Part shown: in pieces, positions 1-64,000 of the stretch
Numbering within the stretch: position 1 is the first letter of the stretch
Layout of the letters: each line of letters starts with the position of its first letter
DNA from: Xylophilus sp. GW821-FHT01B05
Lineage (GTDB): Bacteria; Pseudomonadota; Gammaproteobacteria; Burkholderiales; Burkholderiaceae_C
NCBI GenBank assembly: GCA_038961845.1
Contig: CP152408.1
Coordinates: 1-64,000 of the forward strand
DNA: 64,000 bases
Reading direction: 5' to 3'
Translations under genes and position numbers: made by a program
Notes under the pieces: generated by a model
Seen by the model: the letters and a program-made list of their open reading frames with translations, nothing else
Told to the model about the DNA's origin: nothing
Database searches by the model: none

Positions 1-1422
1 ATGACCGAGGGATTCCCCCCCGGCGCCGGCCCCGGCGCCCCTGACGACGCAGGCCAGAGCCTGTGGCAGGTCTGCATAGAACAACTGGCGCAAGAGCTGC
101 CAGAGCAGCAGTTCAACACCTGGATCAAGCCCTTGGTGGCCCAGGTGACCGAAGACCTGTCCCGCGTCACCCTGTATGTCGGCAACCGCTTCAAGCTGGA
201 CTGGATCCGCGCACAGTACGCAGGCCGCATTGCGCAGACGCTGGAGCGCATCTACGGTCAGCCCATCGCCCTTGAGTTAGCCCTTACTCAGCGTGAAGCT
301 CCCGTACGTACTAGCCTTCCGCCTGCTGCCACGATGACCAGCGCGCCCGCCGCGCTGCCCGAGCCCGTGGCCCTGGGCGATGACAGCGCGCCGGCGGCGT
401 TCAAGAACCGCCTGAATTCCGCGCTGACCTTCGACACGCTGGTGGAGGGCACGGCCAACCGCATGGCGCGCGCTGCGGCCATGCACGTGGCCGGCATGCC
501 GGGCCATTTGTACAACCCGCTGTTCATCTACGGCGGCGTTGGCCTGGGCAAGACCCACTTGGTGCACGCGGTGGGCAACAAGCTGCTGGCCGACAAGCCC
601 GACTCGAAAGTTCTCTACATCCATGCCGAGCAGTTCGTGTCGGATGTGGTCAAGGCCTACCAGCGCAAGACTTTCGACGAGTTCAAGGAGCGTTATCACT
701 CGCTCGACCTGCTGTTGATAGACGATGTGCAGTTCTTCGCCAACAAGGACCGCACGCAGGAAGAATTCTTCAATGCGTTCGAGGCACTGCTGGCCAAGAA
801 GAGCCACATCGTGATGACGTCGGACACCTACCCCAAGGGCCTGGCCGACATCCACGAGCGCCTGGTATCGCGTTTTGACTCTGGCCTGACGGTGGCGATC
901 GAGCCGCCCGAGCTGGAGATGCGCGTGGCCATTCTGATCAACAAGGCGCGCTCCGAGGCCACCGAGATGCCCGAGGAAGTGGCCTTCTTCGTTGCCAAGA
1001 ACGTGCGCTCGAACGTGCGTGAGCTCGAAGGCGCGCTGCGCAAGATCCTGGCCTATTCGCGCTTCAACCAGAAGGACATCAGCATCCAACTGGCACGCGA
1101 AGCCCTGCGCGATCTGCTGTCGATCCAGAACCGGCAGATTGGTGTGGAAAACATCCAGAAGACGGTGGCCGACTATTACAAAATCAAGGTCGCCGACATG
1201 TACAGCAAGAAGCGCCCGGCCAGCATTGCGCGGCCGCGCCAGATTGCCATGTACCTGGCCAAGGAACTGACGCAAAAGAGCCTGCCCGAGATCGGCGAGC
1301 TGTTTGGCGGCCGCGACCACACCACGGTGCTGCACGCGGTGCGCAAGATCGCCGCCGAGCGCCAGCAGCTCACCGAGCTGAACCAGCAACTGCACGTGCT
1401 GGAACAGACGCTGAAAGGCTAG
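1..1422 (+). CDS. dnaA: Chromosomal replication initiator protein DnaA
   Basis: DnaA is the ATP-dependent initiator that binds 9-bp DnaA boxes and opens the origin. The 473-aa protein is full length. An N-terminal domain I (about residues 15-85) and a linker precede the AAA+ core with Walker A GGVGLGKT at about 178-185 and Walker [11 protein letters not shown] at about 237-246. C-terminal domain IV carries the box-reading signature [15 protein letters not shown] from about residue 436. The window begins exactly on the ATG, so the upstream region, where an origin is usually found, cannot be seen. dnaN follows after 117 bases in the same direction. Confidence 0.99.
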
Positions 1423-1441
1423 GCCCGCAGGCTATGCGGGC
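1423..1441 (+). terminator. Hairpin after dnaA, weak terminator or attenuator
   Basis: GCCCGCA and TGCGGGC pair around a 5-base loop directly after the dnaA stop codon. There is no T-run, so a full intrinsic terminator is doubtful; it may only attenuate read-through into dnaN. Confidence 0.4.
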
Positions 1442-1539
1442 TTACCCCGAAACCAGCCCTGAAACCGGCGAAAATGCCGGATGGTGCCCGCGCCCGGGCG
1501 CCGCACCTATCGACAACGCATTCTGGAGAAGAGGTTGAC

Positions 1540-2661
1540 ATGATCGTCTTGAAGGCCACCCAAGAAACGCTGCTCTCGGCTCTGCAATCGGTGGCGGGCA
1601 TCGTGGAGCGGCGGCATACGCTGCCCATCCTGGCCAATGTGCTGATCCGCAAGACCGGCCCGCAGGTGCAGCTGACGACCAGCGACCTTGAGATCCAGAT
1701 CCGCACCGTGGCCGAGCTGGGCGGCGATGAAGGCAGCTTCACCACCACCATTGGCGCGCGCAAGCTGATCGACATCCTGCGCACCCTGCCCTCGGACCAG
1801 ACGGTGTCGCTCGAATCCACCGGCGGCAAGCTGGTGCTCAAGGGCGGCAAGAGCCGCTTCACGCTGCAGTCGCTGCCGGCGGAAGACTTTCCCCTGGTGC
1901 AAGAGGCGGCCAACTTCGGCCCGGCCTTCAGCGTGCCGCAGAAAACGCTCAAGAGCCTGCTGGGCCAGGTGTCGTTCTCGATGGCGGTGCATGACATCCG
2001 CTATTACCTGAACGGCATTTTGTTTGTGGCCGAAGGCAAGACCTTGTCGCTGGTGGCCACCGACGGCCACCGCCTGGCCTTTGCCTCGGCCCAGCTCGAC
2101 GTCGAAGTGCCCAAGCAAGAGGTGATCCTGCCGCGCAAGACCGTGCTGGAGCTGCAGCGCCTGCTGACCGACGCCGGCGACGCCGAGAACCCGCCGCGCA
2201 TCGAGATGCAGTTCGCCAACAACCAGGCCAAGTTTGGCTTTGGCGGCATGGAATTCGTCACCAAGCTGGTCGAGGGCAAGTTCCCCGACTACAACCGCGT
2301 GATCCCCAAGGGCCACAAGAACAGCGTCACCCTGGGCCGCGCGCCGCTGCTGGGCAGCCTGCAGCGCACCGCCATCCTGACCAGCGAGAAGTTCAAGGGC
2401 GTGCGCCTGAACCTGGAGCCGGGCACGCTGCGCGTGGCCAGCAACAACGCCGAGCAGGAAGAGGCGCAGGACGAGCTCGACATCGACTACGGTGGCGACA
2501 CCATCGAGATCGGCTTCAACGTGACCTACCTGATCGATGCCCTGGCCAACATGTCGCAAGACATGGTGACCCTCGAACTCTCGGACTCCAACAGCTCCGC
2601 GCTGCTGACCATCCCCGAGAACGCCGACTTCAAATACGTCGTGATGCCGATGCGGATCTGA
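1540..2661 (+). CDS. dnaN: DNA polymerase III beta subunit (sliding clamp)
   Basis: This is the ring-shaped processivity clamp of the replicase. I chose ATG 1540 (MIVLKATQETLL) because it gives the usual family N-terminus and length (373 aa) and lies behind a GGAGAAGAGG ribosome binding site at 1525-1534. An in-frame ATG at 1474 would add 22 residues without family similarity. The three-fold repeated clamp domains run through the whole protein, and it ends in the typical C-terminus YVVMPMRI. dnaA is upstream; gyrB follows directly, so recF is missing from this locus. Confidence 0.98.
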   Translation: MIVLKATQETLLSALQSVAGIVERRHTLPILANVLIRKTGPQVQLTTSDLEIQIRTVAELGGDEGSFTTTIGARKLIDILRTLPSDQTVSLESTGGKLVLKGGKSRFTLQSLPAEDFPLVQEAANFGPAFSVPQKTLKSLLGQVSFSMAVHDIRYYLNGILFVAEGKTLSLVATDGHRLAFASAQLDVEVPKQEVILPRKTVLELQRLLTDAGDAENPPRIEMQFANNQAKFGFGGMEFVTKLVEGKFPDYNRVIPKGHKNSVTLGRAPLLGSLQRTAILTSEKFKGVRLNLEPGTLRVASNNAEQEEAQDELDIDYGGDTIEIGFNVTYLIDALANMSQDMVTLELSDSNSSALLTIPENADFKYVVMPMRI

Positions 2662-2689
2662 GATCCCGCTACTGCTCCTGATCATCATT

Positions 2690-2750
2690 TGCTATATAAA
2701 TCATAGCTAAAAGCCCAGGCCCCGCCTGGGCTACAAGCCTTTTTGGCTTA
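2690..2750 (+). repeat. Dispersed hairpin repeat (CCCAGG / ATAGCTA type) between dnaN and gyrB
   Basis: The arms AGCCCAGGC (2712-2720) and GCCTGGGCT (2724-2732) form a tight stem, preceded by GCTATATAAATCATAGC and followed by AAGCC-TTTTT-GGCTT. It belongs to a family with further copies near 26.0, 30.1, 36.3, 42.1, 42.9, 43.0 and 57.1 kb. It probably ends or attenuates dnaN transcription. Confidence 0.7.
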
Positions 2751-2751
2751 G

Positions 2752-5421
<2,670 letters not shown>

Positions 5422-5445
5422 GTTGCTGAGCTAGATCGCATCAAC

Positions 5446-5802
5446 GTGTCTCAAGAACTCACGCTTCAGCAACTGGCGCTCCGCCTGCAGGAGTTTGCGA
5501 GCCAGCGGGACTGGGGCCAGTTTCATTCCCCTAAGAATCTTGCTTCTGCGTTGATCGTAGAAGCCGGTGAGTTGCTGGAGCACTTTCAGTGGCTCACCGA
5601 AGATCAGAGCCGAAATCTCTCCTCCGAGAAGAAGCGGGCCGTGGCGCATGAAATGGCCGACGTTTTGCTCTATCTAGTGCAGATGTCCACGACCTTAAAG
5701 ATCGACCTGCTCGAAGCAGCGCACTCCAAGGTGGAGATCAACGAGCAGAAATACCCCGTAGAACAAGCACGCGGCAACAATCGCAAGTACAACGAGTTGT
5801 AA
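5446..5802 (+). CDS. MazG-like all-alpha nucleotide pyrophosphohydrolase
   Basis: This family hydrolyses (d)NTPs to monophosphates and pyrophosphate. The 118-aa protein has the metal-binding pattern ExxE (EAGELLEHF, about residues 41-49) and ExxD (HEMADVLLYL, about 69-78), as in the dCTPase/RS21-C6 type. The start is GTG 5446, 24 bases after gyrB. It is the first of three co-directional genes (to 9322). Neighbouring helicase and nuclease genes suggest nucleotide-pool control during defence rather than general housekeeping. The family is clear; the substrate is unknown. Confidence 0.88.
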   Translation: MSQELTLQQLALRLQEFASQRDWGQFHSPKNLASALIVEAGELLEHFQWLTEDQSRNLSSEKKRAVAHEMADVLLYLVQMSTTLKIDLLEAAHSKVEINEQKYPVEQARGNNRKYNEL

Positions 5803-5895
5803 CCATTGCCACCCCGTACACCACAATACGCATGGGTGCAGCATCTGGAGTGCCATCCACGCGGGCTGTTTTGAGTACAGGGGAGTGCCTTACTG

Positions 5896-8316
5896 GTGAT
5901 CATCTACCAAGCCGACAAGCGCCAGTTTCTACGGCATGCTTTTCAGGACGATATCGAAGACGTTGTTTCACGACATTACAGCCACGCCACAGGCCAACGG
6001 GTGAGCCCAGCAGAGTTGCGTGCGTGGACGCATTCGCTGTCGCACATGGCGAAAGTGCTCAACGACGATGAAATCCCAGACGATGCCGGCGTTGCCATCG
6101 AGTACCAGGTGCCACAAACCGCCAAACGGATCGATTTCCTCATCACCGGATTGGATGAACAACGCCAGCCCAAAGTAGTCATCGTCGAGCTCAAACAATG
6201 GTCCGAAGCACGCATTAGCGAGAAAGACGGCATCATATGGGCGCGCCGGGGCGGCCGCGCCGGAGAAACCGAAGGCGCTCATCCCTCGTACCAGGCGTGG
6301 TCTTACGCAGCGCTACTCAATGATTTCAACGCAGCAGTGTTGGATGATGGGATCGCTTTACAGCCCTGCGCCTATCTGCATAACTATCCTCAACGCGACG
6401 GGGTTATCGATCACCCCAGCTATTCGCCCCACATCGAACGAGCGCCTCTTTTCCTCAAACCCGAGCGGGATAGGCTGCAGGCCTTCATTCGGCGGCACGT
6501 GCGCCATGGTGATAGTAAGAACCTGCTCTATCGCATCGAGCATGGCCGCATCCAGCCATCCAAGATGCTCGCAGACGCAGTGGTTGGTCTTCTTCAAGGC
6601 AAAAACGAATTCGTATTGATCGACGACCAGAAGTTGGTATACGAGAGCGTCCTCGAAGCCGAAGCCCGGGCTGCCAGTGCCACCAAGCAGGTCGTCATCG
6701 TCCAGGGCGGCCCTGGCACCGGCAAATCGGTCGTGGCCATCAACCTGCTTGCCGCGTTGATCGCCAAGGGCCGGAACGCGCGCTATGTATCCAAGAATGC
6801 AGCCCCGCGCGCGGTGTTTGAAGCCAAGTTGACGGGTACTTTCAAGAAAACGCGTATCAGCAACCTCTTCAGTGGGTCAGGCGCATTCACCGATCCCGCC
6901 GTGGACAACTTCGACGCATTGATTGTGGATGAAGCCCACCGACTCAACGAGAAATCCGGCCTGTACGGAAATCTTGGGGAGAATCAGGTCAAGGAGATCA
7001 TCACATCTGCGCGTTGTAGCGTGTTCTTCGTAGATGACGACCAACGTGTCACCATTTCGGACATTGGACACACTGGCGAACTGCGCCGATGGGCCGCTGC
7101 GCTGGGTGCCCAAGTCACCGAACTGAGCCTGGCCTCCCAGTTCAGATGCAGTGGTTCCGACGGCTATATGGCATGGCTCGACGACTCCCTGGCCATTCGC
7201 CCGACAGCGAACCAGACACTGGACACCACCGAGTACGATTTCCGCGTGGTCGATAGTCCCACCGAGCTACATGCACTGATCCACAAAAAGAACCAAGCAG
7301 CAAACAAAGCCCGAGTGGTTGCGGGCTATTGTTGGGGCTGGCCCAGCAAAACCGACCCGCAGGCATTCGACATTGATATCCCCGAGTACGGTTATCAGCG
7401 CCGCTGGAATCTCAGCCAAGATGGAAGCCTGTGGATCGTGACGCCAGGTTCCGTGGAGCAAGTCGGGTGTATACACACGTGTCAGGGCTTAGAGTTGGAC
7501 TACGTGGGTGTGATCATCGGCCCTGACTTAGGGTACCGGGATGGAAAGATCCAACCCAATGTCAATGGTCGTGCCCGATCCGACAAATCCATCAAGGGCC
7601 TGAAAAGCCTGCTCAAACGCGATCCGCACGCTGCCAAGGAAATGGCGGATCGCATTATTAAGAACACCTATCGAACTCTGATGACCAGGGGGATACGCGG
7701 ATGCTTTGTGTACTGCACGGACGGCGCCCTGGCTGAATATCTGCGGGCACGCCTGCATGCGGTTGTCCCGCCGGCTATCGATCTGACCTTTGATGCGATT
7801 TCCACTGCCAAAGCAACCAACGTCTTCCCGCTACGCACAGTGACTGCGGCCGAGCGGGCTGCAGGAAGTAATGCGGCCCCCGTGATAGCACTACGCTTCG
7901 CCGCAGGCTCTTTCTCTGAACCTCAATCCCTCGAAGAGAATGCAGAGGATTGGGTGGAGTTACCCGACTGGGTGTCTTATCAAACGGGGTTGTTCGTAGC
8001 GCAGGTAGTTGGTGAATCTATGAATAAACGGATTCCCAATGGCGCGTGGTGCCTCTTCCGCGCAGCACCTGGAGGCACCCGGAATGGCAAGATCGTAGTG
8101 GTGCAACATCGCAGCATCGCGGACCCTGAGACAGGCGGCAGCTACACCATAAAAAGATATTCCAGCGAAAAAATCCTAGAGGCTGACGGAACATGGCGGC
8201 ATACGCGCATTGAGCTGGCACCAGAAACGGACAGACCGGGGTTCGAGACCATCGTGCTAGAAGTTGGCGAGGACGAGGAGTTTTCGGTGATAGCAGAAAT
8301 GCTGATGGTGCTCTGA
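5896..8316 (+). CDS. PD-(D/E)xK nuclease / Schlafen group 3-type helicase (DUF2075) / S24 peptidase-like fusion
   Basis: The 806-aa protein has three parts. The N-terminus carries a PD-(D/E)xK-like nuclease core: E69, D80 (RIDFLITG) and E98-x-K100 (VIVELKQW). The centre is a P-loop helicase of the DUF2075 (SLFN-g3 helicase) family, with Walker A GGPGTGKS at about 272-279, Walker B ALIVDEAHR near 340 and a QFRC motif near 416. The C-terminus looks like the LexA/S24 peptidase fold: GESM with candidate nucleophile S708, and candidate lysine K753 in YTIKRY. GTG 5896 follows CAGGGGAG. The nuclease-helicase-peptidase combination suggests a DNA-sensing effector that may be controlled by self-cleavage; this is inference. 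Confidence 0.85.
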   Translation: MIIYQADKRQFLRHAFQDDIEDVVSRHYSHATGQRVSPAELRAWTHSLSHMAKVLNDDEIPDDAGVAIEYQVPQTAKRIDFLITGLDEQRQPKVVIVELKQWSEARISEKDGIIWARRGGRAGETEGAHPSYQAWSYAALLNDFNAAVLDDGIALQPCAYLHNYPQRDGVIDHPSYSPHIERAPLFLKPERDRLQAFIRRHVRHGDSKNLLYRIEHGRIQPSKMLADAVVGLLQGKNEFVLIDDQKLVYESVLEAEARAASATKQVVIVQGGPGTGKSVVAINLLAALIAKGRNARYVSKNAAPRAVFEAKLTGTFKKTRISNLFSGSGAFTDPAVDNFDALIVDEAHRLNEKSGLYGNLGENQVKEIITSARCSVFFVDDDQRVTISDIGHTGELRRWAAALGAQVTELSLASQFRCSGSDGYMAWLDDSLAIRPTANQTLDTTEYDFRVVDSPTELHALIHKKNQAANKARVVAGYCWGWPSKTDPQAFDIDIPEYGYQRRWNLSQDGSLWIVTPGSVEQVGCIHTCQGLELDYVGVIIGPDLGYRDGKIQPNVNGRARSDKSIKGLKSLLKRDPHAAKEMADRIIKNTYRTLMTRGIRGCFVYCTDGALAEYLRARLHAVVPPAIDLTFDAISTAKATNVFPLRTVTAAERAAGSNAAPVIALRFAAGSFSEPQSLEENAEDWVELPDWVSYQTGLFVAQVVGESMNKRIPNGAWCLFRAAPGGTRNGKIVVVQHRSIADPETGGSYTIKRYSSEKILEADGTWRHTRIELAPETDRPGFETIVLEVGEDEEFSVIAEMLMVL

Positions 8317-8488
8317 CGCGCGTGACTAAAACCTGTGCGAAATAAACACTGCGCCGTTGCGGAAGATCGACGACGCGATCAAGGTGGACTGGTGCTCGAC
8401 ATGCCTAAAGGGACGAGGTAAAGCCCCTCCGGGTCTTTATTACGACTGGTGCGCTGCAGATGGCAAATATTGATGTGTGAGGTGGCGG
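8317..8488. other. Intergenic spacer inside the island
   Basis: These 172 bases separate the helicase fusion from the DUF3883 gene. No convincing ORF, hairpin terminator or repeat was found. The spacing is wide enough for a separate promoter, so the third gene may be transcribed independently. Confidence 0.4.
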
Positions 8489-9322
8489 ATGGACTGGACC
8501 CTGATCGAGCTTGAGGCCATCGTTGCCGACTATTTGCATATGCTGACTCTGGAGTTGGCAGGACAAAACTACAACAAAACGCGGCACCGCCAAGCACTGC
8601 ATGTGAAATTGCCGGATCGCTCATCGGGGTCGCTCGAATTCAAGCACTGCAATATCAGTGCAGTGCTGCTTGACCTCGGTTATCCCTACATCCGGGGCTA
8701 TCAACCACGTTTCAACTATCAGGCGCTTCTTGCTACGGTGGTTGCGGAGCAGCTACACGACGCGACTCTATTACAAGAAGCTGCATGGGCGGCAACGCAG
8801 CAACCGGCAGTGCACGTAGGCCAGACAGAATTTACTCATATGCTGGAGGCTGCTCCGATACGCCGGCACCGTGCATCGGAGCCCACTGCAGAGTATTCAT
8901 TCAAGGCCGTCAAACGGGACTACCTTGAGCGTGAAACTATGAATCGGTCCTTGGGTTTGGCAGGAGAAGAGCTCGTAGTTCAGTTCGAGCAGTGGCGGCT
9001 CCATCAACTAGGCTATACGAAGCTGGCAAACCGGATCGAGCTTGTGTCCCAAGCTCGAGGCGATGGACTGGGCTATGACGTGCTGTCATTTGAACCAGAC
9101 GGCCGAGAGCGATTCATCGAAGTTAAAACGACGTCCTTCGGGCGTGAAACACCTTTCTATGTGTCTCGCGGGGAGTTGCAACTCTCCCGGCAAGAACCAC
9201 TGCAGTTCCACCTATATCGCCTGTTTGATTTTCGCAAAGCGCCGCGGCTGTTTGATTTGCCGGGCACTCTGGACAGCCACTGTGTCCTTGACCCCGTTTC
9301 CTATCGGGCGTCTTTCGACTAG
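8489..9322 (+). CDS. DUF3883 domain protein, PD-(D/E)xK nuclease-like
   Basis: The 277-aa protein starts MDWTLIELEAIVADYL, an N-terminus often seen in DUF3883 proteins. The C-terminal DUF3883 domain (about 150-260) has AGEELVVQFE, GYDVLSFEPDG and FIEVKTT, giving the E...D...ExK arrangement of PD-(D/E)xK nucleases. ATG 8489 was preferred over GTG 8477 because it matches the family start and has GGTGG just upstream. DUF3883 domains are frequent in restriction and other defence loci. It is the last gene of the three-gene set and converges on dhaL. Cleavage activity is not proven by the sequence. Confidence 0.82.
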   Translation: MDWTLIELEAIVADYLHMLTLELAGQNYNKTRHRQALHVKLPDRSSGSLEFKHCNISAVLLDLGYPYIRGYQPRFNYQALLATVVAEQLHDATLLQEAAWAATQQPAVHVGQTEFTHMLEAAPIRRHRASEPTAEYSFKAVKRDYLERETMNRSLGLAGEELVVQFEQWRLHQLGYTKLANRIELVSQARGDGLGYDVLSFEPDGRERFIEVKTTSFGRETPFYVSRGELQLSRQEPLQFHLYRLFDFRKAPRLFDLPGTLDSHCVLDPVSYRASFD

Positions 9323-9373
9323 CCCAAATTGCGCCGCCGCATCTGGTTCTTCACACCCCCTGAACCGCACAGC

Positions 9374-10006
9374 CTACAACATCTCCACCATCCGCAACAC
9401 AGCCACCATCCCCGGATCATCCAAACCCACACTCTGCTGCGCAAACATGCGCGCGCGGCCAATCTTGTTGGGGTGATTGCGTAGTGCGTCGAGGGCTGTG
9501 GTGGCAGCGTTGTGTGCCGCGCTCTTGAGCATGGCGGCATCAGCATTTGCTGGCGCCTCATGCAACGCGCGGCTGATCGCCTCCAGACTGTCGAGCATGG
9601 TCTTGTCACCAAGCTTCGCGCCGCCACGGGCCATCAGGGCCTCCAGCGCGGCGGACAGTATTGCCACCATGGCGTCACGGTCGAGAGCGGTGGCCGCGTG
9701 GGGTGACTTGGCTGCGGTCAGGAAGGCTACGGCCAATAGCGTGCCGAAGCTTGAGCCGGATGCCTTGGCGCAGGCCGATGCGCAGGCCTTGAAGATCGCG
9801 GCGGGCGAGTCGCCGGAGGTGGGTAGTGCGCCTGTGATGTTCTCTGCGCAACGCTGCAGCGTGGTACCCAGGTCGCCATCGCCCAGGCGGGCGTCGAGCG
9901 CGTTGAGCTCGGGCGCGGCGGTGGTCATGGCCTGGCACCAGCGTGCCAGGGCTGCCTTCAGCGTTGGGCCATCGACCGAGAAGGTGGGGGCGGGAAGAGC
10001 GCTCAT
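9374..10006 (-). CDS. dhaL: Dihydroxyacetone kinase subunit DhaL-type (nucleotide-binding)
   Basis: DhaL carries the nucleotide used to phosphorylate the substrate held covalently by DhaK. The 210-aa protein contains the DhaL signature LDARLGDGDLGTTL (about 40-53), whose aspartates bind Mg-nucleotide, and an all-helical body. Its ATG overlaps the dhaK stop (ATGA), and a GGAGGG site lies inside the end of dhaK, so the two are translationally coupled. No DhaM or other PTS phosphodonor gene is present in the window, so ATP may be the direct donor. Confidence 0.92.
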   Translation of the reverse strand: MSALPAPTFSVDGPTLKAALARWCQAMTTAAPELNALDARLGDGDLGTTLQRCAENITGALPTSGDSPAAIFKACASACAKASGSSFGTLLAVAFLTAAKSPHAATALDRDAMVAILSAALEALMARGGAKLGDKTMLDSLEAISRALHEAPANADAAMLKSAAHNAATTALDALRNHPNKIGRARMFAQQSVGLDDPGMVAVLRMVEML

Positions 10007-11004
10007 GCCACCCTCCAGAACGGGCAGTCGGCCGGCGCGCGCAGTAGCGCTTCCAACTCTGCATCCAGCGGCATCAGGGTGAGTGACGCGCCGGCCATGT
10101 CCATGGAGGTGGCGTAGCGGCCTACCAGGGGCATGACGGGCGTGGCGCCCTTGTCGGCCAGCACGCGGGCGATGTGGCGGTAGAGGATGTAGAGCTCTTC
10201 GGGCGGCGTGGCGCCCAGGCTGTTGACCAGTACGGCGACGCGGGCGCCGCGTTGCAGGTCCAGCTCGGGCAGCAGGCGGTCGAGCATTTCTTGTGCGAGG
10301 GCATCGGCGGTGGGCAGCTTGCCGCGCCAGATGCCGGGCTCGCCGTGGATGCCCATGCCAAACTCGATTTCGTCATCCGCGATGGTGAATGAGGGCTTGC
10401 CTGATTCGGGCACCACGCAAGGGGTGAGCGCAACGCCTATCGAACGGCAGGCCAGTGCGGCTTTCTCCGCCGCCGCGCGCACTTCTTCCAGCGAGCCACC
10501 CGCAGCCGCACGTGCGCCGGCGATCTTGTAGGCGTAGACGATGCCCGCCACACCACGGCGCTTGTGGCGCTCGGCAGTTGGTGCGCTGGCGACGTCGTCG
10601 GCCACGCGCACGGATGCGACCTCGATGCCTTCCAGCTCAAGAAACTCCTGCGCCATGTCGAAGTTCATGCGGTCGCCGCCGTAGTTGCCGTACAGCTGCA
10701 GGATGCCGGCGCCGCCATTGGCGGCCTCTGCAGCGGCCTGGCAATCGGCCACGCGCGGGCCGGCGAACACGTTGCCGACGGCGCAGGCGTCCAGCAGGCC
10801 CGCGCCGATGTAGCCCAGGAACACCGGCAGGTGCCCCGAGCCACCGCCCGTGACGATGCCGACCTTGCCGGGTATGGCGCCGCCGGTGCGCGCGATGACG
10901 CGCCCGTCGTCACCGATCTGGCGCAGGGCCTCGCCATGCGCCAGGCACAGGCCCTGGAGCATCTCGTCTACATAGGCGTCGGGGCGGTTGAGGATCTTCT
11001 TCAC
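10003..11004 (-). CDS. dhaK: Dihydroxyacetone kinase subunit DhaK-type (substrate-binding)
   Basis: DhaK binds a short ketose through a hemiaminal bond to histidine. The 333-aa protein has the GGGSGHLP loop (about 53-60), the nearby NVFAGP loop, and GMGIHGEPGIWRG (about 217-229), whose His is the expected covalent site. The start is GTG 11004. It is the third gene of the minus-strand operon DapA-family aldolase / Bug protein / dhaK / dhaL. The real substrate need not be dihydroxyacetone; a C3-C4 ketose released by the aldolase fits the context. Confidence 0.93.
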   Translation of the reverse strand: MKKILNRPDAYVDEMLQGLCLAHGEALRQIGDDGRVIARTGGAIPGKVGIVTGGGSGHLPVFLGYIGAGLLDACAVGNVFAGPRVADCQAAAEAANGGAGILQLYGNYGGDRMNFDMAQEFLELEGIEVASVRVADDVASAPTAERHKRRGVAGIVYAYKIAGARAAAGGSLEEVRAAAEKAALACRSIGVALTPCVVPESGKPSFTIADDEIEFGMGIHGEPGIWRGKLPTADALAQEMLDRLLPELDLQRGARVAVLVNSLGATPPEELYILYRHIARVLADKGATPVMPLVGRYATSMDMAGASLTLMPLDAELEALLRAPADCPFWRVA

Positions 11005-11047
11005 GGGTGGGCTGTCTTTTGCTGGTGGGTTGGGTGGCTGTGCGGCA

Positions 11048-12028
11048 TCACTCTGTTTTCAGGCGGCCTTCCTTGGCGGCCTTGCTGGAGAGCGTGTATT
11101 CCGCGTCCAGCACCTTGGCAAATTCCTGCGGCGTGCCGGGGTAGGCCACGCTGCCCAGCTCGCGGGCGCTGGCGATCATCTGCGGGTCTTTCACCGCCTG
11201 CTGGAGGGCGGCGGCAAGCTTGTCCTGGATGTCCTTGGGCGTGCCGGCGGGGGCCAGCACACCGATGTAGGTGGTGCCGTCGATGTCGCCAAAGCCCAGT
11301 TGGGCCACGGTTTGCACGCCGGGCAGGGCCGGGTCTTCCGTGGGGCCCAGCACGGCCAGTGCCTGGAGCGAGCCCGACTTGATGTGCTGCAGCGAGCTGG
11401 TGACCTGGTCAAAGTGCACGTCGATCTGGCCGCCGATCAGGTCGACCAGCGCCGGGCCCGAGCCCTTGTAGCTGACGATGGTGAACTTGGTCTTGAGCAG
11501 GTTCTCCAGCTGCAGCAGCGCCAGGTGGTTGGGCGTGCCCTGGCCGGAGTGGGCAGCCGTGAGCTTGCCTTCGCCCGAGCGCGCATAGGCGGCAAGCTCG
11601 GCAAAGTTCTTGAAGCGCGTTTCGTTCTTGCGCGCCAGCAGCACCATGGAGCTTTTGTTGACCAGGCCCAGCGGCGCAAAGTTGGTGCGGCTGTAGGGCG
11701 TCTTGATCATCTCGGGCAGCGTCACGATCACGCCGGCGCCGCACAACAGCAGCGTGTAGCCATCGGCCGGGGCCCGGGTCACTTGCCCGGCACCAATGGC
11801 ACCGCCGCCACCGGCGCGGTTGTCTATGACCACCGACTGGCCCAGCACCTTGCCCAGCGATACCCCCACCAGGCGTGCCACCAGGTCGGTATTGCCACCC
11901 GGGGCAAAGGGCACGATCAGGGTGACCGGCTTGTTCGGGAAGGACTGGCTCCAGGCGCTGGAGGCGAAGCTGCCGCTCGCGGTGGCGAGCGCGCCCAGGG
12001 TCAGCAGTTTGCGGCGATTGATTTCCAT
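11048..12028 (-). CDS. Bug/TctC-family periplasmic substrate-binding protein
   Basis: This binding protein of tripartite tricarboxylate-type uptake has 326 aa. It starts at ATG 12028 (MEINRRKLLTLG) behind GGAGAC. The signal peptide carries a twin-arginine-like NRRKLLTLG and ends near AWSQS. The family motifs PFAPGGNTDLVARLVG and NRAGGGGAIGAGQV form the ligand pocket. No TctA/TctB membrane partners are adjacent, as is common for Bug proteins. It sits between the aldolase and dhaK, so its ligand is probably the operon substrate, likely an organic acid. Confidence 0.92.
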   Translation of the reverse strand: MEINRRKLLTLGALATASGSFASSAWSQSFPNKPVTLIVPFAPGGNTDLVARLVGVSLGKVLGQSVVIDNRAGGGGAIGAGQVTRAPADGYTLLLCGAGVIVTLPEMIKTPYSRTNFAPLGLVNKSSMVLLARKNETRFKNFAELAAYARSGEGKLTAAHSGQGTPNHLALLQLENLLKTKFTIVSYKGSGPALVDLIGGQIDVHFDQVTSSLQHIKSGSLQALAVLGPTEDPALPGVQTVAQLGFGDIDGTTYIGVLAPAGTPKDIQDKLAAALQQAVKDPQMIASARELGSVAYPGTPQEFAKVLDAEYTLSSKAAKEGRLKTE

Positions 12029-12075
12029 GTCTTGTCTCCGTGGTTGTGGGTGTGCGGCGTCTTGCGCCCGAGTGC

Positions 12076-12966
12076 TCAGGCTTCGTATCGCAGCACGGCA
12101 GTGAGGGCCGTCTTGATCTTTGCCAGCTGGGCCTCGCTGGTCGGGGGCATGGGCGCGCGCGGCAGGCCGGCGTCGCAGCCCTGCAAGGTGATCGAGGTCT
12201 TGATGTTGGCCGGGAGGTTGTCGGCGACGATGGCGTTCCAGTAGTTCAGCATGGCCTTGTGCATCTCGAAGGCCTTGACGTGGTCGCCGGCCTGCACCGT
12301 GTTCCACAGCGCAACGCACACGCCGGGAATGGCGGCCGGCGTTGCCGCAATGGTGCCGTGGGCGCCCAGCGCAAACGAGGAATAGAGCAGGGCGTCCACT
12401 GCCGAATAGATCTTGCAGCCGGCGGGCACGTCCTGCAGCAGATCGGCCATCAGCTTCAGGTCACCCTGGCTTTGCTTGACGCCCTGCACGCCGGGCAGAT
12501 CGGTCATCAGCTTGATCAACTGGGCCGGGGTGCAGTAGTTCCACGGCACCACGTTGTAGATGATGACGGGGATATCCACAGCCTCGGTCAGTGCCTTGAA
12601 GTGGCGGTAGGTCGCGTCTTCGTCGGGCTTGAACAGGTAGTGCACGGGCGTGACCTGCAGCGCGGCGATGGGCAGGTGCGCAACCGCCTTGGCGCGGTTG
12701 ATCGCGTCGCGGGTGCTGTTGGAGATGATGCCGGCCACGATGGGCACGGCGCCCTTTACCTCGTCGGCGGTGATTTCCATGATGCGCACGAACTCGTCCA
12801 GCGTGAGCGTGTGCCCCTCGCCGCTGCTGCCGCCGGGGCAGACGCCGTGCACGCCCTTGCTGAGGTTGAAGCGAATGACATTGCGGAACGCGGCTTCGTC
12901 GATGTCGCCATCGGCGGTGAACGGTGTGACCAGTGGCGGGATGACGCCGGTGAGTTCGAGACCCAT
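12076..12966 (-). CDS. Dihydrodipicolinate synthase (DapA)-family lyase/aldolase
   Basis: The 296-aa TIM-barrel protein belongs to the Schiff-base class I aldolase family of DapA and N-acetylneuraminate lyase. It has GGSSGEG in place of the GTTGE motif, the catalytic Tyr in IIYNVVPWN (about 133-141) and the Schiff-base Lys in VQGVKQSQGD (about 161-170). ATG 12966 was chosen; the longer ORF upstream runs into a repeat. Its position in a catabolic operon with a Bug protein and DhaK/L argues for sugar-acid or keto-acid cleavage rather than lysine synthesis. Confidence 0.88.
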   Translation of the reverse strand: MGLELTGVIPPLVTPFTADGDIDEAAFRNVIRFNLSKGVHGVCPGGSSGEGHTLTLDEFVRIMEITADEVKGAVPIVAGIISNSTRDAINRAKAVAHLPIAALQVTPVHYLFKPDEDATYRHFKALTEAVDIPVIIYNVVPWNYCTPAQLIKLMTDLPGVQGVKQSQGDLKLMADLLQDVPAGCKIYSAVDALLYSSFALGAHGTIAATPAAIPGVCVALWNTVQAGDHVKAFEMHKAMLNYWNAIVADNLPANIKTSITLQGCDAGLPRAPMPPTSEAQLAKIKTALTAVLRYEA

Positions 12967-12990
12967 TGAAAAACTCCATGGTTGGTGGGA

Positions 12991-13113
12991 ACACCCCCAG
13001 GCTTCGCACTGCGTGTCTTCGCCAACCCCCTTGCAGGGCACATCCAGCGGCCCGGCAAAGCCGGTTCTGCGGATGTTTTGGTATGGCCTGCTCCGCGGCC
13101 TTTTGTGCCGAAC
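12991..13113 (+). repeat. 120-bp intergenic repeat, copy A
   Basis: This copy begins ACCCCCAGGCTTCGC, contains CCCCTTGCAGGG and the palindromic CCGGCAAAGCCGG, and ends CTGCTCCGCGGCCTTTTG. The same order of blocks occurs near 22.8, 51.1, 52.0, 56.1 and 62.5 kb. It lies between the DapA-family gene and its operators. Confidence 0.85.
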
Positions 13114-13173
13114 GGCTTTGGGCGTGGCGGGTGACGGGCAGTGCAGCGGGTGTCTGAGGTGTCGCTATCCTAC

Positions 13174-13218
13174 ATCTGACATGTCAGATAGATGTTAGTA
13201 AAATCCCTGACAGGTCAG
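13174..13218. promoter_or_regulatory. Two GntR-type operators in the divergent promoter
   Basis: A perfect 16-bp palindrome lies at 13174-13189 (core CTGAC-AT-GTCAG), and a second CTGAC-AG-GTCAG lies at 13207-13218. Their centres are 31 bp apart, about three helical turns. They sit between the aldolase operon (minus strand) and the GntR gene (plus strand) and are the likely binding sites of that regulator. Confidence 0.75.
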
Positions 13219-13278
13219 ATTGTGCTCAGTACGCGTTGCAGTGGCGTGTTTCAGTGTTGCCGCGCTTACCATCCAGGC

Positions 13279-14019
13279 ATGGCTACAGCAAAACGAGTTC
13301 AACCCGCCCGCGATCCAGGGCGCGCCGATCGCACGGCCGCGCTCCCCACGACGCAGCGCAATCTGGCCTACCAGGGCTTTCGGCAGCAGATCATTGATGC
13401 GCGCATCCGGCCGGGGCAGTTTGTGTCGCAGCGCGAGCTGGTCAAGCTGCTGGAGATGCCGCTGGCGGCAGTGCGCGAGCTGGTGCCGCGGCTGGAGGCG
13501 GCCGGGCTCATCAAGGCGGTGCCCAAGCGCGGGCTGCAGATCGCCAACGTCGATATGAAGCTGATCCGCAATGCCTGGCAGGTGCGCACCATGGTCGAGC
13601 GCGAGGCCACGCAGCACTTTGCGCAAACGGCCAGCCCCGCCACCATCGAACGCCAGATCGCCGACCACCAGGCCATCCTCGACCGCGCCCTGGCGCCGCA
13701 GCCCGACCCGGCACTGGAGAAGGACGCGCAAGCGGTGGACTGGGGCCTGCACGACATGATGGTCGACTCGATCGGCAATGAGATCCTGTCAGAGATCTAC
13801 CGCGTCAACAGCCTGCACGTGCGCCTGATCCGCTTCGATGCCGACACCATGCGCCCGGTGCAGGTGCTGCCCGCCATGCGCGAGCACCTGCAGTTTCTGC
13901 AGGCACTGGCCGCCGGCGACCAGGAGGGCGCGCTGCGCCACATGATGGCCCACATCGAAAGCTCCAAGCACCGGGTGCTGGAGGTGATGCTGCACATCAG
14001 CCAGCGGCCTGTGGGGTGA
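13279..14019 (+). CDS. GntR-family transcriptional regulator with FCD ligand domain
   Basis: The 246-aa regulator has an N-terminal winged helix (about 35-100: IIDARIRPGQFVSQRELVKLL and RLEAAGLIKAVPKRG) and an all-helical FCD domain in which Asp, His and Arg usually bind a metal and a carboxylate effector (DWGLHDMMVDS; MRPVQVLPAMREHLQFL). ATG 13279 is preferred. The in-frame ATG at 13192 would place the start inside the operator region. It is divergent from the DapA/Bug/dhaKL operon and probably represses it until the substrate acid is present. Confidence 0.9.
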   Translation: MATAKRVQPARDPGRADRTAALPTTQRNLAYQGFRQQIIDARIRPGQFVSQRELVKLLEMPLAAVRELVPRLEAAGLIKAVPKRGLQIANVDMKLIRNAWQVRTMVEREATQHFAQTASPATIERQIADHQAILDRALAPQPDPALEKDAQAVDWGLHDMMVDSIGNEILSEIYRVNSLHVRLIRFDADTMRPVQVLPAMREHLQFLQALAAGDQEGALRHMMAHIESSKHRVLEVMLHISQRPVG

Positions 14020-14062
14020 AACCCGACGCGTGTTGACCGGCAGGCGAAGAGCCTGCGGGCAG

Positions 14063-14350
14063 CTACGCCGTGTCGCGTTGCGCGAAGCCCTGTGCCGGCA
14101 CAGCCGGCGCCGGCAGGTCAGTGGACTCCACCCGCGCCACGCGCGCTGCCGGCGGGCCCTGGTGTGCCCAGGTGACGAATTCATCCACGGCCGAGGCGTC
14201 CCCCTCCGCCAAGGCCTCCACCGTACCGTCGCGCCGATTCCGCACCCAGCCGCGCACCCCCAGGCGCTCGGCGGCCTGCACCATGGATGCGCGGTAGTAC
14301 ACGCCCTGTACCAGGCCATGGACTGTCAGGTGCTTGCAAACGACGTTCAT
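14063..14350 (-). CDS. acyP: Acylphosphatase
   Basis: Acylphosphatase hydrolyses carboxyl-phosphate anhydrides in the cytosol. The 95-aa protein has the full family pattern: VHGLVQGVYYRASM (the Arg holds the phosphate) and GWVRNRRDGTVEALAEG (the Asn positions water). ATG 14350 gives the standard length; the longer frame upstream overlaps the next promoter. It is divergent from the exonuclease gene with 64 bases between starts. Confidence 0.95.
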   Translation of the reverse strand: MNVVCKHLTVHGLVQGVYYRASMVQAAERLGVRGWVRNRRDGTVEALAEGDASAVDEFVTWAHQGPPAARVARVESTDLPAPAVPAQGFAQRDTA

Positions 14351-14414
14351 GGCCCGCAATGTATCTGAGGCCCGGCCTTGGCTGACCGTCGGCCGCATCC
14401 CCTACGATCCCCCC

Positions 14415-15029
14415 ATGCCCCGCACCGCCATCATCGACTTCGAAACCACCGGCCTCTCCCCCACGCAGGGCGACCGCGCGACGGAAATCGCCATCGTGCT
14501 GATGGAGGGCGGCCAGATCGTGGATCGCTTCCAGAGCCTGATGAATGCGGGCGTGCGGATCTCATCCTTCATCGAATCCTTCACCGGCATCAGCAATGCC
14601 ATGGTCGCTGCCGCACCACCGGCGGAGCAGGTGATGGCCGAGGCCAGCCGCTTTGTGGGGGATACACCGATGGTGGCGCACAACGCTTCGTTTGACCGGC
14701 GCTTCTGGGCGGCAGAGCTGGAGCGCGCGGGGCATGCGGCGCCGCAGCCTTTTGTCTGCACCATGCTGTTGTCTCGCCGGCTGTATCCAGAAGCCCGCAG
14801 CCACAAGCTGGGGGCGCTGGCAGCGCTGCATGGACTGGCGCCTACCGGCCGCGCCCACCGCGCGCTGGCCGACGCCGAGATGGCCGCAGCATTGCTGGAA
14901 CAGATGCAGACAGATCTGCACGCACGCTATGGCCTGCCGCGCGCCCAGCACAGCCTGCTGGCGCAGTTGCAGAGTGCGCAGCGCCTGGCCTTGCCCAAAG
15001 TTATTGCCCGCTACCTCACGCAGGTGTGA
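14415..15029 (+). CDS. DnaQ-like 3'-5' exonuclease (DEDDh)
   Basis: The 204-aa single-domain exonuclease has Exo I DFETTG (residues 8-13), Exo II in MVAHNASFDRRF (about 82-93) and Exo III HRALADAEMAA with the catalytic His and Asp. This is the DEDDh set of DNA polymerase III epsilon and RNase T relatives. It lacks the C-terminal alpha-binding part of DnaQ, so it is probably a stand-alone repair or RNA-processing exonuclease. ATG 14415 was chosen because the residues before it overlap the acyP start region and lack similarity. Confidence 0.9.
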   Translation: MPRTAIIDFETTGLSPTQGDRATEIAIVLMEGGQIVDRFQSLMNAGVRISSFIESFTGISNAMVAAAPPAEQVMAEASRFVGDTPMVAHNASFDRRFWAAELERAGHAAPQPFVCTMLLSRRLYPEARSHKLGALAALHGLAPTGRAHRALADAEMAAALLEQMQTDLHARYGLPRAQHSLLAQLQSAQRLALPKVIARYLTQV

Positions 15030-15097
15030 CTGCCATGCCGAAGCTCCATGGTTCGCGGGCGCTTGAGTGAGATTCGCGGCGCCTGGTTTTGCGTCAA

Positions 15098-15135
15098 ATA
15101 CCCATTTTGGGTATTAAAATACCCAAAATGGGTAT
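15098..15135. promoter_or_regulatory. Paired palindromic operators overlapping a start codon
   Basis: There are two inverted repeats with identical arms: ATACCCA-TTT-TGGGTAT at 15098-15114 and ATACCCA-AAA-TGGGTAT at 15119-15135. The centres are 21 bp apart, two helical turns. The proposed ATG (15128) lies inside the second site. The adjacent gene encodes an N-terminal winged helix, so autorepression is likely. Confidence 0.75.
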
Positions 15136-15760
15136 TGAAACGACTTCACAAGCTGCGTCCTCTGCCGAGCCGGATACAAGCCTTGGCACTGCTTTGTTCT
15201 CCGGAACCCAGCAGCGCGTGCTCGGCCTGCTGTTTGGCCAGCCGGACCGCAGCTTCTACGCCACCGAACTGATCGCCTTGGCGGGCGCCGGCTCGGGCGG
15301 AGTCCAGCGCGAGCTTGCGCGTTTGGCAGGCAGTGGCTTGGTGACGGTACGGCCCGTAGGCAACCAAAAGCATTACCAGGCCAACCCGGACTCGCCCGTT
15401 TTTGCCGAGTTGTGCGGCATCGTGCGCAAGACTTTCGGCCTGGCAGAACCGCTGCGTTCTGCCCTGGCGCCATTGGCTCACCAGATCAAGGCCGCATTCG
15501 TGTTCGGCTCAGTGGCCAAACGACGGGATGCCGCCTCCAGCGACATCGACCTGATGCTGGTCAGCGACACTCTGAATTACGCAGACACCTTCGCGCTGCT
15601 GGATGCCGTGGGCACGCAACTGGGTCGTCCGGTCAATCCCACCATACTGACGCTTGCAGACATTGCCAAGCGGCTCGCCAATGCCGACGCGTTTCTGACG
15701 CGCGTCCTGGCGCAACCCAAAATCTGGCTCATAGGGGGAGAGGATGACATCCGCGTTTGA
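15128..15760 (+). CDS. Winged-helix / MNT nucleotidyltransferase protein
   Basis: The 210-aa protein combines an N-terminal DNA-binding domain (about 18-90: TQQRVLGLLFGQPDRSFYATEL and ELARLAGSGLVTV) with a minimal nucleotidyltransferase domain (GSVAKRRDAASSDIDLMLV, G127-S128, D139, D141). MNT proteins often pair with HEPN proteins and can modify or neutralise them. The start is uncertain: ATG 15128 has no ribosome binding site and sits in the operator, and TTG 15089 would read through it. It overlaps the next gene by 17 bases. It is probably the antitoxin and autoregulator of a two-gene module. Confidence 0.82.
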   Translation: MGIETTSQAASSAEPDTSLGTALFSGTQQRVLGLLFGQPDRSFYATELIALAGAGSGGVQRELARLAGSGLVTVRPVGNQKHYQANPDSPVFAELCGIVRKTFGLAEPLRSALAPLAHQIKAAFVFGSVAKRRDAASSDIDLMLVSDTLNYADTFALLDAVGTQLGRPVNPTILTLADIAKRLANADAFLTRVLAQPKIWLIGGEDDIRV

Positions 15761-16172
15761 CATGCTGTGCGGGCCCGGCAAACCCTTGCGCGCCGAAGCG
15801 CCCGACGCCAAGGAGTTTGCGGGTCTGTTGCGCTCCGCACTTGCAAGACTGAAGGATGCGGGGCAAGCAAGTCTTGCTGTCGAAAGCCGCTTCGACCTTG
15901 CCTACAACGCGGCCCATGCCCTGTGCTTGGCCGCACTGCGGTGGCATGGCTATCGGTCAGGCAACCGGTACATCGTTTTCCAACTGCTCCCGCATACGCT
16001 GGGTTTGGGGCCGGAGGTGTGGCGCGTCCTATCCAAGTGCCACGAGGTTCGCAACCTCGGCGAGTACGAGGGCGACCTGCAGGTGGATGAGCGCATCGTC
16101 CGCGATCTGGTCGCGGCGTGCCATAGGGTGGCCGACAAGGTGGCTGCGCTGCCACCCTTTCCAAACGCTTGA
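15744..16172 (+). CDS. HEPN-like partner protein
   Basis: This 142-aa helical protein starts at ATG 15744 behind GGGGGAGAGG, inside the end of the nucleotidyltransferase gene. The patterns RFDLAYNAAHALCLAALRWHGY and CHEVRNLGEYEG resemble HEPN proteins that accompany MNT domains. The usual RxxxxH ribonuclease motif is not complete: RNLGEYE keeps the Arg but has no His at the expected place. It may be a non-catalytic HEPN or a diverged toxin. The tight overlap supports co-translation and a complex. Confidence 0.65.
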   Translation: MTSAFDMLCGPGKPLRAEAPDAKEFAGLLRSALARLKDAGQASLAVESRFDLAYNAAHALCLAALRWHGYRSGNRYIVFQLLPHTLGLGPEVWRVLSKCHEVRNLGEYEGDLQVDERIVRDLVAACHRVADKVAALPPFPNA

Positions 16173-16262
16173 GGTTTCGCTCGTTCCCCTGAACCAATTG
16201 CAAGCATCGGTATCCATGAATGGCCCAGGTCTCCCTGACCCGGCTTTCTCGCCCATTGCCAC

Positions 16263-17162
16263 ATGCACCCCACCCATAGCCGCCGCAACTTCCTCATGAA
16301 CACCTCCGCCCTTGGCGCCACCGCCGCTTTGGCAACGCTGTCCGACCTGGCCCAGGCAGCGGCGGGGGATGTGCGGCCGCAGCGGCGCATGCCGGTGATT
16401 TTTGTGGGCCATGGCAGCCCGATGAATGCGATCCAGGACAACCCCTTCACACAGCGCCTGGTGGCCTGGGGCAAGGAGCTGCCGCCGCCCACGGCCATCC
16501 TGAGCGTGTCGGCGCACTGGCTGAGCCAGGGCGCCACGGGGGTGGGCGTGCAGGCGCTGCCGCGCACCATACATGACTTTGGCGGTTTTCCGCAGGCGCT
16601 GTTCGACATCCAGTACCCGGCGCCCGGGCACCCCGCGCTGGCGCGGGAGACGGCGGCGCTGGTAAAGCAGGCCTCGGTGCAGGCCACCGAGCAATGGGGC
16701 CTGGACCACGGCACCTGGACGGTGCTCAAGTTCCTGTACCCGAAGGCGGATGTGCCGGTGTTTCAGCTCTCTATCGACTACGACCAGCCGGCCGCCTTCC
16801 ACTACGCCGTGGGGCGGGACCTGGCCGCGCTGCGCGACAAGGGCGTGCTGGTGATGGGCAGCGGCAATGTGGTGCACAACCTGCGCGCCACCGACCGTGG
16901 TGTGGCCGCCGCACCCACGGCCAGCCGGCCCTGGGCGCAGCAGTTTGACGACGCGGTGAAGGCCGCACTGGCCGGGCGCGACGACAAGGCGCTGATCGCC
17001 TACCAGAAGCTGCAAGGCGCCGCGACCGCAGTAGCCACGCCAGACCACTACTACCCGTTTCTGTACGCGCTGGGCGCGGCGGGGCCGACGGAGAAGGCGC
17101 GCACGGTGTTCGAGAGCTTTCACTCTGGCACGCTGAGCATGCGCTGCGTGCAGTTCGGCTAG
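16263..17162 (+). CDS. DODA-type (LigB-family) extradiol ring-cleavage dioxygenase with Tat-like signal
   Basis: The 299-aa protein belongs to the class III 4,5-DOPA dioxygenase family. It has metal-site and catalytic motifs GHGSPMNA (about 49-56), SAHWLSQG, LDHGTWTVL and ATPDHYYPFLYALG, all with their histidines. Unusually, it starts with SRRNFLMNTSALGATAALA, which looks like a twin-arginine signal peptide, whereas most family members lack an obvious signal. An AraC-type regulator follows 25 bases downstream. The substrate, a catechol-like compound, is not identifiable from sequence. Confidence 0.88.
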   Translation: MHPTHSRRNFLMNTSALGATAALATLSDLAQAAAGDVRPQRRMPVIFVGHGSPMNAIQDNPFTQRLVAWGKELPPPTAILSVSAHWLSQGATGVGVQALPRTIHDFGGFPQALFDIQYPAPGHPALARETAALVKQASVQATEQWGLDHGTWTVLKFLYPKADVPVFQLSIDYDQPAAFHYAVGRDLAALRDKGVLVMGSGNVVHNLRATDRGVAAAPTASRPWAQQFDDAVKAALAGRDDKALIAYQKLQGAATAVATPDHYYPFLYALGAAGPTEKARTVFESFHSGTLSMRCVQFG

Positions 17163-17187
17163 CACCAGCTCGCTGGCGCAGAGGCTT

Positions 17188-18078
17188 GTGGTCATTCCAA
17201 CCGTCCCGGCATTTCCCACCTTCGACCGCTCCGACTTCAGCGGTGCGCAGGGGGCGTCTTATTTCGATCTGGTGCGGCTCGAAGACCGGCCCGACATTCC
17301 GCGTGCGTTCCCGCACCGGCACAACTACTACCACCTGCTGTGGATGAGCGCTGCCGAAGGCCAGCACCTGCTGGACTTCGAGAGCTTCGAGCTGCGCGCC
17401 AACACGGTGTTCTTCGTCTCTCCGGGGCAGTTGCATGCCTGGGCCTCGACGGTGCGGCCACGGGGCTACGTGGTCAACTTCAGCACCGAATTTTTCGTGC
17501 AGATGTTCCCGCGTGCCGACGACATTGCACAGTTCCCCTTCTTTCACATCGCCACCGATGCGCCGGTGCTGTACCTGGAGCAGGCCCAGCACGATGCCCT
17601 GTTGCCGCTGCTGCAGGCCATGGATGAAGAAGTGCGCGGCAATGCCAAAGGCCGCTTCGACGTGGTGCGCTCTTATCTGCTGATACTGCTGACGCGGCTC
17701 ACCCGGCTCTACCCCGAGCGCGGCGCCGACGACGGGCCGCCGCGCGGCCATGCGCTGGCCCGGCGCTTCCGGCTGCTGGTGGAGCAGCACTACCTGAACT
17801 TCGGCCCGCTGCGCGACTATGCGCAGCAGTTGCACGTGACCGAGCGCCAGCTCAACGAGGCCGTCAAGCGCACGCTGGGCAAGACCGCCGGGCAGCTGGT
17901 GCAGGAGCGCCAGGTGCTGGAGGCCAAGCGCCTGCTGAGCAACACCGACATGGGCGCGGCAGAGATCGCCTTCCAGCTCAATTTCGAGGACTACGCCTAC
18001 TTCTGCCGCTTCTTCAAGAAGCACACGCAGCTGACGCCGGGCCAGTTCAAGAAGCGCTACGCCGCGCCGGGGCGCTAG
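17188..18078 (+). CDS. AraC-family transcriptional regulator
   Basis: The 296-aa protein has an N-terminal cupin-like sensing domain (about 20-120: FPHRHNYYHLLWMS, NTVFFVSPGQLHAW) and a C-terminal double helix-turn-helix (LRDYAQQLHVTERQLNEAVKR; GAAEIAFQLNFEDYAYFCR; FFKKHTQLTPGQFKKRY). The start is GTG 17188. It lies between the dioxygenase gene and a Bug protein / NIPSNAP pair on the same strand and may regulate either. Confidence 0.92.
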   Translation: MVIPTVPAFPTFDRSDFSGAQGASYFDLVRLEDRPDIPRAFPHRHNYYHLLWMSAAEGQHLLDFESFELRANTVFFVSPGQLHAWASTVRPRGYVVNFSTEFFVQMFPRADDIAQFPFFHIATDAPVLYLEQAQHDALLPLLQAMDEEVRGNAKGRFDVVRSYLLILLTRLTRLYPERGADDGPPRGHALARRFRLLVEQHYLNFGPLRDYAQQLHVTERQLNEAVKRTLGKTAGQLVQERQVLEAKRLLSNTDMGAAEIAFQLNFEDYAYFCRFFKKHTQLTPGQFKKRYAAPGR

Positions 18079-18224
18079 CCCTGCGCGCAAGGCACGGCGC
18101 AAAAAAGTGCAATACAAGCGCGCTTAAGTCCTACCGCGCGCGGGGCGAAGCTTTCTAGAGTTCAGCCTCCACTCAGCGCTGCGGCCCAGCCGCGTTGCCG
18201 CGCTCAAAAAACTAGGAGACATTC

Positions 18225-19193
18225 ATGAACAAAATGCTGCGGGCCCTGGCCCTGGCGCTGCTGGGGGCCAGCACCCTGGCGCAGGCACAGCCTGAAGATT
18301 TTCCAAAGCGCCCGCTCAAGATCGTGGTGCCCTTCGCGCCCGGTGGCGCCACCGACGTGATCGCGCGCGTGGTGGGCAAGCGGCTGTCAGAGCAGCTCAA
18401 CCAACCGGTGGTGGTGGAGAACAAGGCTGGCGCCAGCGGCAACATCGGCGCCGTGTCCGTGGCCCGCGCTGCGCCAGACGGCTACACGCTGCTGCTGGCC
18501 ACCTCCAGCCACGCCATCAATGCCACGCTCTACCGCAAGCTCGACTACAGCCTGACGGCGGACTTTGCACCGCTCTCCAACCTGGCCTCGGTCCCCTTGC
18601 TGCTGGTGGTGAACCCCGAGGTGCCGGCGCGCACGCCGGCAGAGCTGGCCAGCTACGCCAAGGCCACGGCCGGCCAGGTGAACTTTGCTTCTGGTGGCAC
18701 CGGCACCGCCGCGCACCTGGCCGGCGAGCTGTTCAACTCCGTCACGGGTGCGCGCATGACGCATGTGCCCTACAAGGGCGGCACGCTGGCGCAGACCGAC
18801 CTTATCGGCGGCCAGGTCCAGGCCATGTTCGCCAACCTGCCCGAGGTGCTGACGCAAGTGCAGGCCGGCAAGCTGCGGCCGCTGGCCGTTACCGGCAAGG
18901 CGCGCCGGGCCAATCTGCCCGATGTGCCCACCTTCGCGCAAGCCGGCTTTCCGCAGGTGGATGCCAGCTCCTGGTTCGGCCTGTTCGCGCCGGCCGCCAC
19001 GCCCGCGCCCGTGCTGGCCAGGCTCTCGGCCGCCATCGCCAGTGCCGTCGCCGACCCCGCCGTGCAGGCACGGCTGAAGGAACTGGGCGCCGATCCGATC
19101 GGTGACCGGCAAGAGAACTTCCGCCCCTTCGTCGCGCAAGAGGTCAAGCGCTGGGGCGTGCTGGTGGAGCGCTCTGGCGCCACCGTTGACTGA
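18225..19193 (+). CDS. Bug/TctC-family periplasmic substrate-binding protein
   Basis: The 322-aa binding protein has a signal peptide (MNKMLRALALALLGASTLAQA) and the family motifs VPFAPGGATDVIARVVG and NKAGASGNIGAVSVARAAPDG. AGGAG at 18214-18218 precedes ATG 18225. No membrane components are nearby. The NIPSNAP gene follows after 34 bases, suggesting a two-gene operon behind the AraC regulator. The ligand is unknown; family members bind carboxylates and other small anions. Confidence 0.92.
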   Translation: MNKMLRALALALLGASTLAQAQPEDFPKRPLKIVVPFAPGGATDVIARVVGKRLSEQLNQPVVVENKAGASGNIGAVSVARAAPDGYTLLLATSSHAINATLYRKLDYSLTADFAPLSNLASVPLLLVVNPEVPARTPAELASYAKATAGQVNFASGGTGTAAHLAGELFNSVTGARMTHVPYKGGTLAQTDLIGGQVQAMFANLPEVLTQVQAGKLRPLAVTGKARRANLPDVPTFAQAGFPQVDASSWFGLFAPAATPAPVLARLSAAIASAVADPAVQARLKELGADPIGDRQENFRPFVAQEVKRWGVLVERSGATVD

Positions 19194-19227
19194 ACACACC
19201 CCATATCCACTCCAAGAAAGAAACCTG

Positions 19228-19551
19228 ATGCTCTATGACGTCCGCACCTACACCTGCCGCGCCGGCACGCTCAAGCGCCACCTGGCGCTCTATGCCGAGC
19301 ACGGCTGGGAAGCCCAGCGCCGCCACCTGGGCGAGCCGCTGGCCTATCTGCAGACCGAGACCGGCAACGTCAACAGCTACACCCACATCTGGGTGTTCCA
19401 AAGCGCCGCCGACCGCGCGAGCAAGCGCGAGGCCATGCAGCGCGATCCCGCCTGGATCGCCTATCTGCAAAAAAGCGCAGATGCCGGCTACCTGCTGGCC
19501 CAGGAAACCAAGCTGATGGTGCCCACGCCCTTCTTCCAGCCCCGGGCCTAG
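19228..19551 (+). CDS. NIPSNAP-family protein
   Basis: The 107-aa protein of the NIPSNAP fold (dimeric alpha/beta barrel) starts MLYDVRTYTCRAGTLKRHL and contains YTHIWVFQSAADRASKREAM, both characteristic. ATG 19228 follows AAGAAAG; the longer frame overlaps the preceding gene and has no similarity. Bacterial NIPSNAPs often sit in catabolic clusters but have no firmly assigned reaction. It probably belongs with the upstream Bug protein. Confidence 0.85.
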   Translation: MLYDVRTYTCRAGTLKRHLALYAEHGWEAQRRHLGEPLAYLQTETGNVNSYTHIWVFQSAADRASKREAMQRDPAWIAYLQKSADAGYLLAQETKLMVPTPFFQPRA

Positions 19552-19712
19552 TGTCGCGTCAAGCATGATCTGCCGGTGTGCGCTTGCCCTCGCCGCGCAT
19601 CGCTGCGTTGCAGCCCTTGCCCAGGCGTAAAGCCTGGGCTGCGGCCTGCGCCTTGCGCTGCACGCCGATGCCTTCGCACCCATCCTTCACATCACGCTTG
19701 ACGCGACACTAG
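19548..19712. repeat. 165-bp MITE-like element with 17-bp perfect terminal inverted repeats
   Basis: CTAGTGTCGCGTCAAGC (19548-19564) is perfectly inverted at 19696-19712, and pairing extends a further TGAT after one mismatch. In the centre, GCCCAGGC and GCCTGGGC (19619-19639) form a second stem. It overlaps the NIPSNAP stop codon and fills the gap before dinG. It encodes nothing and looks like a small non-autonomous element. Confidence 0.7.
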
Positions 19713-19748
19713 CCGGGCACGGCCCCGGGGCCGTGCCACACTCGCCCC

Positions 19749-21914
19749 ATGTCTTCTTCAGAGTGGTCCCGGGCAGCGCTGCAGGCGTTCGACGAGGTGG
19801 TGCAATCCACCGGAAATTTCCGCAGCCGTCCCGGCCAGCGGCACATGGCCGAGCAGGTGACGCAGGCCTTTTCCATTGCCACGCTGGGCAAGGTGGAAGA
19901 GGGCGATGACGCGCCGGTGCGCGCCATTGCCGTGGTGCAGGCCGGCACCGGCGTGGGCAAGTCGCTGGCCTATTGCGTGCCGGCGATCACGCTGGCGCTG
20001 GCGCGCGGTACGCGGGTGTTGATATCCACCGCCACCGTGGCGCTGCAAGAGCAACTGGTGAACAAGGATTTGCCGGCGCTGGCCGCGCAGTTGCCACAGC
20101 CCTTCAAGTTTGCGCTGGCCAAGGGGCGCGGGCGCTATGTGTGCAAGCTCAAGCTGGAGCGCCTGGCAGGCACGGGTGAGGCCACCGACGAGGACGACCT
20201 GTTCGCCGAGGAAGAAGCCGCCGCCCGCGCGGCCCGGCCCGCGCATGAGACCGAGGCGCGCATGCAGTTCTACTCCGGCATGGCGCAGGCACTGGCCAAG
20301 GGCGGCTGGGACGGCGACCGCGATTCGCTCGACACGCCGCCGGTGCCCGAAGTCTGGTCGCCAGTAGCGGCCGAAGCCGGCACCTGCACCGGCAAGCACT
20401 GCCCGGCCTTCAGCGAGTGCAGCTACTACGAGAAGCGCAAGGAGCTGGTGGGCGCGCAAGTGATCGTCGCCAACCACGACCTGCTGCTGTCGTCGCTGGG
20501 CGCGCGGCTGCTGCCCGAGCTGGACAACTGCCTGCTGGTGCTGGACGAGGCGCACCACCTGCCTGGCACCGCGCTGGACCAGTTCGCCTGCCGCATGGAC
20601 CTGGGCCGCCACGCCTGGGTCGAGCGCCTGGCCAGCCGCGCGCTGCGCATAGGCGCCCTGCTGGAGGTGAGCGAGATCGCCGACATCCCGCGCGATGCGG
20701 CGCAACTGCGGCAGGCGCTGATCGATGTCGCCCGCCTGGTGCAAGACCTGTACGGCAGCGCGCTGCGCGGCCAACAAGGCGGCTGGGGCCCGGCCCGCGT
20801 GCGCGTGCCGCGTGGCGAACTGCCCGAGGCGCTGCTGGAGCCGCTGGGCCTGCTCGCCCACCACGCAGAGGGCTTTACGCAATCCTTGCGCGCCATTGCC
20901 AAAGCCCTGCGCGCCGAGATGCGCGACAAACCCGACGAGGCGCGGCGCCTGTCCACGCTGTATGCGCAGATCGGCATGCTCGCGCCCCGGCTGGACGAGG
21001 TGCTGGCCACGGCGCAACTGCTGCTGCAGGACGCAACCCCTGGCGCCGTGCCCGCAGCCAAGTGGTTCACGCTCGAAGCCAAGGAAGGCCAGGACGATGT
21101 ACTGCACGCCCATGCCAGCCCGGTGCTGCCGGGCAATGCGCTGCGCAACTACCTGTGGAGCACGGTGCGCGGCGCGGTGCTGACATCGGCCACGCTCACC
21201 AGTTGCGGGCACTTTGATTTCTTCTTGCGCGAAACCGGCCTGCATGGCGACGATGCCGCCAGCACGCTGGAGGTGCCCAGCCCCTTCGACTACGCCGCGC
21301 AGGGCACGCTGCTCACGGCAGAGACCGCCGCCGATCCGCGCGATGCCGCGGCCTTCACCGCCGAGATGGTGCAGGCGCTGGTGCACGACCTGGCCGATGT
21401 GAGGTCTGGCGCGCTGGTGCTGTTCACCTCGCGCGAGCAGTTGCGCCAGGCGGTCGAGGCCTTGCCTGATGCCCTGCGCCCGGCCGTGCTGGTGCAGACC
21501 GCACTGCCGCGCACGCAGTTGCTGCGGCGTCACCGCGAGCGCGTGGCGGCAGGCGATGCGTCCATCATCTTTGGCATGCAGTCCTTTGGCGAAGGGCTGG
21601 ACCTGCCCGGCAAGCTGTGCGAGACCCTGTTCATCACCAAGCTGCCCTTCGCGCCACCCGACGACCCGGTGGGCGAGGCGCGCGCCGAATGGCTGCGCGC
21701 CGTGGGCCGCGACCCCTTCAGCGAGCTGGTGGTGCCGGCCACCGCCATCCGCCTGGCGCAATGGGTCGGCCGCGCCATCCGCACCGAAGAAGACCGCGCC
21801 CGCGTGGTCTGCTACGACCGCCGCCTGACCGGCACCAGCTATGGCCAGCGCCTGCTGCAAGGGCTGCCACCGTTTGCGCGGGAGCGGCGCGGGGCGCTGG
21901 AGGCAGCGCCCTGA
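19749..21914 (+). CDS. dinG: ATP-dependent DNA helicase DinG
   Basis: The 721-aa XPD/DinG-type SF2 5'-3' helicase has Walker A QAGTGVGKS (about 64-72), TATVALQEQLV, the DEAHHLP box near residue 265, and a Cys set (GRYVCKLKLE, CTGKHCPAFSECSYY) that would hold a 4Fe-4S cluster. The C-terminal motifs MQSFGEGLDLPG and QWVGRAIRTEEDRA complete the helicase core. DinG unwinds R-loops and forked structures. It is a single gene: a MITE-like repeat lies upstream and a larger repeat element directly downstream. Confidence 0.95.
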   Translation: MSSSEWSRAALQAFDEVVQSTGNFRSRPGQRHMAEQVTQAFSIATLGKVEEGDDAPVRAIAVVQAGTGVGKSLAYCVPAITLALARGTRVLISTATVALQEQLVNKDLPALAAQLPQPFKFALAKGRGRYVCKLKLERLAGTGEATDEDDLFAEEEAAARAARPAHETEARMQFYSGMAQALAKGGWDGDRDSLDTPPVPEVWSPVAAEAGTCTGKHCPAFSECSYYEKRKELVGAQVIVANHDLLLSSLGARLLPELDNCLLVLDEAHHLPGTALDQFACRMDLGRHAWVERLASRALRIGALLEVSEIADIPRDAAQLRQALIDVARLVQDLYGSALRGQQGGWGPARVRVPRGELPEALLEPLGLLAHHAEGFTQSLRAIAKALRAEMRDKPDEARRLSTLYAQIGMLAPRLDEVLATAQLLLQDATPGAVPAAKWFTLEAKEGQDDVLHAHASPVLPGNALRNYLWSTVRGAVLTSATLTSCGHFDFFLRETGLHGDDAASTLEVPSPFDYAAQGTLLTAETAADPRDAAAFTAEMVQALVHDLADVRSGALVLFTSREQLRQAVEALPDALRPAVLVQTALPRTQLLRRHRERVAAGDASIIFGMQSFGEGLDLPGKLCETLFITKLPFAPPDDPVGEARAEWLRAVGRDPFSELVVPATAIRLAQWVGRAIRTEEDRARVVCYDRRLTGTSYGQRLLQGLPPFARERRGALEAAP

Positions 21915-21921
21915 GGGCCAT

Positions 21922-22342
21922 CCCTTTCAAGGTCTTGTGATCTGCTCGGTCGTTCTCGTGTCTTGCTGACAGCAGGAGCCAGGCCGAGCGCAGCGATGGC
22001 CCGTGTGGCTGTCCCGGGTCCCCTCGGGATGCGCCGAGGAGCGCAGCGGCAGGCGGATAAGGGATCGCTCCTGTCTGAGCGAAGCGAGTTTGAGCGAGAC
22101 CCCGCCTGGCGCGAGTACCGCAGGTTGCCCCGCAGCGCCAGCGCAGGGGACGCAGCACGTGGGGTCGCCTTTTGGTCTCCGCATAACTTCGCTTTGCGAA
22201 GTGAGCGGAGCCCCGCTTCGCGACCTTCGGTTACCTTCTTTTGGCGAAGCAAAAGAAGGTGACTGCGCCGCCGGGCGCACATCCCGGCACCCGCCGCCCG
22301 CAAGGCACACAGCGCAGGGATATCTCAAAGACCTTGAAAGGG
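21922..22342. repeat. 421-bp repeat element with 15-bp terminal inverted repeats, copy 1
   Basis: CCCTTTCAAGGTCTT at 21922-21936 is perfectly inverted at 22328-22342. Inside is a hairpin, ACCTTCTTTT (22233-22242) with AAAAGAAGGT (22251-22260). In reverse complement its block order matches the copy at about 31.69-32.04 kb. ORFs across it lack coding character. It fills most of the 570-base gap between dinG and the next gene. Confidence 0.75.
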
Positions 22343-22484
22343 ACGGTCCTGAAGGCCCGCCGGTTTATTTTCCAGACCGCACGTATACCCGTAGCAAGGC
22401 GCGCGGTATGTAGCCTACCCTGCGCCACTACCCCGACAGTTTCGTCTGGGCGCTGCCCGCGCACGGCTACCTGAGGGGTATCAC

Positions 22485-22760
22485 ATGACCACCGGACTTT
22501 TCTGGATTCTGTTTGCAGGCTTCATCGTGGGCCTGCTTGTCAACGCGTTCAAGCCACTGGGGCGCTTCACCGGCATGATGGGCTTGCTCGCCACGTCCGG
22601 CATCGGCATCGCCGGCGCGCTTGCGGCAAGCCTTGCCGGCGAGGCCGCGCATCTCTGGAGCCGCGAGCAGTTGAACGGGTTCACAGCAGCGCTTGTCGGC
22701 GCCGTCGTGGTGCTGCTGGTCTGTCGCCGTTACTTGCTGCCGCGCGTGCTGCCGGTGTGA
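22485..22760 (+). CDS. Small membrane protein, GlsB/YeaQ-like
   Basis: The 91-aa protein has three probable membrane segments (about 5-22, 33-53, 66-82) and a glycine-rich pattern (FAGFIVGLLVNAFKP, GIGIAGALAASLAG) resembling the GlsB/YeaQ/YmgE (transglycosylase-associated) family. ATG 22485 follows GAGGGG. It stands alone between repeats. Family members are linked to envelope and general stress; the exact role is unknown. Confidence 0.65.
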   Translation: MTTGLFWILFAGFIVGLLVNAFKPLGRFTGMMGLLATSGIGIAGALAASLAGEAAHLWSREQLNGFTAALVGAVVVLLVCRRYLLPRVLPV

Positions 22761-22767
22761 GATAGAG

Positions 22768-22870
22768 CACCCCAGGCTTCGCACTTCGTGACTGGCGAAG
22801 GGCCGGGCCACTGGCCCGGCTCGGTCTGCAAGACCTCTCCAGCGGCCTGGCAAAGCCAGTTCCGCTGCAG
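22768..22870 (+). repeat. 120-bp intergenic repeat, diverged copy B
   Basis: This copy has ACCCCAGGCTTCGCAC at the left and CCAGCGGCCTGGCAAAGCC at the right, with a changed middle and without the CTGCTCCGCGGCC end. It is a decayed member of the family seen at 13.0 and 51.1 kb. A partial ATAGCTATT motif follows near 22955. Confidence 0.6.
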
Positions 22871-23052
22871 GCGCAGCAACCGCTGTTTCAGCAGTGATGG
22901 CGCACAGGCTTTGAGCCAAAGGGCCCTTCAGCCCAATCAGCACCTGGACCTATAGCTATTAAAAATATAGTGCCGCCTGAGATGGCGGCGCGGCCCATTC
23001 TCACTGCCAGCCGGCCTACCATGGGGGCCGTACGGCACACACCAAGACCCCC

Positions 23053-24537
23053 ATGGAGTTCGAGTTCAAGTTTCAGATCCCGCCTGAGCGCCTGGCGGCG
23101 GTAGAGGCCGCGCTGCGCCGTGGCGCGGTGCAGCGTCTGCACCTGCAGGCGCGCTATTTCGACACGGCTGATGGCGCGCTGGCCGCCCACAACATGGTGC
23201 TGCGCCTGCGCAAGGAAGGGCGGCGCTGGGTGCAGACCGCCAAGGCGCCCGGCGAGGGGCCGCTGCAGCGGCTGGAGCACGAGGTAGACCTGGGCGCCGC
23301 AGCCGGTGCCACGCCCGATCTGGGCCGGCACCAGGGCACGCCGGTGGGCGCGCGGCTGGAACAGGTGCTGGGCGCCGAGCCGGTGCTGGTGGAGACCTAT
23401 GGCACCGACATCTGGCGCCAGCGCCGCCTGGTGCGGGTGGGGCGCAGCGTGGTCGAGCTGGCGCTGGATGTGGGCCAGGTCAACGCGCCTGCTGTGGGCG
23501 GTGGCCGGCGCGTGTCGCCCGTGTGTGAGTTGGAGCTGGAACTGGTGCAGGGCGACGCGCAGGCGCTGGCCGATCTGGCGCAGCGCTGGTCGCAGCGGCA
23601 CGGCCTGTGGCTCAGCACCCTGTCCAAGGCCGAGCGCGGCGAGCGCCTGTGCGCCGGCGTGGCCACGGTGCCAGCGGTGAAGGCCAGTGCGCCCGTCTTC
23701 GCGCCCCAGCCCTCGGGCCGCGCCATTCAACAAGCGGTGGTGACGGCTTGCCTGGCGCAGATACTGCCCGGCGCAAGCGAGGTCGCGGCCGGCAGCACCG
23801 ATGCCGAGCAGTTGCACCAGTTGCGCATTGGCATACGGCGCCTGCGCACTGCGCTGCGCGCGCTCGATGCCCTGGCGCCGGGCCTGGACCCGGCCTGGCA
23901 AGCACCGCTGGCGCAGGCCTTTGACGTGCTGGGCGCGCAGCGCGACCGCGAGCAGGCGCTGGCCGTGGTGCAGCCGCAGTTGCTGGCCGCGGGCGGCCCG
24001 CCGGTGGCATGGCAGGCGACGGATGCCGGCGCGCAGCCGCCGGGCGAGGCGGTGCGGGCGCCGGCGTTTCAGGCAGTGCTGATTGCGCTGGTCGGCTTTG
24101 CCGCGGCCGATGCCGCAGCGCCCGGGCTGGAGGCCAGCGCCGCGCGGCGCACGCTGCGCCGGCAACTGCGCGCGCTGCAGGCGCAGGTGCTGGAAGACGC
24201 GCCGCGCTTCGCAACGCTCGCGCTCGATGCGCAGCACCGCGTGCGCCGCCGGCTCAAGCGCCTGCGCTACCTGGCGGAATTTGCAGCGCCGCTGTTGGGC
24301 GCGGACAAGGCGGCGGCACGCTACCTGGAGGCGCTGCGGCCGGCGCAAGACCTGCTGGGCCAGTACCACGACGAGGCCGTGGCCTGCGCGCTGTACCGCG
24401 CCGCCAGCGCGGCCGATGCCCGCGCCTGGTTTGCCGTGGGCTGGCTCAGCGCACGCCAGCCAGTGCAGGCACGCGCCTGCGGCAAGGCACTGGGCCGCAT
24501 CGCCGATGCAAGCCCCTTCTGGAAAAAGCGCGGCTGA
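23053..24537 (+). CDS. CYTH and CHAD domain protein (inorganic triphosphatase-like)
   Basis: The 494-aa two-domain protein starts MEFEFKFQIPPERL, the ExExK-type CYTH entry motif of metal-dependent triphosphate-tunnel enzymes (about 1-200). It is followed by a helical CHAD domain (about 230-480: QLHQLRIGIRRLRTALRAL and HRVRRRLKRLRYLAEF), rich in conserved His and Arg that bind polyphosphate. CYTH-CHAD proteins hydrolyse inorganic triphosphate or associate with polyphosphate granules. It ends 19 bases before the metallophosphoesterase gene. Confidence 0.93.
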   Translation: MEFEFKFQIPPERLAAVEAALRRGAVQRLHLQARYFDTADGALAAHNMVLRLRKEGRRWVQTAKAPGEGPLQRLEHEVDLGAAAGATPDLGRHQGTPVGARLEQVLGAEPVLVETYGTDIWRQRRLVRVGRSVVELALDVGQVNAPAVGGGRRVSPVCELELELVQGDAQALADLAQRWSQRHGLWLSTLSKAERGERLCAGVATVPAVKASAPVFAPQPSGRAIQQAVVTACLAQILPGASEVAAGSTDAEQLHQLRIGIRRLRTALRALDALAPGLDPAWQAPLAQAFDVLGAQRDREQALAVVQPQLLAAGGPPVAWQATDAGAQPPGEAVRAPAFQAVLIALVGFAAADAAAPGLEASAARRTLRRQLRALQAQVLEDAPRFATLALDAQHRVRRRLKRLRYLAEFAAPLLGADKAAARYLEALRPAQDLLGQYHDEAVACALYRAASAADARAWFAVGWLSARQPVQARACGKALGRIADASPFWKKRG

Positions 24538-24556
24538 GCCCCACATAAGCACCCTC

Positions 24557-25714
<1,158 letters not shown>

Positions 25715-25797
25715 AACATGCCGCCGGCGGATTGGGTGTGCAATAGCGCTTCACCACGCCCATCGCTGGCGTGCGATCCATTCCGAGGAGAGATGCC

Positions 25798-26013
25798 ATG
25801 TCCCAGTTCGCCACCATCACCGGCCACGTCACCTACACCCCGGGCGATGGCGCGCCGATCGTCATCCCCAAGGGCCAGATCGAAGTCGACCTTGCGCCCG
25901 ACAGCGCCACGCTGAGCTGGGAGGCCGCCGACGGCGTGGTGGGCCTGACCGCGATCCCGCGCACGCAGTTCGACGAGTACGTGCAAGACGGCAAGATCCA
26001 GCTGAAGAAATAA
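25798..26013 (+). CDS. Small conserved-looking hypothetical protein
   Basis: This 71-aa acidic protein starts at ATG 25798 behind GAGGAGAG. It has no signal peptide or membrane segment. The predicted beta-rich sequence (FATITGHVTYTPGDGAPIVI, DSATLSWEAADGVVGLTAIP) reads as a genuine small protein with high-GC codon use. I do not recognise the family. It is a single gene between the phosphoesterase and a hairpin repeat. Confidence 0.6.
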   Translation: MSQFATITGHVTYTPGDGAPIVIPKGQIEVDLAPDSATLSWEAADGVVGLTAIPRTQFDEYVQDGKIQLKK

Positions 26014-26026
26014 GCTGCCCTGTAAA

Positions 26027-26130
26027 AATGATAGCTATATGCCGGCGTTAAACCTGCACTTCATGTACAAATTGACCTGAATTGCAGAAGGTACACCGGC
26101 TTATAGCTACGTTTTATATAGCAACGATCA
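26027..26130. repeat. Hairpin repeat of the ATAGCTAT family
   Basis: ATAGCTATATGCCGG at the left is matched by CCGGCTTATAGCTA at the right, with GCTACGTTTTATATAGC following. It lies between two convergent genes and can serve as a bidirectional terminator. Confidence 0.6.
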
Positions 26131-26142
26131 AAGCCGAATCAC

Positions 26143-27060
26143 CTACCCCGCCGCAAACCGTTCCGCCAAAAAATCCACCACCGCCCGCACCCGCGCGGGC
26201 ACAAAGCGGCCGCTGGGCAGCACGGCGTTGAGCGGATAGGGCTCGGTCTGCCAGTCGGGCAGCAGCTCGAGCAGGCGGCCACTGCGCAAATCCGCCGCCA
26301 CGTCCAGGCGCGACTTGCACAGCACGCCGTGGCCGGCCACGGCCCATTGGTGGACGATGGCGGCGTCGTCTGCGGTGCGGTCGCCGCGCACGCGTACCTC
26401 CAGCGCCTGCGCCTCTTGCCAGGCACCGGCCGCGCGCGGCAAGAAGCGCCAGCGGTCAAAGCGGCCGCGCGCCACCTGGTAGGTCAGGCAGTTGTGCTGC
26501 AGCAAGTCCTGCGGCGTCTGCGGCGCGGCATGGCGCGCCAGGTAGGCCGGGGCGGCGCAGACCAGGCGGTTGGTCATGGCCAGCGGGCGCGCCACCAGGC
26601 GGGAATCGGCCAGCACGCCAAAGCGCAGCGCCACATCGACCTCGTCGCGCACCACGTCCAGCACGCGGTCGCTGACAGACAGCGCCAGTTGCACGCCCGG
26701 GTGCAGCGCCAGAAAGTCGTCCAGCCAGGGCAAGACCAGGTTGCGCGCCAGGTCAGAGGGCGCAGCCAGCCGCACGGTGCCCAGCAAAGCGCCGTGCTCG
26801 GCCGACACCAGCGACTCGGCCTCGGCCAGCAGCTCGAGTGCGCGCTCGGCGTAGCCGAGCAGGGTCTGGCCGGCGGCGGTGGGCCGCAGCGCGCGGGTGG
26901 AGCGCTCGAACAGGCGCGCGCCCAATTGCCGCTCCAGCCGCTTCAGCGCCGCGCTGGCCGCCGCCGGGCTGCTGCCCAGCGCCCGCGCGGCAGCGCTCAG
27001 GGAGCCGGTGCGGGCGGTGTGCAGCAGCAGTTGCAGGTCGGCGGTATTTTCAATTTTCAT
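26143..27060 (-). CDS. LysR-family transcriptional regulator
   Basis: The 305-aa regulator has an N-terminal winged helix (about 5-60: LLLHTARTGSLSAAARALG, AASAALKRLERQLGARLFERS) and a periplasmic-binding-like effector domain ending near VVDFLAERFAAG. It is divergent from the alcohol dehydrogenase-like gene, with 91 bases between starts and an AT-rich palindrome there, the usual arrangement for a LysR regulator and its target. Confidence 0.94.
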   Translation of the reverse strand: MKIENTADLQLLLHTARTGSLSAAARALGSSPAAASAALKRLERQLGARLFERSTRALRPTAAGQTLLGYAERALELLAEAESLVSAEHGALLGTVRLAAPSDLARNLVLPWLDDFLALHPGVQLALSVSDRVLDVVRDEVDVALRFGVLADSRLVARPLAMTNRLVCAAPAYLARHAAPQTPQDLLQHNCLTYQVARGRFDRWRFLPRAAGAWQEAQALEVRVRGDRTADDAAIVHQWAVAGHGVLCKSRLDVAADLRSGRLLELLPDWQTEPYPLNAVLPSGRFVPARVRAVVDFLAERFAAG

Positions 27061-27089
27061 TTGAAGCTGATCCTGATTTTTGCCTGCTT

Positions 27090-27102
27090 ATCAAATTTTG
27101 AT
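27090..27102. promoter_or_regulatory. LysR-type operator candidate
   Basis: ATCAAA-T-TTTGAT is an AT-rich dyad in the divergent promoter between the LysR gene and the dehydrogenase gene. It is a good candidate for the regulator's recognition half-site. Confidence 0.55.
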
Positions 27103-27151
27103 GGCGGTCATAGAGTGGCCGATTCTTCATCTTCTTGAAAGCCCCCTCGCC

Positions 27152-28162
27152 ATGAAAGCCGTCGGCTACACCCAATCCCTGCCCGCAGACCACGCGGATT
27201 CGCTGCTGGACCTGGAGCTGCCCGCGCCGCAGCCCGGCCCGCATGATTTGCTGGTGCGGGTGCGCGCGGTCTCCGTCAACCCGGTCGACACCAAGGTGCG
27301 CCGCAACAGCGCGCCGCCGGCTGGTCAGGCCAAGGTGCTGGGCTGGGACGCGGCCGGCATCGTCGAGGGCCTGGGCGCCGAGGTGCGCGGCTTCCAGTTG
27401 GGCGACCGCGTGTACTACGCCGGCGCCATCGACCGCCCCGGCGCCAATGCCGAGCTGCACACGGTGGATGCCCGCATCGCGGCGCTGGCCCCCAAGAGCC
27501 TGAACGAGGCCCAGGCCGCCGCCCTGCCGCTGACCAGCATCACCGCCTACGAGCTGCTGTTTGACCGCCTGCGCGTACCCAAAGGCGGCGGCGCCGGCCA
27601 GACGCTGCTGGTGACGGGCGCGGCGGGCGGTGTCGGCTCGATCCTGATCCAGCTGGCGCGCCAGCTCACGCAGTTGCGCATCGTGGCCACGGCCTCGCGG
27701 CCGCAAACCCGGCAGTGGTGCCTGGACCTGGGCGCCGACCTGGTGATAGACCACCATCAGCCGCTGGCGCCGGCGCTGCACGCGGCGGGGGTTGACGCAG
27801 TGGACATGGTGGCCAGCCTCACGCACACCCCGCTTTACTACCCGCAACTGATCGAGCTGCTGCGCCCGCAAGGCCAATTGGCGCTGATCGACGACATGGA
27901 CGCGCTGGACGCCATGCCGCTGAAACGCAAGAGCCTGTCGCTGCACTGGGAAATGATGTTCACCCGCTCGCTCTACGGCACGCCCGACCAGCAGCGCCAG
28001 GGCGAGCTGCTGGCCGAGGTCGCCGCGCTGGTGGACGCGGGCCGCATTCGCAGCACGGCGCAGCAGGTGTTTGGCCGCATCAATGCGGCCGACCTGCGGC
28101 GCGCCCATGCCTTTATCGAGAGCGGCAAGGCGCAGGGCAAGGTGGTGCTGGAAGGCTTCTGA
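27152..28162 (+). CDS. Zinc-type alcohol dehydrogenase-like oxidoreductase (MDR, quinone oxidoreductase group)
   Basis: The 336-aa medium-chain reductase starts MKAVGYTQSLPADHADS. It has the GroES-like N-terminal fold (VRVRAVSVNPVDTKVR), the GWDAAGIV segment, and a Rossmann domain with TGAAGGVGSILIQLARQL (about 160-177) for NADPH. The zinc-binding cysteines of true alcohol dehydrogenases are absent, so it is likely a zinc-independent enone or quinone reductase. ATG 27152 was chosen. It is divergent from the LysR gene that probably controls it. Confidence 0.9.
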   Translation: MKAVGYTQSLPADHADSLLDLELPAPQPGPHDLLVRVRAVSVNPVDTKVRRNSAPPAGQAKVLGWDAAGIVEGLGAEVRGFQLGDRVYYAGAIDRPGANAELHTVDARIAALAPKSLNEAQAAALPLTSITAYELLFDRLRVPKGGGAGQTLLVTGAAGGVGSILIQLARQLTQLRIVATASRPQTRQWCLDLGADLVIDHHQPLAPALHAAGVDAVDMVASLTHTPLYYPQLIELLRPQGQLALIDDMDALDAMPLKRKSLSLHWEMMFTRSLYGTPDQQRQGELLAEVAALVDAGRIRSTAQQVFGRINAADLRRAHAFIESGKAQGKVVLEGF

Positions 28163-28285
28163 CCGGGCACGGCCGAGGCGCATGGCATACCAGCCATCGC
28201 TTCTGTCCGCGACGAACGGGTCCTTATCGCCAGCAGCCAAAACGATAATGAGTTCCCCTTTTTTGCCGCTGCGCGTACCCGTCCC

Positions 28286-30028
28286 ATGAATCTGAATGAC
28301 CTGAAAATCGGCACCCGCCTGGGCGCCGGCATTGTTGTGGCTGCGGGGCTGATCGCCGTGATGGTGTGGCTGGGCGCAGCGCGCATGGGCGAGATCAAGG
28401 GCCACCTGGATACCGCCACCGATGACCGGCTGCCCAAGATCATCCTGGCCAAGGACATCAAGGACAACCTGCGCGTGCGCGCCATCGTGTCGCGCAACGT
28501 GGTGCTGGAAACCGACCCGGCCGCCCTCCAGAAGCTGGCCGAGCGCGTGAGCCAGGTGCGTGCCGAGTACGCCGCGCTGGACAAGCAACTGCAGGGCACG
28601 CTGGCCAGTGCAGAAAGCAAGGCCCTGCTTGCCAAGCTGGAGACCGCCGTGGCAGCGCTGCGCGAGCCGACCGACAAGGTGATAGCGCTGGGCACGGCCA
28701 ACCAGACGGCCGAGGCCAACCAGTTGCTGACAAGCGTGGTGGCACCGCTGCAGGACACGGCCATCGCGGCTGCGGACGAGATGGTCCGCTTCCAACTGGC
28801 GCGCAGCGACGCGGCCCACCAGCGCGCCAACGAGTCCTATCAATCGGCCATCACGCTGCTGCTGGCGCTGGGCGCGGCCGCCATTGCGCTGCTGGCCGTG
28901 TTTGGCTGGCTGCTGCTGCGCTCGATCACGCGGCCGCTGAACCAGGCTGTGGATATCTCGCGCGCCGTGGCCGTGGGCGACCTGAGCCTGCACTTCGAGG
29001 CCGAGGGCCGCAACGAAACCGCGCAACTGCTGTCGGCGCTCAAGACCATGCAGGCCAGCCTGGCGGGCGTGGTCGCCAACGTGCGCCAGAACGCCGAAGG
29101 CGTGGCCACCGCCAGCGCCCAGATCGCACAAGGCAATGCCGACCTCTCCAGCCGCACCGAAGAGCAGGCCAGCGCGCTGGAAGAAACCGCCGCCTCCATG
29201 GAGCAACTGGGCTCCACCGTGCGGCAGAACGCCGACAACGCGCGCCAGGCCAACCAGCTGGCGCAGAACGCATCGAGCGTGGCCGCGCGCGGCGGCGACG
29301 TGGTGGCCCAGGTGGTGGGCACCATGAAGGACATCAACGACAGCTCGCGCAAGATCACCGACATCATCAGCGTGATCGACGGCATCGCCTTCCAGACCAA
29401 TATCCTGGCGCTCAACGCCGCAGTAGAAGCCGCGCGCGCCGGCGAACAAGGCCGCGGCTTTGCCGTGGTGGCCAGCGAAGTGCGCAGCCTGGCCCAGCGC
29501 AGCGCCGATGCCGCCAAGCAGATCAAGGGCCTGATCGCCGACAGCGTGCAGCGGGCCGAGCAGGGCAGCGCGCTGGTCGACCAGGCCGGCAGCACCATGC
29601 AGGAAGTGGTCACCGCCATCCGCCGCGTGACCGACATCATGGGCGAGATCAGCGCCGCCAGCGCCGAGCAGGCATCCGGCGTGGCCCAGGTGGGCGAAGC
29701 CGTCACGCAGATGGACCAGGCCACGCAGCAAAACGCCGCGCTGGTCGAAGAAAGCGCCGCCGCCGCAGGCAGCCTGAAGGGCCAGGCGCAGCACCTGGTG
29801 GACGCGGTGGCGGTGTTCAAGCTGGCCGCCGGCGCGCATGCCACGCCACGCGCGGCAACGCCAGCGCCGCGCCCAGTGGCCGCGCCCGCCACCCCACTGC
29901 GCCAGCCCGCACCGGTTGTGAAGAAAGAACCGACGCTGGCCCGCCCCAGCGCCCCCGCAGCGCAACCGCAGCCGCAGTTGGCCACCACGGCCGCCGGCAA
30001 GGGCGACGATGAGTGGGAAAGCTTCTAA
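28286..30028 (+). CDS. Methyl-accepting chemotaxis protein
   Basis: The 580-aa transducer has TM1 (about 12-33), a four-helix-bundle periplasmic sensor (about 35-190) and TM2 (about 192-212), then HAMP ([20 protein letters not shown]). The long signalling coiled coil has the hairpin tip [20 protein letters not shown], which contacts CheA and CheW. The C-terminus DDEWESF resembles the NWETF pentapeptide that tethers CheR and CheB, after a Pro/Ala-rich linker. The ligand is unknown. It is a single gene; a hairpin terminator of the repeat family follows. Confidence 0.95.
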
Positions 30029-30051
30029 GCGGCGCAGCCGCAAATTTTTAA

Positions 30052-30110
30052 TAAAAAGTGCCTAAAGCCCAGTACCCACCTGGGCTTTTAGCTATATAAA
30101 ACGTAGCTTT
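30052..30110 (+). terminator. Hairpin repeat acting as terminator after the MCP gene
   Basis: AAAGCCCAG (30064-30072) pairs with CTGGGCTTT (30080-30088). An ATATAAAACGTAGC block follows, and AATAAAAAG precedes it. It belongs to the same family as the copy at 2.7 kb. Confidence 0.65.
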
Positions 30111-30115
30111 CGCCC

Positions 30116-30124
30116 TGTGGATAA
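30116..30124. promoter_or_regulatory. Perfect DnaA box in front of the CDF gene
   Basis: TGTGGATAA is a perfect match to the DnaA box consensus, isolated, and 42 bases upstream of the CDF start codon. It may be a titration or regulatory site. Confidence 0.5.
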
Positions 30125-30165
30125 GTGGCGTCCCGCAGAATGCCGGGCAGAAGGAGCCAACGCCC

Positions 30166-31116
30166 ATGAACTTCCAGCACGACGCCCCGGACGACAGCCG
30201 CTTCACCCCTGAGGACCGCGCCCGCGCCGCCCGGCGCAGCACCTGGGTCAGCGTGGCGGTCAACATCGTGCTGACCACGGTGCAGATCACGGTCGGCGTG
30301 TTCTCCAAATCGCAGGGCCTGATCGCCGACGGCATCCACTCGCTGTCAGACTTGGTGTCGGACTTTGTCGTGCTGTTTGCCGGCCGCCACAGCCGGCGTG
30401 GCGCCGACGCCGGCCACCCCTACGGCCACCAGCGCTTCGAGACCGCCGCCACCCTGGTGCTGGGCGCCATCCTGCTGGCCGTGGGCGGCGGCATGCTGTG
30501 GTCGGCCGTGGGCAAGCTGGAAGACCCGCAAAGCATCCCGCGCGTGCACGGCGTGGCGCTGTGGGTGGCCGCCATTGCGCTGGTCACCAAAGAGGGCCTG
30601 TTTCGCTACATGCTGGCCGTGGCGCAGCGCGTGCGCTCCACCATGCTGGTGGCCAATGCCTGGCATGCGCGCTCGGATGCGGCCTCGTCGCTGGTGGTGG
30701 GCCTGGGCATCGTCGGCAACCTCATGGGCTACCCGCTGCTGGACCCGATCGCCGCGCTGGTGGTGGGCGTGATGGTGGCCAAGATGGGCTGGACTTTTGG
30801 CTGGGGCGCGCTGCAAGACCTGGTCGACCGCGCCGCTGAAAGCGACGAGGTGCAGGCCATCGAACGCACCCTGGCCGCCACCCCCGGCGTGGAAGGCGTG
30901 CACGACGTGCGCACCCGCCGCCTGGGCGACATGCTGGCGGTGGATGCCCACATCGAGGTCAACGCCACCATCACGGTGGAAGCCGGCCACGACATCGCCG
31001 TGCGCGCCCGCCAGCGCGTGCTGGAGCAGCACCCGGTGCTGAGCCTGATGGTGCACGTGGACCCGCGCAACCGGCCGGACCTGGACCACGCGCCGGCGCA
31101 AAACGCCGCAGGCTAG
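30166..31116 (+). CDS. Cation diffusion facilitator, probable zinc exporter
   Basis: The 316-aa CDF transporter has six membrane segments (about 27-210) and a cytosolic C-terminal domain (about 215-300). The metal site reads HSLSD (H58, D62) and HARSD in TM5, the HxxxD-HxxxD pattern associated with Zn/Cd-type CDFs rather than the Mn type. Start ATG 30166 lies behind AAGGAG. It is preceded by a terminator and a DnaA box and is convergent with the cupin gene 6 bases away. Confidence 0.92.
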   Translation: MNFQHDAPDDSRFTPEDRARAARRSTWVSVAVNIVLTTVQITVGVFSKSQGLIADGIHSLSDLVSDFVVLFAGRHSRRGADAGHPYGHQRFETAATLVLGAILLAVGGGMLWSAVGKLEDPQSIPRVHGVALWVAAIALVTKEGLFRYMLAVAQRVRSTMLVANAWHARSDAASSLVVGLGIVGNLMGYPLLDPIAALVVGVMVAKMGWTFGWGALQDLVDRAAESDEVQAIERTLAATPGVEGVHDVRTRRLGDMLAVDAHIEVNATITVEAGHDIAVRARQRVLEQHPVLSLMVHVDPRNRPDLDHAPAQNAAG

Positions 31117-31122
31117 CGCCGC

Positions 31123-31557
31123 TTAAGCGGCGTACTGCTCGTCGCTGACCTGCTCCAGCCAGTCGACCACCTTGCCGTCCTGTGCCTCGGCCATGGCGAT
31201 GTGCGTCATGGCCGTGGTGCGCGTGGCGCCGTGCCAGTGCTTGACCAGCGGCGCAATCCACACCACGTCGCCCGGCCGGATCGGCTGCAGCGCGCCGCCC
31301 CATTCCTGCACCCAGCCAGCGCCGGCCGTGACGATCAGCGTCTGCCCCAGCGGATGGGTGTGCCAGGCGGTGCGCGCACCCGGCTCGAAGGTGACGGTGG
31401 CGCCGCCGATGCGCGCGGGCTCGGTGCGCTGGAAGGGCGCGTCTATGCGCACCACGCCAGTGAAGTACTGCTCAGGCCCCTTGGCGCTGGCCTGCGAGCC
31501 GGCCGGCGTTACCGTCACCCGGGATGCCTGGGCGTCTGTTGCTGCGGGAGTGTTCAT
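31123..31557 (-). CDS. Cupin-domain protein
   Basis: The 144-aa single-domain cupin has motif 1 [19 protein letters not shown] and motif 2 [18 protein letters not shown], keeping the metal-binding histidines. The sequence resembles the small carboxymuconolactone/mandelonitrile-lyase-like cupins found in many proteobacteria. The reaction is unknown. It is alone on the minus strand; a repeat element lies upstream. Confidence 0.85.
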
Positions 31558-31690
31558 GCGGTTTCCCTTTTGGAGATGGAGGAGCGCGCTAGGTCGCGGC
31601 TCCGAGCGCTCAACTGTACGAAGTACGCCCCGTCACGACTAGCTGGCAGAGCCGGCAAGCTCTCATGAGCGCTGTGCATGAATGGCGCGT

Positions 31691-32045
31691 TCCTTTCAAG
31701 GTCTTTGAGATATCTCGGCGCTCCTTGCCTTGCGGGCGGCGGGTGCCGGGAGTTCGCCCCGGCGGGCGAGTAACTTTCTCTTGTGTCGCCAAGAGAAAGT
31801 CACCAAAGAGAAGGCGACCCCACTGTGGCGGTCCGGCTTTGCCGGACTGCTCTGCGGTGCTCGAAGTCGGCAGGCGGCTGCGGAACTCGCTTCGCTCAAA
31901 CAGTCCTCGCCGTCCCTTCGCTGCGCTACGGGCAACCTGCCGCCTCCTCCGCTCCTCGACGCCACAGAGGGGACCCCGGGACTGCCAGTCGGGCCATCGC
32001 TTCGCTCGGCCTTTGCATTACTCCCTCCCCCGCTGGGGGAGGGCT
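31691..32045. repeat. Repeat element related to that at 21.9 kb, copy 2 (truncated)
   Basis: It starts TCCTTTCAAGGTCTTTGAGA and shares GCCTTGCGGGCGGCGGGTGC, GGCGACCCC and GGGCCATCGCT blocks with copy 1, in the opposite orientation. The hairpin is ACTTTCTCTT (31773-31782) with AAGAGAAAGT (31791-31800). The right terminal repeat is not seen; instead it ends in a CCCTCCCCC/GGGGGAGGG hairpin that runs into the TetR gene end. It fills the 460-base gap after the cupin gene. Confidence 0.75.
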
Positions 32046-32656
32046 GGGGTGGGGGCCGGCTGTTGGATGGTTTGCGCAACATCGCCCGCCGGCCACGCCA
32101 ACATCGCAACGGCGATCATCCGGTCCAATTCGCTCCTGCTAGCACCGGCCTGCGGAAAATTCAGGATCGCTTGCATCACCCCAAGAAAGTGCCACGCCAG
32201 CGCGGCGGCATCTGCACCAGTGGGTAGTTCGCCCACGGCAATGGCTTCCTGAAGCAGGCTTTCGAGCAAACGGTGCTGCTGGCCCATCCCCCAGATTGCC
32301 GCCTTCTGTCCTGCCGGCGGCAGATCGATCAGCTCGGCACAGCTTCTTGCGAGCAGGCACCCCGGGGGCCGGCGGGGCCGCACTGGAAGCAGCCCCCGTA
32401 GCAGCGCCTCGAGCCGCCCACGCGCACTGCCGCCCTCGAACGACGTGATCCGGCGTATCACCCGCTCCGTATAAGTTGCAAGCACGACCTCGAACAGGCC
32501 ATCCTTGTCCTGGAAGCGTTGGTAGAGGCTTGAACGCGATAGCCCCGTCGCCTCTGTCAACACGTTGATCGTTGTAGCCGCGTATCCGTGACGCCAGAAG
32601 GCATCCACGGCTGCGTCAATGACGGCACCTTCGTCGTATTGCGGTTTTCCGCTCAT
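32018..32656 (-). CDS. TetR-family transcriptional regulator
   Basis: The 212-aa regulator has an N-terminal helix-turn-helix (about 8-55: AAVDAFWRHGYAATTINVLT, ATGLSRSSLYQRFQDKDGLF) and a TetR C-terminal domain. ATG 32656 was chosen. Its last dozen residues (PAPTPALPQRGRE) are encoded by the GC-rich end of a repeat element, so the native C-terminus may have been replaced. It is divergent from the NmrA-type gene, with two operators between them. Confidence 0.9.
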   Translation of the reverse strand: MSGKPQYDEGAVIDAAVDAFWRHGYAATTINVLTEATGLSRSSLYQRFQDKDGLFEVVLATYTERVIRRITSFEGGSARGRLEALLRGLLPVRPRRPPGCLLARSCAELIDLPPAGQKAAIWGMGQQHRLLESLLQEAIAVGELPTGADAAALAWHFLGVMQAILNFPQAGASRSELDRMIAVAMLAWPAGDVAQTIQQPAPTPALPQRGRE

Positions 32657-32677
32657 CTGAAAAATCCTTTGACAATT

Positions 32678-32716
32678 TGGAATCATCATTCCAAGATACA
32701 TGGACCTATCGTTCCA
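32678..32716. promoter_or_regulatory. Two TetR-type operators
   Basis: TGGA-N8-TCCA occurs twice: 32678-32693 (inside the larger dyad TTGGAAT-CATC-ATTCCAA) and 32701-32716 (inside CATGGA...TCCATG). The start-to-start distance is 23 bp. They lie in the divergent promoter of the TetR and NmrA-type genes. Confidence 0.7.
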
Positions 32717-32739
32717 TGATACTTGCTAAGGACGCTGAC

Positions 32740-33624
32740 ATGCCCAACCCCTCCAATTCCGATGTGAAACCCAGGATCGCCATCGCGGGCGCAACCGGGC
32801 GCGTTGGCGCGACATTGACGGCATTGCTCGCCGACGATCCGATTGACCTCGTCCTGCTGACGCGCCAATCCAGCGCAGCGCGACTGCCGCAAGGGGTTGC
32901 CACGCTAAAAGTTGACTTCAAACGCGTCGACACGCTTGAGGGGGCGCTGCGCGGCGTCGACCGGCTTTTCATTGCGCATGGCACCTCCCTGGAGCAGGTC
33001 GCCAACGAGATCGCATTGATCGATGCAGCCGTTGCAGCAGGCGTTCGCCACATCGTCAAGCTGTCTGCCTTCGGTCCCGCGACCCGACTTCTTCCCCTTG
33101 CCTGGCACATGCAGATCGAGGCGCACCTGGCGCAGCAGCCCATCGCCTCTACGGCGCTGCGGCCAACGACGTTCAACGATGTGCTCAAACGCGTGGGGCC
33201 ACACATCGCTGCCGGTTCGTGGGCTGGCGCAGCGGGGAATGGTCGGGTGAACTTCATCGATACCCGCGATGTTGCGGACGTAGCCCGCATCGCATTGCTC
33301 GAAGAGGTCGAGCCGAAATCGCAACGTGCCTACCACCTGTCTGGTCCACGCGCGTGGACCATGCAGCAGGTGGCAGCCGAGTTGGCCCGCCTGCTCGGGC
33401 ATCCGGTTGCCTACGCCGACCGTTTGCCAGCCGAGCAACGAGAGTCCCTGCTTGGCGCCGGATTTTCTCCGTTGGTAGCCGATCTTTTGGTGGGACTCGA
33501 CCAGATGTTCCGCCAGTCGACGATCGCTGAGACGACGTCAACAGTCGAAGAACTGACCGGGAAGGCCCCGCGCTCGTTGACGGAATGGTTGACCGAAAAC
33601 CTGGGCGTATTTCAAAGCAGGTGA
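32740..33624 (+). CDS. NmrA-like NAD(P)-binding protein
   Basis: The 294-aa atypical short-chain dehydrogenase has the Rossmann motif IAIAGATGRVGATLTALLAD (about 13-32) and the HIVKLSAFGP segment, similar to NmrA/QorB-type proteins. ATG 32740 has AAGGAC seven bases upstream; the ATG at 32716 lies in an operator. It is probably controlled by the divergent TetR regulator, like many electrophile-response pairs. Confidence 0.88.
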   Translation: MPNPSNSDVKPRIAIAGATGRVGATLTALLADDPIDLVLLTRQSSAARLPQGVATLKVDFKRVDTLEGALRGVDRLFIAHGTSLEQVANEIALIDAAVAAGVRHIVKLSAFGPATRLLPLAWHMQIEAHLAQQPIASTALRPTTFNDVLKRVGPHIAAGSWAGAAGNGRVNFIDTRDVADVARIALLEEVEPKSQRAYHLSGPRAWTMQQVAAELARLLGHPVAYADRLPAEQRESLLGAGFSPLVADLLVGLDQMFRQSTIAETTSTVEELTGKAPRSLTEWLTENLGVFQSR

Positions 33625-33709
33625 TCGGCAAGCGCCCAGATGCCAAGGACAGCACCCTGGAGATATCGGAACATGAAAGCGCGTCTTCCTCTACTTCCAG
33701 GTTGCTGTG

Positions 33710-33958
33710 CTAGCGATAAAACGCCTCGACCTTGCCCTTCAGCTTGATCAGCAGCGGCTTGCCCTTGCGGTCCAGGGTCTTGCCGGCGGGGACCTTGATC
33801 CAGCCTTCGCTGACGCAGTATTCCTCGACGTCCATGCGCTCCTTGTCGTTGAAGCGGATGCCGATGTCGTGCTCAAAAACGGCGGCGACGTGGTGCGGGC
33901 TGCGCGGGTCGATGGACAGGTGGTCGGGCAGGGGCGGGGTTTGGATGGTGTCGGTCAT
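33710..33958 (-). CDS. DUF3297 family protein
   Basis: The 82-aa small soluble protein (MTDTIQTPPLPDHLSIDP..., ending KLKGKVEAFYR) matches the DUF3297 pattern, including HDIGIRFNDKERMDVEEYC. ATG 33958 fits the family length; the frame upstream has no similarity. Its function is unknown. It is convergent with the NmrA-type gene and divergent from the TonB receptor. Confidence 0.85.
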   Translation of the reverse strand: MTDTIQTPPLPDHLSIDPRSPHHVAAVFEHDIGIRFNDKERMDVEEYCVSEGWIKVPAGKTLDRKGKPLLIKLKGKVEAFYR

Positions 33959-34090
33959 GGGAGCCTTTTTCTCGAAGGGCGCCATTCTGCAACCGATCGG
34001 CGCCCGGGCCGGATGGCGGCGTGCGCCCAAAGGCGTATGGACCCAGGCGGTGCGCTGTAGAGAATCCTGGTTTCAGCCACGATCCACTCC

Positions 34091-36214
34091 ATGCCCGCTG
34101 GCGCGCACCGTACTTTCACCCACCGTCTTCTGTCCCTGCCCCGGCGCCAGCACCTGGCCTGCGCGGCGCTGCTGTGCGGCCTGCCGCCGGCGCTGGCGCA
34201 GGAAAGCCATCTGCCCGAGGTGCAGGTGCGCGGCCCGCGCGACGCGGCCATTGGCTCGGCCGACAGCGCCAGCGAGGGCGCGGCCGAGCAGGCCTCGTTC
34301 CAGTCGCGGCCCCGGCAGCGGCCGGGCGACATCGTGGAGGCGGTGCCGGGCGTGGTCGCCACCCAGCATTCGGGCGACGGCAAGGCCAACCAGTACTTCC
34401 TGCGCGGCTTCAACCTGGACCACGGCACGGACTTCGCGGTGACGGTGGATGGCATGCCGGTCAACATGCCCACGCACGGGCATGGCCAGGGCTTTGCCGA
34501 CCTCAACTTCCTGATCCCGGAGCTGGTCTCGGGCGTGCGCTACCGCAAGGGGCCGTACTTTGCCGACAGCGGCGATTTCTCGCTGGCCGGCAGCGCCAGC
34601 ATGGACTACCTGAGCGCATTGCAGGCGCCGTTTGCCGAGCTGACTTTCGGCGGCCACGGCTACCGCCGCGCGCTGCTGGCCGGCTCGCGCACGCAGGACG
34701 ACCACACCTGGCTGGGCGCGCTGGAGCTGGCCGGCAACAACGGCCCCTGGGACGTGCCCGAGCGCCTGCGCAAGTTCAACGGCGTGCTGCGCTATTCGCA
34801 GGGCTCGCAGGCGCGCGGCTTCCACCTCACGGCCATGGCCTACCAAAGCCGCTGGACTTCGACCGACCAGGTGCCCGAGCGCGCGGTGGACGACGGCGAG
34901 ATCGGCCGCTTCGGCTCGCTCGACCCGAGCGATGGCGGCCGCACGCGCCGCCTGAGCCTGTCTGGCCAGTGGTACCGCCACGATGCCGCCGGCCAGACCG
35001 ATATCAGCGCCTATGCCATCGACTACCGCTTCGACCTGTTCTCGGACTTCACCTATTTTTTGAACGACCCGGCGCATGGCGACCAGTTCGAGCAGACCGA
35101 CCGCCGCCGCGTGTTCGGCGCGCAGGCGCTGCACCGCATGCCCACCCGCATCGCCGGCCTGGACGGCGTGCTGAGCTTTGGCGCGCAGTGGCGTGGCGAC
35201 CGCATTGCCCAGGTCGGCCTGTACGCGACCGAGGCGCGCGAGCGCCTGTCCACCATCCGCGACGACAAGGTGTCGCAAGACCTGTTCTCGGTCCATGCGC
35301 AGCAACTGGTGAACTTCAGCGAGCGCTGGCGCGGCTATGCCGGGCTGCGCGGCGACCTGCTGCACTACGACGTGCGCGGCCGCGAAGCGCTCTACGGCGC
35401 GGCCAACAGCGGCAGCGGCCACGACGCGCTGGCCAGCCCCAAGGCCGGGCTGGCCTATACCTTCACGCCGCAACAGGAGTTCTACCTGAACGCCGGCAGC
35501 GGCTTTCACAGCAATGACGTGCGCGGCGCCACCATCAGCACCGACCCGCAGACCGGGCTGGCGGCGCAGCGCGTGCCGGCGCTGGTGAAGGGCCGCGGCA
35601 GCGAGCTGGGCTGGCGCTTTGCGCCAAGCGACAAACTCACCGTCACGGCCGCGCTGTGGCAGCTGCGGCTGGATTCAGAGCTGGTCTACGTGGGCGACGC
35701 CGGCAGCACCGAGCCCGGCCGCGCCAGCCGCCGGCGCGGGCTGGAGGCCACGCTGCGCTGGCAGGCCAGCCCGGCCTGGCGCCTGGAGGCCGACGCCGCC
35801 TGGTCGCGCGCCCGCTTCGTCGGCACGCCGGCCGAGGGCGAAGGCAACTACGTGGACAACGCGGTCGAGCGCGTGCTGGCCGCCGGCGCGGTCTGGCAGC
35901 AAGGCCCGTGGCTGGCCACGCTGCGCCTGCGCCACATGGGGCCGCGCGCGCTGGATACGCAGAACAGCGTGCGTTCACGCCCCAGCACGCTGCTGAACCT
36001 GGGCACGCGCTACGCGGTGAACCGGCAACTGACGCTGGGCCTGGACCTGTTCAACCTGCTGGGCAAGCAGGGCAATGACATCGAGTACCTGTATGCCTCG
36101 TGCACCGCGCGCGAGGCGCTGGCCGGCGCCTGCGGCAGCGAGGGCATCAGCGGCCGGCATGTGCACCCAATGGAGCCGCGCACGCTGCGGCTGACGGCGC
36201 GCATGCGCTTCTGA
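34091..36214 (+). CDS. TonB-dependent outer-membrane receptor
   Basis: The 707-aa receptor has a signal peptide ending near PPALAQES, a plug domain (about 40-160: RPGDIVEAVPGVVATQHSG, YFLRGFNLDHGTDFAVTVDG, MPVNMPTHGHGQGFADLNF) and a 22-strand barrel ending in Phe (LRLTARMRF). The His-rich plug segment is typical of a receptor subfamily of unknown ligand, possibly metal-related. No regulator or transport operon is adjacent. A hairpin repeat follows. Confidence 0.93.
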   Translation: MPAGAHRTFTHRLLSLPRRQHLACAALLCGLPPALAQESHLPEVQVRGPRDAAIGSADSASEGAAEQASFQSRPRQRPGDIVEAVPGVVATQHSGDGKANQYFLRGFNLDHGTDFAVTVDGMPVNMPTHGHGQGFADLNFLIPELVSGVRYRKGPYFADSGDFSLAGSASMDYLSALQAPFAELTFGGHGYRRALLAGSRTQDDHTWLGALELAGNNGPWDVPERLRKFNGVLRYSQGSQARGFHLTAMAYQSRWTSTDQVPERAVDDGEIGRFGSLDPSDGGRTRRLSLSGQWYRHDAAGQTDISAYAIDYRFDLFSDFTYFLNDPAHGDQFEQTDRRRVFGAQALHRMPTRIAGLDGVLSFGAQWRGDRIAQVGLYATEARERLSTIRDDKVSQDLFSVHAQQLVNFSERWRGYAGLRGDLLHYDVRGREALYGAANSGSGHDALASPKAGLAYTFTPQQEFYLNAGSGFHSNDVRGATISTDPQTGLAAQRVPALVKGRGSELGWRFAPSDKLTVTAALWQLRLDSELVYVGDAGSTEPGRASRRRGLEATLRWQASPAWRLEADAAWSRARFVGTPAEGEGNYVDNAVERVLAAGAVWQQGPWLATLRLRHMGPRALDTQNSVRSRPSTLLNLGTRYAVNRQLTLGLDLFNLLGKQGNDIEYLYASCTAREALAGACGSEGISGRHVHPMEPRTLRLTARMRF

Positions 36215-36239
36215 AGGCGCAGCGCCGGTGCGCTCTTAT

Positions 36240-36300
36240 TGCTATGTTTTATATAGCTTATATCCCAGGTGCAGCCTGGGCTAGAGGCACTTTTTCTTAA
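36240..36300. terminator. Hairpin repeat between convergent genes
   Basis: CCCAGG-TGCAG-CCTGGG with a preceding GCTATGTTTTATATAGC and a following CTTTTTCTTAAAA. It is well placed to terminate the TonB receptor transcript. Confidence 0.65.
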
Positions 36301-36332
36301 AATTCTTCAGCGCCAGAAACCCGCCGGCCCGC

Positions 36333-36965
36333 TCAGGAGCATTGCAGGCGGAACTGCTGGTCGCGTGCGGCCTGGCGCTCGGTGCGCAGCCAGTCCTGGT
36401 ACTGCGGGTCTTGCGGGCGCCGGGCCTGGGCGTCGAGCTGGACGACGCGCTGCGCCAGGCGCTGGCACTGCTGCGCCGTGGCGTCGGGCGCTTCCGCCAC
36501 GGCCGGGCTGGCGCGCCGGGTGGCTGGCACCGGTGGCAGTACCGGGAGCGCGGAGGGCGCCCGCTCGCCCCGCACCAGGTTTTGCTCCGGCACCAGTTGC
36601 AGCGGGCTGCGCCGGCTGCCGGGCGGGCAGGCGCCGTCGGAATAGCTGACGCGGCCGTTGGCGGCCGTGCACTTGCTGAAGGTTTTGGCCGGCGCCTGCG
36701 GGCTCGGAGATGGCTCGGCAAAGGCCGTGGATGGCAGCACAGGCCCGGCAGGGGCCCTGGGAGCCTCCAGGGCGGGCGCGGCAATCACAGCCTGCCCCCG
36801 CCACTCCCAGAGGTAGTCAGAGGCCTTGTAGAGCCCCGCAAGCACCAGCACGCCGATCACCATCCTGGCCAGGATGCCGCCAACCGATGGCTCGGCCGGA
36901 GGGCGCAGCGCTGCCGGCGCCGGTTCGCGGCGCTGGTGCAGGTAGTCGCGGTCGTCCAGGCCCAT
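36333..36965 (-). CDS. Membrane-anchored protein with DUF4124-like segment
   Basis: The 210-aa protein has one membrane segment (about 32-50: MVIGVLVLAGLYKASDYLW), a Pro/Ala-rich linker, a short DUF4124-like motif (FSKCTAANGRVSYSDGACPP, about 96-115) with two cysteines, and a charged Gln-rich helical tail (QQCQRLAQRVVQLDAQ). It probably faces the periplasm. Its function is unknown. It is a single gene upstream of the first origin-like module. Confidence 0.7.
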   Translation of the reverse strand: MGLDDRDYLHQRREPAPAALRPPAEPSVGGILARMVIGVLVLAGLYKASDYLWEWRGQAVIAAPALEAPRAPAGPVLPSTAFAEPSPSPQAPAKTFSKCTAANGRVSYSDGACPPGSRRSPLQLVPEQNLVRGERAPSALPVLPPVPATRRASPAVAEAPDATAQQCQRLAQRVVQLDAQARRPQDPQYQDWLRTERQAARDQQFRLQCS

Positions 36966-37183
36966 GGGTGCTGCGCTTGCCGTTGAAACCAGGGAATCCG
37001 CACCATAGCGCAGCAGGCGGCGGCTGCGTTGGCCGTTTGTCCATCTGGCAAATAAAACAGCCCAAGCCCTTGATTCATAAGGGTTTACCCCTTCAAAACG
37101 TGGCGTAAACGCGGCGTTTTGGCGAGGCGGCCCTGGCGCCGGTGTCTTGCCGGCTGTTCTTTCTCAATTCTTCTTAAAACAAA

Positions 37184-37379
37184 TAGCAGTAGTAGTAGAG
37201 GGCGCCAAAAAATGGGGATAACCGGGTTTTTCCCTTAGCAATCAAGCAGTTGTGATTTATTCAACCCTGTGGTCCCGCACCCCGGAGCTTTTTGGCTGGG
37301 CGCTAACAACTTTCGGGCGCGGCGCCGGTCTGTGGACAAGCCCGCTTTTGCGCGAAAACCATCCACAAAGTTATCCACA
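37184..37379 (+). other. Origin-like module III: DnaA-trio-like repeat plus four DnaA-box positions
   Basis: TAG-CAG-TAG-TAG-TAG at 37184-37198 is followed by GC-rich AGGGCGCC. Box positions are TGGGGATAA (37213), TGTGGACAA (37331), CCATCCACA (37359) and perfect TTATCCACA (37371), at +0, +118, +146 and +158. This matches modules I and II. It lies in the 451-base gap between the DUF4124-like gene and a LysR gene. The layout resembles the basal unwinding system (DnaA-trios, GC cluster, DnaA box). Confidence 0.65.
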
Positions 37380-37416
37380 TGCGCCTAAAAAATAGGCAAA
37401 ACCGCCAAGAATGCCC

Positions 37417-38313
37417 CTAAACGGTGCCTGAATTGCGGCCCAGGTGGTCCACCAGCAACTGGCAGGCCGGCGACAGGCTGCCCGGCGCACGCACGCAGAT
37501 CACCAGGTCGCGCCGGGCCCAGGGCTCGTCCAGCGCCACGGCCTGGATCGCCAGCGCCGGCTGGTAGAGCGCGGCGCTGCCGCGCGGCAGCACGCCAATG
37601 CCCAGGCCGGCGTCGACCATCAGGCACAGGGCGTCGTAGCTGGTGACCTGGATGCGCAACTTCAGCGGCAGGCCGATTTCGGCGGAGGCCTGGATCAGCT
37701 GGTTGTTGATGGCGCTGCCCGGGTGCACGCCGACGATGTCGTAGGCCAGCGCCTCGCGCAGCGTGCTGCGGCGCCGGCGCGCCAGGGCGTGGCCGCGCGG
37801 CACGATCAGCACCAGCTCGTCTTGCCGGTAGGGCAGTTGGGTGAGTTCTTCGCCGTAGTGGCCGGCGTTGAGGATGCCGATGTCGGCCATGTTGTCTGCC
37901 ACCTGGCGCGCGATCACGGTGCTGATGCATTCCTGCAGGCGCACCTGCACCAGCGGGTAGCGCTGCATGAAGCCGCGCAATTGCGCCGGCAGAAACTGCG
38001 TGATGGCCGAGATATTGGCCGCCACCCGCACCTGGCCGCGCAGGCCGTCGGCGTAGCCCTGCATTTGCGCGGCGATGTCGTCCAGCCCGTTGAGCACGCC
38101 GCGCGCCAGGCCCAGCAAGGCAAAAGCGGCGGCGGTGGGCTCGGTGCCTTTGTTGCTGCGCTGGAAAAGCACGGCGCTGAGCGCGGCTTCGAGCTCGCTG
38201 ATGCGCTTGCTCACGGCGGATGCGGCCAGATGCTCGCGCGCGGCGGCGTTGGCGATGGTGCCTTCTTCCATCACCGCGACAAAAAGCCTGAGGGAAACCG
38301 GGTCGAGCCGCAT
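37417..38313 (-). CDS. LysR-family transcriptional regulator
   Basis: The 298-aa regulator starts at ATG 38313 (MRLDPVSLRLFVAVMEEGTI). The N-terminal winged helix (about 1-60: AAREHLAASAVSKRISELE) precedes an effector domain (about 90-290). The frame upstream of 38313 overlaps the divergent promoter. It is divergent from the CoA-transferase / lyase / Bug operon and is the likely activator, with a dyad in the intergenic region. Confidence 0.93.
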   Translation of the reverse strand: MRLDPVSLRLFVAVMEEGTIANAAAREHLAASAVSKRISELEAALSAVLFQRSNKGTEPTAAAFALLGLARGVLNGLDDIAAQMQGYADGLRGQVRVAANISAITQFLPAQLRGFMQRYPLVQVRLQECISTVIARQVADNMADIGILNAGHYGEELTQLPYRQDELVLIVPRGHALARRRRSTLREALAYDIVGVHPGSAINNQLIQASAEIGLPLKLRIQVTSYDALCLMVDAGLGIGVLPRGSAALYQPALAIQAVALDEPWARRDLVICVRAPGSLSPACQLLVDHLGRNSGTV

Positions 38314-38328
38314 GCTGCGGGCGATTAC

Positions 38329-38349
38329 ACCATCGCGTTTGGCGATGGT
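38329..38349. promoter_or_regulatory. Dyad operator in the LysR / CoA-transferase promoter
   Basis: ACCATCGC-GTTTG-GCGATGGT forms perfect 8-bp arms 16 bases upstream of the LysR start. It is a candidate binding site for the LysR regulator. Confidence 0.55.
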
Positions 38350-38425
38350 GGCTTCGCCATTGAGCGTTTTGCAGTTGCCACGGCGCTGGCCATGATGCGT
38401 TTTTCCCCTGAAGAGAGACAAACGC

Positions 38426-39634
38426 ATGACTTCCGCCGCCCTTTCCGTTGGCGCGCTCTCCGGCCTGCGCGTGGTCGAGATGGGCCAGCTCATCGCCGGC
38501 CCGTTCTGCGGCAAAACCTTGGGCGACTTTGGCGCCGACGTGGTCAAGATCGAAGCCCCGGGCAGCGGTGACCCGCTGCGCAACTGGCGCCTGTTGCAGG
38601 ACGGCACCTCGGTCTGGTGGCAGGTGCAGTCGCGCAACAAGCGCTCGATCGCACTCGACCTGCGCAGCGCCGAAGGCCAGGACATCGCGCGCCAACTGAT
38701 CGCCGAAGCCGATGTGCTTGTGGAAAACTTTCGGCCCGGCACGCTCGAAGCCTGGGGCCTGGGCTGGGACGCGCTGCATGCGCTCAACCCCGGGCTGGTG
38801 ATGTTGCGCATTTCCGGCTACGGCCAGACCGGGCCTTACCGTGACCTGCCCGGTTTCGGTGTGATCGGCGAGGCCATGGGCGGCTTGCGCCACCTCACCG
38901 CCGAGCCCGGCCGCGTGCCGGTGCGCGTGGGCGTTTCCATCGGCGACACGCTGGCCGCGCTGCACGGAACCATTGGCGTATTGATGGCGCTGTACCACCG
39001 CAAAGTGCATGGCGGCGAAGGCCAGGTGATAGACGTCGCGCTGCACGAGGCGGTGTTCAACTGCATGGAAAGTTTGCTGCCCGAGTACAGCGCTTTTGGC
39101 GCGGTGCGCGAAGCCGCGGGCAGTGCCTTGCCGGGCATTGCGCCGTCAAACGCCTACAAGTGCGCCGACGGTTATGTGCTGATCGCAGGCAATGGCGACA
39201 GCATTTTTCGCCGCTTGATGGAAAGCATTGGCCGCACTGATCTGGCCACGGCGCCGGATCTGCAAGACAACGCCGGCCGCGTGGCGCGCGTGGACGAGAT
39301 CGATGCGGCCATCGGCGCCTGGACTGCTGCGCGCTCCATTGCCGATGTGATGGAGATCCTGGGCGCCGCGCGCGTGCCGGCCGGCAAGGTCTACACCGCC
39401 AAAGATATCCACAGCGACCCGCACTACCGCGCCCGCGACATGGTGCTGCAACAGACCACGCGCGACGGCCATGTGCTGGACGTGCCGGGCATCGTGCCCA
39501 AGCTGTCGGCCACGCCGGGCAGCGTGCGTTCTTCTGCGCCGCACCTGGGCGATGACACCGATGCGGTGTTGCGCGAAGCGGGTTTGAGCGCGGGGCAGAT
39601 TCAGTTGTTGCGTGAAAAGGGGGTCGTTGCATGA
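38426..39634 (+). CDS. CaiB/BaiF-type (class III) CoA-transferase
   Basis: The 402-aa family III CoA-transferase has LRVVEMGQLIAGPFCGKTLG near the N-terminus, RNKRSIALDLRSAEGQD, and SGYGQTGPYRDLPGFG with the catalytic Asp expected to form an acyl-aspartyl anhydride. It moves CoA onto an organic acid. Its stop overlaps the lyase start (ATGA). With HMG-CoA lyase it would activate and cleave a branched dicarboxylic acid, such as citramalate or a 3-hydroxy-3-methylglutarate-like acid. Confidence 0.94.
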   Translation: MTSAALSVGALSGLRVVEMGQLIAGPFCGKTLGDFGADVVKIEAPGSGDPLRNWRLLQDGTSVWWQVQSRNKRSIALDLRSAEGQDIARQLIAEADVLVENFRPGTLEAWGLGWDALHALNPGLVMLRISGYGQTGPYRDLPGFGVIGEAMGGLRHLTAEPGRVPVRVGVSIGDTLAALHGTIGVLMALYHRKVHGGEGQVIDVALHEAVFNCMESLLPEYSAFGAVREAAGSALPGIAPSNAYKCADGYVLIAGNGDSIFRRLMESIGRTDLATAPDLQDNAGRVARVDEIDAAIGAWTAARSIADVMEILGAARVPAGKVYTAKDIHSDPHYRARDMVLQQTTRDGHVLDVPGIVPKLSATPGSVRSSAPHLGDDTDAVLREAGLSAGQIQLLREKGVVA

Positions 39635-40626
39635 GCGAAATTTGGAGTGGCGCCGCACGCCGTATCTACCTGCAAGAGGTCGGCCCGCGCGATGGGCTGC
39701 AAATGGAATCGGCCTTTGTGCCCACGGCCGACAAGATTGCGCTGGTCGATGCGCTGTCGGCTGCCGGGCTGGCCAAGATCGAGGTCACCTCTTTCACCTC
39801 GCCGCAGGCGATTCCCGCGCTGCGCGATGCGGAAATCGTGCTGCGCGAAATCCGCCGTGTGCCCGGCGTGGTCTACACCTGTTTGGTGCCCAACCTGCGC
39901 GGCGCCGAGCGCGCGGTGGATGCGCGCGCTGATGAATTCAACCTGGTGATGTCGGCCAGCGAAACCCACAACATTGCCAACCTGCGCATGACGCGCGCCC
40001 AGTCTTTTGCCGCGCTGACGCAGGTGGTGGCGCTGGCGCAGCAGTCGCGCATCGCGGTGAACGTGTCGCTGTCTTGCGCTTTCGGTTGCCCGATGGAAGG
40101 CGATGTCGATGCGGCCGTGGTGCTGGATTGGGCTGGGCGTTTTCTGGAACAGGATGGCGAGGGCACGGTAAGGGGAATCACCTTGTGCGACACCACCGGC
40201 ATGGCCTACCCGACACAGGTCGCCGCGCTGACCCGCGCTTTTCGCCAACGCTTTCCCGCAGCCGAGCTGACCCTGCACTTCCACAACACGCGCGGCATGG
40301 GCCTGGCCAATGTGTTGGCCGCGATCGACGCGGGTGCTGACCGCTTCGACGCATCGTTGGGCGGACTCGGCGGCTGCCCGTATGCGCCGGGCGCCAGCGG
40401 CAATGTCTGCACCGAAGAAATCGTGCACGCGCTGCAGCTGATGGACTTTTCCACAGGCTGCGATCTGCCGCAGTTGCTGGCGGCCGCCGCGCGCCTGCCC
40501 GCGCTGATCGGCCATGACATCCCGAGCCAGATCGCCAAGGCCGGCCCGCGCCTGGCACTGCATGCGCCGCCGGCGGACTTTGCCGCGCTGCGCGAACGCG
40601 CGCTGGCGCGCGATGCCGTGCATTGA
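39631..40626 (+). CDS. Hydroxymethylglutaryl-CoA lyase-family protein
   Basis: The 331-aa DRE-TIM metallolyase starts with IYLQEVGPRDGLQMES (catalytic Arg and Asp), has HFHNTRGMGLANVLAAI with metal-binding histidines, and the C-terminal GGCPYAPGASGNVCTEEI with the catalytic Cys. It cleaves 3-hydroxy-3-methylglutaryl-CoA or a related acyl-CoA into acetyl-CoA plus a keto acid. It is translationally coupled to the CoA-transferase; the Bug protein follows 89 bases on. Confidence 0.93.
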   Translation: MSEIWSGAARRIYLQEVGPRDGLQMESAFVPTADKIALVDALSAAGLAKIEVTSFTSPQAIPALRDAEIVLREIRRVPGVVYTCLVPNLRGAERAVDARADEFNLVMSASETHNIANLRMTRAQSFAALTQVVALAQQSRIAVNVSLSCAFGCPMEGDVDAAVVLDWAGRFLEQDGEGTVRGITLCDTTGMAYPTQVAALTRAFRQRFPAAELTLHFHNTRGMGLANVLAAIDAGADRFDASLGGLGGCPYAPGASGNVCTEEIVHALQLMDFSTGCDLPQLLAAAARLPALIGHDIPSQIAKAGPRLALHAPPADFAALRERALARDAVH

Positions 40627-40640
40627 TGTCCAAAGAGAGA

Positions 40641-40682
40641 ACCGTTCGTCCTGAGCTTGTCGAAGGACCCAGCCCGAACGGT
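40641..40682. repeat. GTTCG/CGAAC hairpin repeat, copy 1
   Basis: ACCGTTCG and CGAACGGT enclose CCTGAGCTTGTCGAAGG. Related copies lie at 58.6 and 60.4 kb. This type of dispersed palindrome is widespread in proteobacteria. Confidence 0.75.
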
Positions 40683-40689
40683 CGCAGTT

Positions 40690-40698
40690 TTATCCACA
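40690..40698. promoter_or_regulatory. Perfect DnaA box upstream of the Bug gene
   Basis: TTATCCACA sits 17 bases before the ATG of the Bug-protein gene, just after a hairpin repeat, and close to the ribosome binding site ACAGGAGA. It is one of the clustered DnaA boxes of the 37.3-43.5 kb region. Confidence 0.5.
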
Positions 40699-40715
40699 AC
40701 GACAGGAGACTTTTC

Positions 40716-41693
40716 ATGAACATCACCCGCCGCCATGTGCTGGCACTGGCCACCTTTGCCAGCCTGGGTTTTTCTGCACACGCGCAGACCGGCCACTATC
40801 CGAACAAACCGGTGCTGTTGCTGGTGCCCACCGCTGCTGGCGGCACCACCGATATTTCCGCGCGCATGCTTGGTGTGCCGCTGGGCACGGCGCTGGGGCA
40901 GACCGTGGTTGTGGATAACCGCGGCGGCGCCAACGGCGGCATCGCGGCGGTCGCGGTCAAGCGCGCGGAACCCGATGGCTACACGCTGTTGATGCAGTAC
41001 TCGGGCTACCACGTGATCACGCCGCTGGTCAGCAAACAGCCCTTGCAATGGAAGCCGGAAGAGCTGCAGCCGGTGGCCAATGTGCTGTCGGCGCCGCAGA
41101 TCGTGGTGGTGCGCGCCGACCTGCCGTACAAGACCATGGCCGAGTTCATCGCCTTTGCAAAAGCCAATCCGGGCAAGGTCAATTACGCGTCTTCAGGCAA
41201 TGGCTCGCTGCAGCATGCAACGGGCGCCATGTTGGAACAACAGGCCGGCATCCAGATGACGCACGTTCCGTACAAGGGCACCGGCCCGGCGCTGCAGGAT
41301 TTGCTCGGCGGCCAGGTCGACATCACCTTTGGCACGGCGCCGCCCTTCATCCCGCACATCCAGTCGGGCCGCCTGCGGGTGTTGGCCACCACCGGAAAAG
41401 CGCGTTTGCCCAGCCTGCCCGATGTGCCGACCACGGCCGAAGCCGGCCTGCCCAAGCTCGACGCGACCTCGTGGTTTGGCGTGTTCGCACCGGCCAAGAC
41501 GCCCAAGCCGATTGTGGATAAGTTGTCCGCCGAGATCGCCAAGGTGGTGGCCGACCCGGCTTTCCAGAAAAAAGCGCAAGAGCAAGGCGCCGTGGCCGAC
41601 TATCTGAACCCGCAGCAGCTCAATGCGCTGGTAGAGCGCGAAACCGCCAACTGGACCGCAGTCGTCAAAGCCGCGCATATCGAAGCTGACTGA
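40716..41693 (+). CDS. Bug/TctC-family periplasmic substrate-binding protein
   Basis: The 325-aa binding protein starts at ATG 40716 (MNITRRHVLALATFASLGF) behind CAGGAGAC. The signal peptide contains TRRHVLAL, which is twin-arginine-like. Family motifs are LVPTAAGGTTDISARMLG and NRGGANGGIAAVAVKRAEPDG. It is the third gene of the LysR-controlled operon and is likely to bind the organic acid that the CoA-transferase activates. A perfect DnaA box (41513-41521) lies within its coding sequence. Confidence 0.93.
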   Translation: MNITRRHVLALATFASLGFSAHAQTGHYPNKPVLLLVPTAAGGTTDISARMLGVPLGTALGQTVVVDNRGGANGGIAAVAVKRAEPDGYTLLMQYSGYHVITPLVSKQPLQWKPEELQPVANVLSAPQIVVVRADLPYKTMAEFIAFAKANPGKVNYASSGNGSLQHATGAMLEQQAGIQMTHVPYKGTGPALQDLLGGQVDITFGTAPPFIPHIQSGRLRVLATTGKARLPSLPDVPTTAEAGLPKLDATSWFGVFAPAKTPKPIVDKLSAEIAKVVADPAFQKKAQEQGAVADYLNPQQLNALVERETANWTAVVKAAHIEAD

Positions 41694-41719
41694 TTCGGAG
41701 CTGCTTTCTCACCCATGGA

Positions 41720-41750
41720 CCCCGCCTTTGGCGGGGTTTTTTTATTTTTC
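41720..41750 (+). terminator. Strong intrinsic terminator
   Basis: CCCCGCC-TTT-GGCGGGG followed by TTTTTTTATTTTT, 27 bases after the Bug-gene stop. It ends the CoA-transferase operon and isolates the origin-like region downstream. Confidence 0.9.
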
Positions 41751-41820
41751 CCCGCGCTTCGCGCGGGCTGGCAGAGCGCGCGACTTCTACCAGTTCATGT
41801 CTATAACTTCTATTTCAAAT

Positions 41821-42017
41821 TAGTAGTAGTAGTAAGGGACGCCCTCTTCTGTGGATAAGTCCTTTTTCCCCATGCCGCGTCAAGGACTTGCGGCGCCGAC
41901 AAGCATGTGGACGCCGGGCTGGTCCTTTCAGAGCGCATTGCGAACAACTCCGCAGACCGCGCCGCGCCTGTGGATAAGCTGCGAGTTGTGCCAGAACTAT
42001 CCACAGAGTTATCAAAA
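41821..42017 (+). other. Origin-like module I: DnaA-trio repeat plus four DnaA-box positions
   Basis: TAG x4 then TAA (41821-41835) follows an AT-rich stretch. GGGACGCCC and a perfect TGTGGATAA (41850) come next, then TGTGGATAA (41969, perfect), CTATCCACA (41997) and TTATCAAAA (42009). Offsets are +0, +119, +147 and +159. The first two boxes point one way, the last two the other. ORFs across it are short and have no protein-like sequence. It is part of the 1308-base gene-free gap (41694-43001). Confidence 0.75.
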
Positions 42018-42081
42018 TTCCGCCGCACGGCAATGCGATGAAATTTTGAAGAAAAGTAGCTGAAACCCTTGCTGGACGCCG

Positions 42082-42110
42082 GCTAATAGCTATTAAAACA
42101 ATAGCTACAA
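42082..42110. repeat. ATAGCTATT hairpin repeat after module I
   Basis: TAATAGCTATTAAAACAATAGCTA is an AT-rich dyad of the same family as the copies at 26.1 and 57.1 kb. It separates module I from the hairpin-repeat stretch. Confidence 0.55.
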
Positions 42111-42200
42111 GTGCGCAGCCACGCGTTGTGTGCTGCGGACGGCTGCCGCGCGCATGGCCAAAAGATGGCCCGGCCCCCTTCTGCCGGAACAAAACAGGCG

Positions 42201-42496
42201 CTTCAAAACCGCTGGACGCACCGTGGCCTGCAGTGCATTGCGGCTTCAGCGACTTTGACGCGCCAGTGCGCTGGCCGCGGCGCGGGCTGCCCAGCCTTGC
42301 CGCGCGGCTGAGGCGGCGCTCCAGGGCCTTCAAAGCGGCTGCAGTGGCCCGCTGGAGGCAGTTCCAGCGACTTTGGCGCGTCTGATTTGCGGCGAGCGCA
42401 CGCGCCAGCCGGTTTTGGCCGCCGCCGCGTGGCGGCCCAAAGTCTTCAAAACCGCTACTGCCGGCAGCAAGGGCCGGTTCCATCGATTTTGAAGCG
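42201..42496. repeat. Three imperfect hairpin-forming repeats between origin-like modules
   Basis: CTTCAAAACCGCT-like blocks at 42201, 42328 and 42444 are each followed, 34-43 bases later, by an inverted partner such as CAGCGACTTTGACG or ATCGATTTTGAAGCG (42244, 42362, 42478). The GC-rich unit recurs about every 116-127 bases. No coding function is apparent. Confidence 0.5.
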
Positions 42497-42620
42497 CCGA
42501 CTTGCGCGGCGGTGGCCGCGGCGAAACCACTTTTGCTCTGCACACGGGCCTGGCACACAAGCGTGGCCGGAACAGGCTCGCGGCTTTCGCCAGTTCTTCT
42601 CTATCAGTGCTATTTCTAAA

Positions 42621-42817
42621 TAGTAGTAGTAATAGGCGAGCGCCTCTTCTGTGGATAAGTCACTTTTCCAGCGCCAGATCAAGGACTTGCGGCGGCGACA
42701 AGCATGTGGACGCGGGCCTGGTGCGCGCAGACCGAACAGATAACAACTTTCCAGAGCGCCGCGGCGCTGTGGATAACTGCGTGCTTGTGCCGGAACTATC
42801 CCCAGGGTTTTCAGTGG
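42621..42817 (+). other. Origin-like module II: DnaA-trio repeat plus DnaA boxes
   Basis: TAG x3, TAA, TAG (42621-42635), then GC-rich sequence and a perfect TGTGGATAA at 42650, a second at 42768, and a decayed CTATCCCCA at 42797. It lies exactly 800 bases after module I at the trio, the first box and the third box, and shares CAAGGACTTGCGGCG and CGACAAGCATGTGGACGC with it, so I and II are tandem duplicates. A further perfect box is at 42938-42946. Confidence 0.7.
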
Positions 42818-42862
42818 CCGGCAGGGCGCGAAAAATTTTCTTCTTGGAGAAAGTAAGAAAGC

Positions 42863-42904
42863 CCTTATAGAACAAGGGCTTGTAGCTATAAAAACAATAG
42901 CTAA
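42863..42904. repeat. Hairpin repeat after module II
   Basis: GCCCTTATAGAACAAGGGC is followed by TAGCTATAAAAACAATAGCTA. It occupies the same position relative to module II as the dyad after module I. Confidence 0.55.
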
Positions 42905-42937
42905 TATGTAACAACAGGGCGACCGCGGAGCCGTGCC

Positions 42938-42946
42938 TGTGGATAA
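42938..42946. promoter_or_regulatory. Isolated perfect DnaA box after module II
   Basis: TGTGGATAA with TTTTTATG immediately downstream, 56 bases before the end of the ybhN-like gene. Confidence 0.5.
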
Positions 42947-42970
42947 GTTTTTATGAGCTGAATATGCCTT

Positions 42971-42993
42971 AAGCCCAGGTGCAGCCTGGGCTT
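42971..42993 (-). terminator. Hairpin repeat terminating the ybhP-clsB-ybhN operon
   Basis: AAGCCCAGG-TGCAG-CCTGGGCTT lies just downstream of the ybhN stop on the minus strand, with ATAGCTATC beside it. Confidence 0.6.
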
Positions 42994-43001
42994 ATAGCTA
43001 T

Positions 43002-43976
43002 CTATTTAATAGTGGATGTGCGCCGCCGCGCGCGCCACTCCACCAGCCCAAAGCCCAGTACCGCGAGCAGCAGCGGCCCGAAGTAGTACAGCGCCCGGTA
43101 GGCCAGCACAGCGGCCAGCACCTGCTCTGTCGGCGCGAGGCCCGCCAGCAGCGCCACGGCCACGGCCTCCAGCACGCCCAGGCCGGCCGGCACCCGCGAC
43201 ACCAGGCCGGCCACTGCGCCAAACAGCATGGTCGACAGCACGGCCGCATAGGGCGCCTGCTGTTGCAGCAGCATCCACACCGCGCCAGACATCAGCGCCC
43301 AGTTGATGGCGGACGCCGCCACCTGCAGCGGCGCGAACCAGGGCCCGGGCAGCACAAAGCGGTGGCCATGCCATGCCAGCGGCCGGCCGTGGCGCCAGGC
43401 GCAGAGCAGCCAGTAGGCCAGCGGCACGGCGGCCAGCAGCAGGGCGATGGCGTGCCAGGGCGGGGTGACGGGCAGCCAGTCTGTGGATAACTTGGGCGGC
43501 CAAAGCCACAGGGCGGCGCCGGCCAGCGGGAAGTAGCCGATCCAGTTGCTGAGCACGCTGGTGGCTGCGATCTGGCCGATCTGCAGCGGCGCCAGGCCCT
43601 GGCGTGAGTACAGGCGCAGGCGCACCGCCACGCCGCCGATCAGGGAGCCCAGGTTGAGCGTGAACGGGTAGCTGACCAGGGTGATGCCGACGGTGGTGGC
43701 CGCGCGGATCGGCAGGCGGTTGTAGTGGCGGCCGATCAGGTCGAAGCAGCCGTAGAGCAGGTGGCTGGCCAGCGCCAGGCCGGCGGCGGCCAGCAGCACG
43801 GGCGGCGGCAGTGCGCGCACGGCACGCCAGACGCCGGGCCAGTCCATGTTGCGGCCTTGGCGGTACAACAGCGCCGCGATCAGCAGCAGCAAGGCCAGGC
43901 TGGCGATGCGCGCGGCCCAGCGCCAGTGCGCGTGGCGGCGCAGGCGCTGCCAGAGCGGCATCGCCTCAGGCGGCAT
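43002..43976 (-). CDS. ybhN: YbhN/UPF0104-type lysylphosphatidylglycerol-synthase-like membrane protein
   Basis: The 324-aa polytopic protein has about eight membrane segments and matches the flippase-like transmembrane domain of MprF without its synthase part (GITLVSYPFTLNLGSLIGG, SNWIGYFPLAGAALW, VSRVPAGLGVLEAVAVAL). It is the third gene of a minus-strand operon whose order ybhP-clsB-ybhN is the same as in E. coli. It overlaps clsB by 11 bases. A role in phospholipid handling is inferred from context. Confidence 0.85.
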   Translation of the reverse strand: MPPEAMPLWQRLRRHAHWRWAARIASLALLLLIAALLYRQGRNMDWPGVWRAVRALPPPVLLAAAGLALASHLLYGCFDLIGRHYNRLPIRAATTVGITLVSYPFTLNLGSLIGGVAVRLRLYSRQGLAPLQIGQIAATSVLSNWIGYFPLAGAALWLWPPKLSTDWLPVTPPWHAIALLLAAVPLAYWLLCAWRHGRPLAWHGHRFVLPGPWFAPLQVAASAINWALMSGAVWMLLQQQAPYAAVLSTMLFGAVAGLVSRVPAGLGVLEAVAVALLAGLAPTEQVLAAVLAYRALYYFGPLLLAVLGFGLVEWRARRRTSTIK

Positions 43977-45210
43977 CGGTGCGCGTCGGGCCGCTGCCCT
44001 CGGGCGCGCTGCCGGTGTCGGACCAGTGCACGGGCTGGGCCCGTTGGGACGAGCGCGGCAGCCAGCCGGCCCAGGACGGGTACCAGCGCAGGATGTGGAA
44101 CACGAAGAAGCTGCGCACCAGGCGCCAGCCGCTCCATTCGGTGCCCAGGTCTTGGGTTTCTATGCGCTTGCAGCTGTGCTGCATCAGGTGATCCAGCCGC
44201 GCGTGCAGCTGTTCGTTGAAGGCGCGGTCGCGGATGACGACGTTGGCTTCGAGGTTGAGCGACAGGCTCAGCGGGTCGAGGTTGCTGGAGCCGACGGTGG
44301 CCCATTCACGGTCGGCCAGCGCGACCTTGCCGTGCAGCGGCCGGTCGGTGTACTCGTAGATGCGCACGCCCGCATGCAGCAGGTGGTGGTAGAGCATGCT
44401 GGCCGCGGTTTTGACAATGGGCATGTCGGGCTTGCCCTGCAGGATCAGGCGCACGTCCACGCCGCGGCGCGCGGCGCGGCGCATGTCCTGGATCAGGCGG
44501 TAGCCGGGAAAGAAGTAGGCGTTGGCGATGACGACGCGCTCGCGCGCGGTGCGCATGGCGGCGCGGTAGTGGCGCTCGATGTCGGTGGTGTGGCGATGGT
44601 TGTCGCGGGTGGCGAACAAGGCCTGCGCGGCGCCTGCGGGCGGCAGCTCTGGCTGCAACGGGGCGGCGGCCTGCGGTCTGTGTGGCCGCGCCGCGCCGAC
44701 GGCATGCAGCACGAAGCGGTGGATGTGGGCGACCACCGGGCCATTGACCTCGACCGCGTAGTCTTGTTTGGCCTCGGGGCCGAAGTCGGCCAGGTGGTCA
44801 GCCGAGTAATTGATGCCGCCGACAAAGGCGCGCTTGCCATCCACCACCACCAGCTTGCGGTGCATGCGGCGCAGCAGGTTCAGGCGCTGGCCGAAGATGC
44901 GCGGTGCCGGGTCGAACACGCGCAGCCGCACGCCCTGGGAGCTGAGCGAATGCAGGAAGGCATCAGACAGGTCGGGCGAGCCATAGCCGTCGATCATGAC
45001 GTGCACCCGGGCGCCGTTGTGCGCGGCCTGCACCAGCGCGTCGCGCAGCGCCAGGCCGACCTTGTCTTCGAACAGGATGAAGGTCTCCAGCACCACCTCG
45101 TGCCGGGCCGCGGCGATGCACTCGAACACGCGCGGGAAGAAGGCCTCGCCGTTCTCCAGCAGGCGCAGCTGGTTGCCATCGGTCCAGCGTGCGCGCCGGC
45201 CTGGGTTCAT
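43966..45210 (-). CDS. clsB: Cardiolipin synthase B-type phospholipase D family protein
   Basis: The 414-aa protein has two HKD motifs: MHRKLVVVDGKRAFVGG (about 118-134) and LHGKVALADREWATVGSSN (about 292-310), joined by a central domain. It makes cardiolipin or related phospholipids at the inner membrane. ATG 45210 overlaps the ybhP stop (ATGA). The frame continues upstream to 45501 but that stretch belongs to ybhP in another frame. Confidence 0.92.
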   Translation of the reverse strand: MNPGRRARWTDGNQLRLLENGEAFFPRVFECIAAARHEVVLETFILFEDKVGLALRDALVQAAHNGARVHVMIDGYGSPDLSDAFLHSLSSQGVRLRVFDPAPRIFGQRLNLLRRMHRKLVVVDGKRAFVGGINYSADHLADFGPEAKQDYAVEVNGPVVAHIHRFVLHAVGAARPHRPQAAAPLQPELPPAGAAQALFATRDNHRHTTDIERHYRAAMRTARERVVIANAYFFPGYRLIQDMRRAARRGVDVRLILQGKPDMPIVKTAASMLYHHLLHAGVRIYEYTDRPLHGKVALADREWATVGSSNLDPLSLSLNLEANVVIRDRAFNEQLHARLDHLMQHSCKRIETQDLGTEWSGWRLVRSFFVFHILRWYPSWAGWLPRSSQRAQPVHWSDTGSAPEGSGPTRTDAA

Positions 45211-45986
45211 AGCGAGAGTTCGGCCGCCAGCGGTGCGTGGTCCGACAGGTGCGACCAGGGCCGGCGCGGCAGTACGAAGGGGGCATGGACCACGGCGTTG
45301 CGCACATAGATGCGGTCCAGCGGCAGCACCGGCATCTTGGCCGGGAAGGTGCGCGCGGCGCGGCCCTCGGCCTGCACGAAGACTTCGCGCAGGCCGGCGC
45401 CCTTGCGCAGGATCTCGTGGGCGCGGCTGCGCCAGTCGTTGAAGTCGCCCGCCACCACCAGCGGCGCGTTGGCCGGGATGTCTTTGCGGATCAGCTCGCA
45501 CATCAGGTGCAACTGCTTGCGCCGGTGGTGCTCTTGCAGGCCCAGGTGCACGCAGATCGCATGCAGGTTGGTGGCGCGGCCGGGCAGGCGCAGCACGCAG
45601 TGCAGCATGCCGCGGCGCTCGGGGCCGCTGATGGAGACGTCGTGGTTCTGGTGGTGGACGATCGGAAACTTCGACAGCAGCGCGTTGCCGTGGTGGCCGT
45701 TGTCATAGACCGCGTTGCGGCCATAGGCGAACTGCGACCAGATGCTGTCGGCCAGGAACTCGTAGTGCGGCGCTGGCGGGAAGTTGGCGATGCGGTTCGG
45801 GTGCTTGGCGTGCGTGCCCAGCACCTCTTGCAAAAACACCACGTCGGCCGACACGCTGCGCACTGCGTCGCGCAGGTCGTGCAGCATGAAGCGCCGGTTG
45901 AAGGAGGTGAAGCCCTTGTGGATATTGACGGTGAGCACGCGCACGGTCACAGGCGGGTCGGTGGGCAGGGGCGTGGCAGCAGTCAT
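45207..45986 (-). CDS. ybhP: Endonuclease/exonuclease/phosphatase-family protein (YbhP-like)
   Basis: The 259-aa EEP-fold protein has VNIHKGFTSFNRR, VVFLQEVLG (catalytic Glu), GHHGNALLSKFP, VVAGDFNDWRSRA and LSDHAPLAAELSL (Asp-His pair). ATG 45986 fits; 33 more residues upstream have no similarity. It is the first gene of the ybhP-clsB-ybhN operon. The natural substrate may be a phospholipid or nucleic acid; this is unresolved. Confidence 0.9.
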   Translation of the reverse strand: MTAATPLPTDPPVTVRVLTVNIHKGFTSFNRRFMLHDLRDAVRSVSADVVFLQEVLGTHAKHPNRIANFPPAPHYEFLADSIWSQFAYGRNAVYDNGHHGNALLSKFPIVHHQNHDVSISGPERRGMLHCVLRLPGRATNLHAICVHLGLQEHHRRKQLHLMCELIRKDIPANAPLVVAGDFNDWRSRAHEILRKGAGLREVFVQAEGRAARTFPAKMPVLPLDRIYVRNAVVHAPFVLPRRPWSHLSDHAPLAAELSL

Positions 45987-46091
45987 GCGGGAGTACGGAT
46001 CAGGAGAGGGCGTGCACCCCGGCCTGGCATTCTCCAAGTGGCGCTGCTGCGGCCACTGTAGGACGGCAAGCCGTCCGAGTGGCAACCGGCG

Positions 46092-46646
46092 TCAGAAGGT
46101 GTAGCCGTAGCGCAGCTGCACGAAGTTTTCGCCCGGGTTCGGCCGCCTGATGGCGGCATTGGAGATGTGCTGCACGCGCAGTTGCACCTCGTGCTGGAAG
46201 TTCGTGCCGAAGCTGTAGCCCACGCCCAGGTGCGAGGCGAAGTTGAAGCGGGTGCTGAACTCTTTGCGGTCGGTGTGATAGAGGCCGTCGACGTAGGTCA
46301 GGCCTACGCCGGCATCGGCAAACCAGGGCGAAGCCCCCTGGTTGAGACGCAGCCGGAACGAGGGCACCAGGCCGATCAGGCTCATGTGCTCGGAGATGCT
46401 GTCGATGGCCAGGCGGCTGTAGTACAGATCCCAGTAGGCGCCGACCTTGGTGCCCCAGAGCGTGCTGCTCCACTGGATCGGGGCGGTAATGCCCACCGTG
46501 GCCACCTTGGTGTCGCTGGGGGTGCGTTCGTACTGCAGGTAGACCCCCGACTTGGCGGTGGGGTCGGCCTGTGCGGGCAGGGCTGCAGTGAGCAGGACCG
46601 TCGCTGCTGCGGCAGCGGCAAAGACGTGGAAGCGCGCGGTAGGCAT
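46092..46646 (-). CDS. pagL: Lipid A 3-O-deacylase PagL-like outer-membrane protein
   Basis: The 184-aa beta-barrel has a signal peptide ending in PAQADPT and the C-terminal signature VQHISNAAIRRPNPGENF, where His, Ser and Glu are the expected PagL catalytic residues. It ends LRYGYTF with the terminal Phe typical of outer-membrane proteins. It removes the 3-linked acyl chain of lipid A. ATG 46646 gives a proper signal peptide. It lies upstream of the cardiolipin operon on the same strand, an envelope-lipid neighbourhood. Confidence 0.88.
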   Translation of the reverse strand: MPTARFHVFAAAAAATVLLTAALPAQADPTAKSGVYLQYERTPSDTKVATVGITAPIQWSSTLWGTKVGAYWDLYYSRLAIDSISEHMSLIGLVPSFRLRLNQGASPWFADAGVGLTYVDGLYHTDRKEFSTRFNFASHLGVGYSFGTNFQHEVQLRVQHISNAAIRRPNPGENFVQLRYGYTF

Positions 46647-46812
46647 GGTCGAGCGGGTGGGAAGGAGTCTGTAGAAGGTGGGCTTGCAGTGTAGAGAGAA
46701 AGTCCCGGGCGTGCGAGGCGTGCCCCGAATGCCATGGTGCTGCGTGCTGGTGTCTGGCGGGCCGCAAGCGCGCGGCGCTGTGTTGTGCCCTATTTCCGGG
46801 AGCCGCAACAAA

Positions 46813-46836
46813 AAGGGCCCGCAGCAGCGGGCCCTT
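46813..46836 (-). terminator. Intrinsic terminator of the Spy-like gene
   Basis: AAGGGCCCGC-AGCA-GCGGGCCCTT. Read on the minus strand, the stem is followed by TTTTTGTTG, a good T-run. Confidence 0.85.
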
Positions 46837-46868
46837 GGTGTCTCACGGCACCGGCGGGTGCGTCGCCC

Positions 46869-47456
46869 TTACGACTTGGGCTGCGGCGCAGCGTCGGTCG
46901 CGGCCGGCGGCGGGCCCTTGCGCGGGCCGCCCTTGTGGCCGTGCTCGCCGCGTGGCCCCGGATGGCCGTCCGGGCCCATGTGGTGCATGGGCTGGCTGTC
47001 GAAGGTCTTTTGCTGCGCCGGTGTCAGGGTGGCGTAGAAGGTCTTGATGGCGTCCTCGCGGCGATCCATCTCGGCCTGGCGCTGCAGGCGCAGGGCGCGC
47101 ATGCGGTCGATGCGCTCGGGCGTGGTCAGCTTGGCGAATTCGCCGCGGTCGAAACCCAGGCGTGCATGGCCGCCGGGGCCGTCCGGGCCGGGACGCACTG
47201 CGCTGGTGAAAGTGTCCCAGGCGCCTTGCTGGTCAGCGCTGAGCTGCAGGCGCTGCTTGAGCTGGGCGAAGTGCGCGTCCATGCGCCGCTGCATGCCGGC
47301 CCGGTCAGGCCGCTCGCCGCGCGGGCCGTGGTGGCGGGCTTCGGCGGGCGGTGGCGCTGCGCCGTCGGCGGGTGGTGGAGGCGTTTGCGCAAAAGCGGCA
47401 AAGCCGGACGATGCCAGCACGCTGGCAATGAGGAGGTGTCGAGGAATGAATCGCAT
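46869..47456 (-). CDS. Spy/CpxP-like LTXXQ periplasmic protein
   Basis: The 195-aa protein has a signal peptide (MRFIPRHLLIASVLASSGFA, ending AFAQ), a Pro/His-rich segment, and a helical region with two LTxxQ-type repeats (LQLSADQQGAWDTF about 70; TLTPAQQKTFDSQ about 150). The tail is His/Gly/Pro-rich. Spy-type chaperones protect envelope proteins. It is monocistronic with its own terminator and divergent from rdgC. Confidence 0.85.
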   Translation of the reverse strand: MRFIPRHLLIASVLASSGFAAFAQTPPPPADGAAPPPAEARHHGPRGERPDRAGMQRRMDAHFAQLKQRLQLSADQQGAWDTFTSAVRPGPDGPGGHARLGFDRGEFAKLTTPERIDRMRALRLQRQAEMDRREDAIKTFYATLTPAQQKTFDSQPMHHMGPDGHPGPRGEHGHKGGPRKGPPPAATDAAPQPKS

Positions 47457-47712
47457 GAGAGCTTCCTTTCTGAGAAACCCCGGGTGCCAAATGGCATCAG
47501 GTTGCGCCCCAGTATCGAAGTGCCTTGTAAGCGCGGCGTGGGGCAGTGATGTGTCTCTTGTAAATCTTCATGACCAGCCGTGGCCGCGGCCAGTGTCATA
47601 CCCGCTGCAGACGCGCACGTGTAGGACAAGCCCCATAAACCAGGTGGCCGCGCGGCGCGCCGACAATAGGCCTTCGCGGCCCGCACGGGCCGGCCATCAG
47701 GAAAGACTGCAA

Positions 47713-48642
47713 GTGTTCAAGAACGTGATCGTGTACCGCATCGCGCCCGGCTGGACGGGCTCGCTGGAGCAACTGGAAGAGAACCTGGGCAAGGCCCGTT
47801 TCGAGCCCTGCGGCGCGTCGCAGGAGCGCTCGGCCGGCTGGATCGAGCCGCGCGGCGAGGCGCACGGCCCGCTGGCCGAGTCCGTCGCCGGCCAGTGGAT
47901 CCTGAAGCACATGGTCGAGGCCAAGGCGGTGCCCGGCTCGGTGGTGCGGCGCAAGCTGCAAGAGCGCATCGCCCAGATCGAGAAGGAAACCGGCCGCAAG
48001 CCCGGCAAGAAGGAAAGCAAGGAGCTGAAGGAAGACGTGCTGCTGCAATTGCTGCCCATGGCCTTCACCAAACAGGGCGCAACCACGGTGTGGATAGACC
48101 CGGACGCCCGCATGCTGGTGCTGGGCGCCTCCAGCCAAGGCCGGGCGGATGAGCTGGTGACGGCGCTGGTCGAGGCCATGCCGGGCTTTGTCGTGTCGCC
48201 GGTCAATACCAATGTGACCTCGGTCGCGTCCATGTCCGAATGGCTGGTGAGCCAGGAGCCGCCCGCCGGCTTCAGCGTGGACCGCGAATGCGAGCTGAAG
48301 GCCAGCGACGAATCCAAGGCCGTGGTGCGCTATGCCCGCCACCCGCTGGACATCGAGGAGGTGCGCGAGCACATCACCCAGGGCAAGCTGCCGACCAAGC
48401 TGGCCATGACCTGGGACGAGCGCGTGTCCTTTTTGCTGACCGAGGGCATGCAGATCAAGAAGATCACGTTCCTGGAAGGCGTGTTCGACGGCACTTCGGG
48501 CAAGAAGGAGGACGGCTTCGATACCGATGCGGCCATTGCCACCGGCGAGCTGCAAAAGCTGATCCCCGACCTGCTGGAGGCGCTGGGCGGCGAGGTGCAG
48601 GAAGGACAGCTGGCGGCCTTGCCAGGCGCTGTTGTGGCGTGA
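47713..48642 (+). CDS. rdgC: Recombination-associated protein RdgC
   Basis: RdgC is a ring-shaped DNA-binding protein that limits RecA and is linked to replication-fork stability. The 309-aa protein starts at GTG 47713 (MFKNVIVYRIAPGW) behind AGGAAA. Characteristic segments are WIEPRGEAHGPLAESVAGQ and LPTKLAMTWDERVSFLLTEG. The long open frame upstream to 47044 overlaps the Spy-like gene in antisense and is not coding. Confidence 0.95.
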   Translation: MFKNVIVYRIAPGWTGSLEQLEENLGKARFEPCGASQERSAGWIEPRGEAHGPLAESVAGQWILKHMVEAKAVPGSVVRRKLQERIAQIEKETGRKPGKKESKELKEDVLLQLLPMAFTKQGATTVWIDPDARMLVLGASSQGRADELVTALVEAMPGFVVSPVNTNVTSVASMSEWLVSQEPPAGFSVDRECELKASDESKAVVRYARHPLDIEEVREHITQGKLPTKLAMTWDERVSFLLTEGMQIKKITFLEGVFDGTSGKKEDGFDTDAAIATGELQKLIPDLLEALGGEVQEGQLAALPGAVVA

Positions 48643-48694
48643 TGCCGACAGTTGGGCGGCCAAGTCGCCCTTTTGTCATGAAAATGTGTGATTG

Positions 48695-48707
48695 CGACTA
48701 ATAGTCG
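48695..48707. promoter_or_regulatory. Palindrome upstream of the siderophore receptor, possible Fur-type site
   Basis: CGACTA-A-TAGTCG is a perfect dyad in an AT-rich stretch (ATTGCGACTAATAGTCGTT, then TTATCTGTATCTAG) about 105 bases before the receptor start. Fur control is expected for this gene, but the match to a classical Fur box is only partial. Confidence 0.4.
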
Positions 48708-48812
48708 TTCTTATCTGTATCTAGAATCGGCCGCGACGTGGTTGCGGTGAGGCGAGGGCTCGCGCAATTGCGCGAGCCCTATTCGTTTCACTACTTCCAC
48801 AAGAGGCCCATC

Positions 48813-51062
48813 TTGGTCCGTTCCACACGCCATCTCCCGCCATCTTCGCGCCGTGACGCGGCCAAAACCAGTTCCCCAGCCGAGCAGGCGATGTTCCCGC
48901 TTGGGGCGCTGATGCTGGCGGCCTCCGTCGGCAGCTGGGCGCAGACCGCGCCGGCCGAACAGTCGCTCAAGCCCGTGACCGTGACCGAGAAGGCCGAGAC
49001 GGCAGTGCAGGGCAAGGACGCGCTGCAGACCAAGAAGACCACCATCGGCAAGGGCAACCAGGACATCCGCGACATTCCGCAGTCGATCACCGTCATCACC
49101 GAAAAGCTGATCGACGACGTCAAGCTCGACACCCTGCGCGAAGCCCTGCACTACACCGCCGGCATCACCTTCGCCGCCACCGAGAACGGTACGGATCAGG
49201 ACATCCGCCTGCGCGGCTTCCCGATCGCCTCCACCGGCGATTTGATGATCGACGGCATGCGCGACCCGTCGCAGTACGACCGCGACACCTTCAACCTCGA
49301 CCGCGTGGAAGTGATGCGCGGCTCGGCCTCGATGCTGTTCGGCCGTGGCTCCACCGGCGGCGTGGTCAACCAGGTCAGCAAGAAGCCGGAGCTGGCCGAC
49401 CAGACCGACGTGGTGGGCACGGTGGGCACGGGCGGCTACTTCCGCACCACGGCCGACTTCAACATCCGTACCGGCGAGACCTCGGCGCTGCGCATCAACG
49501 CCATGTACAACAAGGCCGACAACGGCGGCGCCAAGATCGACAAGAACGGTATCGCGCCCAGCTACAGCTGGGGTCTGGGGACGGGCGACGAGTTCACCGT
49601 TGGCCTGTTCCACCTGAACAACAACAACGTGCCGATGTCGGCCGTGCGCTACTTCAATGGCAGCCTGGCACCGGTCAAGCCGGGCGACTTCTATGGCACC
49701 AGCGCCGACTTCGTCAACGGCGAGGCCAACTACGTGTTTGGCGCCTGGAAGCATCTCTTTGGCAATGGCGGTGAGCTGCGCACGCAATTGCGCAGCGGCG
49801 TGTTCGAGCGCTCGCAGTGGAGCACCGCCGTGGGGGCCGCGGCGGGCACCACCGTGTTCAATAGCGCGACCGTCCTGACCCGTGCCGGCCTGACGCCGCG
49901 CAAGGACCGCTACAAGGCGACCTATTTCCAGAGCGACTACAGCCAGGCCTTCAATGCGCTGGGCCTGCGCCATGAACTGTTGGCCGGCGTGGATGCCGCC
50001 GACGAGCGGGCCAATCGCTTCCAGAACAACGGCTCGACGCTGGGCACCCGGCCCAACACCCAGGTGGGGACGCCCGACGACGGCGCCGGCCTGGTCGGCA
50101 GCGGCCTGTCGCCGCAGTGGCGCAACTCCAGCAACTACTCGGCCAAGGCCTTTGGCCTGTATGCGCAGGACCTGGTGCAGGTGGCGCCGGCCTGGAAGCT
50201 GTTGGGCGGTGTGCGCTACGACAGCTTCAAGGGTGACTTCGAGCAGTTGGCCTATGCCACCGGCGTGCAGAACACGCCCAGCACGATCACGCGTACGCAT
50301 TTGTCGAATTCGCCGTGGAGCTACCGTGGCGGCGTGCTGTTCCAGCCCTCGCCAACGCAGTCCTACCACGTCTCCTACGGCACCTCGTTCAACACCTCGG
50401 CCGACACCTACCAGTACGTGACGCCGCAGAACGCCAACACGCCGCCGGAGAAGAGCCGCAACATCGAACTGGGCGCCAAGCTCGACTGGCTGGACGGCAA
50501 GCTGTCCACCCGCGGCGCGATCTTCCGCACCGAGAAGTACAACGAGCGCACCACCGATGCCGACTTCGCCGGCGACGCCTACACCCTGTCGGGCAAGCGC
50601 CATACCGCCGGCCTGGAGCTGGACGTGGTGGGCCGCCTGACGCCGCAGTGGGAAATCTATGGCTCCTACACCTGGGTGCCGGTGGCCAAGATCGACCAGG
50701 CCGGCAGCGCCGCCGCAGCCCAGGCCTCGGTGGGCCAGCGCGTGGGCCTGACGCCCAAGCAGTCGGGCGCGCTCTGGGTGACCTACCAGGCCACGGCCAA
50801 GCTGCGCGTGGGCCTGGGTGCGCACGGCGCCACGGAGAACCGCCCGCTGTCCGGCACCACCGGCGCGGCATCGGCCACGGCCCGCGTGCCCGGCTACATG
50901 GTGGCCGACGCCCTGGTCGAGTACAAGTTCACGCCCGACGTGTTCGCCCAGATCAACGTCAACAACCTGCGCAACAAGGCCTATGGCGACCAGCTCTACC
51001 CGGGCTTCACCATCCTGGGCCCGAAGCGCCAGGTGCTTGCTACGGTCGGCATCCGGTTCTGA
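48813..51062 (+). CDS. TonB-dependent siderophore receptor (catecholate, Fiu-like)
   Basis: The receptor has 749 aa from TTG 48813, which is preceded by AGAGG; no ATG fits. After a signal-like region (AMFPLGALMLAASVGSWAQT) the TonB box region LKPVTVTEKAE and the plug (DIPQSITVITEKLIDD, DIRLRGFPIASTGDLMIDG, GRGSTGGVVNQVSKKPEL) are clear. The barrel ends VLATVGIRF. The plug sequence is typical of receptors for iron-catecholate siderophores. piuC follows, as in Fur-regulated iron-uptake loci. Confidence 0.92.
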   Translation: MVRSTRHLPPSSRRDAAKTSSPAEQAMFPLGALMLAASVGSWAQTAPAEQSLKPVTVTEKAETAVQGKDALQTKKTTIGKGNQDIRDIPQSITVITEKLIDDVKLDTLREALHYTAGITFAATENGTDQDIRLRGFPIASTGDLMIDGMRDPSQYDRDTFNLDRVEVMRGSASMLFGRGSTGGVVNQVSKKPELADQTDVVGTVGTGGYFRTTADFNIRTGETSALRINAMYNKADNGGAKIDKNGIAPSYSWGLGTGDEFTVGLFHLNNNNVPMSAVRYFNGSLAPVKPGDFYGTSADFVNGEANYVFGAWKHLFGNGGELRTQLRSGVFERSQWSTAVGAAAGTTVFNSATVLTRAGLTPRKDRYKATYFQSDYSQAFNALGLRHELLAGVDAADERANRFQNNGSTLGTRPNTQVGTPDDGAGLVGSGLSPQWRNSSNYSAKAFGLYAQDLVQVAPAWKLLGGVRYDSFKGDFEQLAYATGVQNTPSTITRTHLSNSPWSYRGGVLFQPSPTQSYHVSYGTSFNTSADTYQYVTPQNANTPPEKSRNIELGAKLDWLDGKLSTRGAIFRTEKYNERTTDADFAGDAYTLSGKRHTAGLELDVVGRLTPQWEIYGSYTWVPVAKIDQAGSAAAAQASVGQRVGLTPKQSGALWVTYQATAKLRVGLGAHGATENRPLSGTTGAASATARVPGYMVADALVEYKFTPDVFAQINVNNLRNKAYGDQLYPGFTILGPKRQVLATVGIRF

Positions 51063-51066
51063 AAAA

Positions 51067-51182
51067 CACCCCCAGGCTTCGCGCTTCGCGTCTTCGCCAA
51101 CCCCCTTGCAGGGGGCACATCCAGCGGCCCGGCAAAGCCGGTTCCGCGGATGTCTGCGCATGGCCTGCTCCGCGGCCTTTGG
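51067..51182 (+). repeat. 120-bp intergenic repeat, copy C
   Basis: A full-length member: ACCCCCAGGCTTCGC, TCTTCGCCAACCCCCTTGCA, CCGGCAAAGCCGG, ATGGCCTGCTCCGCGGCC. It begins 5 bases after the receptor stop codon. Together with copy D it brackets piuC in direct orientation. Confidence 0.85.
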
Positions 51183-51232
51183 TGCTGTTGTGTTTGATGC
51201 GATGCGAGCTATGCACCGGATAATTCCGCACC

Positions 51233-51925
51233 ATGCTGCTGCACATACGTGAAGTCCTGACGCCGGCCGAAGTGGCCCGCGCCCGCGAGATCCTGGCCAC
51301 TGCCCCCTGGGGCGATGGCCGCATCACCGCGGGCAGCCAGTCGGCCGAGGCCAAGAACAACGAGCAGTTGCCCGAGGCCTGCGAGGCCACTCAGGCGGTG
51401 CAGCAATTGCTGCTGCGCGGGCTGGAGCGGCACCAGCTGTTCTTCTCGGCGGCGCTGCCCAAGCAGATATCGCCGCCGCTGTTCAACCGCTATGGCGGCG
51501 CCGCCAACAGCTTTGGCAACCACGTGGACAGCGCCGTGCGCTACCTGCGCAATGGTGCGGGCCGCGTGCGTACCGATATCTCGTGCACGCTGTTCTTGTC
51601 GGAGCCGAGCGAGTACGACGGCGGCGAGCTGATGGTGGAAGACACCTTTGGCGAGCAGCGCGTGAAGCTGGCCGCAGGCGACCTGGTGCTGTACCCCGGC
51701 ACCAGCGTGCACCGTGTCGAGCCGGTCACGCGCGGCCACCGCGTGGCCAGCTACTTCTGGATCCAGAGCATGGTGCGCAGCGACGAGCAGCGCCGCTTGC
51801 TGTTCGACATGGACAATCATCTGCGCCGGTTGCGCAGCGCGGCCCATCTGGGCGAGGCTGACCCCTCCGTGATTGGCCTCACTTCCACCTATCACAACCT
51901 GCTACGCATGTGGCTGGACGTTTAG
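51233..51925 (+). CDS. piuC: PKHD-type Fe(II)/2-oxoglutarate dioxygenase PiuC
   Basis: The 230-aa dioxygenase has the iron-binding HxD in [11 protein letters not shown] and the distal His in [16 protein letters not shown], with Arg for 2-oxoglutarate. The N-terminus [19 protein letters not shown] matches PiuC/YbiX. It is commonly co-located with Fiu-type receptors and is thought to modify siderophore-linked substrates. It is flanked by two direct copies of the 120-bp repeat. Confidence 0.93.
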
Positions 51926-51927
51926 AC

Positions 51928-52048
51928 CACCCCCAGGCTGCGCGCACTTCGTGTCGCTGCGCCAATCCCCTCAAGGGGGCACATCCAGCGGCCTGGCAAA
52001 GCCAGTTCCGCGGATGTTTTGGCTTGGCCTGCTCCGCGGCCTTTTGAG
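51928..52048 (+). repeat. 120-bp intergenic repeat, copy D
   Basis: The same block order as copy C, with small changes (GGCTGCGCGCACTTC, CCTGGCAAAGCCAG). It starts just after the piuC stop codon. Confidence 0.85.
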
Positions 52049-52080
52049 CAAGATCGCCCATTCGTTTTGAGAGACTTTTC

Positions 52081-52377
52081 ATGAAGAAATCCCTGCTTTG
52101 CATGGCCGGCCTGCTGGCCGCCCTGGGCTGCGGCGGCGCTGCCGCCCAATACGTGGACCACAACGCCGTCAAGTGCGAGCCTGTGCCCAAGGACGAGATG
52201 CGGCCGCAGATGGAGCTGCAGCGCAAGCTGACCGGCGAAGGCTGGAAGGTGCGGCAGGTGAAGAACTTCAACGGCTGCTACGAGGTCTACGGCTTCAATG
52301 AAAAGGGCGAGCGGGTGGAGGTGTTCTTCCACCCCAAGACCTTCGAGAAGGTCGGCGAAGTAAAACAGCCCTCGTGA
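52081..52377 (+). CDS. Small exported PepSY-domain-like protein
   Basis: The 98-aa protein has a signal peptide (MKKSLLCMAGLLAALGCGGAAAQ) and a PepSY-like body (KLTGEGWKVRQVKNFNGCYE, EVYGFNEKGERVEVFFHP). Small PepSY proteins are often encoded next to cytochrome b561 genes, as here. The stop overlaps the cytochrome start. A role in periplasmic redox or metal sensing is likely but unproven. Confidence 0.82.
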   Translation: MKKSLLCMAGLLAALGCGGAAAQYVDHNAVKCEPVPKDEMRPQMELQRKLTGEGWKVRQVKNFNGCYEVYGFNEKGERVEVFFHPKTFEKVGEVKQPS

Positions 52378-52937
52378 GCGTGGGCATGCAGCGCGTTTGG
52401 GACCGGCCCGTGCGCCTGCTGCACTGGAGTCTGGCGGCCTCGGTTGCTGCTGCCTGGCTGATCGGCGAAGAGCAGTTGCCCTGGCACGAGGCCGCAGGCT
52501 ATACGGCGCTGGCGGTGGTTGCGGCGCGGCTGCTGTGGGGTGCTTGCGGCAGCCGCAGTGCGCGCTTCACATCATTCATGCGCGCGCCGGCCGCCACCTG
52601 GCGCTATGCGCTGCAGGTCTGGCGCGGCACCGAGCCGCGCTACCTGGGCCACAACCCGCTGGGCGGCTGGATGGTGCTGGCCCTGCTGGGCTGCGTGGCC
52701 GCGGCCAGCGTGACGGGCTGGCTCTACACCACCGATATGTTCTGGGGCATGGCCTGGCTGGAGCTGCTGCACCGTGGCCTGGCGTGGGGCGTGCTGGTGC
52801 TGGTGGCGCTGCATATCGCCGGCGTGCTGTTCACCAGCCTGCGCCACCGCGAGAACCTGGTGGCGGCCATGCTGTCGGGCCGCAAACGCAGCGGCGCGCC
52901 AGAGGCGGTGGACGCAGAGGAAATCACGCGCCCGTGA
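52374..52937 (+). CDS. Cytochrome b561-family protein
   Basis: The 187-aa di-heme membrane protein has four helices and heme-ligand histidines in [26 protein letters not shown] and [11 protein letters not shown]. The start is GTG 52374, overlapping the PepSY stop (GTGA). It transfers electrons across the inner membrane, probably with the PepSY protein and in the iron-uptake context. Its last 14 bases overlap the end of convergent mntH. Confidence 0.9.
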
Positions 52938-54243
52938 AGATGTCGAACAGCAGCTTCAAGTTCAGCACCACGATCACGGTGGCAATGACCCAGGCGATGG
53001 CGCTCAGCCAGCGCGGCGTGATGAACTTGCCCATCAGCTTGCGGTCGGAGACAAAGCGCACCAGCGGGATCACGGCAAAGGGCAGTTGCATGGACAGCAC
53101 CACCTGGCTCAGCACCAGCAGCTTGGCCGTGCCTTTTTCGCCGTAGAGCATGGTGACCACCACCACCGGCACGATGGCGATGCCGCGGGTGATCAGGCGG
53201 CGCGCCCAGTCGGGCAGGCGCATGCGCAGAAAGCCCTCCATCACGATCTGGCCGGCCAGCGTGGCGGTGACGGTGGAGTTGACGCCCGAGGCCAGCAGCG
53301 CCACCGCGAACAGGGTCGAGGCCAGGCCTACGCCGAGCATGGGCGAGAGCAGGTGGAAGGCTTGCTCGATCTCTTCCACATCGGTGCGCCCGGCCTGGTG
53401 GAACACGCTGGCGGCCATGATCAGGATGGCGGCGTTGACGAACAGCGCCAGCGTCAGCGCAATGGTGCTGTCGGCCACCGCCCAGCGAATGGCCGATGCC
53501 CGGCCTTCTTCGTTGCGCTCGTAGGCGCGGGTCTGCACCACGGAGGAGTGCAGGTAGAGGTTGTGCGGCATCACGGTGGCGCCGATGATGCCGATCGCCA
53601 GGTACAGCGCCTCGGGATGGGTCACCACCTCGGCGCGCGGGATGAAGCCGGCCAGCACTTCGCGGACGGGCGGTGAGGCCAGCAGCATCTGGATGGCGAA
53701 GCAGCCGAAGATCACCAGCAGCATGGCGATGATGAAGGCCTCCAGTGCGCGAAAGCCGCGCCGCATCAGCAGCAGCACCAGGAACACATCGACCGCGGTG
53801 ATGATGGCGCCGATCACCAGCGGAATGCCAAACAGCAGGTTGAGCGCGATGGCCGTGCCAATCACCTCGGCCAGGTCGCAGGCGATGATGGCGGCCTCGC
53901 AGGCCAGCCACAGCGCCAGGTTGACCGGGCGCGAATAGCGCGCGCGGCAGGCCTGGGCCAGGTCCAGGCCGGTGGCAATGCCCAGGCGCGCGGCCAGCGC
54001 CTGCAGCACCACGGCCATCAGGTTGGACAGCAGGATGACCGACAGCAGCATGTAGCCAAACTTGGAGCCGCCGGCGATGTCGGTGGCCCAGTTGCCCGGG
54101 TCCATGTAGCCGACCGAGACCATATAGCCCGGCCCCAGAAAAGCCAGGAAGCGGCGCAGCCAGCCACTGTTGGCCGGCACCGGGATGCTGCCGTTCATTG
54201 CGCCCAGGCTGGGCGGCGGCGCGGTGTCGCGCACTTGGTTCAT
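52924..54243 (-). CDS. mntH: Nramp-family divalent metal (Mn2+) transporter
   Basis: The 439-aa transporter has 11 predicted membrane helices. TM1 contains the metal-binding DPGN ([15 protein letters not shown]) and TM6 the [10 protein letters not shown] motif with the His. It is a proton-coupled manganese importer. It is divergent from mntR; a MntR-type operator lies between them, 44 bases upstream of this start. Confidence 0.95.
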
Positions 54244-54286
54244 CGAATGGGTCCTGCCCGAAGTCCGGGCGATCGAGAGGCGCTAA

Positions 54287-54302
54287 TATAGCCCAAGCTA
54301 TA
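54287..54302. promoter_or_regulatory. MntR-type operator
   Basis: TATAGC-CCAA-GCTATA is a perfect dyad in the mntH-mntR intergenic region. Its ATAGC-N4-GCTAT core is the same as that of the E. coli MntR box. It also overlaps the AT-rich -10-like region, consistent with Mn-dependent repression of both genes. Confidence 0.8.
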
Positions 54303-54318
54303 AATTGGAGCACCCGCG

Positions 54319-54786
54319 ATGATGGTGACAAAGAAGAAGAGCCCCCCGCCCGCACCGCCCCGGCTGGTGGAGGCCGATATACATGTCGAAGGCTTCCGGC
54401 AGGTGCGTGAGGCGCACCGGCTGGAGCTGGTGGAAGACTATGTCGAGCTGATCGACGACCTGATCCGCGACGGTGGCGAGGCGCGCCAGGTGGACATTGC
54501 GGCGCGCCTGGGCGTGGCGCAGCCGACGGTGGCCAAGATGCTGGACCGCCTGGGCGAGGCCGGCCTGGTGGTGCGGCGGCCCTACCGCGGCGTGTTCTTG
54601 ACCGAAGAAGGCGTGGCGATTGCCACGGCCAGCCGTGCGCGGCACCGCATCGTCGAGGACTTTCTGCTGGCCCTGGGCGTGGACGAAGACACCGCGCGCC
54701 GCGATGCCGAGGGCATGGAGCACCACGTGAGCGAGGCCACGCTGGCGGCCTTTGCGCGCTTCATGAAGGCGCAGAAGGCACGCTGA
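54319..54786 (+). CDS. mntR: Manganese-responsive regulator MntR (DtxR family)
   Basis: The 155-aa DtxR-type regulator has an N-terminal winged helix ([20 protein letters not shown]) and a metal-binding/dimerisation domain ([35 protein letters not shown]). It is the size of E. coli MntR and lacks the SH3 domain of DtxR. It represses mntH when Mn is plentiful. It is divergent from mntH with a shared operator. Confidence 0.93.
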
Positions 54787-54870
54787 TACCAAGTTATCAA
54801 GCGGCGCTCATCCGAAAAGAACAGCTCAGGGCGAACGGCCTGAGCGCGAAACCGCGTAGAACAGCAGCGA

Positions 54871-56025
54871 CTACCGCATATTGCCGGTATGCCCCAACGA
54901 ATACCGCCCCGGCTGCGGCCAGACGGTAAGCCCGTGTGGCTCGGCGCCGACGGGGATCTTGGTGATCTGGCCGCTGCGCGTGTCGATGTCGTAGACCACG
55001 TCGTCGAAGCGGCCGGATAGCCACAGGCGCGTGCCGTCGGCGCTGACGTTGCCCATGTCCGGGCTGCCGCCGCCGGGGATCGGCCAGTTGGCGACGACCT
55101 TGCGCGTGGCGAAGTCGAACACCGAGATGCTGCCCGGCCCGCCGCGCTTGCCGTGCACCTGGTGCGAGCCACGGTTGGCCACGTAGAGCTTGCTGCCGTC
55201 GCGGCTGGGGTAGAGGCCATGCGTGCCGGGGCCGGTGGGGATGAAGCCGACTTCCTTGAAGGCGTCGCCGTCGATCTCGAAGATGCCGTCGGCCATCATG
55301 TCGGCGACGTAGAAGCGGCTGCCGTCGGGCGAGACGCGGATGTCTTGCGGCATGCCGCCGGCCGAGAGCTTGATGTAGCCCAGCACCTTGTGATCGACCA
55401 TGTCGATCTTGACCAGGTGGCCACCGAATTCGCAGGTGAAGATGGCGTAGCGGCCGTCGATGGCGAAGTCGGCGTGGTTGATGCCGGCGCAGTTGGGCGT
55501 GCTGAGCGAGAACTGCAGCGCCATGCTGTGCGGGTCGCGGAAGTCCAGGCGCTTCAAGGCCTCGGCGACGACGATGGCGTGCTTGCCGTCGGGCGTGAAG
55601 TACATGTTGTAGGGGTCGTCCACCGGCACCGGGGTGCCGGGCTTGCCGGTGAGCGGGTCGATCGGCGTCAGGCTGCCGTCCTTCTTGCCCTCGGCGTTGT
55701 TGGTGACCCAGAGCGTCTTCAAATCCCAGGACGGCACGATGTGCTGCGGCGAGCGGCCGACCTTGAACTTATCCACAACCTTGCGCGTGGCCGGGTCGAT
55801 CACGTAGACGTCGTCCGAGCGCAGGTTGGGCACGTAGATGCGCGGCAGCGCGCCGGCCACGGCCGGGCTCAGCAGCTTGGCGCCGGCGGTGCTGTAGAGG
55901 TTGCGCGCGTCGGGCACCGGCGGCGTGCCGGGCAGGACTGGGGTGACCTGTGCCATGGCGGCGCCGGAGAACAGGGCGGCGGCCAACAGCGTGGCGCGGA
56001 AGAAGGGTGGGCAGGCAGGCTGCAT
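54871..56025 (-). CDS. Exported YVTN-type beta-propeller protein (YncE-like)
   Basis: The 384-aa protein has a signal peptide (MQPACPPFFRATLLAAALFS, ending AAMAQ) and repeated propeller blades of the type PRIYVPNLRSDDVYVIDPAT, SRFYVADMMADGIFEIDGDA and SKLYVANRGSHQV. There is no CxxCH heme motif. ATG 56025 is preceded by GGAG; ATG 56037 is also possible. It is last in the minus-strand cluster and may be a periplasmic binding or accessory protein. Confidence 0.82.
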   Translation of the reverse strand: MQPACPPFFRATLLAAALFSGAAMAQVTPVLPGTPPVPDARNLYSTAGAKLLSPAVAGALPRIYVPNLRSDDVYVIDPATRKVVDKFKVGRSPQHIVPSWDLKTLWVTNNAEGKKDGSLTPIDPLTGKPGTPVPVDDPYNMYFTPDGKHAIVVAEALKRLDFRDPHSMALQFSLSTPNCAGINHADFAIDGRYAIFTCEFGGHLVKIDMVDHKVLGYIKLSAGGMPQDIRVSPDGSRFYVADMMADGIFEIDGDAFKEVGFIPTGPGTHGLYPSRDGSKLYVANRGSHQVHGKRGGPGSISVFDFATRKVVANWPIPGGGSPDMGNVSADGTRLWLSGRFDDVVYDIDTRSGQITKIPVGAEPHGLTVWPQPGRYSLGHTGNMR

Positions 56026-56079
56026 CGAAAGCTCCATCACAGAAAAAAGTATCAGTTATTCATGGCGCCAGAAACACCG

Positions 56080-56134
56080 TGGAACCGGCTTTGCCAAGGG
56101 GGTTGGCGAAGACGCGAAGCGCGAAGCCTGGGGA
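56080..56134 (-). repeat. 120-bp repeat, truncated copy E
   Basis: GGAACCGGCTTTGCC is joined directly to AAGGGGGTTGGCGAAGACGC, so the middle of the element is missing. It shares the preceding TATCAGTTAT-CATGGCGC with copy F. Confidence 0.7.
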
Positions 56135-56140
56135 TGAGCT

Positions 56141-56983
56141 TCATTTGATGTCGCGGCGCAGGGCGGCGACGGTGTCGTGCACGATCAAGTCCACGCCACG
56201 CTGGCCGAGCGCGGCAGTGGCGCGACGCGGGTCGCCGCCGTAGACGCCGTCGGCCGCGCCGGGCTTGGGCGCATTGCGCAGGCTGCGTACCGCATCAGGC
56301 GCGACCGCCAGTTGCAGCGCGGCGTCGGCCAGGCCGGCGTGGGTGCCGATCTCGTCGTCACGGAAGCCCTGCTGGCGCAGGATGGCGTTGAAGCCGTCAG
56401 AGCTGGCGCGGTAGTACTCGGGCGGCACCAGGGCCTGGGCGCTGCCGGCCCAGCGCCGGTTGAGCTGCGCGGCGGCGCGCTCCACGCTCTTGCGGTAGCC
56501 GCCGTGGTCGCCCAGAAACACCACATGGCGCATGCCATGCACGCGCAGGCTTTCGGCGGCGGACATCAGGGTTTGCACAAAGACTTCTTCCGGCACGGTG
56601 ATGGTGCCGGGAAAGCGCATGTGCGAGGTGGGCGGTGCGGTGTTGCCCTCGGGCACGTAGGCGACGACGGGCGCCAGCAGCGCATGGCCCAGCGCCTCGG
56701 CGATCTTTTGCGCGATGGCGCGCACGCGCTGGTTGTGCTTGCCCAGTGCAATGAAGGGGCCGCTTTGCTCGACGCCGCCTATGGGCACGATCAGCGTGGT
56801 GCTGCCGGCCTGGATGCGATCGCGCAGTTCGGGCCAGGTGAGGTCTTCGAGCCACACGCTGGTGGGGCCGGCGTTGCTGGCATCAGCCTGCGTGGCGGCC
56901 ATGGCCGGTAGCGCGGCCAGCCCGCCGGCGGCCCCCAGCAACTGCCCCAGGGCGGCACGCCGTCCCTTACCTACAACCGCCAT
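56141..56983 (-). CDS. Creatininase-family hydrolase with altered metal ligands, Tat-like signal
   Basis: The 280-aa protein starts with GKGRRAALGQLLGAAGGLAA, which looks like a twin-arginine signal. The fold is of the creatinine amidohydrolase family, but the first metal motif reads GGVEQSGPFIALGKHN where the family usually has EQHGPHLPL...D: one His is Ser and the Asp is replaced. LGDHGGYRKS and GTHAGLADAAL keep parts of the later motifs. It may be inactive, use a different metal set, or act on another substrate. A canonical paralogue lies at 61.5 kb. Confidence 0.8.
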   Translation of the reverse strand: MAVVGKGRRAALGQLLGAAGGLAALPAMAATQADASNAGPTSVWLEDLTWPELRDRIQAGSTTLIVPIGGVEQSGPFIALGKHNQRVRAIAQKIAEALGHALLAPVVAYVPEGNTAPPTSHMRFPGTITVPEEVFVQTLMSAAESLRVHGMRHVVFLGDHGGYRKSVERAAAQLNRRWAGSAQALVPPEYYRASSDGFNAILRQQGFRDDEIGTHAGLADAALQLAVAPDAVRSLRNAPKPGAADGVYGGDPRRATAALGQRGVDLIVHDTVAALRRDIK

Positions 56984-57096
56984 TCCCGCTCCTCGCCGCT
57001 GCACTGCGCAAACCGAAAGCAGCGATTGGACAAGAGCTTTGGCGTGGTTCCGGGGGCAACTTGTAAGCTTTGGTGCGCTGCCGAATAGGAATTTGA

Positions 57097-57153
57097 ATAA
57101 AAAATGCCTCTAGCCCAGGCGTGACCTGGGCTGATAGCTATAAAAACAGTAGC
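57097..57153 (-). terminator. Hairpin repeat after the FAD oxidase gene
   Basis: AGCCCAGGCGTGACCTGGGCT (57112-57132) and ATAGCTATAAAAACAGTAGCT. It lies just downstream of the oxidase stop on the minus strand; read that way an ATTTTTTATTC run follows, so it likely terminates this operon. Confidence 0.7.
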
Positions 57154-57154
57154 T

Positions 57155-58540
57155 TCAGGCGGCGCGGGCTTGCGGCTGCTGCTGTTCCCAGCCGCGCAGC
57201 TTGCCCGGGTTGAGCAGGCCTTGCGGGTCGAAGCGGCGCTTCATCTCCAGCACGGCGGGGTTGAGCTGGCCCTGCTTGCCGTCTTCGACGATGTAGACAT
57301 GCGGGTTGTTGACGTGCACGCCGTGCTCGCGGTGGATCTGCATGATCTGCTCCAGCCGCTCTTCGGTGCTGAAGCGCACCAGTTGCAGGCCGCTGCAGGT
57401 GAGGGCGCCGTCCTTGGTGCGCAAAAACTCCAGGTGCATCAGCACCTCGCCGCCCAGCGCCTGCTCCAGCGCCAGCACTTGCTCGCGGTAGCGCGCCGGG
57501 TCGAAGCCGGTCTGCAGGTAGGTCAGCGTGGGGTCGACCTTCATCGCATGCAGGGTGGTGTGGTTCCAGGTGTATTCCAGCAGCGTTTTTTTGCCGGCGC
57601 GTACCTCGTCGGCATCTTTGCGGTAGCTGATGCGGCCGCCGCGCGCGGCGACCATTTCCTGCGCCGTGGATTCAGACTGCGGCGCGATGGACAGCAGCAG
57701 CGCGTGGCCGCCGGCGGGCAGCCATTCGGCCAGCGAGGCCATGTAGTCGGGCACTGGCGCGCCGAGGAAGCACACCTCTTTCTTGCTGATGCCGGGCGCC
57801 GCGGCCAGCGCACTGGCGCAGTCCAGCGCGGCGGCGTAGCCGGCATCGCCGGCGTCGAACAGCGCGATGCATTCGGTCCAGGGGGTGACCGGCGCCAGCG
57901 CCACTTCCAGCTCGAGCACGATGCCGTTGGTGCCGTAGGTGTGGTGCAGCAGCATGGCCTCGGCGCCGCGCAGCTCCAGCACGCGGGGCTCGGGCTCTAC
58001 CGTCATCACGCGCAGGCCCAGCACGTTGCCGGGCGCGGCCAGCGGGCCGTAGGTGATCGAGCCGGCGCCGCCAAAGCCGCCGCCAAACAGCCCGCCCAGC
58101 GTGGCGCTGCGAAAGGTCGAGGGCAGCCAGCGCAGCTCCCAGCCGTGCGGCCGGGCCTCGTCGTCAAACGCCGCCAGCCGGATGCCGGCCTGCGCCCGGC
58201 CCACGCCATTGCGCACCCAGCCAAAGCCGTTGTAGGCCGATAAATCCAGCACCAGCCCGCCCTGCAGCGGGATGCACTGGCCGTAGTTGCCGGTGCCGCT
58301 GCCGCGCACGGTGATCGGGATGCCCTCTTTGGCGCAGGCGGCCACCACGCTGCGGATCTCGGCCTCGGTGCGCGGGCGCACGGCGATGTCGGCGCGCTTG
58401 TCGGCCAGCTGGCGCTTGAGCACCGGGCTGTACCAGGCGAAGTCTTGCGACAGGCGTGCCACGCGCGAGGCGTCGACGATCCAGTCGGCATCGGGCAGGG
58501 CGTCCTGCAGGCGTTCCACGGGGGTGGCGGTGATGGTCAT
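57155..58540 (-). CDS. FAD-binding oxidoreductase (PCMH/GlcD type)
   Basis: The 461-aa flavoprotein has the PCMH-type FAD domain (VRPRTEAEIRSVVAACAKEG, ITVRGSGTGNYGQCIPLQGG, GGLFGGGFGGAGSITYGPLA) and a C-terminal cap ending MKRRFDPQGLLNPGKL, typical of GlcD/FAD-linked oxidases. It oxidises a hydroxy acid or similar alcohol. ATG 58540 was chosen. It lies downstream of the ABC transporter genes in the minus-strand cluster and probably acts on the transported compound. Confidence 0.9.
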   Translation of the reverse strand: MTITATPVERLQDALPDADWIVDASRVARLSQDFAWYSPVLKRQLADKRADIAVRPRTEAEIRSVVAACAKEGIPITVRGSGTGNYGQCIPLQGGLVLDLSAYNGFGWVRNGVGRAQAGIRLAAFDDEARPHGWELRWLPSTFRSATLGGLFGGGFGGAGSITYGPLAAPGNVLGLRVMTVEPEPRVLELRGAEAMLLHHTYGTNGIVLELEVALAPVTPWTECIALFDAGDAGYAAALDCASALAAAPGISKKEVCFLGAPVPDYMASLAEWLPAGGHALLLSIAPQSESTAQEMVAARGGRISYRKDADEVRAGKKTLLEYTWNHTTLHAMKVDPTLTYLQTGFDPARYREQVLALEQALGGEVLMHLEFLRTKDGALTCSGLQLVRFSTEERLEQIMQIHREHGVHVNNPHVYIVEDGKQGQLNPAVLEMKRRFDPQGLLNPGKLRGWEQQQPQARAA

Positions 58541-58589
58541 GCGGTGTCTTTGGCGGAGTGGGTCATGCGGTTTGCGGCCCAAATAGAAA

Positions 58590-58648
58590 CCGTTCGCCCT
58601 GTCGAAGGGGCTCCCCGGCTTCGACAAGCTCAGCCCGAACGGATTTTT
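58590..58648. repeat. GTTCG/CGAAC hairpin repeat, copy 2
   Basis: CCGTTCG (58590-58596) and CGAACGG (58636-58642) enclose GCCCTGTCGAAGGGG and TTCGACAAGCTCAGC; ATTTTTTG follows. It sits between the permease and oxidase genes. Confidence 0.75.
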
Positions 58649-58668
58649 TGAGTGAGCGCAACTTGGTA

Positions 58669-59472
58669 TCAGTCATGCGATTGCTCGCTGGCGTGCCAGG
58701 AGCCGAGCGCGCGGCGCGTGGCCCAGGCCATGGCGGCGAACAGCGCCACGCCGGTGAGCGATATCAGCAGCAGCGCGGCAAACATGCGCGGGATGTTGAG
58801 CTGGAAGCCGGCCTGCAGGATCTGGTAGGCCAGGCCGGCGCCGCTGCCGCCGGTGCCGGCGACAAACTCGGCCACCACCGCGCCTATCAGCGACAGGCCG
58901 CTGGAGATGCGCAGCCCGCCAAAGAAGTAGGGCAGCGCGCTGGGGATGCGCAGGCGCACCAGTTGCTGCCAGCGCGTGGCGCGGTTCAGGCGAAAGTAAG
59001 CCTGCAGATCCGGGTCGATGCTGCGCAGGCCCAGCGTGGTGTTGCTGATGATGGGAAACAGCGCCACCAGCGCGGCGCAGATCACCATGGACAGCACCGG
59101 GTCCTTGACCCAGATGATGATGAGCGGCGCCACCGCCACGATGGGCGTGACCTGCAGCAGCACGGCGTAGGGAAACAGCGCGGTCTCGATGCGCCGGCTC
59201 TGCACGAACAAGAAGGAGATCAGCACGCCGACCACGGTGGCCGCGACAAAGGCCAGCAGCGTGATCTTCACCGTGACCCACAGCGCCAGGCCCAGCGGCG
59301 CCCAGTCGGTGAACAAGGTCTGCAGCATCAGCAAGGGCGAGGGCACGAGGTAGGGCGGAAGATCAAACCCGGTGACCAGCGCCTGCCACAGCACCAGCAG
59401 CACGGCGCCGACCAGCAGCGGGTAGACGATGCGTTGCACGCGTGGCTGGTGCAGCAAGGGGGTGCGGCTCAT
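58669..59472 (-). CDS. ABC transporter permease (BPD type, SsuC/TauC-like)
   Basis: The 267-aa inner-membrane permease has about six helices and the EAA loop near YFRLNRATRWQQLVRLRIPS, which contacts the ATPase. It resembles nitrate/taurine/NMT1-type permeases. ATG 59472 is two bases from the ATPase stop, so the genes are coupled. It forms a transporter with the genes at 59474-60301 and 60484-61467. Confidence 0.93.
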   Translation of the reverse strand: MSRTPLLHQPRVQRIVYPLLVGAVLLVLWQALVTGFDLPPYLVPSPLLMLQTLFTDWAPLGLALWVTVKITLLAFVAATVVGVLISFLFVQSRRIETALFPYAVLLQVTPIVAVAPLIIIWVKDPVLSMVICAALVALFPIISNTTLGLRSIDPDLQAYFRLNRATRWQQLVRLRIPSALPYFFGGLRISSGLSLIGAVVAEFVAGTGGSGAGLAYQILQAGFQLNIPRMFAALLLISLTGVALFAAMAWATRRALGSWHASEQSHD

Positions 59473-59473
59473 C

Positions 59474-60301
59474 TCAGTGCTCCTCAGCACTTGCGCGCAG
59501 GAGGCTGTCTTGCAGCGCTTTTGCGTAGCGCGCGAACTCGGGCGAGACCATGAAGTCGGCACTGCGCGGGTAGGGCGCATCGATGTGGAACTGCTCGACC
59601 ACGCGGCCCGGGCGCGCGGCCATCATCACCACGCGGCTGCTGAGGAACACCGCCTCGTGGATCGAGTGCGTAACGAAGATGACGGTGAGCTTCTTGCGCT
59701 GCCACAGCTCCAGCAGATCCGAGTCGAGCTTGTGGCGCGTGATCTCGTCCAGCGCGCCAAAGGGCTCGTCCATCAGCAGCAGGTCGGGCTCGGTGACCAG
59801 GCCGCGCGCGATCGATACGCGCATCTGCATGCCGCCCGACAGCGCACGCGGCAGCGCGTTGGCAAACTTGGCCAGGCCGACCAGGGCCAGCGCATCGGCC
59901 ACGCGCGCGTCTGCCTCTTGCCGCGGCACGCCGGCCAGGTCCAGCGGCAGGCGCACATTGCTCTGCACGCTGGCCCAGGGCATGAGCGTGGGCGACTGGA
60001 AGACGAAGGCCAGCTTCTGCGCGCAGTCATGGATTTGCGCCACCGGCTTGCGCCACAGCAGCAGGCGGCCGTCGCTGGGTTCGAGCAGGCCGGCGACCAT
60101 TTTCAGCAGCGTGCTTTTGCCGCAACCGGATGGGCCAAGCAGGGTGACGAACTCGCCCTCGGCGATCTTCAAGTCCACCGGCTGCAGGGCCTGGGTGCCG
60201 TTGGGGTAGGTCTTCTCGACGGACAGACATTCGACGGCGGGAATGCCGGTGGGCGGCAGCTTGGGCGGTGCGGCCAGCGTGGCGGCTTCTGCGGGGATCA
60301 T
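59474..60301 (-). CDS. ABC transporter ATP-binding protein (SsuB/TauB-like)
   Basis: The 275-aa ATPase has Walker A GPSGCGKST (about 55-63), a Q-loop in FVFQSPTLMPW, the signature LSGGMQMRVSIAR, Walker B LLLMDEPFGALDE and the switch VTHSIHEAV. It belongs to the group that drives taurine, sulfonate and pyrimidine-type uptake. Gene order is binding protein, ATPase, permease on the minus strand. Confidence 0.95.
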   Translation of the reverse strand: MIPAEAATLAAPPKLPPTGIPAVECLSVEKTYPNGTQALQPVDLKIAEGEFVTLLGPSGCGKSTLLKMVAGLLEPSDGRLLLWRKPVAQIHDCAQKLAFVFQSPTLMPWASVQSNVRLPLDLAGVPRQEADARVADALALVGLAKFANALPRALSGGMQMRVSIARGLVTEPDLLLMDEPFGALDEITRHKLDSDLLELWQRKKLTVIFVTHSIHEAVFLSSRVVMMAARPGRVVEQFHIDAPYPRSADFMVSPEFARYAKALQDSLLRASAEEH

Positions 60302-60389
60302 GGGTGCCTTTCGATGGGGGCACGGGAGCGGGGCTCCCGTGGTTTTAGGGCGTGGTGGGGGACTTGGGGCGAATGCTGTTCAGCTGATT

Positions 60390-60460
60390 CCGTTCGCCCT
60401 GAGCTTGTCGAAGGGCTGGTCGCCGTGGGGGCGGGGCTTCGACAGGCTCAGCCCGAACGG
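60390..60460. repeat. GTTCG/CGAAC hairpin repeat, copy 3
   Basis: CCGTTCGCCCTGAGCTTGTC and the inverted GACAGGCTCAGCCCGAACGG frame a GC-rich centre. It lies between the binding-protein and ATPase genes and could lower expression of the downstream genes. Confidence 0.8.
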
Positions 60461-60483
60461 AGGAGTGAACGGGGCCATCACTC

Positions 60484-61467
60484 TCAGGGCATGACCTTGA
60501 CGTCCTTGATGAAGGCCGTGGTGTAGGTCTTGCTGACATCGACCTTGGCCGGGTCGATCAGCTTGGCGCTGACCAGGAAGTCGTAGCTGGCCTTGCTGCG
60601 CGCTTCGGTGATGGTGCCTATGCCCTGCGTGGCGGCGTCGCCGCCGGTGATCATGCGCATCTCGTTCAGCTTGGCGACGCTGTAGGCGAGCTGCTCATCC
60701 GTCATGTTGGGGTTGTCTTTTTTGATGAGGGCGTTGGCCGGCGCCGGGTCTGCCAGGTAGCTCTTCCAGCCTTCTGCAGAGGCTTTGACGAAGGCGGCCA
60801 CGGCCTTGCTGCGGTCCTTCAGGGTCTTGTCCATGCAACTGATGGTGGTGGCGTAGGCGGGGTAGCCCTGGTCGCTGAACATCAGCACATTGGCCTTGAC
60901 GCCGGCCTTCTGGATGGCGAAGGGCTCGGAGGTGAGGTAGCCCTGCTGCGCGGTGTTCTTGTCGGCGACGAAGGGCTGGATGTTGAAGGTGTAGGGCCGC
61001 GTCTGGTTGTCGGTGAAGCCGTACTTGGCCTTGAGCCAGGGCCAGAAGCTGAGGTTGGCGGCCTGGCCTATGAGCAATGTCTTGCCCTTCAGTTGCTCCA
61101 GGCTGGTGACGTCTTCATGCGCGATCAGCACCTGCGGGTCTTTCTGGAAGAAGGCGGCCACGGTGGTGAGCGGCACGCCGCCTGCGCGCACCTGCATCAC
61201 CTGCAGATCGCTGGAGCCCATGACGCAATCAGCCTGGCCGGCGGCGACGATCTGGATGGCGTTGACCTGCGGGCCGCCCATCTTGATGCTGACGTCGAGC
61301 CCGGCCTTTTTGTAGAGGCCGGTGGCCAGTGCCTGGTAGAAGCCGCCGTGCTCGGCCTGGGCGTACCAGTTGGTCATGTAGACGAACTTTTCATCGGCCT
61401 GCGCCGCGCTGGCGGCAGCCAGTGCAAGGGCGAGAAAGCCGAGGCGGGAAGCGGTGCGGATGCGCAT
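60484..61467 (-). CDS. ABC transporter substrate-binding protein (NMT1/THI5-like)
   Basis: The 327-aa periplasmic binding protein has a signal peptide (MRIRTASRLGFLALALAAAS, ending AQADE) and the NMT1-type core (YMTNWYAQAEHGGFYQALAT, AAGQADCVMGSSDLQVMQVR). Family members bind pyrimidines, riboflavin-like or aromatic sulfonates. ATG 61467 was chosen. It is the first gene of the transporter and follows the canonical creatininase-family gene. Confidence 0.92.
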   Translation of the reverse strand: MRIRTASRLGFLALALAAASAAQADEKFVYMTNWYAQAEHGGFYQALATGLYKKAGLDVSIKMGGPQVNAIQIVAAGQADCVMGSSDLQVMQVRAGGVPLTTVAAFFQKDPQVLIAHEDVTSLEQLKGKTLLIGQAANLSFWPWLKAKYGFTDNQTRPYTFNIQPFVADKNTAQQGYLTSEPFAIQKAGVKANVLMFSDQGYPAYATTISCMDKTLKDRSKAVAAFVKASAEGWKSYLADPAPANALIKKDNPNMTDEQLAYSVAKLNEMRMITGGDAATQGIGTITEARSKASYDFLVSAKLIDPAKVDVSKTYTTAFIKDVKVMP

Positions 61468-61537
61468 GGTGGGGCCTTTGGTGGAGCGTGGGTGGAAGGG
61501 GTTGCGCGGGCAATGCAAGGACTGCGCCGACAGGTGT

Positions 61538-62389
61538 TCAGGCGGTCTGGATGAAGCCGGCGTGGTGGCCGCGCTCCCAGGTGGCTTCTTCGCGCACCAC
61601 CCAGCGCAGCGCGTGCAGCTCGGTCAGCACCTGCACCCAGCTGGCGGCCAGGGTCTCCAAGATCTCCATACCCTGCTCGCGCGTGGCGGTGGTCGGGTCG
61701 CCGATCACGCCGCTGGGGCCGAAGTCGCGCGCGGTCCAGGCGCAGGCGGGGCGGCCGTCGGGCGACAGCAGCTTGATCGGGAAGGGCGGCGGAAAGTTGG
61801 CTGCGGCGCGCTCCATGTGCACGGTGTCGGGCGCCAGGGCCAGCATCAGCGCGGTCTCTGAATGGCCGGCGTGCATGGCGAGTTTTTTCTCTTGCTCGCT
61901 GATCTGCCCGCCCGATGCATTGGGCAGGCGCGATACGCCGTGCGGTATCACCACGAAGTCGCCATGGCGCAGGCGCAGCTCGCGCGCGGCCATCTCCAGC
62001 ACCTGGGGCTGGCCGCCGTGGCCGTTGGCGAACACCAGCTTGCGAAAGCCGGCGCGGTAGACCGATTCACCAATCTCCACCATGGTCGACAGCAGCGTGG
62101 TGCCGGTGAGCGTCATGGTGCCGGGAAAGTGCAGGTGCTCTTCGGACTTGCCGTAGGTGATGGGGGCCATGGCATAGGCCGGCACGCTGGCCGGCAGCAA
62201 CGCCAGCGCGCGGCCGATCACGCCGGAGGCGATGACGCTGTCGACCGAGCAGGGCAGGTGCGGGCCGTGCTGCTCGATGGCGCCGCAGGGCAGCACGATG
62301 ACGGTGTTGGCGCGGTCTGGCAGCGCATCGACATCGGTCCAGCTGAGGTAGGGCAGGAAGCGGTGGGGCGGGGTGTAGCCGTGGAGCAT
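61538..62389 (-). CDS. Creatininase-family amidohydrolase (canonical metal site)
   Basis: The 283-aa protein has the full family motif GAIEQHGPHLP...D with Glu, His and Asp ligands, FANGHGGQPQVLE, and MHAGHSETAL with the final His and Glu. The family opens cyclic amides such as creatinine or formamide-type pyrimidine intermediates. There is no signal peptide. It stands directly upstream of the ABC transporter, with RidA and an amidohydrolase before it. Confidence 0.92.
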   Translation of the reverse strand: MLHGYTPPHRFLPYLSWTDVDALPDRANTVIVLPCGAIEQHGPHLPCSVDSVIASGVIGRALALLPASVPAYAMAPITYGKSEEHLHFPGTMTLTGTTLLSTMVEIGESVYRAGFRKLVFANGHGGQPQVLEMAARELRLRHGDFVVIPHGVSRLPNASGGQISEQEKKLAMHAGHSETALMLALAPDTVHMERAAANFPPPFPIKLLSPDGRPACAWTARDFGPSGVIGDPTTATREQGMEILETLAASWVQVLTELHALRWVVREEATWERGHHAGFIQTA

Positions 62390-62444
62390 GGGAGTCTTTC
62401 GGTATCAGTTATGCATGGCGCTGCGCCGACCACAGAGAGGCACC

Positions 62445-62560
62445 AAAGGCCGCGGAGCAGGCCATGCCAGGACATCCGCGGAACCGGCTCTGCCGGGCCG
62501 CTGGATGTGCCCCCTGCAAGGGGGTTGGCGAAGACGCGAAGCGCGCAGCCTGGGGGTGTT
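62445..62560 (-). repeat. 120-bp intergenic repeat, copy F
   Basis: A full-length copy in the reverse orientation: AAGGCCGCGGAGCAGG, CTGCAAGGGGGTTGGCGAAG and GCCTGGGGGTGT. It touches the RidA stop codon at 62561. Confidence 0.85.
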
Positions 62561-63007
62561 TCATTTGCGCGGGATGTGGGCGGTGGCTTCGACCTCGATC
62601 AGCACGTCGGCCGTGGGCATGAGGCCGCTGACCTCGACCACGGTGGAGGCCGGCGGCTCGCCCGGGAAGAACTGGCGGCGCACCCGGCTGTAGAGCGGGA
62701 AGTGGTCCAGGTTCTTGAAGTACTGCACCAGCTTGAACACATCAGACATCTGGCCGCCGGCGGACTCGACGGTCTGGCGGATCAGGTCCAGCACCATCCA
62801 GCTCTGCGCCAGGATGGGGCCCTCTTTGATGTCGCTGGAGAACTCGCCGGTGCGGCCTATGCGCTCGGCTGCCTCGGGCGGGATGTCGGCATAGCCGCGC
62901 ACGATGCGGGCGGCTTCGGGATCGACCGGGATCACGCCAGAGAGATAGACGATGTCGCCTACGCGGCGGTAGGCCGAATAACGCGCAAGAGGTTTGGCTC
63001 CGCTCAT
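62561..63007 (-). CDS. RidA-family protein (YjgF/UK114)
   Basis: The 148-aa RidA-fold protein has DIVYLSGVIPVD near the start and GQMSDVFKLVQYFKNL, ASTVVEVSGLMPTADVLIEV at the C-terminus. Canonical RidA deaminates reactive enamines/imines, and relatives in pyrimidine breakdown hydrolyse aminoacrylate-type intermediates. ATG 63007 overlaps the amidohydrolase stop (ATGA), so the two are coupled. Confidence 0.9.
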   Translation of the reverse strand: MSGAKPLARYSAYRRVGDIVYLSGVIPVDPEAARIVRGYADIPPEAAERIGRTGEFSSDIKEGPILAQSWMVLDLIRQTVESAGGQMSDVFKLVQYFKNLDHFPLYSRVRRQFFPGEPPASTVVEVSGLMPTADVLIEVEATAHIPRK

Positions 63008-64000
63008 GTGGGAACTCCTTCATTGATGGGCCGGCCCGCGCGCAAAACGGTACGCGGCTGCGTGCGCGAGGGGAAGCCCCAGCTGTCGGCGGCGGTGAAG
63101 ATGAGCAGGTCGGCGGCATCGCCCACCTGCAGCGGCAGGCGGCCCGGCGTGCGCGTGAGCCAGTCGCTGCGGCACAGCGCGTCGGTCCAGCGGTCAAAGG
63201 GCTGATCCAGCTGCGCGGCGAGTACGCCCGCGGCCAATGACTCCAGCGGGTCGTAGCTGCCAACGGGGCAGAACGGGTCTTGCACGTTGTCGCTGGCGAT
63301 CAGCAGCGGGATGCCGCGTGCGCGCGCCTCTTTCACCAGCGTGAGGCCGCGCTGGCGCGGGCTGCGGCCGGTGACGGCGTCTTGCAGCAGCAGGTTGGTG
63401 AGCGGCAGGGTGACCAGGGTGATGGGCGCCTGCGCCACCGCGTCGAGCACGGCCAGCGCCTCGGCCTCGGGCTTGGCGGCCAGCGCGCAGGTATGGCCGC
63501 AGACGGCGCGGCCGGCGTAGCCGCTGGCCTTCAGGTGGCGCGCGATGGCGGCCAGGCCTTGCGCGCCGGGGTGCAGCTCTTCGTCCACATGCAGGTCCAG
63601 GTCCAGGTCGTGGCGCGCGGCGGCATCGAGCAGATGCGCCAGCGCCTGCGGGTCCCAGTTGTGCGAATGCACGAAGCCGCCCATCACGGCGCCCGCGCCG
63701 CTGCTGGCCACGCGGCGCGCCAGTGCGTCGGCGGTGGCGGCGTCGGCATAGAGGTAGAGCGGCACCAGGGTGACCCGCTCGATGGCGATGCGGCCACGCC
63801 ATTCCTCGGCCAGCTCGCGCAGCACGTTCCACGCGACCGGCTCGGTATGCGGCTCCCACCAGTCGCAGTGCGTGCGCAGGCGGGTCACGCCGGCTGCGTA
63901 GGCCCATTGCAACGCCTTGGAGGCGCGCGCATGCACGTCGGCCGGCGTCCAGTGCTGGCGGTCGGCCATCATGGCCTCGATGGCGCCTAGCAGGCCGGGT
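63004..64000 (-). CDS. Cytosine deaminase-like amidohydrolase (5' end outside the window)
   Basis: About 332 residues are visible and the open frame continues past 64000, so the N-terminus and the first HxH motif are missing. Later metal-site motifs of the cytosine deaminase / N-isopropylammelide type are present: VTRLRTHCDWWEP, DLDLHVDEELHPGAQ, VCGHTCALAA and LLIASDNVQDPFCPVGSYDP, with the catalytic Asp. It deaminates or hydrolyses a cyclic nitrogen compound. It is the first visible gene of the minus-strand cluster. Confidence 0.88.
   Translation of the reverse strand, partial: PGLLGAIEAMMADRQHWTPADVHARASKALQWAYAAGVTRLRTHCDWWEPHTEPVAWNVLRELAEEWRGRIAIERVTLVPLYLYADAATADALARRVASSGAGAVMGGFVHSHNWDPQALAHLLDAAARHDLDLDLHVDEELHPGAQGLAAIARHLKASGYAGRAVCGHTCALAAKPEAEALAVLDAVAQAPITLVTLPLTNLLLQDAVTGRSPRQRGLTLVKEARARGIPLLIASDNVQDPFCPVGSYDPLESLAAGVLAAQLDQPFDRWTDALCRSDWLTRTPGRLPLQVGDAADLLIFTAADSWGFPSRTQPRTVLRAGRPINEGVPT

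Follow-up and report, generated by a model that had tools for sequence, protein, structure and literature searches.

Introduction

A single origin of replication per chromosome is the accepted rule in bacteria, and the gap between dnaA and dnaN is the classical place of oriC. Adjacency to dnaA is a common oriC trait, not a required one. The oriC of Escherichia coli is a single origin of another layout, about 40 kb from dnaA, and the parts of bipartite origins are dissimilar DnaA-box clusters flanking dnaA. Titration sites of the datA type bind DnaA without unwinding, are dispensable and lie separate from oriC. Bipartite origins are named for Bacillus subtilis and Helicobacter pylori in PMC4403523, which also gives putative double origins from DoriC, e.g. 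those of Ralstonia pickettii 12D, with three boxes each and a skew signal, beside hemE and dnaA and about 290 kb apart. The search rule of PMC8287927 for the basal unwinding system (BUS) asks for three or more DnaA-trios (3'-GAT-5' on the strand leaving the box), a spacer within 16 bp and a DnaA box that deviates in no more than two positions.

We analysed the first 64,000 nucleotides of the Xylophilus sp. GW821-FHT01B05 chromosome (the window), which contain three origin-like units. Compared with the B. subtilis oriC BUS and its predicted relatives, all three fall within the PMC8287927 rule (spacer 14 here), including the trio-box orientation, which we worked out from the consensus quoted there; this supports the BUS layout named in the original prediction. 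Unlike a B. subtilis-type BUS, the units have fixed far boxes (+118, +147, +158) and extra conserved blocks, occur as several whole units and do not lie beside dnaA. As in bipartite origins, genes lie between the origin parts, but here every part forms a complete unit that includes trios of its own; distance from dnaA is shared with the E. coli oriC, from which layout and number differ. On one chromosome of the betaproteobacterium R. pickettii 12D, two origins are likewise predicted; as described in PMC4403523, they are not of the unit type reported here. Titles and abstract beginnings of the literature on DnaA-trios, on oriC of Comamonadaceae, Acidovorax and Comamonas, on origin relocation, on multiple origins and on the distance of origins from dnaA contained no description of such units; DoriC may list predicted sites. 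The modules are best read as a moved and multiplied variant of the known DnaA-trio/DnaA-box origin.

Results

Direct reading of the window sequence confirmed the predicted module starts exactly, at 37184, 41821 and 42621. The features of the region are as follows.

1..1422, + strand: dnaA (initiator), transcribed towards the origin units
1474..2661, + strand: dnaN (sliding clamp), listed ORF start
2755..5421, + strand: gyrB
37184..37379, + strand: origin unit I (sequence; profile match 116.1 bits)
37184-37198, + strand: unit I trios, TAGCAGTAGTAGTAG
37213, + strand: unit I box 1, TGGGGATAA, a weak box
37331, + strand: unit I box 2, TGTGGACAA
37359 (2 mismatches) and 37371 (TTATCCACA, perfect), - strand: unit I inverted boxes
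37417..38313, - strand: LysR-type regulator between units I and II (PF00126, PF03466; start by inspection)
38426..41693, + strand: CoA-transferase family III, HMGL-like lyase and TctC-type binding protein genes between units I and II
41821..42017, + strand: origin unit II (sequence; profile match 141.5 bits)
41821-41835, + strand: unit II trios, TAGTAGTAGTAGTAA
41850, + strand: unit II box 1, TGTGGATAA
41881..41950, + strand: unit II blocks between boxes 1 and 2 (CAAG..CTTG, AAGCATGTGG, AACAACTC)
41969, + strand: unit II box 2, TGTGGATAA
41997 and 42009, - strand: unit II inverted boxes (box 4, at 42009, with 2 mismatches)
42621..42804, + strand: origin unit III (sequence; profile match 131.9 bits)
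42621-42635, 42650 and 42768, + strand: unit III trios, box 1 and box 2
42796, - strand: unit III inverted box, weak (2 mismatches); fourth box lost
43002..43976, - strand: lysylphosphatidylglycerol-synthase-type membrane protein, right neighbour of unit III
43966..45501, - strand: cardiolipin synthase ClsB (NF008427, 651 bits, cut-off 281)
46092..46811, - strand: PagL-like lipid A deacylase gene

Boxes were called with at most two mismatches to TGTGGATAA or TTATCCACA. As predicted, TAG-type trios start 29 bases ahead of box 1 in each module, with boxes 1 and 2 on the + strand and boxes 3 and 4 on the - strand. Each unit has five trio steps and a box 1 with 0-1 mismatch, separated from the trios by a 14-bp spacer. 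Counted from box 1, the boxes fall at 0, +118, +146 and +158 in unit I, at 0, +119, +147 and +159 in unit II and at 0, +118 and +146 in unit III; the offsets originally given agree for the first two units and for the lost fourth box, but the third box of unit III had been placed at +147. The blocks at 41881..41950 are kept across 25 aligned units and represent putative binding sites. Unit III shares 78% DNA identity with unit II over 239 bp, and unit I is the orthologue of one unit of a relative, G005a (98% at conserved columns, 75% elsewhere); in G005 itself, the two unit types are only 635 bp apart.

A profile of 211 positions drew on 25 modules from 19 genomes, among them the three of the window; unit II, itself part of the model, gave the top score of the searches (141.5 bits). 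Throughout the 5.83-Mb chromosome, this profile found no fourth place at E <= 0.001 (150 best candidates scored), and the pattern TAGTAGTAGTA-N8-24-TGTGGATAA matched only at 41821 and 42621, with no match of the reversed control. On the pattern control, the profile search and column conservation, we reject chance similarity and decayed repeats as the source of the trios and boxes. Rfam gave no match in the window at gathering scores; the window's single tRNA lies away from the modules.

Of the 110 family genomes sampled, 103 were found to carry the unit in the search of relatives that had been suggested with the original prediction. Presence in every chromosome of a lineage is an origin trait, and the unit occurs in 95 of the 96 good-quality family genomes and in 7/7 genus members; genome counts are not independent, because the genomes share ancestry. 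Placement was counted with this profile, which is blind to location, in the 78 genomes with unit and dnaA on one contig. The unit lies 2-155 bp past the aligned dnaA end, always inverted and in the dnaA-dnaN gap, in 49 of these, and named records show the order dnaA-unit-dnaN; it is displaced in the other 29. Under strict filters, 77 of the 103 unit-bearing genomes have a single unit. Two or three were found in 26 (a few by partial matches). Three such units are unusual, as originally stated, by published single-origin norms. Within the genus, each of the 7 members has two or more. Two to three copies characterize 15/29 displaced versus 1/49 dnaA-adjacent genomes (p = 2e-7; shared ancestry ignored), the remaining 48 dnaA-adjacent genomes having one.

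The dnaA-dnaN gap, with its far end set by extrapolation to residue 1 of the dnaN ORF of the window, measures 151-298 bp (median 184) in 15 adjacent genomes and -48 to 191 bp (median 68) in 13 displaced genomes. In this genome, where the true dnaN start is perhaps near 1540, the profile search found no origin unit in the gap, and the units lie 35.8-41.2 kb after dnaA, away from dnaA and the replication genes. That all displacements go back to a single event is unlikely. A DnaA tree was built from 31 of the 78 genomes, picked by hand (16 with displaced and 15 with adjacent units); it requires 8 changes (bootstrap range 7-9). Well-supported branches force only 2 of these, many branches are weak and those of G034 and G031 are long, and a change may stand for a loss or for a gain.

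Paralogous units are 88-97% identical at conserved columns versus 39-64% elsewhere, and the columns beyond the boxes and trios share in this conservation. Units from multi-copy genomes fit the consensus about as closely as those that occur singly. The parS motif was searched in 14 displaced genomes; in all 13 with a match (none in G102), the parS cluster of 1-3 sites lay closer to the unit than to dnaA, with median distances, taken by hand, of ~25 kb to the unit and ~107 kb to dnaA. In this genome, parS is 93 kb from unit III.

Pooled over five displaced genomes, GGGNAGGG polarity was 74/87 between dnaA and unit, similar to 33/39 beyond dnaA (p = 1) and unlike 115/57 beyond the unit (p = 1.6e-4). 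The pooled GC skew in 20-kb windows likewise switches at the unit, not at dnaA (permutation p = 1e-4). G021 has almost no GC difference, its raw skew was uninformative, and GGGNAGGG polarity in G116 runs the opposite way (12/9 between, 6/7 beyond). For this genome, a gene-strand-corrected fit (overdispersed binomial) placed the best switch at -30 kb; relative to it, dnaA (0 kb) loses 5.4 log units and the 40-kb position 8.2, so that this fit mildly favours dnaA over 40 kb; gene-corrected changepoint scans in G101 and G087 were flat, all positions lying within 1.3 units. Plain and gene-corrected GC skew did not locate the origin of this genome. Skew is a weak signal here: the proposed skew check supports the unit in the pooled data, and the gene-corrected fits are either neutral or lean slightly to dnaA.

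Discussion

We consider it very probable that the three modules together form the oriC of this chromosome, a working origin that has moved off dnaA and multiplied, and that replication most likely starts ~40,000 bases from the initiator gene, at the three-unit cluster. Evidence for displaced units as working origins is supportive but indirect: this option of the original prediction agrees with the conservation of the unit across the family, with its ancestral location, with parS and with the pooled skew. Each module would represent one copy of the origin unit that is standard in this family. DnaA may bind its box 1 (TGTGGATAA) and spread as a filament across the GC-rich spacer until it engages one strand of the TAG trios, where it would melt the DNA. 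Boxes 2-4, about 120-160 bp off, could hold more DnaA, probably brought near by bending into a loop. Replication would then start somewhere in 37-43 kb; a fork from the first-firing unit would copy the other units within seconds, so that the set would act as one origin.

The ancestor presumably had the unit inverted between dnaA and dnaN. In the lineage of the window, a copy may have arisen downstream, the copy at dnaA was probably lost, and the moved origin would have been kept as several units. The original prediction leaned towards a main origin near dnaA, which conflicts with the absence of a unit there and with the shorter dnaA-dnaN gaps of displaced genomes. The orientation of dnaA, dnaN and gyrB towards the modules does not decide this, since a dnaA-oriC-dnaN layout leaves just this arrangement once oriC moves downstream. 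More tentatively, the family origin may repeatedly leave the dnaA-dnaN gap by copy-then-lose, settling as 2-3 whole, separately competent units, so that a chromosome could open at any of several sites over 0.3 to about 30 kb; we regard this as possible, with the balance somewhat against it.

That one unit alone, most likely unit II, is the working origin and the rest are leftovers or mere DnaA holders seems rather unlikely. Unit III lacks box 4, box 1 of unit I is weak, and the 77 single-unit genomes indicate that one suffices; however, the selective conservation of paralogous columns, the similar consensus match of multi-copy units and the persistence of two units in all genus members argue against leftovers. 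Quite improbable is a main origin before dnaA, in the rpmH-dnaA gap, with the modules as DnaA-titrating sites like the E. coli datA. The window begins at dnaA, which itself lies inside it, and the region before dnaA is the end of the contig. There, in the last 2.5 kb, three loose DnaA-box-like sites were seen by eye, and the corrected skew of this genome prefers 0 kb to 40 kb by 2.8 log units. However, the profile comparison with this upstream region, also suggested originally, found no unit there or elsewhere at dnaA, the units carry trios, which titration does not need, the unit follows dnaA in most relatives counted, and both parS and the pooled skew go with the unit. Foreign origins brought by a mobile element or plasmid are scarcely credible: the units are displaced and multiplied and their neighbouring genes vary among relatives, but the family-wide presence and the dnaA-dnaN location in 49 of 78 genomes, on which a plasmid origin was rejected, speak against it, and those neighbouring genes for which a family match was obtained are of ordinary chromosomal kinds (several have no match).

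With a single origin at dnaA in most members that could be placed and moved, often multiplied whole units in the others, the family offers a natural experiment in which it can be tested how an origin moves, whether the units are redundant, cooperative or regulatory, and what limits initiation to once per cycle. If this reading is true, origins assumed beside dnaA are wrong for many family genomes, by tens to hundreds of kilobases.

The module DNA pattern is not exclusive to the family: the 118 matches listed also include Chloroflexota (L113, L128, L131) and Bacillota (L182, L190, L205), five of these six scoring weakly against the profile (16-27 bits). Relatives such as Acidovorax sp. Leaf78 (L176) and Curvibacter lanceolatus (L148) carry two units, with no dnaA inside their 8-kb stretches. 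In 14 of the same 118 matches listed, a PagL-like homologue (38-51% identity) shares the 8-kb stretch with a unit; these include Acidovorax, Paracidovorax, Simplicispira and Comamonas, none of them with dnaA in the stretch.

Structure of the three origin units

The original prediction placed three origin-like modules at 37184, 41821 and 42621, which was exactly borne out when we re-read the sequence; we call them units I, II and III, all on the forward strand. The genome is a single contig of 5,832,500 bases with dnaA at its start, and its first 64 kb make up the window. Read on the other strand outward from box 1, units II and III lead from TTATCCACA over a 14-bp spacer to CTA/TTA-type trios; in unit I, box 1 is TTATCCCCA, followed by a 14-bp spacer and CTA/TTA-type trios that include one CTG. 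The proposed basal unwinding layout also held, as all three units comply with the published search rule of at least three trios, a box with at most two mismatches and a spacer of up to 16 bp (PMC8287927). The unit belongs to a known kind, the DnaA-trio/DnaA-box origin. We found no description of its family-wide layout, repeated displacement or whole-unit arrays in the literature searched (titles and abstract starts). According to a 2015 article, there was at that time no evidence for a bacterial chromosome with two functional origins (PMC4403523).

A regulator and three metabolic genes lie between units I and II (37.4-41.7 kb). Further features surround the units:

about 41513-41521 and 42938-42946, two more perfect TGTGGATAA boxes, not part of any unit, read from sequence
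42085-42107 and 42881-42903, inverted repeat TAGCTAT..A..ATAGCTA, directly after units II and III
42240-42496, imperfect repeat with ~117 bp spacing (at 42240, 42358, 42474), between units II and III

One of the two extra boxes falls inside the TctC gene. Only 5 repeats of the TAGCTAT..A..ATAGCTA type occur in 664 kb around dnaA; the one after units II and III may mark the route by which the II/III block was duplicated. Elsewhere in the window, positions 6000-10000 have 57-59% G+C, compared with 65-69% in ten sampled 20-kb stretches, and are possibly acquired DNA.

Conservation of paralogous units

Used as DNA query against its own genome, unit II matched itself and unit III, and no others. 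The search of relatives suggested with the original prediction gave matches in 19 of 60 genomes, own included: all seven of the genus, 12 of 29 other family members and none of 24 from other families. R1, a sequence-only profile built from an alignment of 25 units out of those 19 genomes, recovered the three units and no further match in the own genome (E <= 0.001, best 150 candidates scored). Identity between paralogous units at conserved columns was 97% (II/III), 91% (I/II), 88% (genome G005), 92% (G022), 89% (G018) and 88% (G013), versus 64, 41, 39, 46, 39 and 50%, respectively, at the remaining columns. Box and trio columns had served in picking the units; with these left out, conserved-column identity was 86-97%. 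We therefore reject chance or decayed repeats as an explanation, given the specificity of the profile and the conserved columns kept in both paralogues.

Sequence identity (98% at conserved columns, 75% elsewhere) makes unit I orthologous to the first unit of G005, and by this orthology the two types, I and II, appear to predate the separation of these species. In G005, the two types are spaced 635 bp apart, and all seven genus genomes carry at least two units each, 0.6-9.5 kb apart. A TonB-receptor gene near the units of G005 and of Xylophilus sp. ASV27 (L187, NZ_JAELTO010000047.1) is 91-92% identical to the window's copy, and the two units of the one score equally to those of the other.

Distribution and probable ancestral position

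R1 matched 103 of 110 evenly drawn genomes of the family (95 of 96 of good quality), under strict filters that make copy numbers lower bounds, a few second matches being partial. Of these 110 genomes, 105 gave a position for DnaA. Setting aside 24 genomes with unit and dnaA on separate contigs and one without a dnaA match left 78. The unit is adjacent in 49 of these, 2-155 bp past the aligned dnaA end and invariably inverted to dnaA (49/49); dnaN follows in named adjacent records of Limnohabitans (L127), Caldimonas (L139), Rhizobacter (L165), Ramlibacter aurantiacus (L111) and Caenimonas (L213). In the other 29 genomes the unit is displaced, listed as downstream in 24 and upstream in five, by about 5 kb (G081) up to 459 kb (G087), G102 apart. 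The G102 unit, listed 2.4 Mb downstream, more likely lies upstream of dnaA, because the contig is probably circular.

Across the order, R1 matched 31 of 120 sampled genomes, three from the own family and the others weak-scoring. The dnaA-dnaN position looks ancestral, because five weak matches (G038, G048, G051, G052, G056) follow closely after dnaA and are inverted to it. Two genomes of another family (G042, G170) hold two and three weaker copies close together, possibly a second, independent case of multiplication. Among the matches listed, six Chloroflexota/Bacillota records (L113, L128, L131, L182, L190, L205) have the trio-box-118-box spacing, which reflects either chance or an old layout held in common. 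Profile scores are weak for five of the six, and the Saccharibacillus match (L205) lies in the dnaA-dnaN gap in inverted orientation. The family-type unit also turns up in two records that are probably mislabelled, Pantoea sp. 18069 (L122) and Bordetella parapertussis (MAG) (L132).

Displacement and multiplication

Two or three units occur in 15/29 displaced versus 1/49 adjacent genomes (Fisher p = 2e-7, shared ancestry ignored; in G019 and G081 some of the units counted are on a different contig). This association suggests that an extra copy arises first and the dnaA copy is then lost. Two units remain in or by the dnaA-dnaN gap in G091, and an Aquabacterium MAG (L191) has two side by side within it, multiplied without displacement; both could be intermediates. 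The widest spread was seen in G081, where two units on the same contig (C1:67278, C1:166391) are separated by about 99 kb and a third, on another contig (C43:29577), precedes dnaA by about 5 kb. The unit probably relocated several times, in one or both directions, because a DnaA tree built for 31 chosen genomes requires 8 changes between the adjacent and displaced states (bootstraps 7-9; firm branches force 2).

Of the 118 named records listed, a set that overlaps the family sample and in part consists of the same genomes, 112 carry a family-type unit. Among these 112, two units occur in 1/26 records with dnaA in the stretch versus 30/86 without, and 29/31 pairs share orientation. For these counts, the last 38 records were added by hand. 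The first 80 gave 105 matches, of which 10 were left out (three from the window itself, two from Chloroflexota, five partial or antisense), although a partial second unit in L138 was kept; the remainder lost three matches from Bacillota and one in antisense.

Evidence on a probable working origin

In the R1 search, no unit remained at dnaA in the own genome. The median dnaA-dnaN gap is 68 bp in 13 displaced versus 184 bp in 15 adjacent genomes, one displaced gap (191) overlapping the adjacent range and two further genomes having no dnaN in the locus. One to three parS sites were present in 15 of 18 genomes searched, and were closer to the unit than to dnaA in all 13 displaced genomes having them (2 vs 152 kb in G031, 19 vs 157 kb in G108, 23 vs 287 kb in G101); a search of displaced G102 found none. 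In the own genome, parS lies 93 kb from the unit and 134 kb from dnaA, a unit distance exceeding that of 11 of the 12 others:

contig 135787-136907, two parS sites, ~93 kb right of unit III

An origin role of the displaced units is likely.

Strand skew was pooled over five displaced genomes (own, G021, G087, G101, G116). Polarity counts of GGGNAGGG, whose leading-strand polarity we presume from FtsK-orienting motifs, were 74/87 between dnaA and unit, 33/39 beyond dnaA and 115/57 beyond the unit, so that the dnaA-unit stretch resembles the arm beyond dnaA, unlike that beyond the unit. Pooled GC skew gave a permutation p = 1e-4, neighbouring windows taken as independent. A check of the leading-strand polarity of GGGNAGGG in the own genome gave 73 vs 35, partly from the same stretches. 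Against an origin at the units, the gene-corrected skew fit of the own genome had its optimum at -30 kb, and a switch at 0 kb or 40 kb was worse by 5.4 or 8.2 log units, respectively; the fits for G101 and G087 were flat, G021 shows little skew difference and GGGNAGGG in G116 runs opposite to the pooled trend.

DnaA bound at box 1 would extend across the spacer onto the trios and there melt the AT-rich side. Box 2 (+118), the inverted pair (+147, +158) and the conserved CAAG..CTTG and AACAACTT blocks, located between box 1 and the distant boxes, look like a part that holds DnaA and bends the DNA. Once-per-cycle control need not suffer from having several competent units, because over distances of 0.8-5 kb a fork started at one unit would run through the others within seconds. 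As a consequence of the moved origin, dnaA, dnaN and gyrB would now meet a fork arriving from 37-43 kb.
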